Below, one piece after another: positions 1 through 64,000 of a stretch of 64,000 nucleotides of DNA. The stretch is from the NCBI RefSeq assembly GCF_000745015.1, contig NZ_JQNA01000001.1, forward strand, positions 1,364,001 through 1,428,000, read 5' to 3'. This DNA is from Burkholderia sp. 9120 (GTDB taxonomy: Bacteria; Pseudomonadota; Gammaproteobacteria; Burkholderiales; Burkholderiaceae). A program made the translations under genes and the position numbers. How positions within the stretch are numbered: position 1 is the stretch's first letter; each line of letters starts with the position of its first letter. Under the pieces are notes generated by a model. That model saw nothing but the letters and a program-made list of their open reading frames with translations. It had not been told where the DNA came from and did not search any database.

Positions 1-2
1 CA

Positions 3-374
3 ACCCAAAGCTATCGAGCGGCGATCTACTACGTGGACCTCGGCGTACGAGGCGGCGGCCCGCTCGAAGAAGCCATCGTACAGGCGCGCGAACTGGATGC
101 GCGTCGAAAGGCGGCGGGCTTTGACCAGGCGGCGCTGGATGCCGCTGCACGGATCGGCTTCAGTAACGGTGCGTTCGAAGACAGTATCGAGGACGGGTCT
201 GCTGTCGTCGAGGAGTTCTATCCTGCTCCCGAGCGTCTGGATGAAGGCGACGGCGGCAATGGTGACGCGGACCAAACAACCGGCACATCAAACGGAACAG
301 CCTCGGCCAGCCGTTCGACGCTACGTGACAAGCTTGAGCGCAAGGCGGTGCTGCTCGGCGGGGCGGCGGCATGA
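3..374 (+). CDS. C-terminal part of an unknown protein (5' end outside window)
   Basis: The frame is open from the first bases of the window, so only the C-terminal 123 residues are visible; a GTG at 33 is unlikely to be the true start. The visible part is an alpha-helical, charged stretch (LEEAIVQARELDARRKAAG), then an acidic, low-complexity Asp/Gly/Thr/Ser linker and a basic tail. I do not recognise the family. The stop overlaps the ATG of the next gene (ATGA), so the two are translationally coupled and the protein belongs to the same operon as the membrane protein and peptidase-like gene downstream. A plasmid or conjugative-element role is only a guess from that context. Confidence 0.7.
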   Translation, partial: TQSYRAAIYYVDLGVRGGGPLEEAIVQARELDARRKAAGFDQAALDAAARIGFSNGAFEDSIEDGSAVVEEFYPAPERLDEGDGGNGDADQTTGTSNGTASASRSTLRDKLERKAVLLGGAAA

Positions 375-1402
375 CGGTGCCAGCCCGCCTGGCGTTCATG
401 CTGGCGGTCGGCGCAACGGCCACCGCGCTCAGCCTGTCGGTTCTGGCAGGCTGGCAGCGCGGCGGCTCACTGCCCGAACGGGTCGTGTGGGTCGCGGTCG
501 GCGTCGTGCTGGTCATCAGCGCGCATCTGCTGCCCGCGCTCATCCGGGACGTGGAATTACCCGTGCGCGCAACAGGTAGCCTGCTGTGGGTCGCGTGTCT
601 GGCGACCGCCTGTTACGGGCATGGGCAGTTCTTCCTGCTCGCCCAGCAGCATGCAGGAGACCGGCGGGCGGCGACCGTTACGGCAGTCGGCATCGCAGAG
701 CCCGGTCGCAGTCTGACCATCGTGATGGCGGAACGTGCAACGGTAGTCGCTCAACTCGCGACTGCGCGTGCCCGTTACTGCGTCGGCAACTGCCCGACGC
801 TGGAAGCTCGTCGCGTGACGCTTGCCGCGAAACTCGACGCGTTGAACGCCGAAGCGGACGATGTACGACGCATCGAAGCCGGGCGCGACCGGGGCACGGC
901 ACGACGCGACGCGTTACTCGCCGATCCAGTCACGTCGCGACTCGCGGCGTTACTCGGCACGACTACCGCACGCGTCGATCTGCTGTCGGGGCTCGCGTTC
1001 GCAGCCGTCCTGGAAGGCGTCGCCTGCCTGCTGTGGACGCTCGCACTGCGGTCATCACCCCTGCCCGCTCCAGTCGCCGCGACTCCGCCAGTCGTCGCAC
1101 CGCTGCCCGGACCAGTCGTGGATGTGACCCGCGTGACCCAGCCCGCAGTAACGGCAGTCGCACCGGTTGACGCATTGCCAACCGTTAGTTGCGAAGGGAA
1201 GACCGCTAGTCACGAGGTACCGGGCAATCCCGTCTCACCGTTACCGGTTGCCGGACCGACCGACGACGACGTGACGCAGCTCGCCCGTGACGTCGCGGCC
1301 GGTCGCGTGCGCGCAACCGTCGCGGGTATTCGCGGCCACCTCGGCTGCTCTCAGGCCAGGGCCGTTGCACTGCGCCGCCAGCTCGCCGACCTCACGGCAT
1401 AA
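371..1402 (+). CDS. Multi-pass membrane protein with a possible C-terminal DNA-binding-like segment
   Basis: 343 residues. The N-terminal 120 residues hold three to four hydrophobic segments (about 6-26, 38-57, 72-95), followed by a helical soluble stretch with a Cys pair (CVGNC, about residues 137-141), another hydrophobic segment near 205-225, a Pro/Val-rich linker and a C-terminal basic helical region (about 300-343) that resembles a helix-turn-helix (IRGHLGCSQARAVALRRQLA). It starts inside the stop of the previous gene (ATGA). The architecture, membrane anchor plus a short helical domain at the end of a flexible linker, resembles proteins carried on integrative elements and plasmids, but I cannot name a family. 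Confidence 0.75.
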   Translation: MTVPARLAFMLAVGATATALSLSVLAGWQRGGSLPERVVWVAVGVVLVISAHLLPALIRDVELPVRATGSLLWVACLATACYGHGQFFLLAQQHAGDRRAATVTAVGIAEPGRSLTIVMAERATVVAQLATARARYCVGNCPTLEARRVTLAAKLDALNAEADDVRRIEAGRDRGTARRDALLADPVTSRLAALLGTTTARVDLLSGLAFAAVLEGVACLLWTLALRSSPLPAPVAATPPVVAPLPGPVVDVTRVTQPAVTAVAPVDALPTVSCEGKTASHEVPGNPVSPLPVAGPTDDDVTQLARDVAAGRVRATVAGIRGHLGCSQARAVALRRQLADLTA

Positions 1403-1501
1403 GCCGGGCGCGTCCTGCGCCCGATCTCTTTTCCACCACGACACGATCACGTTATCCGGTTCATCCGGAGGCCCGTGCTCGCCCTTTATCTGGAGTAATC
1501 C

Positions 1502-1762
1502 ATGCACGAAACGACATTCGTTCACCTGCCGCCTCGCCTCTGTCCCGTGACAAAGGGGCTCGGCGTCGTGGCCGGTATCACGGCCATTAGCTTCGCCGCA
1601 GCCTGGGCTTTCGAGCTGCATCGCCAGCGCGAGCTGGTCCGCATCCTCGCCTCGATGCCCCGTGTCGCCAGCATCTTCCCGGCGCTCCGCGCGCATCTGG
1701 AGATAGTGCCCAGGCAGTTCGGTACAGGCGTTCCGCTGAAGCCGAACAACCGTAGGCCGTAA
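1502..1762 (+). CDS. Small single-pass membrane protein
   Basis: 86 residues with one clear transmembrane segment (about 18-36, LGVVAGITAISFAAAWAF) followed by a basic amphipathic tail. It follows the larger membrane protein by 99 bases in the same direction and precedes the tandem small soluble genes, so it probably belongs to the same transcription unit. No family recognised. The region 1403-1501 has no gene. Confidence 0.55.
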   Translation: MHETTFVHLPPRLCPVTKGLGVVAGITAISFAAAWAFELHRQRELVRILASMPRVASIFPALRAHLEIVPRQFGTGVPLKPNNRRP

Positions 1763-1868
1763 CTCCCAGACCTGTTCGAGCCGGCGCATGCCGCCGGGCT
1801 TCCCTTCATTTCCCGCATGCATCCGGCTCGACCGGAGGGGCGTGCCCGTCCATTTTCAGGAGAAGTCG

Positions 1869-2252
1869 ATGTTCCAACCTACCCGCCTCAAACCGCTATT
1901 TCATCCGGGCAAGCTGCTCATCACGCCCGCTGCGTTTGCCGCATTGCGTACGAACGGCGTTCCCGTCATCAGCGTCATGCTGCGTCACCTTGCTGGCGAC
2001 TGGGGCAGTGTTTCTGATAACGATAAAGAACAGAACGACCTGTCGATCGCCACTGGCCTGCGCCTGCTGTCGATATATCGCCTGCCTGATGGCAACCGGA
2101 TCATCGTAACCACGGAATGGGACCGCTCAAGCACCACCGTCGAGCGGTTCGACGAAGTTGTGACCGGTCAGAAAGCGCGATCGACGTCGACAACCCGACG
2201 CAGCTATCCAGCGTGGCCAATCTCGCAATACGTCCAGGAGGCCCATTCATGA
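1869..2252 (+). CDS. Small plasmid/island protein, first of a tandem paralog pair
   Basis: 127 residues from the ATG at 1869, chosen because AGGAG lies just upstream (about 1858-1862); an earlier in-frame ATG at 1788 lacks this. It shares the layout of the next gene: a GKxxITPAA start, a central RHLAGDWG motif, a T-G-xRLLS motif and a WDRSSTT motif. Here the protein runs on past the last motif with about 35 extra residues rich in Ser/Thr/Arg, whereas the paralog ends there with TTILLPGDY, so this copy may carry a frameshifted 3' end. Its stop overlaps the next start (ATGA). Proteins of this shape are sometimes labelled type I restriction subunit M in databases; nothing here supports a methylase. 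Confidence 0.75.
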   Translation: MFQPTRLKPLFHPGKLLITPAAFAALRTNGVPVISVMLRHLAGDWGSVSDNDKEQNDLSIATGLRLLSIYRLPDGNRIIVTTEWDRSSTTVERFDEVVTGQKARSTSTTRRSYPAWPISQYVQEAHS

Positions 2253-2542
2253 GCCTCGATACGAAGAGCGGTCCACGCTTTCCGATGGGCAAACCGGTTA
2301 TCACACCAGCCGCGCAGGATGTACTCGATGCAGCGGGAATCTCGGGAGTTTTACTGCTCGCGCGCCACATTCGTGGCGACTGGGGCGATCTTTCCGTGGA
2401 AGACCTCGCCTCGAACGAACTGGCCTTGCTGACCGGTAAGCGTCTGCTGTCGAACTATGCGCTACCGGGTGGCGGGAAGGTGTGGATGATCACCGAAGCG
2501 GATCGCTCGATCACGACGATCCTGTTACCCGGCGACTACTGA
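2249..2542 (+). CDS. Small plasmid/island protein, second of a tandem paralog pair
   Basis: 97 residues. Matches the previous gene over its whole length (GKPVITPAAQDVL, RHIRGDWGDL, TGKRLLSNYALP, ITEADRSITT). It starts inside the stop of its paralog and ends one base before the next start, so the three genes are tightly coupled. The conserved HxxGDWG and the ITEADRS-TT ending mark a compact family I know only as small accessory-element proteins without an established function. A tandem duplication is the simplest origin. Confidence 0.8.
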   Translation: MSLDTKSGPRFPMGKPVITPAAQDVLDAAGISGVLLLARHIRGDWGDLSVEDLASNELALLTGKRLLSNYALPGGGKVWMITEADRSITTILLPGDY

Positions 2543-2543
2543 G

Positions 2544-3230
2544 ATGCTGATCCAGAAATTTCATCCAGACATCCGCCTCGGCCAGCAGCCCGCACTCACT
2601 GATTCAGGCAACCCGCTCTTCAGCCGGCAGGGACATTGGGACGGCGGCAGCACCCTGCATTGCGTCGCAATGGCGCTCGCGATACTCGGCAAGCTGTCCG
2701 ATCCGGTTCATCTGCCGTATCACACGAGCGGCAATGAGGCCGTTGTGTGGGATCACGCCTGGCAGCATTACCCACACGGACTGACGCTATCGGAACTGGC
2801 GAGTTTTGTCGCGGAGCTGAATCTCGGCATCCGCACCACAACGTACATAGCCAGGGGAACGGAACTGATGCGCTTTGCCGGACGCGAACTCGGCGCAGGC
2901 CGGCCCGTCGTCGTCGGCTGGGGCCAGCGGCATCCGGTGAAGTGGCATGCCGCGCTCGTGACCGGTATCGAAGGAACCCGGGAACAGCGCGCCTTCACGC
3001 CCCACGCGCTGTTGCTGCTCGACCCGGCGGGCAATGCCCCGGTACTGGCGGGATACAACGCCCGTATCGACGTGCGCGGGCGTGGCCGGCCGCGCTATCT
3101 GTCGCCGGACGCTACGCGCAACATCACGTTCGCAGGCGCGCTGTCGGTCCGCAACGTCACCGCGCCTCCGTCGTCAGCGCAGGCGGCTGCGTTTGATCTC
3201 GGGCGGCGTCGCCGCGTTGGCCCGGCGTGA
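2544..3230 (+). CDS. Putative C39-like (papain-fold) cysteine peptidase
   Basis: 228 residues. The N-terminal part has HWDGGSTLHCVAMALAILG, in which Cys40 sits at the start of a helix as in C39/papain-fold enzymes; His135 lies in VKWHAALVTG and Asp160 in LLLLDPAGNAP, giving a Cys-His-Asp order and spacing that fit the fold. No signal peptide or membrane segment, and no ABC transporter nearby, so this is not a typical bacteriocin exporter. The start is one base after the stop of the small paralog, implying co-expression and possible processing of or by these small proteins. The last 57 bases overlap the convergent Xre gene. The peptidase call is inference from motifs; a peptidase-like transglutaminase or inactive relative is possible. 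Confidence 0.55.
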   Translation: MLIQKFHPDIRLGQQPALTDSGNPLFSRQGHWDGGSTLHCVAMALAILGKLSDPVHLPYHTSGNEAVVWDHAWQHYPHGLTLSELASFVAELNLGIRTTTYIARGTELMRFAGRELGAGRPVVVGWGQRHPVKWHAALVTGIEGTREQRAFTPHALLLLDPAGNAPVLAGYNARIDVRGRGRPRYLSPDATRNITFAGALSVRNVTAPPSSAQAAAFDLGRRRRVGPA

Positions 3231-3503
3231 ACCTGTCGGCGCAAGCGACACACCCTCCAGCGGCTCAAACAGCCCCGCCAGCGTGATGCCCAGCGCATGG
3301 CAGATGTTCGCCAGCGTCTCGACGGACGGATTCGCAATGCCGCGTTCGATCGCTGAGATGTAGGTGCGATCAACGTGCGCCTCGAAGGCGAGCGTTTCCT
3401 GCGATTTGTCGGCTTCGTGCCGGCACTCCTTGATCCGCTTGCCGAGAGCAATCGAGATCGGGGCCGGACGGGCGGCGGGAGGTGCTGAGCGCTTGACGGT
3501 CAT
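3174..3503 (-). CDS. Xre-family transcriptional regulator
   Basis: 109 residues from the ATG at 3503; a GTG at 3551 would add 16 residues. The central 60 residues are a standard Cro/C1-type helix-turn-helix (ALGKRIKECRHEADKSQE then LAFEAHVDRTYISAIERG and NPSVETLANICHALGI), followed by a short basic tail. The gene faces the upstream operon and overlaps the 3' end of the peptidase-like gene by 57 bases. Its promoter region is shared with the divergent GntR gene, and a repeated AGTAAA-CTACAA motif there may be its operator. Confidence 0.85.
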   Translation of the reverse strand: MTVKRSAPPAARPAPISIALGKRIKECRHEADKSQETLAFEAHVDRTYISAIERGIANPSVETLANICHALGITLAGLFEPLEGVSLAPTGSRRANAATPPEIKRSRLR

Positions 3504-3549
3504 GGCGTGCAGGATGCCCACCTGTCGACTGATTATCGACGCAATAAAC

Positions 3550-3677
3550 ACTTCATTTGTTGTAGCATTTACTCTTCAGTAATACGATTCTGGGCCGATA
3601 TACAGCCGATTGGACATCTGCGGCGGCACCTGCCCGTGCGCCCGACATTGTCGAGTAAACACTACAAAACAATGATG
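3550..3677. promoter_or_regulatory. Inverted pair of AGTAAANNCTACAA motifs between xre and gntR
   Basis: Minus-strand positions 3573-3550 read AGTAAATGCTACAA..., plus-strand positions 3654-3677 read AGTAAACACTACAA.... The two copies face outward towards the divergent xre (-) and gntR (+) genes. TACAAC/TACAAA could also be -10 elements. A shared operator or paired promoters are both possible; seen directly, function inferred. Confidence 0.35.
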
Positions 3678-3770
3678 GCCCCGGGCGTCGCAGGGCGTGA
3701 CTGGACGCTTTAGTCCTGTCGCTCATCGCGAATGGCGCACCCGGGCTTCTCATCCAGAGGAAAACAATCC

Positions 3771-4028
3771 ATGCATTCATTGCGTTACCTGAACTTAACC
3801 CCGCAACGCGGTTGGACCTGCACAGCCATTGTCGCCGCGCTGGAAACGGCGATCCCTTCCGGCCATATCCGGGCAGCCGATGTAATGCCCTCCCAGCGGC
3901 TGATGGCCGACTTCATGGGTGTCCCTAGCAACACTGTCAATCGCGCCATGCGGGAAGCGGCACGACGTGGCCTCGTCAGTGCACACACCCGCCCCGGTAC
4001 GACGGTTATTGCCCGGCCAAAGACGTAA
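3771..4028 (+). CDS. Minimal GntR-type winged-helix protein, no effector domain
   Basis: 85 residues from the ATG at 3771, preceded by AGAGG at 3756-3760. It is almost only a GntR winged helix: IVAALETAIPSGHIRAADVMPSQRLMADFMGVPSNTVNRAMREAARRGLV, with the usual proline-serine-xRxLA turn and the wing HTRPGTTV. The C-terminal ligand-binding or aminotransferase domain found in normal GntR proteins is missing, so it may act as a constitutive or antagonist DNA-binding protein. It is divergent from xre and upstream of the lipoprotein gene. Confidence 0.7.
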   Translation: MHSLRYLNLTPQRGWTCTAIVAALETAIPSGHIRAADVMPSQRLMADFMGVPSNTVNRAMREAARRGLVSAHTRPGTTVIARPKT

Positions 4029-4090
4029 TCCCAGCGGCACCCGCCGCTTCATCGCCGTAGTACATACCAACCATCAAGGACGAAAGAAGA

Positions 4091-6076
4091 ATGAAAATCC
4101 GATCCAATACGGGGATCGCACGGCTCGCGCTGTGCGCATCCATGAGTGCCATTCTCGCCGCGTGCGGCGGCGGTGGCAGCAGCGCGTCATCGCCGTCTGG
4201 GACCAGCAGCCAGCCGACGACCGCCGCGGCAACAGCCATGACAGGAACGGTCGCGATCGGCACGGCCATGATCGGGGCGACCGTCACGGTCACAGATGCG
4301 CTCGGCAAGACCGCAACCGCTACTTCCGGAACGAACGGCACGTACAACGTCTCGCTGTCCGGACTGACTGTGCCGTTCCTGATTACCGCGACCGAGCCAT
4401 CCGGTGTGTCGGGTACGCTGTATTCGGTGGTCGCCAGCACCGGTACGGCCAGCGGCGCGCCGGTGACGGCGAACGTGACGCCACTGACGACGGCTGTCGC
4501 CGCCCTCATGACCCAGTCGGGTAATCCGGCCGCGCTCGCCGGTAACGCATCGGCCATCAAGTCGTCCGCCATTACTACGGCGGAAGCTACCCTCGACGCC
4601 GCGATCGCCCCGATCCTCTCGGCCAACAGCGTGGCGGCCAGCTTCGATCCCATCGGCACGACGTTTAGCCCCAACCAGACTGGCGCAGATGCCGTGATCG
4701 ATTCCGTCGCAGTCACGCCTTCGGCATCGGGTGCGGGTCTCCAGATCACGAGTCTTGCGAACCCCGATACGGCGATCCAGCTCAGCTCCAGCACGACCGT
4801 ATCCACGGCACTCGCAGCGCCCACCACACCAGCAAACTATCTGGCGAGCCTGCAAACTGCACTGGCAGCCTGTGCGTCGGAAGTCCAGGGCGGTGCCACT
4901 GACACATCGGACAGCAACTGCACGTCTGCAATCGATGCGAGCTACCTGAACAACGGCATCGGCACGGGCGTCGCCGGCTTCGAGAAGCGTCATACGCTCT
5001 TCGTCAAGGGCACGATGCTGACCGGCATCAAGACGGTAGCTTTCCTGCCCGCCGGTACGCTCGCCAGCATCAGCAATCCAGCTGCGCTGGTCTATCTGCT
5101 GATGACCGATCCGGACGGCACGCCCGACTTCGGCATGGATTACGTGCAGCAGTTGCCCAACGGCCAATGGGACATCATCGGCAACCAGCTGCAGGACAGC
5201 ACCTACATCGCGTCGTTCCTCGGCCGTGTCCAGTACACGGATTCAGCGGATGCGTCCAATGCGCACTACGAGTCGGGTCTCGACATTCAGATTCCGTCTT
5301 CGGTGACGGTCAGCAGTACGACCACGGGCGTTGGTTCTGCCGTGGTGACGGGACCAGGCCTGCCCGCCAGCGGGTTGTGGTTCCAGACCGCAGGAAACGG
5401 CACGGGAGCGGGCTATCTGGAAATTCCGACAGGTATGCTTGCCGCACCGCTCACGAGCACCGGCAATCGAGTGAATGGCGGCATGTCCACGACCTACAAG
5501 TGGGCATGGGCACCGATCTCGGGCAGCACGACTTCGTTCTCGCCCAACGGTCTGCCGGAATATGCATCATCTTCTCAGGACGTCTCGACGATCACGAATT
5601 TCGGCGTTTACACAGTCACGCTGTACGACACGACCGGCACCGAGATCCGTTCGGAACAGATCCAGAACATCGCCCGCAACTATGCGGCAGCGGCAGGCAG
5701 CACGGTGGCGTGGCAGACGCTTGGCAGCGACGTGATTGCGAACTACCTGACGCCGGGTGGTTCCGGTACGCAAAGTGCACCCGGCACATCAGCCTCGCTC
5801 GACTGGACGACGCCGGCCAGCTCGTTCTATCCGAACTATTGGGCATCGATCAATTCACTCGGCGCCGCCCAGACCAGCATACCCGCCACCACGTACGACG
5901 CGACTGTGTGGGGATCGGGCAGCGGCAATACACCGTCGCCGTTTACGTTCAATACGTCGTTCACCGACGTGCTGACCTCAACCGCAACCGCGACGGCGGA
6001 GCAGGCTGTGCAGGTTCAGCTCGGCTGGCAGGCGGATGGTGAGTACTACGTTAACTCCTGGCAGTACAGCAACTAA
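4091..6076 (+). CDS. Large secreted lipoprotein of unknown function
   Basis: 661 residues. The N-terminus is a lipoprotein signal with lipobox LAAC (Cys25), followed by a Gly/Ser linker typical of surface lipoproteins. Residues about 45-110 look like a beta-sandwich module (GTVAIGTAMIGATVTVTDALG) of the carboxypeptidase-regulatory-like kind; the rest is Thr/Ser/Ala-rich with few charged residues. Eleven bases upstream is AAGGACGAAAGAAG, an acceptable ribosome site. A strong terminator follows at 6086, so it is probably monocistronic. Long antisense frames lie inside it because of its codon bias and are not genes. Role unknown; adhesin or binding protein is a guess. Confidence 0.8.
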   Translation: MKIRSNTGIARLALCASMSAILAACGGGGSSASSPSGTSSQPTTAAATAMTGTVAIGTAMIGATVTVTDALGKTATATSGTNGTYNVSLSGLTVPFLITATEPSGVSGTLYSVVASTGTASGAPVTANVTPLTTAVAALMTQSGNPAALAGNASAIKSSAITTAEATLDAAIAPILSANSVAASFDPIGTTFSPNQTGADAVIDSVAVTPSASGAGLQITSLANPDTAIQLSSSTTVSTALAAPTTPANYLASLQTALAACASEVQGGATDTSDSNCTSAIDASYLNNGIGTGVAGFEKRHTLFVKGTMLTGIKTVAFLPAGTLASISNPAALVYLLMTDPDGTPDFGMDYVQQLPNGQWDIIGNQLQDSTYIASFLGRVQYTDSADASNAHYESGLDIQIPSSVTVSSTTTGVGSAVVTGPGLPASGLWFQTAGNGTGAGYLEIPTGMLAAPLTSTGNRVNGGMSTTYKWAWAPISGSTTSFSPNGLPEYASSSQDVSTITNFGVYTVTLYDTTGTEIRSEQIQNIARNYAAAAGSTVAWQTLGSDVIANYLTPGGSGTQSAPGTSASLDWTTPASSFYPNYWASINSLGAAQTSIPATTYDATVWGSGSGNTPSPFTFNTSFTDVLTSTATATAEQAVQVQLGWQADGEYYVNSWQYSN

Positions 6077-6085
6077 ACCATTTCA

Positions 6086-6126
6086 GGCAGGGATCGCTTC
6101 TCGCGGGTTCCCTGCCTTTCTTTTTT
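6086..6126 (+). terminator. Rho-independent terminator of the large lipoprotein gene
   Basis: Eight-base stem GGCAGGGA (6086-6093) with TCCCTGCC (6109-6116), then TTTCTTTTTT. Confidence 0.85.
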
Positions 6127-6152
6127 ACACCACCAGATCACATTCCCGAACG

Positions 6153-6758
6153 ATGAAAATTTCCTTTTGCACAAAAGGCGCGCAGGCCGTCCTGTGCACC
6201 GCCATGATCTCGATGCTGGCAGCCTGCGGCCATTCCGCTCCGAGCGAATCCGATGCGAAACAAGCCGTTCAATCAGCGCTTGGAGATTGCAAATATATCG
6301 AGATATCCGATTTCAATCGGGTCAATGGCGTCCAGGGTAGCGATGATCAGCATTACCAGGTCGAAGTGCAGTACAACCTGACACTTGAAGCTGACAGCGA
6401 CCAAAGGGACAAGCTTGAGGCGTGGGTGAAGAAGACGTCTGATCGCCAGGATTTAATCAACCAGGAAATGCAGATCCGCAAGGACGATTCGGACAACGGT
6501 AGAAGCGCAGCCGACGATCCGGCGCTGAAAGAAGACGACCAGAAACAGGCGGCGCTGTATCAGCAACTCGTGACGAGCTACGGCCCGAGAACGTTCCGCT
6601 CGGAATTCGACCAGGTCTGTCCGAACTTCCCAGGAGATGCAGCCCGTGATCTTTTCAACAAGGTCGACGGTCCTGGATTCGACGGCAAGAACACGCTTCA
6701 GTTTCACTATACGCTGGGCATGATCAAAACCGACAACGGTTGGCAGACGGATCGCTGA
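6153..6758 (+). CDS. Small lipoprotein
   Basis: 201 residues from the ATG at 6153. The signal peptide ends in lipobox LAAC with Cys25. The mature part is hydrophilic, with two Cys (DCKYIE and QVCPNF) that could form a disulfide, and a long acidic/basic helical middle (about 85-150) rich in Asp, Gln and Lys. The stretch from 27 on (SESDAKQAVQSAL) resembles small lipoproteins of the YajI/DUF-type periplasmic group but no family is certain. It lies between two terminators, so it is its own transcription unit. Confidence 0.75.
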   Translation: MKISFCTKGAQAVLCTAMISMLAACGHSAPSESDAKQAVQSALGDCKYIEISDFNRVNGVQGSDDQHYQVEVQYNLTLEADSDQRDKLEAWVKKTSDRQDLINQEMQIRKDDSDNGRSAADDPALKEDDQKQAALYQQLVTSYGPRTFRSEFDQVCPNFPGDAARDLFNKVDGPGFDGKNTLQFHYTLGMIKTDNGWQTDR

Positions 6759-6812
6759 CACAAGGAAGTTGTGAGCACGTCGCAAGAGGGCAAATTGCAC
6801 ATGGCAACCAAC

Positions 6813-6847
6813 GGGCTCCGCAGGTATCGCAGGAGCCCTCTTTTTTT
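6813..6847 (+). terminator. Rho-independent terminator of the small lipoprotein gene
   Basis: GGGCTCC (6813-6819) pairs with GGAGCCC (6832-6838), followed by TCTTTTTTT. Confidence 0.85.
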
Positions 6848-6976
6848 GCTCCCAATGGCAGGCACCGACCCAATTCGGTCTGTCAAATTTCTACAAACCG
6901 GCCATTCGTTCGTCGTGGCGTGCAATAGGCTACTGTCCCATCGCGAGAACGAACCGAAGCGACAAATGGCAAATTC

Positions 6977-7861
6977 CTACGCCAATCGCAGATCCCACAA
7001 CGCATCGAGTACATGTTGCGTGGAACGCTCGACATGCCCCGCACGATGCGCAATGCCGAGCCGACGCCACAACGCTGGACGCAGTGGACGCATGACAATG
7101 CGCCTGTCGGGTAATGGCGTAGTGGCCTCATGAGGCAACAGCGCCGCGCCATATCCTGCCGCTACCAGACTCTTGATCGCATCGTTGTAGTTGAGCTGAA
7201 TGCGCGGCGCGGGATGGTGCCCTCCGGTCGCAAACCACTCCGCAGTCAGACGCGAGAGACGCGTGGTCGCATCATTAAGAATGAGAGGTTGAGCGGCGAG
7301 CCATTCAGGCGTAATGCGAGCCGGACACCGCCAATGCGCCGGCACAAAGGCCATCACGGGGTCGCGGCGCCAAGGCCTTATCACGAGTCCAGCCGCCGGA
7401 GGCTGAGGCAGTGCGACCAGTCCAACATCCAGCGTCCCATCCGCCAATCGGGTTAGCGTTTCATGCGAGGTGAGTACCGCGATCTGAATATCGATAGCGG
7501 GATGGTGCTCACGCAGCACTTCGAGCGCTTGAGGCAACAGGTTCGCAATCGCGCCGGTCGATGCTCCGAGCCGAACGCGTCCGACAAGCCCTTGAACCTG
7601 GCGGTGAACATCGTCTAACGCCTGTTCCGCGTCGGCCAGCAGTCGACGCGCCCGCTCGACCAACAACTCGCCTGTTGCCGACGGCCGAACATGTCCACGC
7701 TTGCGCGACAGGAGCGGAGCCCCGATGCGCTCTTCCAGTTCAGCGATGTGGAGGCTGACCGTCGGTGGAGCCAGATGCAACGCACGCGCCGCGTCGGCGA
7801 ATGAGCCACGGTCGGCAATAGCGACCAGGGTGCGCAAACGGTCCAGGCTGATCTCTCGCAT
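6977..7861 (-). CDS. LysR-family transcriptional regulator
   Basis: 294 residues, the normal LysR length. The first 60 residues are the winged helix (LDRLRTLVAIADRGSFADAARAL and PTVSLHIAELEERIGAPLL), followed by the linker helix and a two-lobe substrate-binding domain (RLGASTGAIANLLPQAL, GTLDVGLVALPQPP). It is divergent from argC with 124 bases between the starts and an operator-like palindrome there, so argC is its likely target. Ligand not predictable. Confidence 0.9.
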   Translation of the reverse strand: MREISLDRLRTLVAIADRGSFADAARALHLAPPTVSLHIAELEERIGAPLLSRKRGHVRPSATGELLVERARRLLADAEQALDDVHRQVQGLVGRVRLGASTGAIANLLPQALEVLREHHPAIDIQIAVLTSHETLTRLADGTLDVGLVALPQPPAAGLVIRPWRRDPVMAFVPAHWRCPARITPEWLAAQPLILNDATTRLSRLTAEWFATGGHHPAPRIQLNYNDAIKSLVAAGYGAALLPHEATTPLPDRRIVMRPLRPALWRRLGIAHRAGHVERSTQHVLDALWDLRLA

Positions 7862-7873
7862 GTTTTCGTCCAG

Positions 7874-7890
7874 ATTCAGAAAAACTGAAT
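7874..7890. promoter_or_regulatory. Candidate LysR operator between lysR and argC
   Basis: Perfect inverted repeat ATTCAG-AAAAA-CTGAAT, containing the T-N11-A arrangement typical of LysR boxes, 13 bases upstream of the lysR start. Function inferred from position and form. Confidence 0.5.
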
Positions 7891-7985
7891 GTCCACGTCA
7901 TGAAATTCAACTTTCGCTATTCTAGCGGTGCGCGGAAGATAACAGGCTCGTTCCACTTGTTACCAGTCACCGGAGTAGTCCGCGC

Positions 7986-8912
7986 ATGAGCTCTCCCCTT
8001 GTTTTCATCGACGGCGACCAAGGCACCACCGGGTTGCAAATTCACGAACGGCTTCGCGACCGGACCGATCTGAAACTTGTCACGCTTCCCGCGGCGGAAC
8101 GCAAGGATTCCAAGCGTCGCGCCGAAGCCATCAACGCCTGTGACATCGCCATCCTCTGCCTGCCCGATGGCGCCGCGCGCGAGGCGGTGGACGCCATTGT
8201 TAATCCTGCCGTCAGAGTAATCGACGCAAGTTCGGCCCATCGCACACAGCCGGACTGGACATACGGATTTCCGGAAATGACTCTGGGACAGGCTGAGCGC
8301 ATTGCGAACGCACGTCGGGTCACCAATCCAGGTTGCTATCCGACCGGTGCAATTGGCTTGCTGCGTCCCCTGCTGCACGCCGGGCTCATACCAGGCAACT
8401 ACCCGGTCAGCATTTACGCGGTGTCTGGTTACTCCGGACGCGGGCGTGTCGGCGTCGAAGAACACGAGGGGCCGGGTGCTGTCAACGCACCGTCGTACCA
8501 GGTATATGGTCTGGAGCTCGCGCACAAGCACACCCCGGAGATCCAGCAGCACGCCGGACTCGCGCAGCGTCCGATTTTCGTCCCTGCGTATGGTGCGTTC
8601 CGCCAGGGCATCGTGCTGACGGTGCCCTTGGATGTGCGGCTGCTGGCACCCTACGTAGACGGCGGCACGTTACACGCGTGCCTCGCACGCCACTATGCCG
8701 AGGCGGCCCACGTACATGTCTTGCCGCTGCACGAATCGTGCGTCTTAAAGCAGCTGGATCCGCAAGTACTGAACGGTACGGACGATATGCGCTTAAGCGT
8801 GTTTCCTAACAGGGAACACGGGCACGTTCTGCTATCCGCGGTTTTCGATAATCTCGGCAAAGGCGCAGCCGGCGCTGCGGTTCAGAACCTGAACCTGATG
8901 CTCGCGCAGTAA
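7986..8912 (+). CDS. argC: N-acetyl-gamma-glutamyl-phosphate reductase, type 2
   Basis: 308 residues, the shorter (type 2) form of ArgC. It reduces N-acetylglutamyl phosphate to the semialdehyde with NADPH in arginine synthesis. Visible marks: N-terminal dinucleotide fold with the unusual [10 protein letters not shown] loop of type 2 enzymes, the catalytic Cys117 in NPGCYPTG, the GYSGRG loop and the [10 protein letters not shown] histidine/phenylalanine region. No other arg genes are near, and the gene is controlled by its own divergent LysR, so this may be a duplicate or a specialised copy rather than the housekeeping one. Confidence 0.9.
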
Positions 8913-9151
8913 TGGTGGCCGATGGCCTACGCTAATGTTTGGCTGCACCTATATGCTAACGATTGTTGGCAATCTGGTCGTGGCCGTCGAATGTCTCATA
9001 CTGGCCGAACCCGTTCCGATGCTGAATGGGTCACCGATCCGCCGTAGGCCGCCTAGCGTCGGGCTCAGGGCGTGAAGCGGTCCTTCAGATTTCCCAACAG
9101 CGGCCGTTCACCAGTATGAAAAGTACATCTCTCACATCAAACTAAACGACA

Positions 9152-9688
9152 ATGAACGCGCAAGAGTTCGACGAGTTGTTCGAAGAAACTGTCGTAAGGC
9201 GGCTGGAGAACGAAGGTTTTAGCCCCGAAGGAAAAAGCCTGTACATGGTGGACGGCGTCTGCCAGTTTGGGTGGATACGTGGCGGCGGCCGACTTTTCCA
9301 AGCGGGAGCGCTCGCGCATGTTGTCGTCTTCCGGCATAGTTTTCTGCGTGGTAAGTCAGGAGCGCTTCACACAGACGCGCCGCATGCCACCGGCGACTAC
9401 CCGTGGATATTGAGCGGGGAAGATCTGGTGGGGAGTACGCCGATCGATTGGTGTTTTGAACCATCCCGTTTAATGACGCCTCCATACGGCTGGCTCAACT
9501 ATGAGACCGTATCAGCGGACCAAGTCGTGGCCTCGTTGGACGCTCGACGGGTTGCCCTGCTCGACTATGTTGCATGGGCCCGTTCATTGAGCCTGTCCGA
9601 AGCGCACATTCAAGTCGCCAAGCATGCGAAAGACTATTGGATTGCTCGCGTGTGGGACGAGGACTATCGGACGATCTTGAAACGTTGA
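9152..9688 (+). CDS. Hypothetical soluble protein
   Basis: 178 residues, no signal peptide or membrane segment, rich in Trp and Tyr. The start (EFDELFEETVVRRLENEGFSPEGKSLY) and the following beta-strand pattern recall DUF4304-like proteins, which include immunity-type proteins, but the match is weak and I do not claim it. It stands alone, with 239 bases without a gene upstream. The region 9689-9794 has no gene. Confidence 0.55.
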   Translation: MNAQEFDELFEETVVRRLENEGFSPEGKSLYMVDGVCQFGWIRGGGRLFQAGALAHVVVFRHSFLRGKSGALHTDAPHATGDYPWILSGEDLVGSTPIDWCFEPSRLMTPPYGWLNYETVSADQVVASLDARRVALLDYVAWARSLSLSEAHIQVAKHAKDYWIARVWDEDYRTILKR

Positions 9689-9794
9689 CGGTCGATGCAG
9701 TTTGTCAACGATCAAGGCGTCCGTGTTGGTTGGCCGTTCTTGGCCGGTTCGCGGCGGTGGGTTAGCCCGCGCAACGCTGGCGATACGCGGTCAT

Positions 9795-10190
9795 TTACCC
9801 GATGCGCTCGACAAGATGCGCACGATTGACGGGGGCGGCATATGACTCCGGCCAATATTCAACGATGCGATTGATTTTGCCGGCTTCGACTGAGAAAAAC
9901 GATATGGCTCGCGCGGTCATAGATCCATCGGTAACCGTCACATCGGATACTGCTTCGCTAACCGTGTTAGCCACGACTCTGTTCACGGTGAAACGCCACG
10001 GACCCTGCGCCGGGTACTCCGCGTTCATCTGTGCAAACCGGGCGGCACCACGGATCCGTTCGTTCGACTGGGGCCAATCAAGGATAAATTGCTCACCCAA
10101 CACCGCCTGCACGGATCCAAAGTCGTTTGAACCCATGAGCGCCCAAAACTCGCGGATGAGCACCGAGATATCGTTAATGTCTTCTGTCAT
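9795..10190 (-). CDS. NTF2/SnoaL-like protein
   Basis: 131 residues from the ATG at 10190 (a GTG at 10247 would add 19). The pattern is the cone-shaped NTF2 fold: N-terminal helix (DISVLIREFWALMGSNDFGSVQAVLGEQFILDWP), RIRGAARFAQMNAEYP, then beta strands ending in KINRIVEYWPESYAAP. Such proteins are isomerases, cyclases or small-molecule binders; the substrate cannot be read from sequence. It is not in an operon. Confidence 0.75.
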   Translation of the reverse strand: MTEDINDISVLIREFWALMGSNDFGSVQAVLGEQFILDWPQSNERIRGAARFAQMNAEYPAQGPWRFTVNRVVANTVSEAVSDVTVTDGSMTARAISFFSVEAGKINRIVEYWPESYAAPVNRAHLVERIG

Positions 10191-10581
10191 CGTTGCTGCG
10201 TTCGGCAAATTGAAGGAGTTGTGATCTGAGATTGTCAGCGATTCCACTGTCTGTGTCGTGTAACGTCCGGCGCAACGCCCCCCGCTAGGACTTCCTTTAT
10301 CAAATCAATGGCATGGCTATCGACCGTTGCTCCGCGATGCTAAGTGACGAATTTAATGCGCCCGCAGGCGAATTGACGAGTTTATTTCGTTTGGACTGTA
10401 AATAAACATGTCAACTCGTGCCGTGGCACTCAGCCCGTACAAGCATTCCGGATTGACGGATTTATTGCGTACTACGATTCGCGAGAAGGTAGGCTCCGAC
10501 CTTCCAGTTACATCTAAGGCGCGAGAGAAGTCCAGAATGGCTCGGGTAGTGATCTCTCGCAACGTTCTTGCTCAATTTGCG
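10191..10581. other. Intergenic region without a supported gene
   Basis: Short open frames exist on both strands here but none has a recognisable motif or convincing ribosome site. No hairpin with T-tract noticed. Confidence 0.4.
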
Positions 10582-10872
10582 CTAAACGGACTTACAGGAT
10601 TTTCCAGATTGAATGTATTTCACGCAACTGGCGTTCACGGCAGAACGCAATTGTGACCGTGCATTGTTCTTCGCGGCCGAACATGCCGCGTGAAATTTCA
10701 GCTGTTTCGTGATTTGAACCTTCGCGGTTCTGGATGCGCCGAAATCTGACGAGGGACATGGCGCCTGTCCATTTACGACGCTCGCTGTTCCTTGAGCGTA
10801 CGTGCTGGCGGCTTCGGCATTGGCTGTCGATGCAAATGCGACGCAAAGCAGAATTAGGGTTGAGGTTTTCAT
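10582..10872 (-). CDS. Small exported cysteine-containing protein
   Basis: 96 residues with a clear Sec signal peptide (MKTSTLILLCVAFASTANA, cleavage near residue 19-20). The mature 76 residues are basic and contain four Cys (QAPCPSS, FHAACSA, NASCVK, GKSCKSV), which would make two disulfides in the periplasm or outside. It lies 44 bases downstream of, and in the same direction as, the Vps62/aerolysin-like gene, so the two may be co-transcribed. No family recognised. Confidence 0.6.
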   Translation of the reverse strand: MKTSTLILLCVAFASTANAEAASTYAQGTASVVNGQAPCPSSDFGASRTAKVQITKQLKFHAACSAAKNNARSQLRSAVNASCVKYIQSGKSCKSV

Positions 10873-10916
10873 GACGCTCCGTTGGTTGGATGGTTAATAA
10901 GTGCTATCCAGCGTTG

Positions 10917-12254
10917 TTAGTGCGATGCAACCGGTGCTGGAGTTGTTGATGGGGCCGGAGGGACGGGCGGCGGATCGTTAATATAGTCAGCGTTGGCAAA
11001 GCTAATTGACCGGATCTGAGAACAATCGGCGCGCATGACAACCAGATCGGTCATGAGTTGCCATTGGTAGACGAACGCTTCCGGAGGGAACGTCAATTGC
11101 TCCTGATAGGTGTACTCACTGCTCTGGGTGTAGGTTGCGTTCACCGTAAGTCCGAACGTTTGCGTCATCGAAAGCGAAGCCGAGGCATTTTCGACCGCCC
11201 ACTGGGCACCAACCGACACGCTTGCTTCGATCGAAGTCGTTGACTCGAATGTGGTCGAGTCTTCTGCCGTCACGCCCTGGTCATATGTGACCGTGATCTG
11301 TCCGCCTCCCGTCGGCGAGATAACCCTGTAGCAAAGATAATACGGCTGCGCCGCCACAAAATAAAACGGCGAGTTATACGCCTGATCCGGGAAGTCACTA
11401 TCCGCCGGGATCATGTTGAATGGAACAATAAAGGCGTTGCTCAGACCTGCGTCGGTCCTTTGCTGTGTGACCGGCTGTGCCGTCGGTGATGGTTGCGGCG
11501 GCTGTGGGAAGTCAAAAGTTACATCCAGAAACGCTGCCGGCAGGTTGAGCATGTAGGCCTGCTCGGTGCTGTAAGTGTATCCAAGCGGCGACAACAATAT
11601 ATTGCCCTCCGGGACCTCTGCGATTGCCTTCAGAGTGGTAGCTGACGCCTCGACATCGCCATTGTCGTCCCACCCATATCCTGAGTCGTTCCATACGTTC
11701 TGCTGAGCGACCTTGAGACAGAGATCTTCGCGGACACACCAGTAGTCTTGCGTCCGGGGCATGTCCGGCGAAAAGCAGATTCCCAGAGCTACGTACCCTG
11801 GGGGCGGATCGAGGCGGTAATAGATCACCTTGTTCGGATTGTCTGACCCTGCGTCATCACACAACCAGGTGAACGAAACAGGGTGGGCGAGTGCGGGTTG
11901 CCCGTTGGGGGAAGGCGCGCCTGTCGGCGACAGAAAGAAGGTGGGCGGCGCAGGTTGGTACCTGACCGGGTCGTGACCGTCCATGGTTATCCATGCGTCA
12001 GGACGCATGAGATCGCCCACGGGCAAAATTTCATTTGGGACTGGATGTGGTGTCGGGATTGGCTGCATCGGGTTGAAGCGATAGAACACTGGCCCGTGGG
12101 TTTGGATCCCCAGCGCAAAGGCTGCCCAGAAAGGAGCGAACTCAAGGCTGCTGCTCAAGGAAAGCGCAATCTCGCCATAAGCGACCCGTTCTTTTTTCCA
12201 ATCTGTATTTTTGATGGCAGCGATCAGGACTTCATTCGCCTTTGATTCGGGCAT
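10917..12254 (-). CDS. Vps62-like protein with aerolysin-type beta-strand region
   Basis: 445 residues. The middle (about 130-190) shows the Vps62/DUF946 signature, PPPGYVALGICFSPDMPR followed by CVREDLC. The C-terminal third (about 315-425) has a long run of alternating Ser/Thr and hydrophobic residues (TTFESTTSIEASVSVGAQW, ASASLSMTQTFGLTVNATYT, then SSEYTYQEQLTFPP), the pattern of the extended strands and pre-stem hairpin of aerolysin/ETX-MTX2 beta-pore proteins. No Sec signal is seen at the N-terminus. Function is inferred: a pore-forming or membrane-binding protein is possible; a structural Vps62 protein is the alternative. The small exported Cys-rich gene follows on the same strand. Confidence 0.6.
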   Translation of the reverse strand: MPESKANEVLIAAIKNTDWKKERVAYGEIALSLSSSLEFAPFWAAFALGIQTHGPVFYRFNPMQPIPTPHPVPNEILPVGDLMRPDAWITMDGHDPVRYQPAPPTFFLSPTGAPSPNGQPALAHPVSFTWLCDDAGSDNPNKVIYYRLDPPPGYVALGICFSPDMPRTQDYWCVREDLCLKVAQQNVWNDSGYGWDDNGDVEASATTLKAIAEVPEGNILLSPLGYTYSTEQAYMLNLPAAFLDVTFDFPQPPQPSPTAQPVTQQRTDAGLSNAFIVPFNMIPADSDFPDQAYNSPFYFVAAQPYYLCYRVISPTGGGQITVTYDQGVTAEDSTTFESTTSIEASVSVGAQWAVENASASLSMTQTFGLTVNATYTQSSEYTYQEQLTFPPEAFVYQWQLMTDLVVMRADCSQIRSISFANADYINDPPPVPPAPSTTPAPVASH

Positions 12255-12778
12255 GTGGTCTCCAAATAATGATGTTTCTATCCAGACTATCGCGATCAGG
12301 GTGTGCTGCCGCTCGACGGAGCCGAACTGTCTCGACCTGCGTTTGCCTGCAATGTGGCACGAAGCCTGATCGCCAACCGACCTGACTACTCGTCGTCTGT
12401 GTCTGCAGTGCCCACCTCTTCCGTTATCGGCATCCGGCGTTCGCTACTTGAATCAGTGAAAGACGGCTTTCATGCTCGGACCGAGGGCACCCGCGTCCGC
12501 TTGCTGGCGCAGGCCATTTCCAGCCCGGCACGGTTCACGTAACGCTGCGGTCAGCACGAAATGCAGCCTATCCACAATGTGACCAGCCATATCGATGGAA
12601 TGACTGGGGCTTACTGTGATGGCGTGGCACTCATGTCATGACGTCTTTGACCTGAAATCTCAGACACAGGCGATTAACCAAGAGACCCTCATGCAGAAGC
12701 CGGGAGAGGCGGCTAAAATAGCGCCGCAACATCGGTGACCGCGACATCGTTTCCCGCCCATAAAAATATCGACAACCC
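12255..12778. other. Intergenic region without a supported gene
   Basis: This 524-base stretch separates the Vps62-like gene (-) from the nitrilase-fold gene (+) and should hold both promoters. Open frames in it have no motif or neighbour support. Confidence 0.4.
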
Positions 12779-14605
12779 ATGCCCGCAAAAAAACCCCGCT
12801 CAGCTTCGTCCGGCGCAAAGAAGGCGACCGCACTGGCACCGGCGACCAGCATGAGCGGAGCACGTACAGTTCTTGATGTCGTTGAAGAGTTGATGCCGGA
12901 CGGTTCGCATTCGAAGCTGCCGAACGAACCTGTTGACCTACGCGTCTATCGCACGCTGCGATTGATCGTGCCGCCGCGCTGGCCAGCAGACATGTTTGCG
13001 GTCGCGGCGACGTTGATGGAACTCTCGGGGTGCTACACGGAAGCGTCCCTCGTTGGCAATCATCACGCGGCTCACGACACATACATCGATGAAGTAATGC
13101 GTGCGGCCAGGAAGTGGCGCACCTCGGGCGTGTGCCCGAAGGAAGTGGAAATCTGGTGGTACGACCTGATCGCCGTCCACGGCTCCGTGCCGCTGACCGC
13201 GCTCACAGCGGATGCGCCCTATAGCCCCGCGGTCGCGACCCTGATGCGGCTGCTTGCCGTTGCCGACGAAGCATCGGCGGGCGTCGGATGGATGAAAAAG
13301 GAAACGACCAGAATGACATTGCGGGCGTCCGTGTCGTTCCTCGATCTCAACGCGAAAAAAGGTGCGACGCTACCCTACGTCCCTTATTCGCTCTGTGAGC
13401 GGGTACCGCCGTCCGCGGCAACGGTGCTGCCCAAATCACTGACGCCATCGGTGGGCTGTACGGTGCGCGCCATGAGCCACCACCTGGCTCTGCTGCCGCC
13501 AGCCACGGTCGTCGAATCGGAATGGGTCTTGCCCGACAACGTACCGACCGACGAAACCCCAATGCGACTGCTTGTCATTCCTTACCCGTTCCGGGTAGAT
13601 GACGAGAGTTTTGTCGCCTCGGGTCCCATGCGGGACATGAAGCATGGCGCGAAGATGCAGCCGTATTTCACGCTGAACCCGACCTGGCTGAAGAAGCCGA
13701 AGAGAGTCACGGCTCGGATGATCCGGGACCAGCTGATTGCCCCGATGGTCGGGCAGGCAGTGAGCAAGTTCGGCAAGAACGCCATTGATGGTGTGCTTTT
13801 CCCCGAATGCGCTCTCACGGAGAAACTTGGCGACCAGCTCCTGGACGAGGTCGCGCGCCGGCCGATTCCTGGCCTCAAGTTCCTGATTACCGGAACGATG
13901 GCTGCAGGAAAGCCGGGCAGCGAAGCGAACGATGGCACGCCGGGCCGGAATCGCGCGAAGACCATGGTCTTCGCCCAAAACCAGACGACGCCGGCAGAGC
14001 GCGTGCTTTACGGCAAGGCGCACTCAAAGCATCACCGATGGGCACTCGACTGGGACCAGATAAAGCGGTACGGCCTGACAGGTATTCCTTCGCCCCACCC
14101 GCTCAAGGTATGGGAACATATTGCGGTAGACAACCGGCGATTGCCTTTTCTCGCGCTGCGCAATGATCTCTGCATGACGGTGCTGATCTGTGAAGATCTG
14201 GCTCGCGCCGACCCGGCGATGGCCGTGATCCGGTCAGTCGGCCCGAACCTGGTCATTGCATTGCTGATGGACGGCCCGCAACTCGCGGTTCGCTGGCCGG
14301 GGCGCTACGCGACCGTGCTTGCCGAAGATCCCGGGTCATCTGTCCTGTCGATTACATCGGCGGGAATGGTCGACCGGTCCAACCTCGGCGAGCGCAGCCC
14401 GGCACGCGCGATCGGCTTGTGGCGACACGATCAGGGCTCCAACACCGAGCTCTATCTCCCCGAGGGACATCACGGCCTTGTATTGACCCTACAATCAGAA
14501 GGTGACAGGCAATACTCCCTCGACCACCGGAGCGATCTTGACACAACCCGGCGGTGGAAACTCAAAACGGTAACTCCGCTTGCGGTGCAGGCCGATTGGC
14601 TCTAG
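12779..14605 (+). CDS. Nitrilase-fold protein with a large unknown N-terminal domain
   Basis: 608 residues. The C-terminal half has the Glu-Lys-Cys triad of the carbon-nitrogen hydrolase fold: Glu343 in LFPECALTE, Lys417 in KAHSKHHRW, Cys471 in VLICEDLARAD, with spacings of 74 and 54 residues that fit, and then the NLVIALLMDGPQL and YATVLAEDPGSSVLSIT strands. The N-terminal 240 residues match nothing I know; they hold no YADD box, so this is not the reverse transcriptase-nitrilase fusion of DRT1 systems. No signal peptide. The small basic gene 26 bases downstream and a terminator make a two-gene unit. Hydrolysis of an amide or nucleotide-like substrate is inference; an immune effector role is possible but unproven. 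Confidence 0.65.
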   Translation: MPAKKPRSASSGAKKATALAPATSMSGARTVLDVVEELMPDGSHSKLPNEPVDLRVYRTLRLIVPPRWPADMFAVAATLMELSGCYTEASLVGNHHAAHDTYIDEVMRAARKWRTSGVCPKEVEIWWYDLIAVHGSVPLTALTADAPYSPAVATLMRLLAVADEASAGVGWMKKETTRMTLRASVSFLDLNAKKGATLPYVPYSLCERVPPSAATVLPKSLTPSVGCTVRAMSHHLALLPPATVVESEWVLPDNVPTDETPMRLLVIPYPFRVDDESFVASGPMRDMKHGAKMQPYFTLNPTWLKKPKRVTARMIRDQLIAPMVGQAVSKFGKNAIDGVLFPECALTEKLGDQLLDEVARRPIPGLKFLITGTMAAGKPGSEANDGTPGRNRAKTMVFAQNQTTPAERVLYGKAHSKHHRWALDWDQIKRYGLTGIPSPHPLKVWEHIAVDNRRLPFLALRNDLCMTVLICEDLARADPAMAVIRSVGPNLVIALLMDGPQLAVRWPGRYATVLAEDPGSSVLSITSAGMVDRSNLGERSPARAIGLWRHDQGSNTELYLPEGHHGLVLTLQSEGDRQYSLDHRSDLDTTRRWKLKTVTPLAVQADWL

Positions 14606-14631
14606 TCTGAGCGGATGGAGAGGGTAAACCT

Positions 14632-14976
14632 ATGGCAACCAATCTTATTAAGGCTCGACACGGCGTATATGGCCGCAAGCCCACCGACCAGGAGCGCGAA
14701 CAGTTGGAGCGGTTCGCCCGCGATTACGTGGCTTCGAGCGCGACCCATTCGGAAGCGGAGGCCAAAGCGCTCAGACGGCTGACAAAAAAGATGCTCACCG
14801 ATCCAAAGGTCGCCGGGGCGCATGTCAAGCAGTTTCGGTCTGAGGGTTTCAAGGAACCAATCGGAGGCAGCGCCAAGGCGCACTCCGATGGTTTTCGCAA
14901 GAAGGCTGCGGCCCCGGACAATCGGGGCGTCAAGCGGCCAGCGAAGTCCGCTGGACAGACTCGCCCCAAGGCCTGA
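14632..14976 (+). CDS. Small basic protein paired with the nitrilase-fold gene
   Basis: 114 residues, very basic, with a helical N-terminal half (DQEREQLERFARDYV, then ALRRLTKKMLTDPKV) and a Lys/Ala/Pro-rich tail (KKAAAPDNRGVKRPAKSAG). AGAGGGTAAACCT precedes the ATG. It is 26 bases after the nitrilase-fold gene and before a terminator, so it is very likely co-transcribed. Its charge suggests nucleic-acid binding. No family recognised. Confidence 0.65.
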   Translation: MATNLIKARHGVYGRKPTDQEREQLERFARDYVASSATHSEAEAKALRRLTKKMLTDPKVAGAHVKQFRSEGFKEPIGGSAKAHSDGFRKKAAAPDNRGVKRPAKSAGQTRPKA

Positions 14977-14982
14977 GCGGTC

Positions 14983-15006
14983 AGCCGCCGTCCCCGGCGG
15001 CTTTTC
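14983..15006 (+). terminator. Terminator of the nitrilase-fold operon
   Basis: GCCGCCG (14984-14990) pairs with CGGCGGC (14995-15001), loop TCCC, followed by TTTTCTCT. Confidence 0.7.
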
Positions 15007-15394
15007 TCTGGCATCGCTCAATCCTGATAATCGTCGGCCGAAGTAAGCGCCTCGTGCAGCAGCGGCGATTCGCTGCGGTTGCGCGGTGCGGACACGAACG
15101 GAGCGAACACATTGCAGTGACAATCGCAGTAGGCCACCATCTTGCAGCCCTTCACCCGCTTGTGACCGCTGAAGCCCAAGTTGTCGCCGCCCTTTTTGGC
15201 CGCGCTCGTGGTTCTGGTCTACGACTGTCAGTAGGGTGGAGCATTGGCCGAGCGCACGTTTCGGACGACGGGCCGTCTCTAACCGACCCGAACCGGTCTT
15301 CCACCTTGCCAAGCCGAACGTCCGATCAGCACGCGAAAGCCGGCGTGGAATGTACCGGTTCCGACCGCCGTATCTCGTCGGGCGGTGGCCATTC
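15007..15394. other. Intergenic region without a supported gene
   Basis: Frames on both strands run through here but none shows a motif. It may hold decayed coding sequence. Confidence 0.35.
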
Positions 15395-15799
15395 TCACGG
15401 TGTATCAACGGTGTAACTTGCGCGAGCGTTTAGCTGCAATGACTCATTGGTGTCGATCGCATGGAGCAAGCTCGCGACGATTTGCCGGCTTTCACCAAGG
15501 TGGCTCAGCTTGGCTTCGAGCTTTTCGGCTTCGTGCCGCAATGCAGCCCGTACTTCGGCACACGGATGAAAAACAGGCGCAGCGCCAAGAACGCAGGGTA
15601 GCAACATCCGAATGCTGCTGATCTTCAATCCGGCCGAACTGAGCACATGAATACGGTGCACCGCATCGATCTCGTCGGGACCGTAATCGCGGTAGCCCGA
15701 ATCGGTTCTCTTTGGTTTGAGCAGACCTTCATGCTCGTAATAGCGCAGCATTCGCTCGCTAACGCCGGTGCGGCGAGCCAGTTCTCCGATACGCATCAC
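15395..15799 (-). CDS. MerR-family transcriptional regulator
   Basis: 134 residues. Residues 1-70 are the MerR winged helix (MRIGELARRTGVSERMLRYYEHEGLL and GYRDYGPDEIDAVHRIHVL), followed by a coiled-coil helix (EVRAALRHEAEKLEAKLSHL). A few Cys (MLLPCVL, HPCAEV) are present but not in a known metal motif, so the signal is more likely an organic compound. It is divergent from the hydrolase gene, with a MerR-type operator between, so it should activate that gene. Confidence 0.9.
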   Translation of the reverse strand: MMRIGELARRTGVSERMLRYYEHEGLLKPKRTDSGYRDYGPDEIDAVHRIHVLSSAGLKISSIRMLLPCVLGAAPVFHPCAEVRAALRHEAEKLEAKLSHLGESRQIVASLLHAIDTNESLQLNARASYTVDTP

Positions 15800-15816
15800 T
15801 ATCCCCGAAAGTACGC

Positions 15817-15847
15817 TTGACCTTGACAGCGGTGTCAGAGTTTAACC
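15817..15847 (+). promoter_or_regulatory. MerR-type promoter of the hydrolase gene
   Basis: TTGACC (15817-15822) and TTAACC (15842-15847) are separated by 19 bases, the overlong spacing of MerR-activated promoters. The spacer holds the palindrome TGACA-GCGG-TGTCA (15824-15837). The start codon of the target is at 15898. Confidence 0.6.
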
Positions 15848-15897
15848 TTTTTCGACCGGCTCATAGCGCCGGCCACACCATGCGTCGAGGACCATTC

Positions 15898-16818
15898 ATG
15901 ACATTGTCAACCGATACGTTTGACGGAACGTTTCCGTTTGCGCCGCGCTTCAGCAGCGTCGCCGGCTTTCGCATGCATTACATCGACGAGGGACCTGAGG
16001 ATGGCGAAGTCGTCCTGTGTCTCCATGGGGAACCGACGTGGGCTTATCTGTTTCGCGAACTCATACCGGCACTATCAGGAAGCTACCGTCTGATCGCGCT
16101 CGACCATATGGGCTTCGGCAAAAGCGAAACGCCAGCGCATCGCACCTACTGGCTACAGGATCATATCGACAACCTCGAAAAGTTCGTCTTGGCCCTGGAC
16201 CTGAGCGATATCACTCTCATCATGCACGACTTCGGCGGCCCTGTCGGTATGGGACTCGCCGCGCGCCATCCCGAGCGCATTCGCCGAATTGTCTCCGTCA
16301 ACGGTCCGACGCCGTTCGGTCAGACAACGCTATTCGACCGGCTGGACGCGAATGCAGCAGTCTCGCCGTGGTTCCGCTGGATCGCACGCGCCGAGTCGGA
16401 AGGCCGCCTCGAAGCCGTGCTCGGAGAACTGGGCTTCAATATCCTGAGTACCTTGAAGCTCAATGGCTTCGAGAACCATACGCGCATCAACAACACATGG
16501 TTGAGTGCTTACGGCTCGCGTTTCGCCATACCGGCCGACAGTGCGGGAGCGATCGGCTGGGCCAAAGGTTTTGCGCTTGGAGCGCATCGTTTCGAAGCGC
16601 CTGACGCGGCAGCAGTCGACGCGGTCCGGTCGAAGCCGGCGTTAGCCATTTGGGGCGATGCCGACCGCACGCTGGCACCAGAGCATTTTCTACCGCTATT
16701 CAGCGAGCTATTTCCTCAGGCGCCTGTTCATCGGCTTGCTGGCGTTGGTCATTACAGCTTCGAAGACGCGCCGCAAAAGATCGCCGAGCTAATCGCAGCA
16801 TTTCTAGAAGCGCACTGA
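15898..16818 (+). CDS. Alpha/beta hydrolase of the haloalkane dehalogenase type
   Basis: 306 residues from the ATG at 15898. HGEPTWAYLFRELIPAL is the oxyanion-hole loop as in DhlA-type dehalogenases, and the nucleophile is Asp111 in MHDFGGPVG rather than a serine, which fits dehalogenases and epoxide-hydrolase-like enzymes. An acid in WGDADRTL and a His in GVGHYSFED complete the triad. Dehalogenases usually have a Trp after the nucleophile; here it is Phe, so the substrate may not be a haloalkane. Control by the divergent MerR suggests induction by a toxic organic compound. Confidence 0.8.
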   Translation: MTLSTDTFDGTFPFAPRFSSVAGFRMHYIDEGPEDGEVVLCLHGEPTWAYLFRELIPALSGSYRLIALDHMGFGKSETPAHRTYWLQDHIDNLEKFVLALDLSDITLIMHDFGGPVGMGLAARHPERIRRIVSVNGPTPFGQTTLFDRLDANAAVSPWFRWIARAESEGRLEAVLGELGFNILSTLKLNGFENHTRINNTWLSAYGSRFAIPADSAGAIGWAKGFALGAHRFEAPDAAAVDAVRSKPALAIWGDADRTLAPEHFLPLFSELFPQAPVHRLAGVGHYSFEDAPQKIAELIAAFLEAH

Positions 16819-17074
16819 CGCGCCATGGCAAGCAATGCGACGCCGCCCATCTACACGGCGTCGATTGTAGAAGTCACGCTTTGTGCCCAGTTGCAGACAG
16901 TCGAGTTGGAAGGCCGAAGGTCCCTTCCTGGCCGCGTGCTGCCCGATGCGACCGGCATACGTCGGCCGCAACATTCCTCGAGCACCGTCGGCGGCTGTGC
17001 GTCGATGGCCTGGATCAGGTTGACATCTCTGTTGCTGGGAAACCACCAGGGATCGTTAAAGACATCTCTCACGT

Positions 17075-18304
17075 TCAGTGGTTCGAGTCCTGGGAAGCCT
17101 CATTCCGGAGGGGAAAGCGGATATCAAAGGTCGTGCCGAGCCCTTGGCGGGTCTCAAAGCGAATCCTGCCGTCGAGTACCCGGCAAAGCTCCTTGACGAT
17201 CGCCAGTCCGAGGCCCACGCCGGGTATATCGTCGCCCGCGGCCCGTTCGAATTCGTCGAATACGCGGACCCGGTCCGCGGGCGCAATGCCTACCCCTGTA
17301 TCGGCAACGCGCAGATACCAGCTGCTTTCGCCGTAGCCGCCCATAGCCAGCTCGATTTCGCCGGTTTTCGTGTACTTGGTCGCGTTTGACAGCAGGTTCA
17401 GCGCCACCTGCTTCACCTTGATGCGGTTCGACAGCACCGTTGCCACGTCCGCTTCGAAGCGGGTAGACAGGCGTAACCCCTTCGCCTCGATAGCGGGTCG
17501 GCAGGACGTGACCAGCTCATCAAAGAGTTCACGCAGGTCGAACGGCTCGACTGCGAGCGGGGTGCTGTCGCCGAGTACCACCGAATATTCGACCATGTCG
17601 TCCACCAGTTGCTTCATGTCCGCGGCCTGCCGGGTGGCTAGCGCGAGTCCGGCTTCCGCCTTCGACGGCGCACGCGAAATCAATTGAAGCGCAATGGAGA
17701 ATGCATTCAGAAAATTGCGCAGATCGTGCACCACACTGCGGGTAATCTGCATGCGCGATTCGTACAGTTCGCTCACGAGCCGCTGCTTCAGCGTCAGTTC
17801 GTGGTTTGCCCGCTCCAGACTACCGGTGTATTCATCAATTTTCCGGTCGCGCTCGGTGACCGCTTCCCGGATGGACGTGACGGTGACGATGCCAAGCGCT
17901 TCATCGATCAGCCGCCGGGCGCGCCCTTCGTGGCGCCTCGTGAATGCGCTGTTCGATTCCGCGAACATCTCAGCCGCGTCAGCCAGCACCTGTCGGAACA
18001 GGTCCAGTTCGTGGACCAGTTCATCGATGCGATAGCCCTGTTGCCAGCGGACCTTTCCATGTGTGCGGGCGTCGCGTTCGATTGCCGGCTCCGCCTGTTC
18101 GAGGTCCTGCGCGTCAAGCGCGGTACAGATCCCGTCCAGGATTTCCGGCAGATGATCGGCGAGCTGGGCGTACGTTAGCTTGTCGGCCTCGACAAGGCCT
18201 GCATCGCCGAACACCGCTTTCATCCATTGTTCCATCAGGGTGGTCCGTTCCCGACGCAGAAACGCAGCAAAATTGCGAAGCGGCCCTGCTTGCGTGTCAG
18301 TCAT
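17075..18304 (-). CDS. Soluble sensor histidine kinase with RsbRD-like N-terminal domain
   Basis: 409 residues from the ATG at 18304; no membrane segments. Residues 5-150 resemble the RsbT co-antagonist (RsbRD) N-terminal helical domain (LRRERTTLMEQWMKAVF, LTYAQLADHLPEILDGICTAL). The phosphoacceptor is His193 in VVHDLRNFL. The ATPase domain has the N box NLLSNATKYT, G1 DTGVGIAP and G2 GVGLGLAIVKEL. It is divergent from a single-domain receiver (18579-18950), its probable partner. The same kinase type recurs at 32685 and 40180. Confidence 0.85.
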   Translation of the reverse strand: MTDTQAGPLRNFAAFLRRERTTLMEQWMKAVFGDAGLVEADKLTYAQLADHLPEILDGICTALDAQDLEQAEPAIERDARTHGKVRWQQGYRIDELVHELDLFRQVLADAAEMFAESNSAFTRRHEGRARRLIDEALGIVTVTSIREAVTERDRKIDEYTGSLERANHELTLKQRLVSELYESRMQITRSVVHDLRNFLNAFSIALQLISRAPSKAEAGLALATRQAADMKQLVDDMVEYSVVLGDSTPLAVEPFDLRELFDELVTSCRPAIEAKGLRLSTRFEADVATVLSNRIKVKQVALNLLSNATKYTKTGEIELAMGGYGESSWYLRVADTGVGIAPADRVRVFDEFERAAGDDIPGVGLGLAIVKELCRVLDGRIRFETRQGLGTTFDIRFPLRNEASQDSNH

Positions 18305-18578
18305 ATTTCGTGTTCGCGGAAAAGTATTGGGATGTAACGGAGCACGTGGTGCCACAGCATGTGTCAGGCATTTCCTGAGATGGGTACAAGGCAATGGCCA
18401 CCGACTTTGACGCGGCAAGGGGAAGACCCCAGTCCCTCCCCTCGCCAGAGAGCGCCCCGATGTGGTAGGCCGTGTCGTTGCGTTTCATTATCCTTCAATC
18501 GAGTTGCTGGAACATACCTTGCTGGCAAGGGCACGCGTCAGACAGAAGCGAAAACGCATAACGCCGGGCCAAAGTCTC

Positions 18579-18950
18579 ATGAAATCTATTCTGCTTGTCG
18601 ACGACGAACCCGACCTGCTCGCGGCATGGCATCTGATACTGAGCGCAGAGGGGTATGACGTGCGCTGCGCCGCCCATGGTGCGCAGGCGCTGGAAGCGAT
18701 ACGGGAACGCCTGCCGGACCTGGTTATCACGGACTGGATGATGCCCGTGATGGGTGGCGCCGAACTGTGCCGCCGTCTGCGCGCGCAGCCAAACCTGGCC
18801 CAGGTGCCCATCCTCGTGCACACATCGGCTCCGCCACCGGTGAATGAGGCTCACGCTGGGGGTAACGCCTGGGATGCCTGTCTTCAGAAGCCGGTCCCGA
18901 TGCAGATTTTTCTCACCACGGTAGGACGGTTATGTGCAGGAACTGGATAG
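18579..18950 (+). CDS. Single-domain response regulator
   Basis: 123 residues, a receiver domain only: acidic pocket VDDEP, phosphoacceptor Asp in VITDWMMPVMGG, Ser/Thr in HTSAPPP, Lys in LQKPVP. No output domain, so it acts by protein contact or in a phosphorelay, as CheY and Spo0F do. The kinase at 17075 is divergent. The gene at 34356 is a close paralog with the same APPP/TPPP loop after the conserved Ser/Thr. Confidence 0.9.
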   Translation: MKSILLVDDEPDLLAAWHLILSAEGYDVRCAAHGAQALEAIRERLPDLVITDWMMPVMGGAELCRRLRAQPNLAQVPILVHTSAPPPVNEAHAGGNAWDACLQKPVPMQIFLTTVGRLCAGTG

Positions 18951-19470
18951 TTGACCACGCGTGCGAGGTCGATTTCGGGACGGTCTGACCGGCGGTGGTC
19001 GGACGCAGTCCTCGACGAGGTGCCCGCCCAGTCCTGCAATCGCGTTGTAACACGGGGAACGACGGCTCAGGAGACCATCCATCTGGCCGCGAGCGTCGCA
19101 CTGCGATGAGCTTCGGCCCTGCCGCTCACCTCGCGCCTGAAATCCGGATCTGATGCCTCGTGAACCGACGGATAACAGCGCCTCTGCATCTGGCCGGCAT
19201 GCAGCGCATGCCATAACCTGGGATCGGCATTGCGGCGACTCGATGACCGGCCACATCAGCCACTCTGGGCAGACTCGGCGGCGGCATGTCTTTTCAGGTC
19301 CGCAGCGACGGCTCCAGTCGCGATGGAGCGTATCCGGACCAGGGCAACGCCCTCACCGAGTGGCCGGTTGTCAGCCGGCAATCGCAGTGCCGGAGATGAT
19401 TGCCGGCTCGAGGAAAAATACGCCGGTCGCGACGTGAACGTGATATCGGCCCGACGTCCCGCACCTGCTG
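18951..19470. other. Intergenic region without a supported gene
   Basis: 520 bases between a receiver gene (+) and a small exported protein gene (-). Several GC-rich shadow frames, none with a motif. Confidence 0.35.
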
Positions 19471-19842
19471 TCAATAGATCGGAAATACAAAGTCCGGCGT
19501 CGGCGTAAACCGGGTGTCGGTACCCGGGCAGATGACTCGTCCCCTGACCGCAACCCGCTGGCCCAGGTAAGGCAGCAGGAGCAAAGGCTCGGGTACGCCC
19601 GCCATACCGAGCACAATGTCGGTGACGACCTTGTCGTTACACGGCGAGGTTGACGGACGGTCCAGCCGCAGCGTCGTATAGTCGCCCGGCGCGTACTGTC
19701 CGTGGCCCCGCTGGATCGTGCCCGTGATCCAGATGTCCTGTTGCGACGGCAAGGTCTTCAAGGGTGGCTCAGCCGCTGCAGCCGCCGCCGGGCTGGCAGC
19801 CAGAATGGCCAACGCGAGCAGTGCCCTTGAGCGCTGTTTCAT
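19471..19842 (-). CDS. Small exported protein, DUF4431-like
   Basis: 123 residues with a Sec signal peptide ending in an Ala-rich stretch (cleavage near 24). The mature part is a small beta-rich domain: QDIWITGTIQRGHGQYAPG, YTTLRLDRPSTSPCND, PYLGQRVAVRGRVICPG. The LxLDxP and LG-xVxVxGxV pattern is like DUF4431 periplasmic proteins. Two Cys could pair. Function unknown. Confidence 0.65.
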   Translation of the reverse strand: MKQRSRALLALAILAASPAAAAAAEPPLKTLPSQQDIWITGTIQRGHGQYAPGDYTTLRLDRPSTSPCNDKVVTDIVLGMAGVPEPLLLLPYLGQRVAVRGRVICPGTDTRFTPTPDFVFPIY

Positions 19843-19938
19843 GATGCTGTTCCCATCTGACGTGTTGGTTCTGAACCCGGGCGTACCCGGCGAATCAACT
19901 CAGGTCCGCCGTTGCGCCGCAGCGCAATAGCCGGGCAA

Positions 19939-20322
19939 TCAGTGGATCGGCGGCACAACGCCCAGTTTCTCGGCGAGCATGCGCTCGTAGACGCCGAAGT
20001 GCAGGTCGACTTCCTCCTGGCTGACCGTCGTCACGGTGACGTTCACCTGTTCCGTCGGCAGGCCGAGCACCACCGACATCGCCGCTTCCAGTTGCGGCGC
20101 ACAGACGCTGTCTTCCACCACGGTTGTGCCGACGGCTATATCGTAGATCTGATCCGGCTGGAAGACGATCTCGACCAGCCGCGCGCGCGCACTCATGTTG
20201 TTGTCGATTGCGAGCCTCACGACCTCCGCAACGCTGTGCATTGTTTCGGTCGGAAAGCCTCTGGTCGAGCGTAGCCGCACACGGTGCCTTCCCAGCGTGA
20301 GCCAGTCAGAGCCAAACTCCAT
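19939..20322 (-). CDS. Hypothetical protein divergent from the hsp20 cluster
   Basis: 127 residues; the start at 20322 was chosen because GGAGG lies nine bases before it. No signal peptide or membrane part. The protein looks like a small alpha/beta domain (SDWLTLGRHRVRLRS, VEIVFQPDQIYDIAVG, QVNVTVTTVSQEEVDLHFG). No family recognised. Divergent from the heat-shock genes with about 240 bases between. Confidence 0.6.
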   Translation of the reverse strand: MEFGSDWLTLGRHRVRLRSTRGFPTETMHSVAEVVRLAIDNNMSARARLVEIVFQPDQIYDIAVGTTVVEDSVCAPQLEAAMSVVLGLPTEQVNVTVTTVSQEEVDLHFGVYERMLAEKLGVVPPIH

Positions 20323-20402
20323 GATGTCCTCCATGAGATCTTTCGATGCGTTCGACAATAGGCGCCCGTTCAAAGATTTCAAGCCCAAAAAAATTTCAAT
20401 AT

Positions 20403-20436
20403 TCCCCCTTGAAGTTTTCGCTGGAAGGCCTATTTT
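20403..20436 (+). promoter_or_regulatory. Sigma-32 (RpoH)-type heat-shock promoter
   Basis: TTCCCCCTTGAA (20402-20413) fits the RpoH -35 consensus very well, followed after 15 bases by CCTATTTT (20429-20436), close to CCCCATTT. It lies about 130 bases upstream of the first hsp20 start. Confidence 0.7.
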
Positions 20437-20564
20437 GGATTTCGCTCAAGCAGACGCCGTGTTTTGGCGCGCTGCGTGTTTCGATTTGTCTGCCAGCAGC
20501 TGGCAGGCGGACTGGAGCGCATAGGCCAGTTCGCCTCCATGCAGCATTCACGGAGGATACGACC

Positions 20565-21017
20565 ATGAGTGATCTCTATTCCGGAACCGACCTGTTTAGC
20601 GAGTTCGACCGTCTGCAACGCCAGATGGCCAGCCTGTTCGGCGGCCTTCCATCCAGCATCCGTTCCGGCAATGCCGGCGCATTCCCGCAGATCAATATCG
20701 GTGCGACCGACGACTCGATCGAGATCGTCGCGTTCGCGCCGGGCATCGACGCCGCCGCGATCGACCTGTCGATCGACAAGGGGCTGCTGACGATTGCCGG
20801 CGAGCGCAAGCCGGCACTACCACACGCCAGTGGCGACAGTCGCGACGACGTTCGCACCTACGCGCAGGAGCGCTTCAGCGGCGCATTCCGGCGCGTGATC
20901 GAACTGCCGCAGAATGCGGACCCCGACAAGGTGCAGGCGCGCTACACGAACGGCTGCCTGTCGATTACCGTGGGCAAGCGCGAAGCGTCGAAGCCGCGGG
21001 CCATCACCGTCCAGTAA
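20565..21017 (+). CDS. Small heat-shock protein Hsp20 (1 of 3)
   Basis: 150 residues from the ATG at 20565 (GGAGG at 20552-20556). Alpha-crystallin domain about 40-145 with the closing motif YTNGCLSITVG (normally A-x-x-x-NGVL). It binds unfolding proteins as an oligomeric ATP-independent chaperone. First gene behind the RpoH-type promoter and 24 bases before the next hsp20, so the two are co-transcribed. Confidence 0.9.
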   Translation: MSDLYSGTDLFSEFDRLQRQMASLFGGLPSSIRSGNAGAFPQINIGATDDSIEIVAFAPGIDAAAIDLSIDKGLLTIAGERKPALPHASGDSRDDVRTYAQERFSGAFRRVIELPQNADPDKVQARYTNGCLSITVGKREASKPRAITVQ

Positions 21018-21041
21018 CGCCAGTTATTCAAGGAGCAAGCC

Positions 21042-21449
21042 ATGAACGACAGGACACAGGTTGCTGAACGCGACCGGCAAACGGCAGCACGACGCGAGGG
21101 GGAGCAGCAGGCGCGGCGGATGACACTTACCCCCGCGGTTGATGTATTCGAGGACAGTCAGGGCATCACACTGTGGGCGGACCTGCCAGGCGTCACGAAA
21201 GAGAGGCTCGAGGTGAGAGTGCACGACGGCAATCTCTATATCGAGGCCGAAGCGATCGTACCGACACCTGCCAGTCTGCGGCTGCAGCACGCCGAGATCC
21301 GCGAACCGCGATTCGCGCGTGCGTTCTCGCTGAGCCCGGACTTCGACACATCGAAGATCGACGCGAACCTGCGGGACGGCGTGTTGAGACTGACCATTCC
21401 GCGCCGCGACGAAGCAAGGCCGCGACGCATCGAGGTGCAGACAGGGTAA
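21042..21449 (+). CDS. Small heat-shock protein Hsp20 (2 of 3)
   Basis: 135 residues. Hydrophilic Arg/Gln-rich N-terminus (about 30 residues), then the alpha-crystallin domain: TPAVDVFEDSQGITLWADLPG, FARAFSLSPDFD, LRDGVLRLTIPRR. AAGGAG precedes the start. It follows copy 1 in an operon and is followed by a strong hairpin. The copies differ enough that paired hetero-oligomers are plausible. Confidence 0.9.
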   Translation: MNDRTQVAERDRQTAARREGEQQARRMTLTPAVDVFEDSQGITLWADLPGVTKERLEVRVHDGNLYIEAEAIVPTPASLRLQHAEIREPRFARAFSLSPDFDTSKIDANLRDGVLRLTIPRRDEARPRRIEVQTG

Positions 21450-21484
21450 GCCCGGACGATCAGCAGCGATGACGGGCAAGAATT

Positions 21485-21508
21485 GATGGCGGCCCTGAGG
21501 CCGCCATC
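21485..21508. terminator. Strong hairpin after hsp20 copy 2
   Basis: Perfect ten-base stem GATGGCGGCC / GGCCGCCATC with loop CTGA. No T-tract follows, so it may be a transcript-stabilising or partial terminator. Confidence 0.5.
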
Positions 21509-21654
21509 ACCTGCGCCGTGGAAGCGCGAATGCAGAACTTAATGGAAAAATGGTGGCTCCTCGCGAGGCGCAGCCCCGCCACGCAAGCAGAAACTTTGCA
21601 CTGTGGGCCCAGATGGATATCCAGTTTTCCTGTCAAACCATCGAGGTGAATACG

Positions 21655-22218
21655 ATGAATAACGACCTGAAAAAGTGGAACCCCTTCAAATTCATTCGCG
21701 GGTCAGTAGGCAAGTCCGGCACGGACGGCCCTGACACTCAGACAGCCAGCGAGCAGGGGCGCGCCACATGGCCTGACATTCAGCGGCTTTTCTCGCGTGA
21801 TTCCCTGCGTGCGATGGAGGATTTCTTTCTCGATCCGTTTGCCGTGCGCGGCACGCTCGAACGATGGTTCGGCGACTTCAGCTCATCGCGTTTCCAGCCG
21901 CGCATCGATGTGGTCGACGAAGGGAAGATACTGCGCGTGACCGTGGAGCTGCCGGGCATGGAAAGGGACGATCTGACGATCAGCGTTGAGGACGGAGCGC
22001 TGGTGCTGCGCGGCGAGAAAAGACAGGACGTGCACAGTGAGGAGGACGGCTGCTATCGTCTGGAGCGCGCTTACGGAGCCTTCACGCGCACGATACCAAT
22101 GCCTGAAAACGCCGATGCTGACCATACCCTCGCAAAGTTTGACAAGGGTGTGCTCACCTTGACCGTACCGAAGCATGAACCCTTGCGATCCGCCAGCCGC
22201 ACGATCGATATTGGCTAG
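21655..22218 (+). CDS. Small heat-shock protein Hsp20 (3 of 3)
   Basis: 187 residues from the ATG at 21655. Long N-terminal extension (about 80 residues, WNPFKFIRGSVG and RDSLRAMEDFFLDPFAVRG), then the alpha-crystallin domain (PRIDVVDEGKILRVTVELPG, YGAFTRTIPMPENAD, FDKGVLTLTVPK). No RpoH-type promoter was seen directly upstream, so it may depend on read-through past the hairpin or its own promoter. Confidence 0.9.
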   Translation: MNNDLKKWNPFKFIRGSVGKSGTDGPDTQTASEQGRATWPDIQRLFSRDSLRAMEDFFLDPFAVRGTLERWFGDFSSSRFQPRIDVVDEGKILRVTVELPGMERDDLTISVEDGALVLRGEKRQDVHSEEDGCYRLERAYGAFTRTIPMPENADADHTLAKFDKGVLTLTVPKHEPLRSASRTIDIG

Positions 22219-22299
22219 CGTTGTGCGGCCACGTTGCGGTTGCGAAGTGAAATGATGGGTAGGTGATCGCCGCGGGTTAAATCAATGGCCTTGTGGCGA

Positions 22300-22752
22300 T
22301 CATTGCGCCTCGAAGTCGCGAATCCGGTGCCAGTATTCGTCGGCACGCCCCTCAGGACTTCCATCCTGAACCCAGAGTACATTAGCCCGCTCCCGCAGAT
22401 GCTGCTCCAGCGCGCGATGCCAGTATTCCTCTGCACGTCCGGCAGGGCGCCCGTCCTGTTCCCACAGAAAGTAGGCGCGCTCGCGAACGCTCTGCTCAAG
22501 GCCCAATTTCGTTTCCGAACTGCTCGCCACGTCATCGCCGTAGGGAGCCATCTGGCCGCCCCGGCCGATGTGGATTCTGGCGGAAAGGCTCTGGAGTTCT
22601 GCGTCGGATACCAGGCGGCCGTGGGCGGCTGCCTCAAGAGCTTTTGCCTCGTAAGCCGCGTCGTCCGTCTCATCTTCCGCTTGTCCGAGCGTGATGGGAT
22701 AGGTGTGAATGACAGCGCCACTGCTGTCCAGTACATCGACCAGTCGCTCCAT
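22300..22752 (-). CDS. DUF2934 protein with two repeats
   Basis: 150 residues. Two DUF2934 units occur in tandem: VRERAYFLWEQDGRPAGRAEEYW (about 90-112) and LRERANVLWVQDGSPEGRADEYW (about 120-142). The N-terminal 80 residues are a separate small domain (RLVDVLDSSGAVIHTYPITLG). DUF2934 is a short helical domain of unknown function common in rhizobia and Burkholderia, often near stress genes, as here. The plus strand also has a long frame, but the repeats decide for this strand. Confidence 0.8.
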   Translation of the reverse strand: MERLVDVLDSSGAVIHTYPITLGQAEDETDDAAYEAKALEAAAHGRLVSDAELQSLSARIHIGRGGQMAPYGDDVASSSETKLGLEQSVRERAYFLWEQDGRPAGRAEEYWHRALEQHLRERANVLWVQDGSPEGRADEYWHRIRDFEAQ

Positions 22753-23297
22753 TGCTCTTGCCCCAGTTTCCGCGGCCCGATCGTTGATTTACCTACCCTT
22801 CCCACGGTGCGAAGGAGCGGCTGCAACGTGAGCGTTGAACAGGCCAGAATTGCAACGCCTCCCGAGACCTTACCATCATTTGTCGATGCTGCGGGGCGGA
22901 CCGGCGAGGCGCTGCGCAGGGGACCACGTGTCAGGCAGACCATCGTGCCGGAACGCTGGCTGCCGATGCATGCCCGCTGATCGCACGGTACCCGGGACGG
23001 CTGGCGGAGGCGGTCCTTTTTCAGGTCACACGACGCGTCTGAACCTGCGCTGCGCCCGCTGGCTTCCTTCTTCATCGCCCGCCGAGCGGGTGATCGCGAT
23101 GAGCCGCGGTTGCCGCTTCCTTCTTTTCTGTCGGGACTTCTCATTTACCGTCCAATCATTCGCTGATAGCGGGGCCGGGCCTGGTTCTTGCGCGCTAGTG
23201 AAGACGCGAGTGTCGTTGCGACAGGTCGGCCTGCCGGCGAGACTGCGAGCCTTGCTGTTTCATCGCTTGAAAAATGTTTAGCTTAACGGAGCATCGA
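22753..23297. other. Intergenic region without a supported gene
   Basis: 545 bases between divergent genes; shadow frames only. Confidence 0.35.
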
Positions 23298-23570
23298 ATG
23301 GAAACGGAAAAGGCAGAAGGTGCGATCCAGGAAGTAGCTGGCAAGGTTCAGGGCGCAGCCGGCGCGCTGGTCGGCGACTCTGCGGCGCAACTGGCGGGAA
23401 AGGTGCGCGAGCTCTCCAGTAAGGCGCAGCAGGTTCGCGCCGACGCCGCGAGCGCAGTGCGCGAGACAGCAGCCACGAATCCCTTTATGACGCTGGCAGC
23501 GGTTGCGGCCATAAGCTTTGTGGCAGGTGCCATATGGCGTGCCGGTGGACCCAGGTGCAATGACAGGTAA
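23298..23570 (+). CDS. CsbD/YqjD-like stress protein with C-terminal membrane anchor
   Basis: 90 residues from the ATG at 23298. The N-terminal part (EKAEGAIQEVAGKVQGAAGAL) resembles CsbD; the C-terminal part (VRETAATNPFMTLAAVAAISFVAGAIW) is the tail-anchor of YqjD/ElaB-like proteins, which tether ribosomes to the membrane in stationary phase. The mix of the two is seen in other betaproteobacteria. Function in general stress is inferred from family and neighbours. Confidence 0.75.
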   Translation: METEKAEGAIQEVAGKVQGAAGALVGDSAAQLAGKVRELSSKAQQVRADAASAVRETAATNPFMTLAAVAAISFVAGAIWRAGGPRCNDR

Positions 23571-23765
23571 GCAGTCCTCGCACATGACGCAGTCTAGGAG
23601 CCCATGATCTTCATACACGCCAGCGCTTACGCCTCGGCGTCGGGAAACCATGGGTACGTTACAAAACCGATTGCGGTTAAAGCAATTCAAGCCGGCGAAG
23701 GTCGTCGCGTGCGTCAACTTGAACGCTCCGCACTGCACTTTCGCCAGCCGCACTTTTCGCCTCCT

Positions 23766-24140
23766 ATGCGCAAAAAGCTTCTGCTTGCGGACGACGACGT
23801 CAATGCAATGGCAGCAGTCGCCGTGTTTTTCGAGTCTCACAATTTTGAGGTGCGCACCGCCACTGACGGCATCACCGCGCTCCGGTGGTTCTCAACCTGG
23901 CAGCCCGACGCGGCCATGCTCGATATCGACATGCCGGGCGCCAGTGGATATGAGGTGGCGCGGCATGTGAGGACCACCGAGCGTTCAGGCAAACGGACAC
24001 TACTCGTTGCGGTCACGGGAGAAATGCCGCCACGCGAGGTCGCCGCCAGATGCTATCAGGCTGGCTTCGATCTCCACGTTGCGAAGCCAGCCGACGTGAA
24101 GGCACTCGCTGAATTCGTCATTCTGGGAATCGTGGGCTGA
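23766..24140 (+). CDS. Single-domain response regulator
   Basis: 124 residues from the ATG at 23766. Receiver with ADDD acidic pocket, phosphoacceptor Asp in AAMLDIDMPGASGYE, Thr in AVTGEMP and Lys in VAKPADV. No output domain and no kinase beside it. Less like the other receivers in the window than they are like each other. Confidence 0.85.
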   Translation: MRKKLLLADDDVNAMAAVAVFFESHNFEVRTATDGITALRWFSTWQPDAAMLDIDMPGASGYEVARHVRTTERSGKRTLLVAVTGEMPPREVAARCYQAGFDLHVAKPADVKALAEFVILGIVG

Positions 24141-24181
24141 ATCTTTCCCGGCTACCTTGAGAGGGCGAAGGACGAAAAGCG

Positions 24182-24210
24182 TTGACATTGTTGCCCGGTC
24201 ACTATACTGT
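24182..24210 (+). promoter_or_regulatory. Promoter and long leader of the cold-shock gene
   Basis: TTGACA (24182-24187) with TATACT (24203-24208, spacing 15) or TACTGT (24205-24210, spacing 17). Transcription from here gives a leader of about 135 bases before the start at 24350, as in cspA mRNAs whose leader acts as a cold sensor. Confidence 0.55.
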
Positions 24211-24349
24211 GGCTCTCGAAATATTCAAGAAGCTCGATTGCTGATCACCATTTTCCGCCTTGTCTGCGCGGTACTCGTTGTCCTCTCTTCTTCCTTGAAG
24301 TTTTTGTCGCTCCGCAACGGAGCTGTTATTTTTATTTCAGGGAATTCTC

Positions 24350-24553
24350 ATGGATACCGGTACTGTTAAGTGGTTCAACGATAGCAAAGGCTTTGGCTTC
24401 ATTACTCCTGACGCTGGCGGCGACGATCTCTTCGCTCACTTCTCGGAAGTTCGCGGCGACGGTTTCAAGACGCTCGCAGAAAACCAGAAGGTGACCTACG
24501 AGACGAAGCGCGGCCCGAAGGGTATGCAGGCCGCGAATATCTTGCCGCAGTAA
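24350..24553 (+). CDS. Cold-shock protein (CspA family)
   Basis: 67 residues, the whole CspA fold: [18 protein letters not shown] with RNP1 KGFGFI and RNP2-like LFAHFSEV. It binds single-stranded RNA as a chaperone and antiterminator. Long leader upstream, hairpin downstream. Confidence 0.95.
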
Positions 24554-24563
24554 CGTATTTCAA

Positions 24564-24590
24564 GGGCCGGTAGACCGGCCCTTTGCTTGT
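24564..24590 (+). terminator. Terminator after the cold-shock gene
   Basis: GGGCCGG (24564-24570), loop TAGA, CCGGCCC (24575-24581), then TTTGCTTGT; short T-tract. Confidence 0.6.
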
Positions 24591-24755
24591 CTGCCTGACT
24601 AGTATCCTCGCGGAGCCGTGCGCTCCCGATCTGATCGCCGTTGTTTCACCGCGCGCATCATTTGTCTTTCCGACACGATCCCCGTCTCGCCTTATTTTCA
24701 ATTTATTTCGCTTGTACGATATATATGTCGTACGGGCGTCGCCCGGTTATTGCTT

Positions 24756-24986
24756 ATGCAAAATAATAAACATCTCCACCACTACAACGGTTATTCAGTC
24801 TCCCCTTCTGCACATCGGTTGCCGGACGGCTGGTTTGCCGCCAACCTTCTGCTCGTCAGGGGTGATGCCCTTGAGGCTGATCCTGTTTCCTACAAGTTCC
24901 ACGCGCTCGACTATTTCGATAATGAAACGCAGGCCCTGGGACACGCTACGACCTGGGCGCGTGACTGGGTCGACAGTCGCGGGTAG
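24756..24986 (+). CDS. Small protein of a csp-linked Burkholderiaceae family
   Basis: 76 residues from the ATG at 24756. HHYNGYSVSPSAHRLPDGWF, NLLLVRG, then FHALDYFDNETQALGHATTWARDWVDSRG. I recall similar short proteins next to csp genes in Burkholderia; they have no known function. The WARDWVDSRG ending is the most constant part. Confidence 0.65.
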   Translation: MQNNKHLHHYNGYSVSPSAHRLPDGWFAANLLLVRGDALEADPVSYKFHALDYFDNETQALGHATTWARDWVDSRG

Positions 24987-25368
24987 TCGGCAATACACTT
25001 GCATCGTAGCCGCAAGATGGACGGCGATCGATGATCGACGAGCCGTGGGCGCAGACCCCGTCAGACCGCAACGATACACAGCAAGAGCACCTCTGCCTGC
25101 ATGAACTGATTTCATTGCGGCGACACCGCTTGGCGCCTCGCCAGTAGGCCGGTGGAGATGGGCGCGCAGGATGCTCACCGCATGATGCGAGAAAGCCCGT
25201 CATGTCTGTCACATCAGCGCCAATCATACTGCTCACACAACGTCGCGATGAAGCGCCCCAAGGCTGCTCAAGCTTGCGCCCGCCAGAACGTCACTCAACC
25301 GGATCACGGGATCCGGTCGCCTGATCGACACAACGCTATTCCCGTCAATCGCAATACAAGGAGCAGAG
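24987..25368. other. Intergenic region without a supported gene
   Basis: Shadow frames only; the AAGGAG at 25358-25363 belongs to the next gene. Confidence 0.35.
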
Positions 25369-25944
25369 ATGGCGTTATTGATCATGCAGGTCGCGGTAAG
25401 CGGGGAGCTGGTCGAGATTTTCGAAATGCCGGTTGATGATGTCGACGGCCACCGGATGCTCGCTGCCGCCAATGAGGACGAACGGGTGATTCATCCCTCG
25501 GGACAGGCGCTCGAAGACGGTGAGGTCTGGATTGATCTGATCGACGGAGATGGCGAGACGCTGTTCGACCAGGTGGCATGTTTTCACCGGGCGGATGCTT
25601 CCGACGCGCTTCAGATTCATTTCGGCATGAATGTCGATGTCGTGAGAGATTGCCTCTCAAAGTCGAACATCGCATCGCTCCATGCAAGGCACCGTCTGGC
25701 AGCCCAGGCCTACTTCCGCAAGGTTGACCGTCTTGTCGATTGCTCGCTGGTAGGTTCGAGGCTGAGCAATCGCCGGCGTGTCGGCGACGCCAGTGTCATG
25801 GACCTCGTGATAGAGCTTCGCAGGCGGCTGGACGGTGTTGTCACCCAACTCGCACTGAGCGAGCTGCCGACGCCTGTGCAGGCCGCAGCACAGCAGCTGA
25901 AAGACGCGACCAAGAGCTACGTGGGTGCGGTGCAGAGCCTGTGA
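25369..25944 (+). CDS. Hypothetical soluble protein
   Basis: 191 residues, with AAGGAG six bases before the ATG. The first 95 residues are an acidic beta-rich domain (SGELVEIFEMPVDD, WIDLIDGDGETLFDQ), the rest helical and basic (RHRLAAQAYFRKVDRLVD, DLVIELRRRLDGVV). No family recognised. Followed at 41 bases by another small gene in the same direction. Confidence 0.65.
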   Translation: MALLIMQVAVSGELVEIFEMPVDDVDGHRMLAAANEDERVIHPSGQALEDGEVWIDLIDGDGETLFDQVACFHRADASDALQIHFGMNVDVVRDCLSKSNIASLHARHRLAAQAYFRKVDRLVDCSLVGSRLSNRRRVGDASVMDLVIELRRRLDGVVTQLALSELPTPVQAAAQQLKDATKSYVGAVQSL

Positions 25945-25985
25945 AGCAGCCGACTGAGCTGTATTGTGGAATGTGAAGAGACGGT

Positions 25986-26222
25986 ATGCAGAGAACAGTG
26001 AACTATCGCGGGTTTGAGATTGATGTTGACCTGGTGCCGACTTCCGAAGACATGTATGACGCGTGGTTTCGCATACACGGTCCGACCCCCGCCCCGGGAG
26101 TATCGGCGCTAGGGCTGCGTATCAAGGTTCGCGGCGGACCGTTTTCCCGCCGTTGGGCTTACTTCGTCGCGGAGATCGCCGGTCAGGCGTCAATCGACGT
26201 CATCCTCGGCCCTGGCGAATAG
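25986..26222 (+). CDS. Small hypothetical protein
   Basis: 78 residues. NYRGFEIDVDLVPTSEDMYDAWFRI and RRWAYFVAEIAGQASID show a small beta-rich domain common as short Burkholderia proteins of unknown function. It probably follows the 191-residue gene in one transcript. Confidence 0.6.
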   Translation: MQRTVNYRGFEIDVDLVPTSEDMYDAWFRIHGPTPAPGVSALGLRIKVRGGPFSRRWAYFVAEIAGQASIDVILGPGE

Positions 26223-26310
26223 TCTGAAATCGGCAACGCGACGAGCGGTCCTGTCTGTCGCGTGCGAATCAACGAAACACCGGCCACCGATTTGAAAGGA
26301 AACAGGTTTC

Positions 26311-26628
26311 ATGGATGAACGCAAGCGGGACAGCATGATTGCCTATCTCCGGCACCGCATGGAGGACTTCGGCATCAGCCCGGACGATCTGGCCACCGCA
26401 CTCGCGGTCGTACCGGAAGCTGACCGCTACCGCAGCGCGAATGGCGATAGCTGGAGCGGCGAAGGGGCTATGCCTCATTGGCTGAAGCAGGCCACTAGCG
26501 CCGGGCAATCCATCGGACACTTCGAGCGATCGTCGGGGTCAGTGATCAGGCCGCCCTCGCAGGCGGGCGGAGACTGGACGAACGATCCCTTCGCAGGCAG
26601 TCCACTCGCGCGGCTGAGCCCCGGTTAG
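26311..26628 (+). CDS. H-NS-like nucleoid protein, small form
   Basis: 105 residues. The segment RYRSANGDSWSGEGAMPHWL, then KQATSAGQSIGHF, corresponds to the DNA-binding C-terminal domain of H-NS (T-W-x-G-x-G-x-x-P core, AT-hook-like loop). The N-terminal 35 residues (MIAYLRHRMEDFGISPDDLATAL) would be the oligomerisation part but are shorter than in H-NS. Such proteins silence AT-rich foreign DNA; its place next to the mobile-DNA block fits. Confidence 0.8.
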   Translation: MDERKRDSMIAYLRHRMEDFGISPDDLATALAVVPEADRYRSANGDSWSGEGAMPHWLKQATSAGQSIGHFERSSGSVIRPPSQAGGDWTNDPFAGSPLARLSPG

Positions 26629-26761
26629 TTAGATCCCGCGTGCCTGACGGTTACCTGAGCCGTGCGTTAAGCGAAGAACCGACGTCTGAGCGTTCAATTG
26701 GGCGGCCCGTGGAAGGACCGTAGATGGCCGCACCCGGTCTGACACGTCGGAGTTGCAAACA

Positions 26762-27319
26762 TTACTCCCCCTCGACGGTACCGGACGTGCTGGAGAATAT
26801 GTAGCAATCTCTCGCCAGATTCCCGAACGCAGGAAGCACTAACCATTTCCGTAACGTCCCCTCGCACTCAAATCCAAGTTTCTCCAGAACGCGGCGCGAG
26901 CCCGTGTTTTCAACATCACAGACTGTCCAGATTCTTTGGATGTTGGGCGAACGCCAAAGTGCCGAAACAGCGGCTCGGCCAGCCTCAACTGCGAGTCCGC
27001 AGCCCCAGAATCGCTCGCCGACTCCAAAGTGAATTTCGGTTTTGTGTCGCTCGGGGATCACAACGAATAGACCCATCGGCTCGTCGTCGTCTCGTGTGCT
27101 AATGACCCAGGCAAAAGGCGCGTCGCTTTCATCCCAAGCCGTAATGCACCACTTTTCGAGCATCGCTTCAGTGTGGGCGACGTCCTTATGGGCATGCCGT
27201 TGAAGGAAGCGTGAGCAATTCTGGGCTCCCGTGTAATTCTCGAATAGGACAGATGCATCACCTTGTCGCGCTCGACGCAAACATAGGCGCTTTGTCAGTA
27301 GCTCAACTCGATCTTCCAT
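26762..27319 (-). CDS. GNAT acetyltransferase (RimJ/RimL type)
   Basis: 185 residues from the ATG at 27319, with AGGAGA eight bases upstream. ELLTKRLCLRRARQGDA is the RimJ-type start; the acetyl-CoA loop is RFWGCGLAVEAGRA, and the closing motif is DVENTGSRRVLEKLGFECEGT. It acetylates an unknown amine (N-terminus, small molecule or antibiotic). The gene lies about 100 bases from the IS21 insertion. Confidence 0.85.
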   Translation of the reverse strand: MEDRVELLTKRLCLRRARQGDASVLFENYTGAQNCSRFLQRHAHKDVAHTEAMLEKWCITAWDESDAPFAWVISTRDDDEPMGLFVVIPERHKTEIHFGVGERFWGCGLAVEAGRAAVSALWRSPNIQRIWTVCDVENTGSRRVLEKLGFECEGTLRKWLVLPAFGNLARDCYIFSSTSGTVEGE

Positions 27320-27429
27320 CCTGTTCTCCTGCGAAGCGCCGACTCTTAAAGCTCGGATTGTCGCCAATTTGGAGAAGGCTGTCGAACGTCCCTTCGTGGC
27401 CGGTCAGCGTCCAACCAGCCGACCGTGTG

Positions 27430-27745
27430 GCGCGACAATCTGGATGAGAGACGCGCGACAATCAAGTTGAGAATGTCGCGGCAGAAATGATGATGCCGAT
27501 GTTGATTGACGCTGGCAAGCGTTTATTGATTGACGTGCGGCGTTGATTGACGCGGGCGAGTGGGTGTCGCGCGACAATCAAGCTGAAGCGATCAGTCGAT
27601 GAGGATTGCTGTGTAATGGTGACGCCGCAGGTATTCTGGCTGCACGACAATCAGATGAGAATGTGGTGGCGTGGAAGGTGAATCCGGGGTTGATTGACGC
27701 CGGCTAGCTTTGCCTGCGAGCCGCGCGTCAATCAGGATGAGAACA
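27430..27745. repeat. Array of nine IstA-type repeats at the left end of the IS21 element
   Basis: Copies of a GCGCGACAATCA-like motif, or its complement TTGATTGACGC, start near 27430, 27453, 27502, 27525, 27543, 27568, 27642, 27690 and 27721, in both orientations. IS21 ends usually have two or three. Positions read directly; the role as transposase sites is inferred. Confidence 0.65.
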
Positions 27746-27750
27746 GCGGG

Positions 27751-28598
27751 TCATTCGGTGAGGTCGATGCCGTGCTGATCCTCCTGTGTCGGTGGCACGC
27801 CAACGTTCTTTGGTGTCGCTCGACTGGCCGGGCGTCCCGGTCCCTGCTGCTTGCGCTGCAGGGCAGTACGGCGACGGTAGCTTTCGACGTTCAGCTCAAA
27901 GATGGTCGAGTGATGGACCAGCCGGTCGACGGCGGCCACCGTCATGGCCCGGTCGGGGAAAACCTTGTCCCATTCGCCAAACGGCTGGTTGGCCGTTATG
28001 CAAAGGGAACGGCGCTCGTACCTGGCGCTGATGAGCTCGAACAGCACTGACGTCTCTGCCTGATCCTTGCTGACATATGCGAAATCGTCGAGGATGACCA
28101 GGTCGAAGCGATCCAGCCGCTTGATGGCGGACTCCAGCGCGAGCTCGCGGCGCGCGACCTGCAACCGTTGCACGAGGTCGGTAGTGCGAGCGAAGAGGAC
28201 CTTCCAGCCCTTCTCCAGCAGGCTCAGTCCGATGGCCGACGACAAGTGCGATTTGCCCCCTCCGCTAGGCCCCAGAAGAATCAGGTTGGTGCCGTTACGC
28301 AACCAGCCGTCGCCCGCGCAAAGCGCCGAGACGTGCGCGCGCGACACCATTGGCACCGCGTCGAAATCGAAGTTCTCCAGTGTCTTGCCCGGCAGGAGCT
28401 TGGCGTCCCTGAGGTGACGATCGACTCGGCGTCGATCGCGCTCGGCGATCTCGTGTTCGGCCAGCGCCATCAGCAGGCGCGCTGCCGGCCAGCCTTCCGT
28501 GTCGGAGCGCTCGGCAAAGCTGGACCAGATCTGCTTGATGGCGGGCAGCCGCAAATCGTTGAGCAGCAGCGACAGGCGGGTGGCGTCGATGTCGAGAT

Positions 28599-28602
<4 letters not shown>
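27751..28602 (-). CDS. istB: IS21-family helper ATPase IstB
   Basis: 283 residues. AAA+ ATPase with Walker A GPSGGGKSH, Walker B LVILDDFA and the downstream ITANQPFGEWDKVFPD motif of IstB. It selects the target and stimulates the transposase. Its ATG overlaps the istA stop (ATGA), standard for the family. Intact. Confidence 0.95.
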
Positions 28603-30128
<1,526 letters not shown>

Positions 30129-30328
30129 CTACATGGAAGAGCTGTTCATACCCGATTTACCGCGACCACCGACAAGGCACCCCGGCAGCGGGGCGGACTC
30201 CTCGGCGCGGCGTTGCGGCAGCGGTTCTGGGCTACGCCCTCCACCGCTGCCGCAACGCCAGTACTCTCATCCTGATTGACGCACGGCTCTCATCTTGTTT
30301 GACGCGCGGCACGACCGGCTGGGAGCGG

Positions 30329-30601
30329 TCAAACTTCGGTCTGTTCGGCCATTTCGAGCGCGTCGTCAACTTCGATACCGAGATATCGGACGGTACTCTC
30401 CAGCTTGGAATGGCCAAGTAGCAGCTGGACGGCTCGCAGGTTTTTCGTGCGTCGGTAAATCAGTGACGCTTTAGTGCGACGCATCGTGTGTGTCCCGTAG
30501 GCTGTGTCGTCAAGACCGATCGATTTGATCCAGCGATGGACTATTCGTGCGTACTGTCGGGTCGAAAGATGCGGCGAACCGCGAGGGGCCATACCCGTCA
30601 T
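30329..30601 (-). pseudogene. C-terminal fragment of a tyrosine recombinase
   Basis: About 90 residues hold the catalytic end of a phage-type integrase: GTHTMRRTKASLIYRRTKN (Arg), LLLGHSKLESTVRYLG (His and the Tyr nucleophile). The N-terminal half is missing; the frame is joined directly to the 3' end of the kinase fragment next door, whose stop overlaps its first codon. The IS21 element lies just beyond its 3' end. Non-functional. Confidence 0.8.
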
Positions 30602-31146
30602 GCCTTCAAAGCAAATCGCGGTAGGGTAATGGTGAAGACGCAGCCGGCGCCTGGCACATCGCGGACGCTGAGAATGCCGGCATTTGCTTCAACGTAGCGC
30701 CTCGCGATTGAAAGACCAAGTCCCAGTCCTGTTCTATCCTCGCCATTCTGCGTAAACGGCACAAACATTCTTTCTGCATCACCGGGCGGCAGACCACCGC
30801 AATGATCCTTCACATCGATCAGGATATGATCAGACAGCGCGTATACATCCAACGCCACTTCGGTGCGATGCTGCGTAAATTTGAAGGCGTTTTGGAGCAG
30901 GTTTCCCAACGCCGAATAGAGCTGGTCACGGTCGCCACTGATAGCAAGCCGCGTGTCCACAGCGGAAACTGTTAGCACGCAACCGCGAATCTGGGCAGCA
31001 AGTTCAGCGGCATACTTCACGTCAGCTATGAAATCCGCGACGGAGAACAGTCCGGACTGTGCTGAAACACCGGTTGCCGTACGAACCTCCTCAAGGGAGT
31101 GCCTGATTAAATCGCGCAATCCATCCAGGCTGCGCTCCAGAACTGA
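30598..31146 (-). pseudogene. 3' fragment of a soluble histidine kinase
   Basis: About 180 residues, nearly the same as the C-terminal half of the kinase at 32685 (shared LRDLI-SLEEVRTA, FSVADFIA-VKYAA, GNLLQNAFKFT, DVKDHCGGLP, GLGLGLSIARRYVE). The histidine box and the N-terminal domain are missing. Homology stops at about 31145, where the truncated IS5 transposase starts head-to-head, so one deletion removed the 5' ends of both. Confidence 0.85.
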
Positions 31147-31963
31147 GCTCGGTGATCATCATCACCGAAATACGCAGCTGCAGGTTCACTTCATGCAGCA
31201 ATGGTTTGGGCTTTCGGACCCGGCGATGGAAGAGGCGCTATATGACGTGCCGCTGTACCGTGAGTTTGCGGGGCTGGACGAAGGTATGACGCGTTTGCCG
31301 GACGAGAGCACGATTCTGCGGTTCCGCCACCTTCTCGAAACGCACGGACTGGCCGCGCAGATGCTCGCACTGGTCAATGAGATCCTGAGTGAAAAGGGCT
31401 TGATGTTGAAGGCAGGGTCGGCGGTCGACGCGACCTTGATTAGCGCACCCAGTTCGACAAAGAACGGCTCTGGCAAACGGGACCCGGAGATGCACCAGAC
31501 GAAGAAAGGGAATCAATGGTACTTCGGGATGAAAGCGCACATCGGCGTGGACGCAGAGTCAGGTCTGGTCCACACCGTCATTGGTACTGCGGCCAACGTG
31601 CACGACATCAATGCGGCCGGAGCGTTGTTGCACGGCCAGGAAAAAGATGTGTACGCTGACGCCGGATATCAGGGTATTGAAAAGCGCTGTCAGGCGAACC
31701 CGGTACGCTGGCATGTCGCGATGCGACCGGGCAAGCGTCGACAACTGGACCTGACCAGTCGTCTGGACGTGATATACAACCAGATTGAGCGCCTGAAGGC
31801 TGGCGTGCGCGCCAAGGTTGAACATCCGTTTCGAGTGCTCAAGCAGCAGTTTGGCTATACGAAGACCCGGTACCGAGGATTGGTGAAGAACACCGCGCAG
31901 ATCACGACACTGTTTGCGCTGGGCAACCTCTGGATGGCGCGCAAGGCTTTAAGCAAAGCGTGA
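31147..31963 (+). pseudogene. IS5-family transposase lacking its N-terminus
   Basis: The reading frame from VHFMQQWFGLSDPAMEEALYD to ARKALSKA covers about 260 residues of an IS5-type DDE transposase (AVDATLIS, GMKAHIGVDAESG, YADAGYQG, VEHPFRVLKQQFG). The first 60-70 residues and the left terminal repeat are gone. The frame is open further upstream only through kinase-derived sequence. Confidence 0.85.
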
Positions 31964-32114
31964 AACGTCCTGCGAATCAGGCCGTGAGTCTCGGCAAACG
32001 ACGGTCATCATGCTTCAAAAGCCGGACGACCAACCTGCTGGCAGACTCTGCGGCCGATATGCCCAACGTGAAAAAAGATCGGTGCTCTGAAAACGTGTTG
32101 TGCAGACCTTCCCT
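31964..32114 (+). mobile_element. Right end of the truncated IS5 element
   Basis: GTTGTGCAGACCTTCCC ends at 32114 and looks like the outer IS5 terminal repeat (complement GGGAAGGTCTGCACAAC). The following CTAAG fits the YTAR target of IS5 elements; the IS3 orf starts right there. Confidence 0.5.
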
Positions 32115-32336
32115 AAGTACTTCGGTTTAGCGCGAACATACTCTTTCTGCAGATCGCCACCCTTCTCAAATTCCGCACACCAAGCCTTAAGAGAATTCTT
32201 CGTCGGGTAACCCAACTGGCGGATTGTCGCCTTGATGCGCTTGCCAAGCGTCAGGTACAGCTCGACCGCCCGAACGCGGTCTTCGTATGAATACATGGAC
32301 TACCTCCAAAGTAGTCCATGATTTTGTCCGCATCCC
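32115..32336 (-). pseudogene. IS3-family orfA remnant
   Basis: From the ATG at 32296 the protein reads MYSYEDRVRAVELYLTLGKR, then IKATIRQLGYPTKNSLKAWC and KEYVRAKPKY, a typical IS3/IS150 orfA helix-turn-helix, and is then cut by the IS5 end. The start codon lies inside a perfect ten-base hairpin CATGGACTAC-(7)-GTAGTCCATG (32294-32320), probably the regulatory and end structure of the element. orfB is absent. Confidence 0.75.
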
Positions 32337-32337
32337 C

Positions 32338-32366
32338 GGTGGGTCAGGATTCCGTGCAAATCAACA
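32338..32366. repeat. Isolated IS21-type terminal repeat, copy 1
   Basis: 29 bases identical to 38206-38234, in the same orientation. The inner part of that IS21 element is absent here; the IS3 remnant abuts it. Confidence 0.8.
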
Positions 32367-32549
32367 ATCTACCCTGAAGTCCCTGCTTTATCTCAATTGC
32401 AGAGCTGTTGTTGGGGTGCTTCGCGATGGCGAGATTGGTACGCGACTCGTGCCAGTAGCCTGTACGGTATCGTACCGACTTTTATTAAGTTTCTGATGAT
32501 CATCTTTCGGCGCGCGGCTGATACCCGCGTGTGTGATTCCGATGGCCGC

Positions 32550-32575
32550 GGCCGCAGCCGCTGCGGCCTTTTTTT
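32550..32575 (+). terminator. Orphan intrinsic terminator
   Basis: GGCCGCAG-CCG-CTGCGGCC followed by seven T. Very strong, yet no coding gene precedes it on this strand for 580 bases, and the kinase gene follows; it may end a small RNA or shield the kinase from upstream transcripts. Confidence 0.8.
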
Positions 32576-32684
32576 CGTGCCGACGATAAACAAATAACAG
32601 GCATGATGAAGGCGATCTCTTCTGCTTGGTCCGTTAGCGAAATTTCTTGCTGCGGCGACGGAATCACTACACCGGGGCTACATC

Positions 32685-33827
32685 ATGATGCACGTGTTTC
32701 TTGCGAACAACCGCAATGAACTCATAGAGAGATGTCGGGCGAAGGTGGCGCAGAGGCCCGCGCGCGAGGCGACCGCGCAGCAGCTTCAGAATGGTGTGCC
32801 GATGTTCCTGGACCAGCTCATCAGGACTCTCCAGGTCGAACAGACGTCGCAGCCCATCGACAGCCACAGGATTTCGGGTCCGTCGGGCGGCGGAGCGTCT
32901 CCATCCGAGATCGGCAAGTCAGCAGCAGAGCATGGACGGGAGCTGCTTAAGCTAGGGTTCTCGGTTGATCAGGTTGTTCACGATTACGGCGACCTGTGCC
33001 AGGCAATTACAGACCTCGCGTATGAGCGCGACGCTCCATTTCTGATAGACGAGTTTCGAACGCTCAACCGCTGTCTGGACAATGCCATCGCCGATGCGGT
33101 AACAGAATTCAGCTATCAGCGCGATTTCGCCGTCGCCAACCGACAGACCGTTGAAACGCATGAACGGATGGGGGCTTTCACCCACGAGCTGCGTAATTTT
33201 TTGCAGACCGCAACGCTCGCTTTTGTCGCAGCAAAAGCCGGAAATCTGAGCCTGTCTGGAGCCACTGGTTCTGTTCTGGAGCGCAGCCTGGACGGCTTAC
33301 GAGACTTGATCGCCCGCTCTCTCGATGAGGTACGTACGGCAGCGGGGATTTCCGAGCAATCCAGAACGTTTTCCGTTGCCGACTTCATCGCTGAAGTGAA
33401 ATATGCAGCTGACCTTGCGGCCCAGGTTCGGGGATGCGTATTGAGAGTTTCCGATGTGGACACGCGGCTTGCCATCGTTGGTGACCGCGATCAGCTTTAT
33501 TCGGCGGTGGGTAACCTGCTGCAAAACGCCTTCAAATTCACGCGCCACCGCACCGAAGTGACGTTGGACGCCTACGCGTTATCGGATCGCATCCTGATTG
33601 ATGTAAAGGATCATTGCGGCGGTCTCCCCGCTGGCGATGCAGAAAGAATGTTCCGGCCTTTCACACAGAACGGTACGGACAAAACCGGACTGGGTCTGGG
33701 CCTGTCAATCGCCAGGCGCTGCGTAGAGGGAAACAACGGCACTCTCAGTGTGCGCGATGTACCCGGCACCGGCTGCATATTCACCGTTTCACTGCCCAGA
33801 TATGCCGTCCCCGCTGAGACAGTATGA
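32685..33827 (+). CDS. Soluble sensor histidine kinase (paralog A)
   Basis: 380 residues, no membrane segment. The N-terminal 150 residues are a helical RsbRD-like sensory domain (LGFSVDQVVHDYGDLCQAITDLAYERDAP). Phosphoacceptor His167 in FTHELRNFL, N box GNLLQNAFKFT, G1 DVKDHCGGLP (GG in place of the usual DxGxG), G2 TGLGLGLSIARR. It is about 75% alike by eye to the kinase at 40180 and to the fragment at 30598. The receiver at 34356 and the KaiC/receiver unit lie downstream on the opposite strand. Confidence 0.85.
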   Translation: MMHVFLANNRNELIERCRAKVAQRPAREATAQQLQNGVPMFLDQLIRTLQVEQTSQPIDSHRISGPSGGGASPSEIGKSAAEHGRELLKLGFSVDQVVHDYGDLCQAITDLAYERDAPFLIDEFRTLNRCLDNAIADAVTEFSYQRDFAVANRQTVETHERMGAFTHELRNFLQTATLAFVAAKAGNLSLSGATGSVLERSLDGLRDLIARSLDEVRTAAGISEQSRTFSVADFIAEVKYAADLAAQVRGCVLRVSDVDTRLAIVGDRDQLYSAVGNLLQNAFKFTRHRTEVTLDAYALSDRILIDVKDHCGGLPAGDAERMFRPFTQNGTDKTGLGLGLSIARRCVEGNNGTLSVRDVPGTGCIFTVSLPRYAVPAETV

Positions 33828-34298
33828 CAGCGTCGCCGCGACGGTCAGGTTTGAACCGGACAACCGACTCTCCGGTTATTCGTTCGAGCGACGGAAGTGG
33901 GTTGAACTGAGCCGCCCGTCGTACGGTTCAGTGCGGTCATGAAGAGCCGTTCGTCGGATGAAAGCGACAGGACGAAACCGGTCTTGTAGCTGTCGGTTGA
34001 CCCACTGGCGTGGTTGGTTTGAAGTGAGCTGTGCGACATTGACCCAAGTCCGGCATGCCTTCTGACGTCGACGCCATTTGCCCGGACGAGCGGAAAGATA
34101 TAAACGGAAGAAGAGCTTTTCCACGTACGCACGTGCTCAGGCGCGTCTTTGATCACAGGGGTGGCATCGCGGGATCAGTTTAATGCAGTGAACCATGTGC
34201 AGGGTCGAACAGACGCGCCTTTTTGGAGAGTTGCAACTGCAAATGTCGCGACTATCGTGAACTAGTCTCCTCTCCATATCGCCTGCTGATGTGGAATT
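33828..34298. other. Intergenic region without a supported gene
   Basis: About 470 bases after the kinase. A minus-strand frame (33845-34156) has no motif. The strong terminator at 34299 on the plus strand suggests that something is transcribed here. Confidence 0.35.
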
Positions 34299-34325
34299 GC
34301 CCGCCCTCAAAGCGGGCATTTTTTT
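34299..34325 (+). terminator. Intrinsic terminator upstream of the receiver tail
   Basis: GCCCGC (34299-34304), loop CCTCAAA, GCGGGC (34312-34317), then ATTTTTTT. It ends a plus-strand transcript, either the distant kinase mRNA or a small RNA. Confidence 0.75.
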
Positions 34326-34355
34326 ACAGCGTTCCGTTTGCGGCGTCGGGGGGCG

Positions 34356-34712
34356 TTATGTGACCGTGCACAGATTACTAACGGTTGTAAGAAAAAGTGA
34401 CACAGGTATAGGCTTCTTCAAGCAAAGATTCCATGCGGGCTGGAGAATGTCTGGTGGCGGCGTGGCTGACTGGCCGAGAATCGGGATATGCGCGAAGTCG
34501 GGTTGAGCTCGAATCTCGCGGCTTAAGGCCAGTCCGTCCATCAATGGCATGATCCAGTCGGTAACAATGAGGTCGGGCACATGGTGTTTCAGACATTCGA
34601 GCGCCTCGATACCGTTGCTCGCGCAAGTCACCCTGTATCCTTCGTTGACCAAGATCAGGGACCACGCGGCGAGAAGTTGGGGCTCGTCATCCACAAGCAA
34701 AATCGAATACAT
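34356..34712 (-). CDS. Single-domain response regulator (paralog of 18579)
   Basis: 118 residues from the ATG at 34712. ILLVDDEPQLLAAWSLIL, phosphoacceptor Asp in IVTDWIMPLMDG, Ser in GQSATPPPD, Lys in LKKPIPV and the FLTTVSNLC ending match the receiver at 18579 almost position by position. It lies between the kinase and the KaiC/receiver pair. No output domain. Confidence 0.9.
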   Translation of the reverse strand: MYSILLVDDEPQLLAAWSLILVNEGYRVTCASNGIEALECLKHHVPDLIVTDWIMPLMDGLALSREIRAQPDFAHIPILGQSATPPPDILQPAWNLCLKKPIPVSLFLTTVSNLCTVT

Positions 34713-34923
34713 CTGCGGCCACCGATTGGTCAGTTTTTTCGCTGTCGCCTGACTGAGCAAGTAACATTCCAAAGGGAGGAGTAACTGCCGCTGCAAGGTG
34801 TTTTTCTTTGCTGCCACGCATCGTGGGGTGGGATCGATGCACCCAATAGCGTCGGGTCAGGATTTCTCCGAACTCCGTTGCCCCATCGAAGCGAATAACT
34901 AACGCTATCTTGGGCGCTCGGTC

Positions 34924-35274
34924 TCAAGGCAGCATTTTCTCTATGATCGGAAGCAGCGTGTCGAGCGAGAGCGGCTTGCGGCAATATGCAATCGCCGGAT
35001 TGGGCTGTTTGGGTATGTCGACGGCTGCGCTGCACAGAATGACGGGGATTGACCGTAATTCCGGGTCCTCAAAGAGGGCGGCGCACAGCTCCGGACCAGA
35101 CATCACGGGCATCATGCAGTCACTGAGGATGAGGTCTGGCCTGGCTTTGCGGATCAGCTCAAGCGCGACCGCTCCGTTGGGTGCTGTCACGGCGGCATAT
35201 CCGACCTGTTCGAGCAGCAGGCTCCAGATAGTCAGAAGGTCGAACTCGTCATCTACGACCATGATTGTTTTCAT
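34924..35274 (-). CDS. Single-domain response regulator coupled to the KaiC-like gene
   Basis: 116 residues. MKTIMVVDDEFDLL, Asp in LILSDCMMPVMSGPE, Ser in LCSAAVD, Lys in YCRKPLS. Starts six bases after the stop of the KaiC-like gene, so it is its translational partner. In other bacteria receivers beside KaiC-like ATPases are thought to link them to phosphorelays. Confidence 0.9.
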   Translation of the reverse strand: MKTIMVVDDEFDLLTIWSLLLEQVGYAAVTAPNGAVALELIRKARPDLILSDCMMPVMSGPELCAALFEDPELRSIPVILCSAAVDIPKQPNPAIAYCRKPLSLDTLLPIIEKMLP

Positions 35275-35280
35275 GGCGCG

Positions 35281-36756
35281 TCAGCTGTCGAAACGGCCGA
35301 TGATTCCTGTCGCGGCCCCGCGGCCACCGAGCAAACTCGCCGCACCCGGAAAAGCGTCGACAACATCGAGTCCCTTCTCGGCAATGACGAGCTCCCGAAG
35401 CGAAGAATCGTGCGCGCTTTCGCGCTGTTTGACCACGGAGATCATTCGATGCAGACCAGTGTCGGTTTCCGCATAGCGCAGCAAAATGAGATTTTCAGTC
35501 ATGGCCGAGAGACGCATTCTGCGCATGACGGCGGGATCGGAATTGAACGGCACTTCTTCTGTGAGAAGCGTTGTCACTCCTGCGGCGCGTAACTGATGAG
35601 TCAATGCGTTGAGGAACAGACCAAACCGGCCCGTGCGCATTGCTGAATCACGAAACCCGTCGATACCGTCAAGCACAAGTCGCGTCGCGCCGGTCTGCTT
35701 CACCGTAGCGAGAGCGGTGGCTGCCAGTTCGTCTATTGCCAGTTCAATGGCCGGTTGCCACTGGACGGTCAGCCGCCCGTCGTCGCACGCCGCCCGCAAC
35801 GGAATTGAAACGGATTCAGCCTTGCCGATGAGCCGTTGCGGCGACTCGTAAAAGCCGAGATAGACGGACTTTTCGCCGCGTTGCGCACCGGCCGATAGAA
35901 ACTGCAGCCCAAGCAGCGTCTTGCCGATTCCCGATGCGCCCATCAGCGTGGTCGTGGAGCCCTTTATAAAACCTCCGCCGAGCAACTCATCAAGACGTGG
36001 AATACCCGATCCGAGGCGCGCCTTGAGGTCGGCCGGTCCAGGCTGCTCGGCACATCGTGCTTCCAGCCGTGGAAACATGACATGGCCGCTGTCCGTTATA
36101 CGGAAGAAATGCTTGCCCAGCATGTGATCGCGAGCACGCATCTTGTGGACTTCAATTTCGCGTGTGCGGCGCATGCCGTCGCTGTAACGGTTGAGCTCAA
36201 TCAGACCGTCGACGAGCGTATGTTCGGGATGCGGCTCGTTACCCGACAAAGGAGCCAGCAGCAACGTTGTACAGTTCATGGCAGCAACCAGCGCGTTCAA
36301 CTCATGGATGAACTTGGACAGCGAGAGGTCCGTTTCACTGAACTCGCGTGCGCTGCGAAAGCCATCGACGATGAGCAGACCCGGGCGGTACTGGTGGAGG
36401 CTCAAGGCAACCTGCTTGAGGAAGCCATCAAGTCCGCCCTGCATGAGCGCGTGATAGCCCGAGACGAAAAACATTTTCTCCGCGACCACTTTTTCGTCAA
36501 AGAAGCTGAGTCGGCTCAGATGTCCGAGGAGCTTGTCGTGCGATTCAGCGATCAAGGTCATGTACAGCACCTTCTCGCCCTGGAGGACACGATGGAAGCC
36601 GATCTGGCTCGATAGAATCGTCTTGCCCGCGCCAGCCATGCCTTCTATCAGGTACAAAGCGCCGCCGACCAGACCGCCGCCGAGAATGGTATCGAGGCCC
36701 GGCACACCTGTTTCGACATTTGAACGGTCCGACGCTGGGGATGTGTGAGTTGTCAT
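35281..36756 (-). CDS. KaiC-like double RecA-domain ATPase
   Basis: 491 residues from the ATG at 36756 (a TTG at 36780 also fits). Two KaiC/RadA-type domains: first GVPGLDTILGGGLVGG with Walker A GMAGAGKT (39-46) and Walker B LLIVDGF; second SGIPRLDELLGGGFIKGS with Walker A GASGIGKT (near 280) and LVLDGIDGF. The domain 1 loop has AESHDKL and domain 2 YESPQRL, where cyanobacterial KaiC has an EE pair in each; the Ser/Thr autophosphorylation sites of CII are not obvious. No kaiA or kaiB is in the window, so a clock is not indicated; it is more likely a phosphorelay-controlled ATPase switch. Confidence 0.85.
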   Translation of the reverse strand: MTTHTSPASDRSNVETGVPGLDTILGGGLVGGALYLIEGMAGAGKTILSSQIGFHRVLQGEKVLYMTLIAESHDKLLGHLSRLSFFDEKVVAEKMFFVSGYHALMQGGLDGFLKQVALSLHQYRPGLLIVDGFRSAREFSETDLSLSKFIHELNALVAAMNCTTLLLAPLSGNEPHPEHTLVDGLIELNRYSDGMRRTREIEVHKMRARDHMLGKHFFRITDSGHVMFPRLEARCAEQPGPADLKARLGSGIPRLDELLGGGFIKGSTTTLMGASGIGKTLLGLQFLSAGAQRGEKSVYLGFYESPQRLIGKAESVSIPLRAACDDGRLTVQWQPAIELAIDELAATALATVKQTGATRLVLDGIDGFRDSAMRTGRFGLFLNALTHQLRAAGVTTLLTEEVPFNSDPAVMRRMRLSAMTENLILLRYAETDTGLHRMISVVKQRESAHDSSLRELVIAEKGLDVVDAFPGAASLLGGRGAATGIIGRFDS

Positions 36757-36780
36757 TTTTGAATCGTCTGCGAAGTTCAA

Positions 36781-37148
36781 ACTGGGCTCGCCGCGAGATC
36801 AGTAAAATCGTCTAACCGCACGCAAACGGTGTACCTGGCTCGCTGCGTCGACAGAAAAGCGCGCTCAAAAGCGCACGCCAGAATTTTACCTTTTTTGAAT
36901 TCGCTTGCGATCGTCGGACCCTGTGCAGGGGTAATCGCAAATCCATAGCTCAACGGTATGTTGTCCGCGCATAGGCGGAGCACAACGCTCGGTTTACATT
37001 ACGACGCTGATATTCACCCGGACCGACTGAAAGACAGGGCAAAGTTCGTTGAGATCACGACAGCGAGGACAAAATCGCAACACGTCGTCTGGACATTTCA
37101 TGCTCCGGAGAACAACAAGCAATCCAACTCGCTATATTTCGCGACGGG
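36781..37148. other. Intergenic region between the KaiC-like gene and the IS21 remnant
   Basis: Should hold the promoter of the KaiC-like operon. No gene is supported. Confidence 0.4.
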
Positions 37149-38132
37149 CATCTCCCGGTCGCCGCCGGGGCGCTTCAGCAGCACGCCCTGCAGCTTGCGG
37201 AAGCCAGCTGGAAACTCGGCGAATGGCGCGCCATTGCGAAGCGCTCCCGGTTTGCGCTGCAGGACTGCCAGGTAGTGACGCCAGTCGTAAATGGTTTCGC
37301 CGTGGTCATGGCTGCGGTTGATACAGCGCTCGTGCTCGGCAATCACCTGGCCTTCGGCGACGAACACGAGTCTGGCTGCGTAGACGCGCAGACTGATGGG
37401 CCGGTTCTCCCAGCCGGAGGCGACGTTGCAGAACTCGGCGTCAAACAGGTAGTGACTTACCATCGCGCTGAACCGCGCGTTGACCTCGCGCACCTTGCCG
37501 GGACGCACCCGGTCTACGGCGGTCTTCATGTTGTCGTAGATGCCGCGGCGTGGAATGCCGCCCCAGGCGACGAACGCGTGATGATGCGCGTCGAACAGCA
37601 TCTCGTGGGTCTGCAGCAGGTAGGCCCGCAGGAAGAAGGCGCGGCTGTGGCTGAGCTTGAGTTGCGCGACCTGCAGCTTGGTGCGCTCGCCGTTGATGAC
37701 GGCCCAGTCCTCGCTCCAGTCGAACTGGAACGCTTCGCCAGCGGCAAACCGGAGGGGAACGAATGTCCCGCGCCCGGTCGTCCTTGCCTGCTCGTGCTGC
37801 TCCTGTCGCCAACGCCGGGCAAACGCCGCGACACGGTCATAGGAGCCAGTAAAGCCCAGCACGCAGAGGTCCGCGTGAATCTGCTTGAGGGTTCTTCGCT
37901 GTTTGCGGGGCCGGGTCGCCTCGGTCTTCAGCCAGCCAGCAAGCTTCGCAGCAAACCCGTCGAGCTTGCTGGGGCTGTGGCGTTCGGGATAGGCGGGCAG
38001 TACGGTGCCGGCCCGTATGTAACGTCTGACCGTGTTTCTGGACACGCCCAGCCGTTTGGCAATCTCGCGCAACGACACATGATCGCGAAAGTGCCAGCGT
38101 CGGATGATGCTCAATATAGCCACGTCGATCAC
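37149..38132 (-). pseudogene. Degraded IS21-family istA
   Basis: The N-terminal two thirds of IstA are recognisable: HVSLREIAKRLGVSRNTVRR (helix-turn-helix), GEAFQFDWSEDWAVI and RGIYDNMKTAVDRV (catalytic core). After NVASGWE the frame jumps in-frame to NRPISLRVYAARLVFVAEG, so a segment that normally holds the last catalytic Glu is deleted. The C-terminus is lost after GGDREM (near 37149) and istB is absent. Frame closes at 37098 in foreign sequence. Confidence 0.8.
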
Positions 38133-38172
38133 TCCGTTCCCCTGCCCGTTGCCGAGCAGGTCAGTGTTCTAC

Positions 38173-38234
38173 GTGGGTCAATATTCGATGCAAATTACTG
38201 CGTAGGGTGGGTCAGGATTCCGTGCAAATCAACA
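38173..38234. repeat. Right end of the second IS21 element, two subterminal repeats
   Basis: GTGGGTCA-ATTC-TGCAAAT occurs at 38173-38197 and again at 38209-38230. The outer copy (38206-38234) is identical to 32338-32366. It cuts the group II intron gene. Confidence 0.8.
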
Positions 38235-39528
38235 GTCGAACCTTGTACTTGTTGCGTAACCACCGACGCAACCGCGTTGCGGTGTAACTATCGAGCGCCC
38301 GATACGCGCGTCTATCCGAGCCTACCTTGAAGTAGTTCGCCCAGCCGCGCAACGTGCGGTTCAACCTGCCCACCAGCTCCGTGGTCTCTTGCCACGCCGT
38401 CTTGAGGACGGTCATTGCATGAATCTTTTCGACCATGCGCCGAATACTCTTCTTCGACGGGCGCATGCCCATACGGGCCTGGCCAGTCGTCGCTGAGTAC
38501 AGCCGCCCAAACGTGTAACCCAGGAAGTCGAATTCGCCCTCCGGCACCTTGCAGATTTGTGTCTTCTCCTCGTTGACCGTCAGCTTCAGTTTGCCCATGA
38601 TCTCGCGCAGTCGCGACAACGCTTCCTCAGCCTTGCCATGCTTGCACAGGATCACAAGGTCATCCGCGTAGGTCACGATACGACTGCCAAGACTGCGCTG
38701 AAGTCCGAGCTTCTTCCATGCCAGCACGAACCGGCGCATGTAAATATTCGCCAGCAGGGGTGAGATGGGTGAACCTTGCGGAATGCCACGTCTGCTGTCT
38801 CGGGCTTCCGTCGTACGTTTCTTCCGGCCTCGGTTATCGGTTTCTTCAACGGAGCACTCCAACCACATCTTGATTAGATGCAGCACGCGCCGATCAACGA
38901 TGCGTCGCGCGAGCGACAGCATCAATTCGGCGTGTGGAATACTTCCAAAGTAGTCCGCAAGGTCAGCATCAACAACGTCCGTTTGCCCTCGATGCAGCCG
39001 CTCTTCCACCTCGATCACCGCTTGCTGGGCATTTCGCCCCGCGCGATAAGCGTATTGCTCTGATGGAAGGTCAGCCTCGAAGATCGGTTCGAGCACCAGC
39101 ATTGCTGCTGTCATGCACACCCGATCACGCAAGGTCGAGATGCTCAGTGGCCTCAGCTTGCCATTGGCTTTCGGGATGAACACTCTTCTGATAGGCTCCG
39201 GCCGGTAACTCTCCTGCCTGAGCGCAAGCGCCAGTTCGCCGAGCCACCTCTGCACCCCATACGCTTCGACCTCCGCGAAGTCTTGCCGATCGACACCCGG
39301 CGCGCCCCTGTTCGAGCGGCACTGGGCATACGCATGCGCCAGCACATCCTCGCGGTAGATCTTGTCGTACAGCGCGTAGAAGCGATATCCGGCTTCTGCC
39401 TTCGCTTTCGCGTGTAACGCCATCTGCAGCTTCTGAACACGAATCGGAGTTGATAGGTTGCCCAATCTCCACGTCCTCACTACGTATTGCGTCTGTCTTG
39501 AACTGAGGCCCCTTCCCTTCACCGGCAT
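38212..39528 (-). pseudogene. ltrA: Group II intron reverse transcriptase/maturase, C-terminus cut off
   Basis: Frame of 438 codons. Reverse transcriptase blocks are clear: [51 protein letters not shown] and the active site TYADDLVIL; domain X follows ([16 protein letters not shown]). Instead of continuing after [11 protein letters not shown], the frame enters the IS21 end and stops at once (LLICTES). The D/endonuclease tail and intron domains V/VI are therefore separated or lost. The true start may be downstream of the ATG at 39528, near [12 protein letters not shown]. Confidence 0.85.
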
Positions 39529-39957
39529 TACCCGGCTTCAGCGGTATTACGGGCCTCTCGGTCATCCCAAGACGCCCGGCCTGTCCCTCGCGGGCGTCCG
39601 GTTGGTCATCCCTGACCACGCCAAGGGACTTCCCGTGTTGCGTACGCTTTCCTTGTGTACATGCTGTCGCCACTACCCCGGCGCAGCGACTGGGCGTCCA
39701 GCCTGCTCATTCGCCCAGTCGTATCAGCCTTCCCCGATAGAGTTGTCGGGTCGGCCTGCGCATCGACCTTTTCGAGGTTTGCCCGGCGTTCACTCACGTT
39801 ACGGCCTGCACACTCGCGCTGTCACCAATTTGTGACACGCATCACCGAAGGCTTCAGCCATTTCGTTCCCTCCATAGCTGCTCCGGTTGCTTCCGGCTGG
39901 AGCGGTTGCCGGGTGGGACTTGCACCCACTGGAAAACGCCACCTTTTCACGGCGCAC
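38235..39957 (-). mobile_element. Group II intron, 5' part
   Basis: The RNA start GTGCGCC is at 39957-39951 (minus strand) and is followed by the typical GTGGGTGCAAGTCCCACC stem. The intron stands just after the kinase gene at 40180 and is truncated at 38235 by the IS21 end, so it cannot splice in cis. Confidence 0.75.
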
Positions 39958-40179
39958 ACCCACAGCAGTCAGTCGACTTTCTCAGAAGCAGTCATTCATC
40001 GGACAATCTTCGCCTTGGAAGAAGTTGAATAACTGCGCAGTCACACCCTCCGCCCCGACTTTTACTCCACGAAACCGTCGAATGCTGTTCGCCTCCAGAA
40101 TTCATTCGTTGGAAAGCCACCTCTCGCCTCAACATTCAAGGCGCTTGTTCGTATGGGCCAATGAAGGTGCTTTCACCAG

Positions 40180-41316
40180 TCATGGTTCGAGCAATGCATA
40201 GCGCGGCAAACTGATAGTGAATACGCATCCCACACCTGGAATGTCGCGAACACTTAGGTTTCCTGAGCTTGCTTCAACACTGCGCCGCGCGATCGAAAGA
40301 CCAAGTCCCAGTCCGGTCCGATCACTCCCATTTTGCCGGAACGGCTTGAACATGGCTTCGACGTTTTCGGCCAACAAGCCGCCGCAGTGGTCCTTCACGT
40401 CGATCAGGATGCGATCAGCTACTGCGTAAGCATCCAACGTCACGTCCGTTTGATGATGTGTGTACTTAAAGGCGTTTTGTAGCAAATTTCCGAGGGCTGA
40501 AAACAAGAGGTCCCGACTCGCGGAAACGGCCAGTCTTTCGTCAACCTTAGACACAATGAAGCCACATCCGCGAGCCCGAGCCGCGAAGGTCGCTGACTCC
40601 TTGATTTCAGCGATGAAACCAGCGAGGGAGAACATTTGGAGTGACGCCGCTGCGCCAGCACTCACACGCACGTCAGCTATTGACTGGTCAATCAAGTCGC
40701 GGAGGCTCGTCAAACTACGATCCAGAACAGAGCCGGTGGCGCCAGACAAACTCAAATTCCCGGCCCTCGCGGCAGTAAAAGCGAGCGTTGCGGTCTGCAG
40801 AAAATTGCGCAGTTCGTGTGCAAAATAGCCTAAGCGTTCATTAATTTCTTGCGCAGACTTATCCGACGCCGCCGTATCGCGTTGATAGCTGAATTCAGTC
40901 ACCGCTTCTGCGATAGCATTATCCAGGCAGCGATTGAGCGTTCTAAACTCGTCTATCGCGAACGGCGCATCACGTTCATAGGCGAGATCGGTGATGGCCT
41001 GGCAAAGGTCTCCATAGTCGTGAACAACCTGATCGACGGAAAATCCGAGGTCAAGGAGTTGCCTTCCATGTAGCGCGGCTGATGTACCAATAGCTGAAAA
41101 TGACACTCCGCCGCTGGCAAGGCCGGAGATTCTGCGGCTGTCCATCGGTTCAGATGACTGTTCGACACGCAGTGTTTGAATCAGCTGATCCAAGAACAGC
41201 GGAACCCCATTCTGCAATTGCTCATCCGTGGCATCGCGGGCGGGCCGTTGGGCGACCTTTGCTCGACATCTGCTAACAAGATCGTCGCGGTTATTCGAAA
41301 GGAACTCATGCATCAT
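40180..41316 (-). CDS. Soluble sensor histidine kinase (paralog B)
   Basis: 378 residues from the tandem ATGs at 41316/41313. Same build as the kinase at 32685: RsbRD-like N-terminal domain with the shared FSVDQVVHDYGDLCQAITDL, His167 in FAHELRNFLQTA, N box GNLLQNAFKYT, DVKDHCGG, TGLGLGLSIARR. The segment between the two domains (IADVRVSAGAAASLQ) is the most different. Divergent from the receiver at 41640. The group II intron follows its 3' end. Confidence 0.9.
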   Translation of the reverse strand: MMHEFLSNNRDDLVSRCRAKVAQRPARDATDEQLQNGVPLFLDQLIQTLRVEQSSEPMDSRRISGLASGGVSFSAIGTSAALHGRQLLDLGFSVDQVVHDYGDLCQAITDLAYERDAPFAIDEFRTLNRCLDNAIAEAVTEFSYQRDTAASDKSAQEINERLGYFAHELRNFLQTATLAFTAARAGNLSLSGATGSVLDRSLTSLRDLIDQSIADVRVSAGAAASLQMFSLAGFIAEIKESATFAARARGCGFIVSKVDERLAVSASRDLLFSALGNLLQNAFKYTHHQTDVTLDAYAVADRILIDVKDHCGGLLAENVEAMFKPFRQNGSDRTGLGLGLSIARRSVEASSGNLSVRDIPGVGCVFTISLPRYALLEP

Positions 41317-41639
41317 GGTGCGGCACTCCGTTTTAGGCTGCGCATGGCTGACCTCCCTCGGCCTCAACCAGCGGTTCGCAAGCGCGGCCCGGTCTTTGCT
41401 CACGATCACAGATACATTCAATGTACTCCTTTTTCCGCATCGGACAGGATGCCATCAAGGCCACCCAAAATCGGCATTTATTGCGCGACGAGATTTGCGT
41501 GCGGAGCTTACCCGCAGTTCTTGCTCACTTCGGTGACTCTAGCCGATGGTGAAAAATCCTCTCTTGACAGGTCGCCAAGCTGCCATACAAGAAAATGACT
41601 ACGCCCCAGCGCTACAGCCGATGGACTTCTCGACGTACG

Positions 41640-42020
41640 ATGGCCGACAGATTTCCGATAAAGATTCTGGTCATCGATGATGATCATGCGTCCGCGGATG
41701 CTTTGGCGGCGGCGTTAAATACCGAAGGGCATGACGTCAGGCAAGCCTATAGCGCTGTCGGCGCGTTCATGCATATCAACGGATGGGCACCCGCAATTGT
41801 GCTTCTCGACATTTCGATGCCGGAGCACGACGGCTTTTCAATGGCCAGGATGCTTAGGCGATTGGACCGTACTCGCAACCTCGTGATCATCGCTGTGACC
41901 GCGTTGATGGAAGACTATGTGAAGGAACGTTGCTTTCCTGGGAGCTTTGATGGCTACTTTCAGAAAGGTACTCCCATGATCACCCTCCTCGCGTTTTTAA
42001 AGGTTTTGAGCGACGGATAA
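41640..42020 (+). CDS. Single-domain response regulator
   Basis: 126 residues from the ATG at 41640 (one at 41595 is also possible). ILVIDDDHASAD, phosphoacceptor Asp in IVLLDISMPEHDG, Thr in AVTALMED, Lys in FQKGTPM (Gly replaces the usual Pro after Lys). Divergent from the kinase at 40180, the likely partner. Confidence 0.85.
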   Translation: MADRFPIKILVIDDDHASADALAAALNTEGHDVRQAYSAVGAFMHINGWAPAIVLLDISMPEHDGFSMARMLRRLDRTRNLVIIAVTALMEDYVKERCFPGSFDGYFQKGTPMITLLAFLKVLSDG

Positions 42021-42371
42021 GGTATGCCGCGACGTATGCAAATCTCACAAATTCGATATCTACACGCTTGATATCGGATAGTCGAACGTCTCTTACTAGC
42101 TAGACATGGAGCCTGCTGGCCGCCGCACCTTTATCGGGATTCAGCCGAGTTGTGCTTGTCAAAATTTGTGTCACCGGCAGATTCTTTAAGTCTCAAGCTT
42201 TGAGTCGAGCAGCAATCAACGACTCGTCTAAAACGCTAAATTCGTCACGTCAGCCCGATCATCTCGGTCTCGACTTGCGAAAGCAGCCGTGAAGCAGCGA
42301 AAATTGGGCTCGATGTTGACGTAAAGCCCCGTGAAAGGTCCTGGAGCTGGACGCTTCGGTCACACGGGCCA
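42021..42371. other. Intergenic region without a supported gene
   Basis: 351 bases; only short frames. Possibly decayed transposon DNA next to the IS402-like orf. Confidence 0.35.
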
Positions 42372-42650
42372 CTACTGTGAGTTGCCGGTTTCTTCGATCT
42401 CCAATTCCTGGAGTATTCTGGACATAAGACCGGCGCGTCGCCATTGCAGCCATTTGATGTAGCACGTCTGTGAAGGCGGAAAGTTGGCCGGTAACCTGTG
42501 CCACCTCTCGTTTTGCGTTATGACCCACAGAATCGCATTTAGCACGTCCCGTGGGTCGCGAGCTGGACGGCCAAACCGTTGCCCCGAATCTCGGCACAGT
42601 AGATGGCTAACACGCTGCCAAGCTTCGTCGGAAAGAGGAATATCCTTCAT
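42372..42650 (-). CDS. IS402-like transposase N-terminal protein (DUF4096 type)
   Basis: 92 residues from the ATG at 42650 with GAGG upstream. LSDEAWQRVSHLL, GRPARDPRDVLNAILWV and PSQTCYIKWLQWRRAGL are the DUF4096 start of IS5/IS402 transposases. The DDE half is missing, as in many stand-alone Burkholderia copies. It could be a domesticated DNA-binding protein or a fragment. Confidence 0.75.
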   Translation of the reverse strand: MKDIPLSDEAWQRVSHLLCRDSGQRFGRPARDPRDVLNAILWVITQNERWHRLPANFPPSQTCYIKWLQWRRAGLMSRILQELEIEETGNSQ

Positions 42651-42861
42651 GCTACCTCGCATAGCCGATCAGTACAGATACGACCCTGTGGATCCGCTCC
42701 AAATCGTGAACTGATGAAGATTCAACGTGTTGTGCGACCGATTGGCTATCGCTGCGTATGCTTTTATGAGGATAAAAAGGCGATAAGAATTGAAGCGAGG
42801 GCGCGGAACAAACATCCGCCCCTCCGACGTTGCACCGCTTCGGATTGCTCGCAGCCGGTAT

Positions 42862-42884
42862 AAAAAGAGCCCGCACGCGCGGGC
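42862..42884 (-). terminator. Minus-strand terminator with a possible tiny leader gene
   Basis: On the minus strand GCCCGC-GCGT-GCGGGC is followed by TCTTTTTATA. Upstream (42957-42940) GAGAGG precedes an ATG, and the region to about 43040 is AT-rich, so a short RNA or peptide gene is possible. The rest of 42651-43722 shows no supported gene. Confidence 0.5.
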
Positions 42885-43379
42885 AATGAAGCGCACGGGG
42901 TTGCGGCTCCATAAAAGATTATGGTTGCCCGTCGTCGCCATTGGGTTCATTTGACTTGCCTCTCTGCGACGGAAAGTACATTAACGGGCACGATTTAGAT
43001 AACATTAATTCATCATATAAATTCGGTTTTTCTCAAGCAACGTCGTTTCACGCATGAAACGTTTGCATTCGGGTAAACCTGAGGACGTAGGATGCCCCGG
43101 ACCAACAAGAAATGGCGAGGTGAGCGGCGGATCGCCCTAACTACAGCGTGGGACGCGGCATTTTATATTGCCATCCTGCCGCATCAGCAGGTAGCCCGCT
43201 GCGAACCGGCCCGCAATCTGGACTTCATGGACGTAGCTGCACCGGTGCCCCAACAGATTGGACTTAAGCGACGAGCGTCGCCGTACGCCATACACGGCAC
43301 TTTCTTACTTTTCAAGAAGGGTCATAGTTGTCAATGATTGGCTCGGGTCGGTCAAACGTCTCAAATTGTTTAGGGTTGT

Positions 43380-43441
43380 AGGACGCCTGCCCTGGTCCGT
43401 ACGCACGTGAACTCGCCCAGACGCCAGCGGGCAGGCGTCCT
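43380..43441. repeat. Perfect 13-base inverted repeat with 36-base loop
   Basis: AGGACGCCTGCCC (43380-43392) and GGGCAGGCGTCCT (43429-43441). It lies beyond the 3' end of the HUH transposase and could be its terminal structure; no T-tract. Confidence 0.55.
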
Positions 43442-43722
43442 GCAAGCCCCAAGGGAGGAAACCGCGGAGTGTTCCGACGTGGTCTGAACATTTCACCGCT
43501 ATGGCGATTTGTTTGGGCGCACTGAGGACATGGTGGATATAAAGGCGGGTAAATCTGAGGCTGGACAGGCACGATCGCGGCAGCGGCACAGCGGCGGGCT
43601 GCCATCGCGCCGACTCGGCCAGCGCCAGACTGCCTGTCTGGAAAGATAGGCGCAGGCGTCTGCTATCGGCTCTCGTTGCCGAAGAGCCGACAGTCGGATT
43701 GTGCATCCTGACACGATGGTGT

Positions 43723-44910
43723 TCATGCGTGGGCTCGCTCGACAGGCGGTGCCCGGATAGGTCTGCTGCGTTGGAGTATGTCGATGATGATCATTGGCGA
43801 ACCGCAGTGCCGGCAAACGAAGGTTGGCGGCACTGCTACGGTGGATACGACGTTGGCACTGAGGCCGATACTGGCAGGCACTACGTCCAGCAACTCGCGT
43901 ATCGTCGCGAGATTCTCGCGCCGCGATGGGTTCGCGATCAGACCGTAGTGGCGGATGCGGTGGAAGCCGCCAGGCAGCACGTGCAACAGGAACCGGCGCA
44001 CGAACTCATCCGTTTCGAGTGTCATGGTCTTGTTGCGTGTGCGTCCGTCCACGCGGTAGTCCTTCCAGCGGAAGGTCACGCCGTGTTCGTCGAGCGCGAC
44101 CAGGCGTTGGTTAGAGATCGCGACCCGATGCGTGTAACGCGACAGATAGGCGAGCACCGCCTTGGGTCCCGCAAACGGGCGTTTGGCATAGACCACCCAC
44201 TCGCATGCGCGCATTGGCGCAAGCCACCCGGCAAAGGCTGCCATATCGTTGAGCCCGGCGTATTCGCCGAAGAAGCGCAACTGGCCGCGGCGATAGATCG
44301 CTTCCAGCTCTTCGAGGAATCGTCGCCGGAACAGGCGCGAGAGCACGCGCACGGGAAGGAAGAAACCTGGCTTGCACGCTACCCACCGGCTTCGATCCGG
44401 CGACAGCCCACCACCGGGAACGATGCCATGCACATGGGGATGATGCGTGAGCGCCGAGCCCCAGGTATGCAGCACGAGAGTGGCACCGATCTGTGCCCCG
44501 AGATGCTTCGGATCGGCGGCGATGGTGCGCAATGTCTCGGCCGCGATATCGAACAGCAGCCCGTAGATGACAGCCTTGTTGTAGTACGCAATCGCGCTGA
44601 TCGCCGCCGGCAGTGTAAAGACCACGTGGTAGTACTCGACGGGCAGAAGATCGGCCTCACGCGCTTCGAGCCACCGGCGCGCCGCGGTAGCCTGGCACCT
44701 TGGGCAATGTCTATTGCGGCAGGAGTTGTAAGCGACCTCGATCTGTTCGCAACCGGAACAGCGCAACACGTGTCCACCCAGCGCCGCGCTGCGGCACTGT
44801 TCGATCGCTGACATCACCTTCAGTTGCCCGAGGTTCAGATTGGCGGATTGACGCCACACTGGACCAAGAGAGCGAAAGACGTCGGCCACCTCCAGCGCGC
44901 AATGCGCCAC
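43723..44910 (-). CDS. IS91-family HUH transposase
   Basis: 395 residues. N-terminal zinc finger (CSGCEQ, NRHCPRCQ), the metal-binding HUH motif in LTHHPHVHGIVPGGG, and the Tyr region VLAYLSRYTHRVAIS. C-terminal Cys pair (FVCRHCG). Moves by rolling-circle single-strand transfer. Nine bases separate it from the tyrosine recombinase upstream, so both belong to one element, as in some IS91 relatives. Confidence 0.9.
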   Translation of the reverse strand: MAHCALEVADVFRSLGPVWRQSANLNLGQLKVMSAIEQCRSAALGGHVLRCSGCEQIEVAYNSCRNRHCPRCQATAARRWLEAREADLLPVEYYHVVFTLPAAISAIAYYNKAVIYGLLFDIAAETLRTIAADPKHLGAQIGATLVLHTWGSALTHHPHVHGIVPGGGLSPDRSRWVACKPGFFLPVRVLSRLFRRRFLEELEAIYRRGQLRFFGEYAGLNDMAAFAGWLAPMRACEWVVYAKRPFAGPKAVLAYLSRYTHRVAISNQRLVALDEHGVTFRWKDYRVDGRTRNKTMTLETDEFVRRFLLHVLPGGFHRIRHYGLIANPSRRENLATIRELLDVVPASIGLSANVVSTVAVPPTFVCRHCGSPMIIIDILQRSRPIRAPPVERAHA

Positions 44911-44919
44911 GATGGTGAC

Positions 44920-45795
44920 CTACGCAGGATCCAGACCATCAAGGGGGCTGACCACCTCACGCAGAATATCGGTGGCGACCTGGGCATAAAGCGCTGTGGT
45001 CTCCAGCTTCTTGTGCCCGAGCATGACCTGGATCACGCGGATATCGACCTTCTGTTCCAGTAGATGGGTGGCAAAGCTATGGCGCAAGGTGTGCATGGAC
45101 ACGCGCTTGTCGATTCCCGCGGCCTCGGCGGCCGCATGGACCACCCGGTTGAGTTGGCGGGTGCTGAGCGATTCAATCGGGTTAAGCCCAGGAAAGAGCC
45201 AGCCACCGTCAAGCATCCGGCCCTGGGCCCGGGCCACTCGCCACCAGACCCGCAGACGCTCGAGCAGCACCGGGGACAGCATCGCGTAGCGGTCCTTCTG
45301 CCCTTTACCCTGCTCAACGCGCAGCGTCATGCGCTGGCTGTCGATGTCTCCGACCTTCAGGGCCACCACCTCGCTGGCCCGTAGTCCTGTGCCGTAGGCT
45401 ACTGCGAGCGCTGTCTGATGCTTGAGGTTACTGGCCGCCGCGATCAGTCGACCCACTTCGTCGCGGCTGAGTATGACGGGCAAGGTACGCGGAAGATAAA
45501 CCGGACGCATCTTCGCCATCAACTCCCCTTGACCGAGCGTGGTGGTGAAGAAGAACTTCAATCCGGTGATCGCCGCGTTCAGGGAAATCGGCGACACACC
45601 GCGGTCAACCAGATGCAGCTGATAGCGCCGCAAGTCCTCGACGGTGGCGGTGTCAGGCGAACGTCCGAGAAAGACAGTGAACTCTCGCACCACACGAAGA
45701 TAGTTGGCTTGCGTGGTTGGCGCGAGGCGGCGCATGCGCATGTCGTCCATCATGCGCTGGCGTAGCGGACTGATGTCCTGGCTGTGGGTAGTCAT
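44920..45795 (-). CDS. Tyrosine recombinase of the IS91-like element
   Basis: 291 residues from the ATG at 45795. N-terminal SAM-like core-binding domain (LAPTTQANYLRVVREFTVFL), catalytic residues Arg in YGTGLRASEVVAL, His-x-x-Arg in MHTLRHSFATHL, His in MLGHKKLETT and Tyr in TTALYAQV. Complete. Its role in IS91-type elements is not settled; it may resolve or target single-strand intermediates. Confidence 0.9.
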   Translation of the reverse strand: MTTHSQDISPLRQRMMDDMRMRRLAPTTQANYLRVVREFTVFLGRSPDTATVEDLRRYQLHLVDRGVSPISLNAAITGLKFFFTTTLGQGELMAKMRPVYLPRTLPVILSRDEVGRLIAAASNLKHQTALAVAYGTGLRASEVVALKVGDIDSQRMTLRVEQGKGQKDRYAMLSPVLLERLRVWWRVARAQGRMLDGGWLFPGLNPIESLSTRQLNRVVHAAAEAAGIDKRVSMHTLRHSFATHLLEQKVDIRVIQVMLGHKKLETTALYAQVATDILREVVSPLDGLDPA

Positions 45796-45841
45796 GGCTC
45801 GGCTCCTGTCGAGTGACGAGGCGGATCGCCTCATCCCTCAA

Positions 45842-45868
45842 CATAGGAAACCGGGCGGGTTTCCTATG
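45842..45868. repeat. Hairpin at the 5' edge of the IS91-like element
   Basis: CATAGGAAACC (45842-45852) and GGTTTCCTATG (45858-45868), perfect 11-base stem. Position and form fit an ori- or ter-type end of an HUH element. Confidence 0.55.
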
Positions 45869-46179
45869 AAGAACCACCACGTTGAAACGGAGTGCATACC
45901 GCGCGAGCGGTTTAGTCCTGTGGCCGCCTACTGCCTCATGCAAAAGGCATGCGTAACCTGAACCGCGCAAGTCTGTGATCGGCAGTACGCGACCCTGAGC
46001 GGTCAGTCGAGGTTCGGCAGTCCCGTGTTCCGATTTTCGAAGAGAAGCGGCCACTCGATGATCCTTCCGACGAAGATGCAAATGGCAGCGCGAGGCTGGG
46101 AAGCAACAACCGCTGAGCTAGGCGTTCTGGTTCGTCTGGGTGAACTCCCCGACATTGAATGACGGATGCGGCCGCTCCT
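45869..46179. other. Region without a supported gene
   Basis: Contains short frames that look like decayed coding tails but no motif I can name. Confidence 0.35.
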
Positions 46180-47097
46180 TTATGGCCTTGCGTTCCGATC
46201 CCAGGGCGGTTCATCGCCAAACGTCCCGGCAAGGTAATCGACGAACCGGCGTACTTTGAGCGGTATGCGCTGCGCGCTCGGATAAACCGCTTGAATCGCC
46301 AGATCAGCCGCGCGGTAACCCGGTAGCAGTGCCACAAGTTCGCCCCGCCGTAGATGCTCGCCGAACACGAAGGTTGGGCCGTACGTAATACCGGCGCCCG
46401 CGAGCGCGGCGGCAAGAAGCATCTGCGCATTGTTGGCTGTCATCCGGCATGGTCCGTCGATCACGTGCGCGCGGTTTCTCGCATCGAGCAATGTCCAGTC
46501 GCCAGACGACACGGCTTCGCTGAAGGCAAGCCGCTGCGCGAGTCGTAAGTCTTCGGGTTTGCGCGGCGCTCCATGGCGCTCGAGGTACGCGGGGGACGCA
46601 CATACGACCATTCGGCAGGGCGCAAGCCGGCGCGTCACCAGTCGTGGGTCCGTCAACCGTCCTATCCGGATTGCCACGTCAACGCCCGCATCCATGAGAT
46701 CGACATAGCGGTCCCCGAGCAGCACTTCCACGTTGACGTGCGGATGGTCCTCCAGGTAGTGGGCAACAACGTCGCCCAAGTGCATGGCGCCGAACGTGAC
46801 CGGCGCAGCGACGCGCAGTACGCCATGCGCCGTGCCTTGCGAATCGCCCGCTTCCCGATTCGCCTCGTCGAACGCTTCAAGGATCCGCTTGCAGCGCTCA
46901 TAGTAAGTCTGGCCGGCATCGGTCAGACTCAACCGCCGAGTAGTGCGCTGCAGCAGTCGCGCATTCAGCTCGGCTTCGATTGCGCTGACATGCTTGCCGG
47001 CCATCGCTGGCGATAGCCCGAAGCGGCGCGCCGCAGCAGCAAAGCTGCCCTCCTCGACAGCCGCTACGAATACGCCAAGGCTCGTCAGTCGATCCAT
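46180..47097 (-). CDS. LysR-family transcriptional regulator
   Basis: 305 residues from the ATG at 47097 with GGAG eight bases upstream. MDRLTSLGVFVAAVEEGSFAAAARRFGLSPAMAGKHVSAIE is the winged helix of the large DmlR-like branch; the rest is the ligand domain (VLRVAAPVTFGAMHLG, GVDVAIRIGRL). Divergent from the hydrolase-SnoaL fusion gene, its likely target. Confidence 0.9.
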   Translation of the reverse strand: MDRLTSLGVFVAAVEEGSFAAAARRFGLSPAMAGKHVSAIEAELNARLLQRTTRRLSLTDAGQTYYERCKRILEAFDEANREAGDSQGTAHGVLRVAAPVTFGAMHLGDVVAHYLEDHPHVNVEVLLGDRYVDLMDAGVDVAIRIGRLTDPRLVTRRLAPCRMVVCASPAYLERHGAPRKPEDLRLAQRLAFSEAVSSGDWTLLDARNRAHVIDGPCRMTANNAQMLLAAALAGAGITYGPTFVFGEHLRRGELVALLPGYRAADLAIQAVYPSAQRIPLKVRRFVDYLAGTFGDEPPWDRNARP

Positions 47098-47113
47098 TTT
47101 ATGCACTCCAATT

Positions 47114-47130
47114 CGATAGCCCCATTATCG
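47114..47130. promoter_or_regulatory. Inverted repeat between lysR and the hydrolase fusion gene
   Basis: CGATA-(7)-TATCG, 17 bases upstream of the lysR start; candidate LysR site. Confidence 0.35.
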
Positions 47131-47214
47131 ACTGACTACACCAATTCGGCAATTATCAAACTGGTGACATGAATTTACCATTGAGACACTAACTGACCGG
47201 AAGGTGGCACGGAA

Positions 47215-48378
47215 ATGGACATCGACTCAAACGGTACGCGGATTCACGTCACGCAGCGAGGCAGCGGCGAGTTGGCGCTGGTGTTCCTGCACTACTACGG
47301 GGGCTCGTCGCGTACGTGGGACAGGGTAGCAAGCGAATTGTGTGACCAGTATCGAATCGTTGCCACCGATCACCGCGGCTGGGGCGATTCCGAGGCGCCC
47401 GCCGACGGCTACCGCATTGCGGATCTTGCCGCCGATGTCGAAGGCGTCATCGAGGCGCTAGGTCTGCAGCGCTATGTTCTGGTCGGTCATTCGATGGGCG
47501 GCAAGGTCGCTCAACTCATCGCATCGCGCCGACCACGCGGGCTCGAAGGCCTTGTGCTCGTCGCGCCGTCGCCTCCGTCGCCGATGCTCCTCCCGGACGA
47601 GCAGCGTGCGACGTTGACCGGCGCGTATCAGTCGCGTGAATCGGTCGAATTTGTTATCGATCACGTCCTCACCGGAAAATCGCTTGACGCTGCTCTTCGG
47701 GAGCAGGTCATCGAGGACAGCCTGAGGGGCGCACCGCAGGCCAGGGCGGCCTGGCCGAACGTGGCCATGCGGGAAGACATTGGTGCGGCGGTGGCATCAA
47801 TCGATGCGCCGACCATCATCATCTCAGGTGAGCTTGACCAGGTGGATCGCGTCGCAACGTTGCAGGCGGAATTGATGCCTCGTATTCCGCACGCGGCGAT
47901 GTATATCCTGCACGGAATTGGACACTTGTCGCCGCTAGAGGCGCCGATCGAGGTGGCGCGGCTTATTGCGCGGTTCGTCGATGCGATCGAAAACAAGTCC
48001 GCCGTGTGCAGCACGCCCGAGCAGGTCCCCATCGCTTTCGACGCGGCGCTCAACGCCGGCGATCTTGATTCCCTGCTCAGTATGTTTAGCAATAAAGCCA
48101 CGATGCGGATGACGGACGGCAAGGTGGTGCAAGAAAGCCCCACCGAATTGCGCAACGGCCTGGCTCGGTTGCTGACACTGCGCCCGCGCCTTCACAACGA
48201 GGTGCGTCGAGTGTTGACCAGCAGCAGTATAGCGCTCGTCCTGCTCGACTGGACCTTGAACGTGACGCTGCCGGACGGCCAGGAGCACGAGGAACACGGC
48301 ACCGCCACGCAGGTCATGGAAAAGGGCCTCGACGGCGGGTGGAGGCTGCTGATCTCTAATCCGCTTGGGTTGAACTGA
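47215..48378 (+). CDS. Alpha/beta hydrolase fused to a SnoaL-like domain
   Basis: 387 residues. Residues 1-262 are an alpha/beta hydrolase (FLHYYGGSSRTWD, nucleophile Ser93 in GHSMGG, acid in SGELDQVD, His in GIGHLSPLEAP). Residues 270-387 form an NTF2/SnoaL/DUF4440-like domain (VPIAFDAALNAGDLDSLLSM, ATQVMEKGLDGGWRLLISNP). No frameshift or internal start is seen, so this is a true fusion. The metallo-beta-lactamase-fold gene follows 47 bases later, suggesting a two-enzyme degradation unit under LysR control. Confidence 0.85.
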   Translation: MDIDSNGTRIHVTQRGSGELALVFLHYYGGSSRTWDRVASELCDQYRIVATDHRGWGDSEAPADGYRIADLAADVEGVIEALGLQRYVLVGHSMGGKVAQLIASRRPRGLEGLVLVAPSPPSPMLLPDEQRATLTGAYQSRESVEFVIDHVLTGKSLDAALREQVIEDSLRGAPQARAAWPNVAMREDIGAAVASIDAPTIIISGELDQVDRVATLQAELMPRIPHAAMYILHGIGHLSPLEAPIEVARLIARFVDAIENKSAVCSTPEQVPIAFDAALNAGDLDSLLSMFSNKATMRMTDGKVVQESPTELRNGLARLLTLRPRLHNEVRRVLTSSSIALVLLDWTLNVTLPDGQEHEEHGTATQVMEKGLDGGWRLLISNPLGLN

Positions 48379-48425
48379 AGGGTACAGGGGGAACGACGCC
48401 ATGAACAACCGACAGGAAGCACATC

Positions 48426-49217
48426 ATGAATAAGCCTACCATCATTACGGTTCCAATCCTGCCGTTCGGCATGGTCCACTCTCACCTCATCATCGGTGCA
48501 AAGGGCTGCGTCCTCGTAGACACCGGCACGCCGGGCTCAGAGAACAAGATTGAGCGCGTCCTGAAGAAGCACGGTCGAAGCTTTCGCGATGTCACCTTGA
48601 TCGTGGTCACTCATGCGCACACGGATCATGCCGGTTCGGCTGCGCGACTGCGCGAACTGACGGGTGCGCCAATCCTTGCTCATGCCGGAGATCTGGACTA
48701 CTACGAGCGGCGCAAGGAAATGACGTATTGCGTTACGCATTGGTGGGGGCCTCTCTTTTTACGCTCCGGCCTGCCCGGCGAGCCATACTTGCCGTTCACA
48801 CCGGACATCCTGATTCAGGACGGCGCCACCATCGATCTAAGCGGTTACGGAATCGAAGGCGTGGCTAGGCACACGCCAGGCCACACAGCCGGCTCCGTGT
48901 CAGTTGAACTGGGCAGTGGAGATGCGTTAGTCGGCGACCTCATCGCCTCGGGTGTCTTTCTAGGCGGATTGATCCGTAAGCGGCACGCCATGCGCCCGCC
49001 GTTCGAGGATGACCCGCAGGCTGTAAGTGGTGAATTGATGGGTATGGTGGAGGCCGGCATGGAACGCTTTCACATGGGACATGGTGGTCCGCTGGGCTCC
49101 GCCGAAGTACGCCGACACACCCTCGCTCTGCAGAACCTCAAGCCTGGACGCAAATACGGGATGCAGACCGTCGGATGCGACTGCTCGAGGCGCAAGCTGG
49201 CTGAGTTGGGTGAGTAA
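48426..49217 (+). CDS. Metallo-beta-lactamase-fold hydrolase
   Basis: 263 residues. Metal motif THAHTDHAG (H-x-H-x-D-H), next His in HTPGHTAGS, Asp in GDLIAS and His in HMGHGGP. Similar to glyoxalase II-like and quorum-quenching enzymes; substrate not clear. Probably co-transcribed with the hydrolase fusion. The tail has a CxC (VGCDCSRR). Confidence 0.9.
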   Translation: MNKPTIITVPILPFGMVHSHLIIGAKGCVLVDTGTPGSENKIERVLKKHGRSFRDVTLIVVTHAHTDHAGSAARLRELTGAPILAHAGDLDYYERRKEMTYCVTHWWGPLFLRSGLPGEPYLPFTPDILIQDGATIDLSGYGIEGVARHTPGHTAGSVSVELGSGDALVGDLIASGVFLGGLIRKRHAMRPPFEDDPQAVSGELMGMVEAGMERFHMGHGGPLGSAEVRRHTLALQNLKPGRKYGMQTVGCDCSRRKLAELGE

Positions 49218-49281
49218 GGCTAGTCTTGGCCGATTGCTTGCCGGGCTGCCCGAATCCCCAGATGAAGGAAAAACGTCGCTG

Positions 49282-50259
49282 TCAACCCTTCCGAAACTCA
49301 CGAGGCGTTTTGCCGAAGGCCATTTTGAATGATTGACTGAAATGCGTGAGATTATTGAAACCCCATGAGGAGGCGATATCGCCAATGGCGCGATTTACCT
49401 GTCCCCGGTCTTCGAGATCGCGAGCACACCTGGCCAATCTTCGCTCCCAGATGTACCGTTCAACCGACTGGCCGTCACTGGCGAATACCGAACTCAGGTA
49501 TCGCTTCGAGATTCCCAGATGCTCAGCAACGTCGGCGGGCGCCAACGAATGATTTCGCAAATTCGTTTCGATAAAAGCGCGACCACGATAGGCGAGCATA
49601 GCCCTCGTCACCGTGTTCGTTGGCGCTGCTGTAGATTTGTCCTCCGGTCGCGACATGAATGCCATCATGGCCATGTCTATCGCCTGTGCGGTTAAGCGTT
49701 GCGCGATATCCGCACTGAAGCTCTCGAAGTTCTGGGCCAACGAGTTGACAAAATCCCTTGTCATATTGCACAGCGGATTATCTGTCGTGACGATGGTCGC
49801 GGTGAGGTGTTCGATGGCGCCAACCTGCTTGCGCACAAGCGTTCGTGGAATCTGCAGAACTAATTGGGATGTTGCCTCGGGAAACTCGGCGCGAAATGTC
49901 TTCGATGTATCCAGAAAAGTGATATCGCCTTGACGAAGAACATTGCGCCGGTTGTCCTGTTCGACGATGGCCTCTCCTGTCACCTGTATGCAGACGAATA
50001 CCTGCTCTTCTCCGATCTGTGAGATTTTCGGCTTGATCCGAGCTATCGTATGCGATGCCGCTACGATTTCGATGAGGTTGATTGGACTCGAAAGATGAGC
50101 GGTAATCGACCCGGAAAAGCCTTCATCGAGAGCGCTCGAACATTCCAGATGAGTCAAAAGATTTGCGACGTTGGTTTGCCAGAAGGCTAGTCTGGCGTTA
50201 GGCGCCACGCGCTCAGTGGAAATTAGAACGGGGGCTCTGTTCATCGTCGTACCGGTCAT
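49282..50259 (-). CDS. AraC-family transcriptional regulator
   Basis: 325 residues. N-terminal AraC_binding_2-like sensory domain (about 40-190) and C-terminal double helix-turn-helix (LAPADVAEHLGISKRYLSSVF, DIASSWGFNNLTHFSQSFK, FGKTPREFRK). The start may be the ATG at 50244. Convergent with the MBL gene and divergent from the hydrolase/catalase unit starting at 51185, about 0.9 kb away. Confidence 0.9.
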   Translation of the reverse strand: MTGTTMNRAPVLISTERVAPNARLAFWQTNVANLLTHLECSSALDEGFSGSITAHLSSPINLIEIVAASHTIARIKPKISQIGEEQVFVCIQVTGEAIVEQDNRRNVLRQGDITFLDTSKTFRAEFPEATSQLVLQIPRTLVRKQVGAIEHLTATIVTTDNPLCNMTRDFVNSLAQNFESFSADIAQRLTAQAIDMAMMAFMSRPEDKSTAAPTNTVTRAMLAYRGRAFIETNLRNHSLAPADVAEHLGISKRYLSSVFASDGQSVERYIWERRLARCARDLEDRGQVNRAIGDIASSWGFNNLTHFSQSFKMAFGKTPREFRKG

Positions 50260-51184
50260 GCGTGTCCGTCAGAAGAATCATCCCCGTGACAGGGATGCAC
50301 CGATCGTCTTGTTGTGCAGCCGCTCAACGCTTTGTGATGATAGCCGATGTCAAATTTCCGCGCGACTGACCTGAAACTTTCTCGAAACGGAATAAAGAAT
50401 GTAGTCAAGCGGCGCAGGCATCGCACAGCGTGCGCGCTCCGTTACACTTCGAGCACGTTACGATTTAGGGTATGTCTCGACCAGCGCAAGACCAGTTGCA
50501 CAAATATCAGCACACGCGATACACAGCGCCCGACCGCCATTCGCGCTTGAACACATAGAACACAGCATTAACGCGGACCACACATATCGCGAGAATGTGC
50601 TCCGCGCGACCTCTCAGCCTGACGAGCTCTGAGCTGCAATCGTCCGACCGCAGATCCGAAAAAGTGAAGCAGGCAAAGTGCGCATGAGCAATGGCTTGCC
50701 GTGCGCGTGTTGTGTGCCCGAATCACCATCCGTTCAATGCCTTGATGTTCTTTCAGCGTTTGGAGAAGAAACGATGGATATGCATGCGTCGAGGTCCCGG
50801 ATCGCGCTCTCGGCAGGGAAATCGCCGAGCGGGTCGCGGGTAGGTCACTCCCCGGTTGTTTCACCTTTCCAGCAGGGTTTTCTATTTCGGCGCACCGGCC
50901 GGACAAGCGCGATGACTGAGGTTCGACCCGAAGCTTCCTTTTTTCGGCTGCACATGCGACGACCTCGGCCCGCAGAAGATTATTACGTAGTTATTTCTGG
51001 TTTATGAACGTCTGATGGCGGTGAGATCGTCACGACCTCACATTTCAATGGCAGGTTGGCCCAATCGCTCAAGGGCATCAATACTTGCCTGGTTGTTTGC
51101 TTTAGAAATACCCCTGTTTTTTCCGCTTGTATCTCGCGTCTTCTCTCAACTGCATTTTCGACAGCATTCGTTAAGGAAACGACC
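50260..51184. other. Long intergenic region before the hydrolase/catalase unit
   Basis: 925 bases. A frame at 50678-51007 has no motif and a codon pattern like non-coding DNA here. Should hold promoters for AraC and the hydrolase. Confidence 0.35.
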
Positions 51185-51865
51185 ATGAGTCAATCTGTAA
51201 CCGCCGTACTCGTCCATGGAGCATGGGCCAACGCCGCGTGCTGGTCCAAAGTCATTCCGCTGCTGCAGGCGGCCGGATTATCCAGCGTCGCCGTGCAATT
51301 GCCGTTGACCTCGCTCGTGGACGACGCCGCTGCAGTCAATCGGGCGCTCGCTTTGATTGAGGGGCCGGTGGTGCTGGTCGGCCACTCCTACGGTGGCGTC
51401 GTCGCGACTGCTACAGGCAATGACAGCCACGTGCAAAGCCTGGTGTTTGTTGCGGCTTTCGCGCCGGACGAAGGCGAGTCAGCAGGCTCGCTCGGGGCCG
51501 GCGCGGACCCGGCACCACTCGGTGCGCAGATCCGGCCCGATTCACAAGGCTTCCTCAAGCTCACGCGAAACGGCATTGATGAGAGCTTCGGTCAGGACTT
51601 GACGGAAGATGAACGGTTGTTGGCCTTCGCGACACAGGGCCCGACGGCCGCAAAAGCGCTTGGGGACAATGTATCTAAGCCCGCATGGAAATCGAAACCG
51701 TCCTGGTATGTAGTCGCCGAACAGGATGGTGCGATTCAACCTTCGTTGCAACACAAAATGGCCGACAGGGCGAAATCGCAGAAGGTGTCCGTGGCTTCCA
51801 GTCACCTTGTCATGCTCTCTCACCCAGAGAAAGTCAGCGAAGCGATTCTGGCGGCGGCCAAGTAG
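51185..51865 (+). CDS. Alpha/beta hydrolase, cytoplasmic (EstB/HNL-like small form)
   Basis: 226 residues from the ATG at 51185; a frame upstream is open but unsupported. [27 protein letters not shown], Ser68 in [19 protein letters not shown] and [13 protein letters not shown] give a full triad. It is a paralog of the exported hydrolase at 53629, on the other side of catalase. Confidence 0.85.
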
Positions 51866-51980
51866 GTATCACGCAACGGAGTACCCCGGCGCACATGTGG
51901 TCGAACCACGCGCCGGCTTCCGTTTTGCGCATGCGCTGTGCTGCGCTCTCAAGCCTTACCGATACCCCATGGAGAATGCA

Positions 51981-53465
51981 ATGAGCAAACTGACGACCGC
52001 GTTTGGCGCCCCTGTACCTGACAATCAGAACACGCAAACGGCTGGACCACGGGGGCCGGCGCTACTTCAGGATGTGTGGTTTCTCGAGAAACTGGCCCAC
52101 TTTGATCGCGAGGTGATTCCGGAGCGTCGTATGCATGCCAAGGGCTCGGGCGCATTTGGAACGTTCACTGTCACACACGATGTAACTCAGTACACTCGCG
52201 CAAAAATTTTTTCCGACATCGGAAAATCGACGGAGATGTTTGCTCGGTTCTCCACGGTTGCGGGGGAGCGAGGCGCTGCGGATGCGGAGCGGGACATCCG
52301 CGGTTTCGCGCTCAAGTTTTATACCGAAGAAGGTAACTGGGATCTCGTGGGGAACAACACGCCCGTTTTCTTTTTGCGAGACCCGCTGAAATTTCCGGAC
52401 CTCAACCACGCAATCAAGCGCGATCCGAGGACGGGACTCCGCAGCGCGGAGAGCAACTGGGATTTCTGGACGCAATTGCCGGAGGCGCTTCATCAGGTCA
52501 CCATCGTGATGAGTGACCGCGGCATTCCTCGCACGTTCAGAAACATGCACGGATTCGGCAGCCACACTTTCAGTCTCATCAACGATGCCGGCGAGCGCTT
52601 CTGGGTGAAGTTTCATATGCGCACGCAGCAAGGCATCGAGAACATGAGCGACGCGGAAGCGGTAGAGCTGGTTGGCTGCGACCGCGAAACCCATCACCGT
52701 GACCTGTACGAGTCCATCGAGAAGGGGGCGTTTCCGCGCTGGACCCTGTATTTCCAGATCATGCCCGAGAAGGAAGCCTCGACATACAAGGTGAACCCGT
52801 TCGACCTGACCAAGGTCTGGTCAAAGAAAGACTATCCGCTGATTGAGGTGGGCTACTTCGAACTAAACCGCAATGCGGAGAACTGGTTTGCCGACGTCGA
52901 GCAGGCGGCGTTTAATCCGGCAAACGTTGTCCCCGGCATCAGCTTCTCACCGGACAAGATGCTGCAGGGCCGCCTGTTTTCCTACGGTGACGCACAGCGA
53001 TACCGTCTTTCCGTCAACCATCACCAGATTCCTGTCAACGCGCCGCGTGGTGCCAGCCACTACAACAGCTATCACCGCGACGGCGTCATGCGCGTCGATG
53101 GGAATCACGGCGGAACAACGCCTTATAACCCCAACACAAAGGGCGCCTGGGTCGATCAGCCCGACTTCAGCGAACCTCCTCTTTCTATCGAGGGCGCGGC
53201 TGACCATTGGAATCACCGAGTCGACGACGATTATTTCTCACAGCCGGGTGACCTGTTTCGGCTGATGTCGGAGGCGCAGCGTCAGGTTCTGTTCGAGAAC
53301 ACGGCGCGTGCGATGCACGGCGTTTCCCAGGCAATCAAGGACCTGCATGTCGAGAATTGCAGCAAGGCTGACCCGGCATACGGGGCCGGCGTACGACACG
53401 CCATTGACAGCCTTGAAGCGCCGGGGACGACCAGCGTCAGGTCGGAACGAGAAATGTCGAAATAG
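51981..53465 (+). CDS. Monofunctional haem catalase (small subunit)
   Basis: 494 residues from the ATG at 51981 (GGAG six bases upstream; an ATG at 51969 also fits). Distal His52 in [12 protein letters not shown], Asn in NNTPVFF, proximal Tyr335 in [17 protein letters not shown]-type surface sites kept. Removes hydrogen peroxide in the cytosol. The hydrolase genes on both sides may be in the same transcript. Confidence 0.95.
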
Positions 53466-53628
53466 CCTCCGCCACGTCCTCGGGGAATGCGGGCAATTCC
53501 GCTACCAGCATTCCGGCCACGCAAAACGGAGCAATGCCGTTCGAAATGCACTGTTCGCCGTGTCCTATGTAGGCCCGCAATTGAGTATGTGCATCGCAAC
53601 CCTAGCCTCACCCATCTAGAGATAAAAA

Positions 53629-54396
53629 ATGAAAATGAAGTTCCGCCTCAACCGTATTGTCAACGCGCTCACTCTTTCGACCGCGGTGTTTGGGTCAACT
53701 GCTGCGATGGCAGCGCCGATCAGAAACGTCGTCCTCGTTCATGGCTACTTTGCGGATGGATCAGGTTGGCAAGCGGTCGCAAAGATCCTGACGCGCGATG
53801 GCTATAACGTCACCGTCGTTCAGGAACCGGAAACGTCCTTCGCCGACGACGTCAAGGCAACAAGCCGAGTCGTTGACGCACAAGACGGCCCGAGCATCCT
53901 TGTTGGCCACAGCTACGGTGGCGCTGTGATCACAGAGGCAGGTAGCGATGCAAAGGTTGCGGGACTGGTTTATGTCGCCGCATTCCAGCCTGATGCGGGC
54001 GAAAGCGCAATGGATCTGGCCAAGAAAATGCCCGGAGCCTCCAAGGCAATCAAGGCGACCGCTGATGGCTATCTATATCTGGACCCGGCAAGCTTCCACG
54101 CCGATTTTGCGGCAGACGTTCCGGCTGCTGAAGCACAATTCATGTCGGTGTCCCAGGTTATGCCGGCAGCAGCGTCCTTTGGAACGCCCATCTCGACGCC
54201 CGCCTGGAAAACCAAGCCGAGCTGGGCAGTTGTCGCAACCGCTGACCGGGCCATCAATCCCGACCTCGAACGGTTCATGACGAAGCGTGCCGGAAGCAAG
54301 ACCATCGAGCTTAATTCGAGCCATGTGGCGTACATCTCTCACCCGAAGGAAGTGGCGAAGCTGATTGAGCAAGCAGCAGAGAATTCTGGCAAGTAA
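53629..54396 (+). CDS. Exported alpha/beta hydrolase
   Basis: 255 residues with a Sec signal (LTLSTAVFGSTAAMA, cleavage near 28). RNVVLVHGYFADGSGWQAVA, Ser95 in GHSYGGAVITEAG, WAVVATADRAI (acid), SSHVAYISHPKEV (His). Paralog of the cytoplasmic hydrolase at 51185, but periplasmic. Confidence 0.9.
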   Translation: MKMKFRLNRIVNALTLSTAVFGSTAAMAAPIRNVVLVHGYFADGSGWQAVAKILTRDGYNVTVVQEPETSFADDVKATSRVVDAQDGPSILVGHSYGGAVITEAGSDAKVAGLVYVAAFQPDAGESAMDLAKKMPGASKAIKATADGYLYLDPASFHADFAADVPAAEAQFMSVSQVMPAAASFGTPISTPAWKTKPSWAVVATADRAINPDLERFMTKRAGSKTIELNSSHVAYISHPKEVAKLIEQAAENSGK

Positions 54397-54415
54397 CGAG
54401 GAATCAAATACATTG

Positions 54416-54450
54416 CGCGGGAATGGCTCTGATGAGGAGCCATTCCCGCG
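54416..54450 (+). terminator. Strong hairpin after the exported hydrolase gene
   Basis: Perfect 14-base stem CGCGGGAATGGCTC / GAGCCATTCCCGCG with loop TGATGAG; weak T content after it. Confidence 0.65.
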
Positions 54451-54546
54451 TAGTTGTCCCTTTACACAGAAAGTTCTATCCGATCGAAACACGGCAAAGT
54501 TCGGAGGATTTCAGTAACAAAACTACTAAGTGACGCGGAAGAGGCA

Positions 54547-55035
54547 ATGTCAACGGGATGGCATATGGGCAATTACTATTCTGGCAAAGATCCTTGGGCT
54601 CACATAGTGAAAAATCTTGATGCGGATGCCGATTGGATCGAGCAACCAGTGTCCTCTGTCAAGAATGAACGCGTTGACTTTGCGCTATCGGGCTTTAGGT
54701 CTGGAACCAGGCTGATAGTCACGGGTACGCTCAACGACCATACACTCACAGTTATGTGGAGCAATCCCACCGTGGGCCATTACGGCGAGCAACACTGGTT
54801 TTCCACCTTGGCCCGAGCAAAAGGCGTTTGCGAGTTAAGCGGTGACGCCATCCACCGTGGAGACGCAGTTTTTCGGCCAAGGTCCAGTTCGCCACCACCG
54901 TTGAACTACAAAGCGATGATTCTTGCCCGGCACTTGGTCCAAGCCGCCATGCATTCAGGTTCACCGTCTACAGAGCAACCGCCTATGACGTGGGATCGTC
55001 TTGGATCCCCCAACGTGGAGGAGTCCGTTAACTGA
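54547..55035 (+). CDS. DUF3331 protein
   Basis: 162 residues from the ATG at 54547 (an earlier ATG at 54454 is possible). RLIVTGTLNDHTLTVMWSNP, YGEQHWFSTLARAKGVCELSG and IHRGDAVFRPR, ending NYKAMILA, are the DUF3331 signature, a small family known mostly from Burkholderia. Function unknown; the CxLSG-xxIxRGDxVxRP region may bind a metal or ligand. Confidence 0.75.
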   Translation: MSTGWHMGNYYSGKDPWAHIVKNLDADADWIEQPVSSVKNERVDFALSGFRSGTRLIVTGTLNDHTLTVMWSNPTVGHYGEQHWFSTLARAKGVCELSGDAIHRGDAVFRPRSSSPPPLNYKAMILARHLVQAAMHSGSPSTEQPPMTWDRLGSPNVEESVN

Positions 55036-55476
55036 CCTAAGCAGCCGCTCAGATGTTCGCTTGCAAGCGTGGGCCAGTGTCCGTAGATGGCCGGGCACGG
55101 CCTGACGCGACAGGCTCGTGCCGACCCGCCTCAGGCGCTCGGTGTCCTTCATCAGAAATGGCCGTTTCCTAGGGGCAACGGTCGTTCGTCGATGCGCATA
55201 GGGGCTTAGTCCTGCTCGAGGCTGTCAGTGGAAATGAACCCCGAGTCGTCGGTCGGTGTTGTGGCAGCGGACTGGGCTTGACCAAAAGGAACACGTGCCC
55301 ACGCCAACCCATCAGTGGAATTGCAAGCGCCGTCCTCAAGCTACGTTGAACAGTGGGTCGCTCTTCAGCCCGATGCGAACCAGTTCTGAATATGAAGCTA
55401 GATTGCACAGCCCGTGCATGGTAGGAGTTATTTGCAACAGCGCTTACCAGCGAGCGATCCGATAGCTATGCAATTA
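55036..55476. other. Intergenic region without a supported gene
   Basis: 441 bases between convergent genes; nothing recognised. Confidence 0.35.
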
Positions 55477-58400
55477 CTAGTTACCGCCTGCAATTGTAGC
55501 GGGCAACGTGAACTGAAAAATCGCGCCCCGCCCCGGAGCACCGGCGACCCATAATTGGCCGCCATGCGACTCGACAATCGAACGGCTGATACGAAGTCCC
55601 ATGCCAGTTCCGTGGGGTTTAGTCGTAAAGAATGGGTCGAAAATCTGGTCCGCGAAATGCGACGGAACGCCAATGCCGGTATCGCTGACAGACACCAGAA
55701 TCTGCCCGTCTTCTGTCCACCGTGACCCGACGACCATCTCCCGTATTCCATTGACGTCCTTCATCGCTTCGATGCCGTTGACGATCAGATTCAGGGCAAC
55801 CTGTTGCAATTGCACGCGATCGCCGACAATCCGGGGAAGATTGGCTGCCAGTCCTATGCGGACCGATATGTTGTATCGAACGGCCTCGCCACGCAAAAGA
55901 TCAACGGTCTCACGAATAGTCTCGCTGACATCGAAGACCTCCCGGCTCAGGGTGCCCTTCTCGAATTGCGCACGGATCCTGCTCATGATCTGAGCCGCGC
56001 GTTCTCCGTCCTTTACCATTCTGGTCGCAGCCGCGCGCGCCTCATCGAGATCCGGCTTATCCCGATCAAGCCATCGCAGGCAGGCGTTTGCGTAAGTGAT
56101 AGCGGCAGTAATCGGTTGATTGATTTCATGAGCGAGGGAAACCGTAAGCTCTCCCATGGTTGTCACCCGGTTGACACGCGTTAGATCAATCAGTGCCTCG
56201 CGCAAAGCCTCCTCCGCCCGCTTGTTTTCCGTGACATCACGAATGGCTCCGACAAAGTCAAGCTTGCCGGTATTGACTGCGCGTCCAGTCGCGTGGACGT
56301 GCTTGATTCTTCCGTCCGGCATGACGAAGCGATGTTCACTGTCAAAATCCTTCTTCTCGCTGATCGCTTCTTCCAGAAGCCGTCGGACCGATTCGCGGTC
56401 GGCGGGATGGATTCGTTGCAATGCAAGCTCCGCGGAGGCTTGGACACCCTTGTCATATTCAAGCATGTTGTAGCCCTCCTCCGACCAATAATACTCTCCG
56501 CTGGCAACGCACCAGCCGAAGGAACCGGTATGGCTGATCCTTTGCCCTTGAGAAAGGAAAGCTTCGCTGCGCTGCAGGTCCGTATAGAGCGCGGCGTTCT
56601 CCAGTGAAATGGCGGCTTGTGAAGCCAACAACTGCAAGAGTGCGACGCGATTCGAGGTGAAAACGCCCGACGTCAGGTCATTCTCCAAATAGAGTGCGCC
56701 ACCAAGCTTCGCATGTTTGAGAATGGGTAGGCAGAGTACAGAACGCGAGTGGTTCCGCCGCACATATTCGTCCCTTGAGTACACAATGTCGGCCGAGGCA
56801 TCGTCGATGAGCACGTGCTCCTGCGTCCGGATGACGTACTGCAGCACGGTTTGAGGAAGATCAAACGTTCCGATGGCTGCTCGTCGAGTCGAAACCTCGA
56901 TTCTGCCCGAGCCACTAATAGCCTCCGCTTCAATACGCGGTTCCCCATCCGACAAGATCAGCAGACCCCGTTCGGCGCCTGCCTGTTCGATTGCCGTGCG
57001 CATGATCATCTCGATCAGCTTTTCCAGGTGGATCTCGCCTGAAACGGCCTGCACAACCTTGATCACGGTCGCGAGCTCGATGTGCTCGATTGGCGCTGCC
57101 ATCGTATTGGTTGGTACGGGCGCCATCTCTTGGGTCCGCAGGTACGGGCACTGTTCCTCGAGTTGACGCACCTTTGCGTTGGCGCCCCAACGCACATAGC
57201 CATAGCAGGCGTTCTGCATATACATACGCGCAATGCTCCCCAGCCCGCGGGCTGCATAGAAGCGGGACGCGAGTTCGCTGGCCAGTGCCTCGACCTGCGC
57301 GAAGCCGCTTTCCTGTGCCGAGCGGATGGCCCGTTCGTAGAGCATCTCTGCATCGACTACGCGGCCCTCGATGCGGGCGATCTCCGCACCGACCAGCGCG
57401 CTATGGCTTGCGAAGTTCTCCGGACAGAGTTCTGCCCAGACGCGCAACTGGTTGTGGTGGGCAGTCAGTGCGTCCAAGTGCTGCGGGAGATCGCCGGCCG
57501 GGAGGGAGTCGCATCGGGCAGACCGTGCCAGCGCGGCATAGAGGTAATATTCGGCGTCTTCGTTGAACGAGTATGAGGTCCACAGGAGCGCTTGTGCCTT
57601 TGAGGCAGCAGCCGTGGCCGCCTCATACTTGCCCGCGAGATAGCGCGCCTGCAGTTTCCGGACCCAGTACCAGCACGCGGCGGTCGACAGGGACGGTTTG
57701 GACAGAAGGTGTTCGGAGTGAGCTTCATTGCACTGCCCGACCTCAAGGCAGCCGAACACCGGCGTCAAGCCGCGAAGCGTCCGGATCAGTGCAAGCTGCA
57801 CTTCGATACAGTGAATGACCAGCCCGAATCGCACTTTCCTGGCGTACGCGAGGCCGGATTCGGCTTCTCGCTGCACATCGGCTAGTGACTCGCCGATGAA
57901 AAGCAGGGTCGAGGTCAGGTGGTTGCGCGCGAACACGCCGTACGTCAGGTCGCCGGTCCGGCTCAAAGCGTCCAGAATGTGGCGGAACTGGTCACGGCAA
58001 GTCCGCGCAGGTTGCAGCCAGCGTGTGACATAAAGTGCGCGAGCGTGGTAAGTGCGGGCTGCGTACCGTTCGAGGCCGCGCCGTTCGACGAGTTGGCAGC
58101 CGAGCTGGCTAAATCGAAATCCGGCCTCGTAGTCGCCGAAAAGCCTGCCGGCGATCCTGGGCAAATAAGCGTAGGCCACGCATGAGGCATCGCCATTCCC
58201 ATGCTCAAGGCTAAGACTGACCGCCTTGCAGATTGCCAGGCCCGCGAACTGCCCATCGATGACCAACGCAGCTGCGAAGAGCTTGGTTAGAACCTCGACG
58301 GTGGCAATGGCCACCGCGTCCTGCATAGGCGGCAGGTCGATGAGTCCTTCGATCGTCCGGTCCCCAAGCAGGGACCCGATACGCTCGTATTCGCTTTGCA

Positions 58401-60963
58401 CCGCCATCTCATCCGGATGGGGTGACCACGCGATGCCCACACGACGAAGGAAGGCGAGGCCGACTGTGATTGCCTGGTCACACTGGTCGCTGACGATGTG
58501 GACATCCATCTGCCTGCATGCAACCTGGGCACGCTCGGGCGTGGTCGCAGCACACTTCGACAGCCGCGACAGCCGCGCTTCGGCGGCGGGCAGTTGTCCC
58601 GTGAGGAATTCGCATTCGGCCCGGTTCAACTCCAGCGTAAAGAGCAAGTCATGCTGCCGCTGCCAGCAATCGTCGCTCAGTAGCCCCACACCCGTGGCGA
58701 AATAGGCGAGCGCCGAGGCATAGGCGCTCGATGCCTTGGCGCGCTGTCCAGCGAGCAGATTGAGTTCGGCCAGGTGGTCGCGTTCGTCCCGTTCGGTGAT
58801 CAGCACGGCGCCGCGATTGAGCTGCCCCACGATCTCGAAGATTGCTTCCTCGCGCTTTTCCTCGGGCGTATGCGCGACGAGCAGCCGGCCGATCCGCAGA
58901 TGGGCATCGGCGCGCGATGCCTGCGGGATGAGTGAATAGGCGGCTTCGTGGATCCGGTCGTGAACGAACGCGTAAGCGTCCTCCGCCCGCACGGCCAGTT
59001 CCTGGCGAACCGCCTCCCACAACGCCGCATGAACCCGCGCCCCCTGCATGCCGAGCACGGCCGACAGGGTCGCGATGCCCGCGACGTTCCCGAGGCAGGC
59101 AAGCTGCTGCAGCGCGTGCTGCGTCGCGGCCGGCAGGCGGGTCAGCTTGCCGGCCATCAGGTCCGCGACGTTGTCGGTGTAACCCTTGGCATGGATGCCT
59201 TCGGTGTCCCAGCGCCACTGGCGCACGTCGTGATCGAACGTCAGAAGATTGCCTTCGGCCAGCGCCTGAAGGAACTGGATCACGAAGAACGGATTGCCGC
59301 CCGTTCGGTCGCGCACGAGGCGCGCCAGGGGCTCGATCGACTCGGGCGCACAGCGTAGCGCGTCCGCTATCAGATGTGCGATGTGCGCCCGCGTCAGTGA
59401 CGCGAGCCGGATTTCCTCCACCTTCGCGCCTGCATTGCTGACCGCCTGAAGCCTGGCGGTCAGCGGATGGGCGGCGTCGACCTCGTTGTCGCGGTAAGCG
59501 CCGATCAGCATCAGGTAGCGCAGGTCCGGGTGGGTCAGCAGATCCGCGAGCAGGTCCAGTGTCGCTGCATCGAGCCACTGCAGGTCGTCGAGAAAAAGTG
59601 CAAGCGGATGGTCGGCCTGGGCGAATACGCCGATGAAGCGCCGGAACACATGCAAAAAGCGCTGTTTCGCCTGCTGTGGCTCGAGTTCCGGGACGAGGGG
59701 CGGTTCGCCGACGATGAGCTTCAGTTCTGGGATCAGGTCGCTCAAGAGCGCGACATTGGGCGAAAGCGCCTCCAGTAATGCGGCGCGCCAGCCTGCCAGC
59801 TCGGTGTCGGACTTGCCAAGCAACATGCGCACCAAGCCTTGGAATGCCTGAACCAGCGTGGCGTAGGGGATATCCCGCTTGTACTGGTCGAATTTGCCGG
59901 ACGCGAAGAGTCCCCGCGGGGGCACCAGCACCTTGTGCAGTTCATTGACGACCGATGATTTGCCAATGCCAGAATACCCGGAGACGAGCACCAGTTCCGG
60001 CACGCCACACTCGACGATCCGATCAAATGCGGCGATCAGAGTGTCGACCTCGCGCTCCCGCCCGTACAACTTCTCAGGAATCAACAGGCGGCCAGGCGCG
60101 TCGTCTTCGCCTAGTGGGAAGGCCTTGACGTGGCAGCGCTGCCAGCCGGTCAGACACTGCCTCAGATCACGCTCAACACCTGCTGCAGTCTGGTAGCGTT
60201 CCTCGGCCGTCTTGGCGAGCAGCTTCGTGACGATATCCGAGATCACAGCGGGGACGGTCTGCACCCGCGCGCTGGGTGGCACCGGTCTTCGGGCGATATG
60301 GCAGTGCACCCATTCCATCGGGTCGGTGGCGGTAAACGGCAGCACGCCCGTCAGCATCTGATAGAGCGTGACGCCTAGCGCGTAGAGATCGCTGCGCGAA
60401 TCGATCGAGCGATTCATCCGGCCGGTCTGCTCGGGCGCCATATACGCGAGCGTACCAGTGAGGGTCTCGGGCGGCTCGGGTGCCTGTCGCTCGCGCGGCA
60501 GGCGCGAGGCGAGGCCGAATCCGGTAAGCCGCGCGAGTCCGTCGGCGCAGTTCACCAGGATATGGGCTGGCTTGAGATCCTTATGAACGAGGCCGCTCTG
60601 GTGAAGCTTGCCCAGCGCTGCGACGATAGGCACGGCAAGCCGCAAAAAGAGTCCCGTCTCCATGGGGGCGCCAAGCAGCCGCGCGAGCGGCTCGCCACCT
60701 GGGTCCTCGAACAACAGGACAGTACGGCCACGTTCGCGCACCAACTCCAGCGGCAGCACCGCCCACGCGCTATCGAGTTCGTGCCTCAGGCCAAACTCGT
60801 AAGTGATGCGATCCAGGCTGGCGGTTGGTGGATGTTCGGCGGCGAGCCGCGCAAGCAGAACGTTGTCGCAGCCGGCCCCGCTTGCGCGTCGCTCCCGACA
60901 GAAGACACGCTCGCCATCGTCCCACAAGATCTGGAGCCTGTCATCCGCCGCCGCCCGAACCAT
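55477..60963 (-). CDS. Giant Ser/Thr kinase-AAA ATPase-GAF-PAS-histidine kinase
   Basis: 1828 residues, start supported by GAGGGTG six bases before the ATG. In order: Ser/Thr kinase domain about 20-275 (Asp129 in HKDLKPAHIL, YMAPEQTGRMN); AAA-type ATPase about 300-640 (Walker A GYSGIGKSS near 332, Walker B LFLDDLQWLD); TPR-like helical linker to about 1250; GAF about 1310-1460; PAS about 1475-1590; histidine kinase with His1612 in AHEINQPIT, N box NLIVNGIEAM, SDTGIGVP, GTGMGLRISRS. Known as trifunctional kinases with no settled signal. No receiver lies beside it; the single-domain receivers in this window are possible partners. Confidence 0.9.
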   Translation of the reverse strand: MVRAAADDRLQILWDDGERVFCRERRASGAGCDNVLLARLAAEHPPTASLDRITYEFGLRHELDSAWAVLPLELVRERGRTVLLFEDPGGEPLARLLGAPMETGLFLRLAVPIVAALGKLHQSGLVHKDLKPAHILVNCADGLARLTGFGLASRLPRERQAPEPPETLTGTLAYMAPEQTGRMNRSIDSRSDLYALGVTLYQMLTGVLPFTATDPMEWVHCHIARRPVPPSARVQTVPAVISDIVTKLLAKTAEERYQTAAGVERDLRQCLTGWQRCHVKAFPLGEDDAPGRLLIPEKLYGREREVDTLIAAFDRIVECGVPELVLVSGYSGIGKSSVVNELHKVLVPPRGLFASGKFDQYKRDIPYATLVQAFQGLVRMLLGKSDTELAGWRAALLEALSPNVALLSDLIPELKLIVGEPPLVPELEPQQAKQRFLHVFRRFIGVFAQADHPLALFLDDLQWLDAATLDLLADLLTHPDLRYLMLIGAYRDNEVDAAHPLTARLQAVSNAGAKVEEIRLASLTRAHIAHLIADALRCAPESIEPLARLVRDRTGGNPFFVIQFLQALAEGNLLTFDHDVRQWRWDTEGIHAKGYTDNVADLMAGKLTRLPAATQHALQQLACLGNVAGIATLSAVLGMQGARVHAALWEAVRQELAVRAEDAYAFVHDRIHEAAYSLIPQASRADAHLRIGRLLVAHTPEEKREEAIFEIVGQLNRGAVLITERDERDHLAELNLLAGQRAKASSAYASALAYFATGVGLLSDDCWQRQHDLLFTLELNRAECEFLTGQLPAAEARLSRLSKCAATTPERAQVACRQMDVHIVSDQCDQAITVGLAFLRRVGIAWSPHPDEMAVQSEYERIGSLLGDRTIEGLIDLPPMQDAVAIATVEVLTKLFAAALVIDGQFAGLAICKAVSLSLEHGNGDASCVAYAYLPRIAGRLFGDYEAGFRFSQLGCQLVERRGLERYAARTYHARALYVTRWLQPARTCRDQFRHILDALSRTGDLTYGVFARNHLTSTLLFIGESLADVQREAESGLAYARKVRFGLVIHCIEVQLALIRTLRGLTPVFGCLEVGQCNEAHSEHLLSKPSLSTAACWYWVRKLQARYLAGKYEAATAAASKAQALLWTSYSFNEDAEYYLYAALARSARCDSLPAGDLPQHLDALTAHHNQLRVWAELCPENFASHSALVGAEIARIEGRVVDAEMLYERAIRSAQESGFAQVEALASELASRFYAARGLGSIARMYMQNACYGYVRWGANAKVRQLEEQCPYLRTQEMAPVPTNTMAAPIEHIELATVIKVVQAVSGEIHLEKLIEMIMRTAIEQAGAERGLLILSDGEPRIEAEAISGSGRIEVSTRRAAIGTFDLPQTVLQYVIRTQEHVLIDDASADIVYSRDEYVRRNHSRSVLCLPILKHAKLGGALYLENDLTSGVFTSNRVALLQLLASQAAISLENAALYTDLQRSEAFLSQGQRISHTGSFGWCVASGEYYWSEEGYNMLEYDKGVQASAELALQRIHPADRESVRRLLEEAISEKKDFDSEHRFVMPDGRIKHVHATGRAVNTGKLDFVGAIRDVTENKRAEEALREALIDLTRVNRVTTMGELTVSLAHEINQPITAAITYANACLRWLDRDKPDLDEARAAATRMVKDGERAAQIMSRIRAQFEKGTLSREVFDVSETIRETVDLLRGEAVRYNISVRIGLAANLPRIVGDRVQLQQVALNLIVNGIEAMKDVNGIREMVVGSRWTEDGQILVSVSDTGIGVPSHFADQIFDPFFTTKPHGTGMGLRISRSIVESHGGQLWVAGAPGRGAIFQFTLPATIAGGN

Positions 60964-61339
60964 AGGTACACCCTCATCTGCCGCACGCTGTCATCAGCCC
61001 GCACTCGGCCACTAAGCTGGACTTAACATTCGCCCACAAAATCTGGACAAGGCACGCCTGGCGACGCGAGTGATAACACGGCGCTGCCGCGATTACCAAT
61101 CGCGGCAGCAGCATCCATTCGTTAGAATACGCCTTGGGCGCCCGCAGTGCCAACTGGATTGGCACGACGGATGCAGCGGGAGCGGAGTTCGCGCCACGCG
61201 AGCTGTCATCTGAAATCGGGAAGGCCATTGGGGCCGCGACATCCACGGCGGCGAAGATACCGGGCTAAGCCCAATACTGTTAACAAAGTCGAATTTGTGT
61301 TAACTTTCAAGCGCCTGCAACGACAAGAAGAGCTTGAAG
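60964..61339. other. Region with two perfect hairpins and an IS end
   Basis: CTGCCGCGATT-ACC-AATCGCGGCAG (61084-61108), GTGCCAA-(5)-TTGGCAC (61147-61165) and GTTAACA-(12)-TGTTAAC (61279-61304). None has a T-tract. The last may be near the left end of the IS4 remnant. Promoter of the giant kinase should lie here. Confidence 0.4.
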
Positions 61340-62066
61340 ATGGCAAGAACGGAAGCAACGCTGCCCGGTGGTGCGAGGCTCGCGGACTATCTGGCGGTGG
61401 GGTATCTGGCGCTGAACTGCTCGCTGGGCGAGGTCAAGGAGGCGCTCGTGAAGTGCGCCGTGCATACGCGGCTACGCCGCGATATGCCGCGGGAAGTGCT
61501 GGTGTATTTCGGATGGCGATGTGCCTGTATCCGCGCGTGGCCTATGAGGAAGTGTTTCGGCTGGAGATCGAGGGGCTGCGGCGCATCTACGGCGACCAGG
61601 TACGCGATGCGCAGGTCAGCAAGGCGGCGATCTCGCAGGGGCGCGCACGCCTGGGCTGGCAGGTGATGCGCGAGCTGTTCGCCCGGCAGGCAGCGCAACG
61701 CCCACGAACTGCAGGCGGCGACTATGCGGGCTACCGGGTCATGAGCGTGGACGGCTCACGCTGGATGTGCCTGATGAGAAGGTCAATGCGGAGGCGTTCG
61801 GTTATGCGCGGGGCGGGCGCGGTGAGGCCGCGTATCCGCAGATTCGCTTTGTAGCGCTGGCCGAATGTGCAACGCACGCGCTGTGTGAGGTCCAGATGGG
61901 CGGGCTATGCAATGACAGCGAACAGGCGCTCACACGCCAGTTGCTTCCGGCATTCTCGGACGACATGCTGGTGCTGGCCGATCGCCTGTTCTATGGCTAT
62001 GACATGTGGCGCGACGCGGTGGCTACCGGAGCGAAGCTACTGTGGCGCGTGAAGTCGAATTTGCGC
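61340..62066 (+). pseudogene. IS4-family transposase with two frameshifts and no C-terminus
   Basis: Starts MARTEATLPGGARLADYLAVG, then reads on in three frames. One base is missing near 61521 (VLVYF | MAMCLYPRVAYEEVF) and one near 61756 (VMSVDGS | LDVPDEKVNAEAFGYARG). The frame then runs to LLWRVKSNLR and is cut near 62066, where integrase sequence begins. The N-terminal DDE domain and the first catalytic Asp (VDGS) are recognisable. Inactive. Confidence 0.8.
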
Positions 62067-62532
62067 CCACGCGCGGAATCGAGCGCCACCAGCTGCCGCC
62101 GCGCCGATTGCAAAACGCAACCAAGTCCCCGATCGTCGCAATCCCCTCCCCCTTCAAGCGCGAGGCGATGCGCGGGCGAAACCACCTTCCAATTGAATGG
62201 CTCGCCGCGGGCGACGCAGCCGCGAGTGCTGCCGCTTCGGTGACCATCCGGAACGTCACTGTGGTGAGCTTTGGCTCGCCATGCTTCTTGATGGACGCAC
62301 GCAAGTGTTCCGCCAACGCGGGCGACCCCTGCTCGATCGCCACCTTCACCAGTCCGTCGAGCAGGGTTCGCAGATGCCGGTCCATCGCCGAGGGCGTCGC
62401 GGTGAAACTGTCTTCATCGACGTCGTAATAGGTGCGCGCGATGATCGCCGGCGCCACTCGCTGCACGTACGCTCGCACCGCCGCGAGATCCTTGGCGGTG
62501 TAGCCGTAGGTCAGCGTGAGGACTTCACTCAT
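62067..62532 (-). pseudogene. N-terminal part of a DUF3701-type integrase
   Basis: About 155 residues from the ATG at 62532. KDLAAVRAYVQRVAPAIIART starts the protein, and IGRWFRPRIASRLKGEGIAT, then CNRRGGSWWRSIPRVG, matches the DUF3701 (phage integrase N-terminal) domain with its conserved G-W motif. The catalytic domain is missing because of the IS4 remnant; the frame closes at 62023 in IS sequence. It starts six bases after the stop of the gene at 62539. Confidence 0.75.
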
Positions 62533-62538
62533 TGGGAA

Positions 62539-63087
62539 TTACTCACGCGGGCCGCCCTTGGATTTGGACCCGCCTGGTGGCCGGGGCCGAAATCCCGCTA
62601 GTACGTCGTTGGCTTCAGCGAGGAACGCGTCAGGAAAAGCCAGCGTGATTTGCGTGAACGCCGCGCGCGTCGCGCCGAGCATCGTGGCCAGTTGGACATC
62701 GGACGCGGACTCGCCCCACAAGACGCGCTGCACCAGCGCAATGCCACCGTGCCGGGCGACCAGGCGCAGTGCATAGCCAAGCGACGCATTGGTCAGCATC
62801 TCGGCGCCATAGGTGTCGGCGAGCGCGGTGAGGATCGCGAGCTCCACGCGATCCGGTCGACGGGGCACTTTGCCATGCCGGGTCGCACGCGCAGTGACAT
62901 CATCGGCCAGGTCACCGATCAGGCGGCTGGCCGAATCCAGTGCGCGGATGCCCGTCGCCTCCCCTGCCCGGAAGGCCGAGATCGCGTCATCCAGGCGCAG
63001 CACGATGCGCGCGGTCTCCGGGCTGAGCGGAGCGGCCTTATCGGATGGCGGGTCGGACTGGGGTTGTGGCATGGGCGGGCGGGCCAA
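62539..63087 (-). CDS. Partner protein of the DUF3701 integrase
   Basis: 182 residues, soluble, helical (SPETARIVLRLDDAISAFRAG, VELAILTALADTYGAEML, DVQLATMLGATRAAFTQI) with a Pro/Gly/Lys tail. Ends six bases before the integrase start, so the two were an operon. I recall similar genes upstream of such integrases; function unknown, perhaps an accessory recombination factor. Confidence 0.7.
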   Translation of the reverse strand: MARPPMPQPQSDPPSDKAAPLSPETARIVLRLDDAISAFRAGEATGIRALDSASRLIGDLADDVTARATRHGKVPRRPDRVELAILTALADTYGAEMLTNASLGYALRLVARHGGIALVQRVLWGESASDVQLATMLGATRAAFTQITLAFPDAFLAEANDVLAGFRPRPPGGSKSKGGPRE

Positions 63088-63110
63088 AAGTGACCCTCAA
63101 ATGGGAATCG

Positions 63111-63148
63111 TCGTATTTTAGCTCTCAAATGCAGTCCCGATAATACGA
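63111..63148. repeat. Inverted repeat upstream of the recombinase operon
   Basis: TCGTATT (63111-63117) and AATACGA (63142-63148), 24 bases apart, just before the start at 63087. Candidate operator or recombination site. The rest of 63149-63441 is AT-richer than the window and has no supported gene. Confidence 0.35.
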
Positions 63149-63441
63149 GTTAGAAGGTTTGTATCGCTCTAAATCATTGATTTATAGCACTGTTTTTATA
63201 CCCCTACCCGTATTTGGCCGCCATCCCCAGTGCGTAATGTGCCGTCAACAGTCGTTAGTTTCTCTTCGGCTTTTGGTTTTTCGATTGGCCTCGCGCAGAG
63301 AAACAAGGAACTTTGAGCAGCCGGCGATTCGCAAGCATTAAAACAGTCGACAATTAATCCGAATGGCCCTAGTCGACCCTGTATAGACCTTCGTCCTTGG
63401 CTGAAGCGGTCGCTCAAACGTCCTGCTGCTGGGAGAGGTGA

Positions 63442-63708
63442 TTACGCTGGAACGAAGTAAGGATGCGCGCCGTCGGGGAACTGATCCCACTCGATTTCGT
63501 TGGTGTATTCCGCGCACTTCACAAACAACGAATCTGTGTCGTGTGCATTCAAAATCTCCAGCGCAGCTTCGGGCGCATGTTGCCCAGGGAAAGTATGCTC
63601 AATTACATAAGCCTCGTAATCTCCTTTCGCGACCACCACTCGGCCGATGCTCCAACGGAATGCGGCCAACGGATATGAAGGTATTTCGCGCACATGAATT
63701 CTCGCCAT
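63442..63708 (-). CDS. Small hypothetical protein
   Basis: 88 residues; GGAGATGGAGAACC precedes the ATG at 63708. No signal peptide. The sequence ARIHVREIPSYPLAAFRWSIG and ALEILNAHDTDSLFVKCAEYT is a small alpha/beta protein without known family. It follows the Rap1a-like gene by 34 bases on the same strand, so it may belong to the same unit. Confidence 0.6.
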   Translation of the reverse strand: MARIHVREIPSYPLAAFRWSIGRVVVAKGDYEAYVIEHTFPGQHAPEAALEILNAHDTDSLFVKCAEYTNEIEWDQFPDGAHPYFVPA

Positions 63709-63742
63709 ATCGGTTCTCCATCTCCAGTCTCAATTTTGCGAA

Positions 63743-64000
63743 TCACTTGGCAGGTTGGCCGGGCGGCGTTCGGGCAATTCCGCACGTTTCTTTCAATGCA
63801 GTGAGCGCTAGCATGTTCATGGGCTCCTGCCAGTACTTCGGGTTGTCGCGAAGGTACTTGTCTAAGATTGCCACTACCTGCTTGTTGGTCATCCCATGTA
63901 TGCATCCATTCAGCATGTCGAGATTGCTGTCCGAGCCCGTGAGTACAGACGAAACCAGCAATCCGTCAACCAGTCCCTCCGCGTACCCAGAACGTTCGGC
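63743..64000 (-). CDS. Rap1a/Tai-like immunity protein, 5' end outside window
   Basis: The frame is open to the window edge; 85 residues are visible. SGYAEGLVDGLLVSSVLTG, CIHGMTNKQVVAILDKYL and LALTALKETC follow the Rap1a/Tai pattern (GY-x-G-xxD start, Cys-Pro-like turn, helix, final Cys). These periplasmic proteins neutralise type VI secretion amidases. The signal peptide would be upstream. A matching effector is not in the window; family assignment is by pattern only. Confidence 0.6.
   Translation of the reverse strand, partial: AERSGYAEGLVDGLLVSSVLTGSDSNLDMLNGCIHGMTNKQVVAILDKYLRDNPKYWQEPMNMLALTALKETCGIARTPPGQPAK

Follow-up and report, generated by a model that had tools for sequence, protein, structure and literature searches.

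Relatives of KaiC are common in bacteria that have no clock, where their role is largely unknown. A gene context in which kaiC is linked to a receiver was already described in 2011 by De Luca et al. (PMC3164672). In the available part of that paper, this third kaiC context likewise has a gene for a single-domain receiver after kaiC, whose product mostly has one or no clock phosphosite, and SA is among the phosphosite types in the supplementary legend, as in S417-A418 of the protein analysed here. The second context described there (Rta_04330/Rta_04340) shares with our locus a double-domain KaiC without KaiB and a two-component link, but has a specific histidine kinase in place of the receiver. 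A KaiC-family ATPase is likewise combined with a receiver in the KaiC-REC fusions of Methanosarcinaceae, which, according to the available part of the source (PMC5847659), are single chains and archaeal. The circadian KaiC of cyanobacteria (PDB 8zn5, 1tf7) shares, by sequence, the pair of RecA-type domains and the Walker motifs, but the protein studied here lacks KaiA and KaiB partners in its genome, has lost the second phosphosite and the first glutamates of the EE pairs, and scores far below the clock cut-offs.

The window, i.e., the whole stretch of 64,000 nucleotides that was analysed, comes from a soil bacterium of the genus Paraburkholderia. As in the third context of De Luca et al., its kaiC gene has a single-domain receiver directly after it, no kaiB beside it, and at most one clock phosphosite. 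The features are as follows (positions in the window).

35281 to 36756, minus strand: KaiC-like double-RecA ATPase, 491 aa (ATG at 36756, stop codon ending at 35281; PF06745 in two stretches)
34924 to 35274, minus strand: RR1, single-domain receiver, 116 aa (PF00072), directly downstream of KaiC
34356 to 34712, minus strand: RR2, second single-domain receiver, 118 aa (PF00072)
34298 to 34318, plus strand: terminator-like hairpin and T-run between the kinase and RR2, on the kinase's strand (consensus scan)
32685 to 33827, plus strand: histidine kinase whose N-terminus weakly resembles RsbRD, judged to lie outside the module (HATPase_c)
34215 to 36862, minus strand: block common to the window and genome G031, covering RR2, RR1 and KaiC (blastn)

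A preliminary description, made from the sequence alone, had named a double-RecA KaiC-like ATPase, a receiver six bases from its gene, a second receiver alongside, the single-domain nature of both receivers, and the lack of kaiA and kaiB, all of which held up. PF06745 matched the ATPase with 207 bits (cut-off, 26.6) in two stretches, placing it in the KaiC superfamily; the gap to RR1 is six bases (35275–35280), RR2 follows RR1 after 211 bases, and PF00072 was the only domain matched in either receiver, with no output domain. Neither KaiA nor KaiB had any match in the whole genome, while both controls were positive in Synechococcus; KaiB was found in only one (G176) of 25 carriers of the KaiC-receiver pair. 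A longer open reading frame for RR2 starts at 34817, but this is probably not the real start, because the ATG at 34712 marks the beginning of the receiver. The window and locus L058 of G031 matched at 84% over 34215–34737 and at 94% over 34923–36862, and blastn found no match between the window and the fetched G031 stretch outside 34215–36862. The consensus scan gave 12 terminator-like sites in 32000–37200, compared with a shuffled mean of 4.8.

By the preliminary description's own check, relatives of the KaiC gene usually lacking the receiver or the kinase would count against its circuit; the receiver was usually present, but the kinase was usually lacking, as detailed below. In a first survey, 55 of the 79 distinct KaiC homologues had a co-directional receiver as their next downstream gene, whereas none of the 24 more distant homologues had one there; downstream of these 24, we found a kinase in 17, nothing recognised within 1.4–1.5 kb in six, and too little flanking sequence in one. 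Judging from this context, the distant homologues with a downstream kinase would correspond to the second-context group of De Luca et al. Among distinct loci fetched later, the receiver was next to KaiC in 36 of 36, including L203, which failed the scripted rule through an overlapping frame and was confirmed on a separate look. It was also next in all 74 long distinct loci of the receiver-linked group, a count that does not include L079 and L082 (distant group) and for which 14 of the 85 underlying stretches were picked after their receiver had already been seen. The loci were selected by similarity to the window KaiC, and the surveys scored only 3, 10 or up to 33 candidates per genome, the depth at which absences hold; L029–L031 (Planctomycetes; short, weak matches) and G410:C34 lay outside the survey. 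L074 was counted as receiver-bearing by hand since a longer overlapping frame had been listed first. A putative natural KaiC-REC fusion in G658 was rejected, as the coordinates showed its long frame to be a different reading frame overlapping KaiC.

In the KaiC tree, the receiver-bearing proteins formed one side of a single branch with support of 100/96 (53 versus 23 rows); several rows, L079 and L106 included, drew long-branch warnings. Three loci were left out of the tree, namely L071 (KaiC broken into two frames, G008), L026 (cut by the contig end) and L108 (short flank), the first two of which were retained in the receiver count. The group is defined by the tree and by its motifs (AES, VDG and GFYE, against GEP, VDSF and FE in the distant homologues), not by an identity cut. 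The identity boundary in tblastn was thin: the distant homologues shared about 34% identity or less with the window protein, receiver-linked members reached down to 34.6% (L116) and others up to 34.4% (L087), and one non-receiver homologue (G325) reached up to 36% in the genome search. Bit scores overlapped as well (201 for the receiver-linked L106, up to 229 for several others). Compared with the third context in the available part of De Luca et al., which is diverse and 'frequently' receiver-linked, the receiver here adjoins every member examined, on one supported branch, and the three motifs are the group's own.

The KaiC-receiver pair is a real, conserved unit. Its adjacency spans several families of the phylum while other neighbours vary, the close group having gaps of just a few bases and the intact others of up to about 90. 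The distances of KaiC and RR1 were correlated over 53 loci, with a rho of 0.72 that none of 300 permutations reached, and so were those of the close loci (rho 0.79, n = 29, reached by 0 of 1000); the correlation was weak among 17 diverged loci (rho 0.22, reached by 89 of 2000). In 37 of 38 close loci, no co-directional kinase core lay within 3.5 kb downstream, the pair often standing alone, and in most close loci the pair was the sole two-component gene within 8 kb. Conserved gene order may, as a general matter, reflect co-expression without contact.

All catalytic residues of a receiver (two acidic residues, the phosphoacceptor Asp, Ser/Thr and Lys) are present in both RR1 and RR2; in RR1 these are Asp8, Asp9, Asp52, Ser82 and Lys100. 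The phospho-Asp, Lys and Ser/Thr were kept in 55 of 55 RR1s, and the first acidic residue was D in 48 and E in seven. In an AlphaFold2 model of RR1 (pLDDT 94.7), strand 4 leads to strand 5 with no intervening helix, so that alpha4 is predicted to be missing. The spacing from phospho-Asp to Lys was 47–50 in all 55 RR1s, compared with 52 in L009_c39, L120, L123 and the window receiver at 41595 and 54 in that at 23604; this spacing is not exclusive to RR1s, as 27 measurable of 37 other receiver matches in the loci, which include some second receivers of the pair, ranged from 45 to 52 (the window RR2 was outside this measurement). The RR1s were not resolved as one clade in their own tree (three changes needed; few columns). 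RR2 is 37% identical to RR1, has an 87% identical copy at the same place in G031, and part of the 39%-identity group of loci also has second receivers; it is probably accessory, e.g., a phosphate sink or a competing receiver.

With a probability of roughly 0.5, we read KaiC and RR1 as a two-protein signalling module, in which the ATPase, with its two RecA domains, would form a hexamer as in its family and RR1 would be its dedicated regulatory subunit. A histidine kinase encoded elsewhere would phosphorylate RR1, and phosphorylated RR1 would alter the nucleotide cycle or assembly of the ATPase, which would then be the output of a two-component pathway. The analysis establishes the tight linkage, the intact residues of receiver chemistry, the intact Walker motifs, the missing KaiA and KaiB matches, and the loss of the dual phosphosite; contact between the two proteins, the direction of control and the phosphorylation are proposed. 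The idea of the ATPase as a phosphorelay output, put forward in the preliminary description, thus survives without the wiring to the adjacent kinase: given a conserved pair, no output domain, and no kaiA or kaiB in the genome, the ATPase as the receiver's target stays the best reading.

Control might also run the other way. Single-domain receivers mostly signal through a binding partner elsewhere, and the hexamer could bind, sequester or dephosphorylate RR1, which would be a CheY-like messenger to another target. The linkage data are compatible with either direction, and some loci have two receivers; however, no other target gene is constant beside the pair, its isolation from other two-component genes in most close loci speaks against a messenger, and the pairing suits a subunit better, which leaves this alternative possible but doubtful. 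Somewhat less probable still is that KaiC and RR1 are merely co-expressed in a stress regulon without direct contact. Small heat-shock genes do occur near some members (L009, L075, L131, L230 and L231) and lie 13–14 kb from the pair in the window, but adjacency within a few to about 90 bases across several families, with other neighbours changing, makes this unlikely.

The sequence of the ATPase bears on a timing function. Both Walker A lysines and both Walker B aspartates are intact, and K45, E71, D131, K279, E304 and D363 were invariant among the receiver-linked KaiCs covering those positions. In an alignment to solved KaiC, the window protein has A70 and Y303 where clock KaiC carries the first glutamate of each EE pair, so its ATPase activity is uncertain; position 303 (clock E318) was Y, H, F or T in 55 of 55 receiver-linked KaiCs. 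The clock phosphosites S431/T432 (numbering from a legend of PMC3164672) correspond to S417-A418, so that the adjacent phosphorylatable pair is lost, and position 418 was A, G or Q in 41 of 55 members and S in 14. The clock model TIGR02655 gave 133 bits (cut-off, 546) and NF006799 gave 215 (cut-off, 408). With KaiA and KaiB absent and the second phosphosite an alanine, no clock is implied, and a KaiC clock was rejected. An hourglass driven by KaiC phosphorylation without KaiA and KaiB is suggested by the family name and has been proposed for some KaiC-kinase pairs in the available part of PMC3164672, where, however, KaiCs unable to phosphorylate two residues are judged unlikely to sustain cyclic timing; with the residues at 303 and 418 and the TIGR02655 score also against it, we consider it very improbable.

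The adjacent kinase is probably a bystander from a different system, being convergent, outside the conserved block, rare among carriers and, in part of its other places, next to a receiver of its own. It is a histidine kinase, as first described (HATPase_c, 77 bits), but the RsbRD type is not supported, the RsbRD_N match being below the Pfam threshold (16.3 bits versus 24.3, E 0.017); a true RsbRD_N kinase lies at 17078–18418 (49.5 bits). At E 1e-40, it was found in three of 35 tested pair carriers (the own genome, G014 and G048), with the G014 and G048 copies on another contig than the pair and the latter containing a stop codon, so that it adjoins the pair in one of 35, the own genome only. 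Among four other places with this kinase, the next gene downstream encodes a receiver from another subfamily in two (G017 and C1:496700 of the own genome), while the remaining two have no receiver there. Those receivers were nearest, by E-value, to the window receivers 23604 and 41595 (L123: 5e-20 and 5e-17), followed by RR2 (1e-13; a moderate margin) and RR1 (27% identity). Although it lies only 528 bases from the receivers, the circuit of the preliminary description, in which this kinase phosphorylates RR1 and RR2 to control KaiC, is the least probable reading and its partnership was rejected, given its convergent orientation with a terminator-like site between, the negative search for it in 32 of 35 tested carriers, the end of the G031-shared sequence at 34215, short of the kinase, its own receivers in two other places, and the surrounding transposases with one cut copy at 30598–31119.

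Relatives suggest instead that neighbouring kinases, including bacteriophytochromes, may feed the module. Bacteriophytochrome kinases occurred near the pair in seven of 59 loci that had 5 kb or more of sequence on each side, the other 52, the window included, having no phytochrome within 8 kb; in L009, the phytochrome gene starts 2.6 kb downstream, with its kinase core beyond 3.5 kb. The own genome has a single phytochrome gene at C2:1204367, far from both of its KaiC-receiver pairs. Other members of the genus with the pair include Paraburkholderia xenovorans LB400 (L012) and P. phosphatilytica 7QSK02, where a phytochrome adjoins it (L022). Among 58 genomes of the genus, a phytochrome was present in 11 of 21 pair carriers and three of 37 non-carriers (Fisher p 0.0003). 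For the 57 of these genomes with an rpoB match (all but G033), an rpoB tree was used: taking KaiC as the first trait, independent pairs averaged 5.4 to 0.5 (median p 0.125), and taking the phytochrome, 5.2 to 0 (median p 0.0625); after this correction for kinship, the co-occurrence is only suggestive.

Beyond the available part of the 2011 description, three points are new: how tightly the two genes are paired, the predicted absence of alpha4 from the receiver, and the bacteriophytochromes near some loci. Receiver-linked KaiCs may, tentatively, be a widespread class of receiver-gated ATPase switches with a specialised, alpha4-less receiver as their constant subunit, into which light-sensing or other kinases are plugged lineage by lineage. 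As the receiver is a fixed partner, the role of these KaiCs can be reduced to a simple biochemical test of the effect of phosphorylated RR1 on the ATPase. The recurrent phytochrome neighbours make red/far-red light a candidate stimulus and, if this is true, the module would provide a route from light to KaiC in non-photosynthetic bacteria without a clock.

The 8.46-Mb genome of Burkholderia sp. 9120 consists of two contigs, and the window is located on C1 (1.88 Mb). The coupling of a KaiC-like ATPase gene to a receiver gene across a six-base gap was confirmed, as was the single-domain nature of both receivers in the preliminary description. The features are as follows.

35281-36756, minus strand: KaiC-like ATPase, two KaiC stretches in Pfam
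34924-35274, minus strand: receiver RR1, six bases past the ATPase gene, receiver domain alone in Pfam
34356-34712, minus strand: receiver RR2, receiver domain alone in Pfam
32685-33827, plus strand: histidine kinase, convergent to the receivers and KaiC
Between the kinase and RR2, kinase strand: terminator-like hairpin

KaiC homologues were collected from named genomes (23 loci, 20 used), where the nearest KaiC belonged to Paraburkholderia, and from further, overlapping samples of relatives (22 of 98 genomes with KaiC, E 1e-60), the order (28/399, 1e-55), and the phylum (16/398, 1e-50). Among 79 distinct KaiC proteins (one locus, L074, being assigned by hand), 55 were followed directly, in the same orientation, by a receiver-only gene; none of the remaining 24 homologues was, 17 having a histidine kinase there, 6 nothing recognised, and 1 too little flank. 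The receiver-bearing KaiCs formed one side of a single branch (support 100/96) in a maximum-likelihood tree of 76 proteins, for which the program issued a long-branch warning. The pairing held without exception at 36 further distinct loci of the genus, gathered later and not used before (L203 after a second check). At E 1e-80 or better, 66 of 144 genomes of the genus contained a KaiC match. The pairing of ATPase and receiver is genuine. At one locus (L071, genome G008), the receiver-linked KaiC was split across two reading frames, with the receiver still there. De Luca et al. 2011 (PMC3164672) describe kaiC genes that often have a receiver gene next to them and mostly encode a single phosphosite or none, and PMC5847659 describes KaiC-REC fusions in archaea. 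The third context of De Luca et al., kaiC and then a receiver gene, is alike; here, the receiver was next to KaiC in all 74 of the group's distinct long loci, some of which had been selected with the receiver already in view.

The receiver-linked KaiCs had Y, H, F, or T (55/55) at the position of clock E318, which we take to be the base for autophosphorylation, followed by an invariant glutamate. The distant group, comprising the remaining homologues, was nearly the opposite, with E at the first position in 23 of 24 and K, Q, or R at the second in 20 of 24, whereas the Walker lysines and aspartates were invariant in both groups. The window KaiC has S-A at the clock phosphosite pair. Judged by its residues, the receiver-linked group has a chemistry of its own, and a clock or hourglass role for the KaiC-like protein is unlikely.

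The phospho-Asp, Lys, and Ser/Thr were kept in 55 of 55 receivers of the pair, so these receivers look able to accept phosphate. Receivers normally carry alpha4 between strands 4 and 5, and the surface commonly serving them for output involves this region. The AlphaFold2 model of RR1 (mean pLDDT 94.7; 22 sequences; block 81-90 at 85) had no helix between these strands, i.e., no alpha4; given this predicted absence, the output surface of RR1 would be unlike that of usual receivers. The accompanying shortened spacing was not exclusive to the receivers of the pair.

The kinase at 32685 had been proposed to form one phosphorelay with both receivers and KaiC, but this role was not borne out: it occurred in 3 of 35 tested genomes with the pair (KaiC plus RR1), and beside the pair only in its own genome. 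It was present in 4 of 59 genomes searched, its own counted, and was found once, with a stop codon, in 21 further carriers of the pair. Its "RsbRD-type" label also fell, the RsbRD N-terminal match being under the Pfam cut-off. At two of four other places examined (G017 and C1:496700, the latter in the same genome), a receiver lay directly downstream of the kinase copy; none was found within the fetched stretch at G014 and G079. The two receivers were 65% identical to each other, and in the comparison set their closest matches after one another (values for locus L123) were at 23604 (E 5e-20) and 41595 (5e-17) in the window, ahead of RR2 (1e-13), by a moderate margin, and RR1 (27% identity). The block common with the nearest relative, G031, stops at 34215, short of the kinase. 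Mobile elements crowd the surroundings of the kinase: IS21-type genes, an IS5-type transposase (our own assignment), a group II intron reverse transcriptase, and an IS91-type transposase accompanied by an integrase. That the kinase adjoins the pair is probably accidental.

Related features were observed elsewhere in the window. A truncated 32685-type kinase copy (30598-31119), whose DNA matches the intact copy at C1:496700 with 93% identity, adjoins a DDE transposase gene (second feature span, 30953-31963). The IS91-type element with integrase at 43367-45925 has a counterpart near another kinase copy, at about C1:498.2-500.8 kb, and the two are 100% identical over 2559 bases. A true RsbRD_N domain is carried by the kinase at 17078-18418; with it goes a lone receiver at 23604-24137, which of the window receivers is the closest to those next to 32685-type kinases elsewhere.

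Receiver-linked loci were divided by identity to the window KaiC; a kinase in the same orientation, with its core no more than 3.5 kb downstream, was found in 1 of 38 close loci and in 14 of 33 in the 30-60% group. KaiC-receiver-receiver was followed by a kinase at L072 (with a PAS domain), at L075 (kinase core only), and at L074, whose kinase clustered with these two. A bacteriophytochrome kinase was located within 8 kb, in varied orientations, at 7 of the 59 loci that had 5 kb or more of flank on either side, and at 8 of 74 overall (L009, L022, L073, L081, L129, L226, L227, and L228). If a 7-Mb genome is assumed to hold 1.4 to 2 of these genes, 0.2-0.3 would be expected; the loci being related, the effective number is smaller. 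The L009 and L081 kinases contained a PHY domain; the L009 phytochrome gene begins 2.6 kb downstream, its kinase core falling beyond the 3.5-kb limit. KaiC, receiver, and phytochrome stood in a row at L081, L227, and L228. Phytochrome and KaiC presence were associated across genomes, an association that was no more than suggestive once corrected for phylogeny, and the single phytochrome of strain 9120 is located away from the window pair. Three small heat-shock (HSP20) genes lie at 20346-22215, with a DUF2934 gene nearby, and related HSP20 genes flank the pairs at L009, L075, L131, L230, and L231. The 1828-aa ORF at 55477-60963 resembles, by eye, a protein-kinase, ATPase, GAF, PAS, and histidine-kinase fusion.

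Among the papers listed by full-text searches, none was seen to treat the tightness of the pairing, a receiver lacking alpha4, or a link to phytochromes. From the observed linkage and residues, we infer contact between the two proteins, the direction of control, and a kinase. The KaiC-like hexamer would carry the receiver as a subunit, the receiver would be phosphorylated in trans, and its state would gate the ATPase; we give such a receiver-gated ATPase a probability of about one half.
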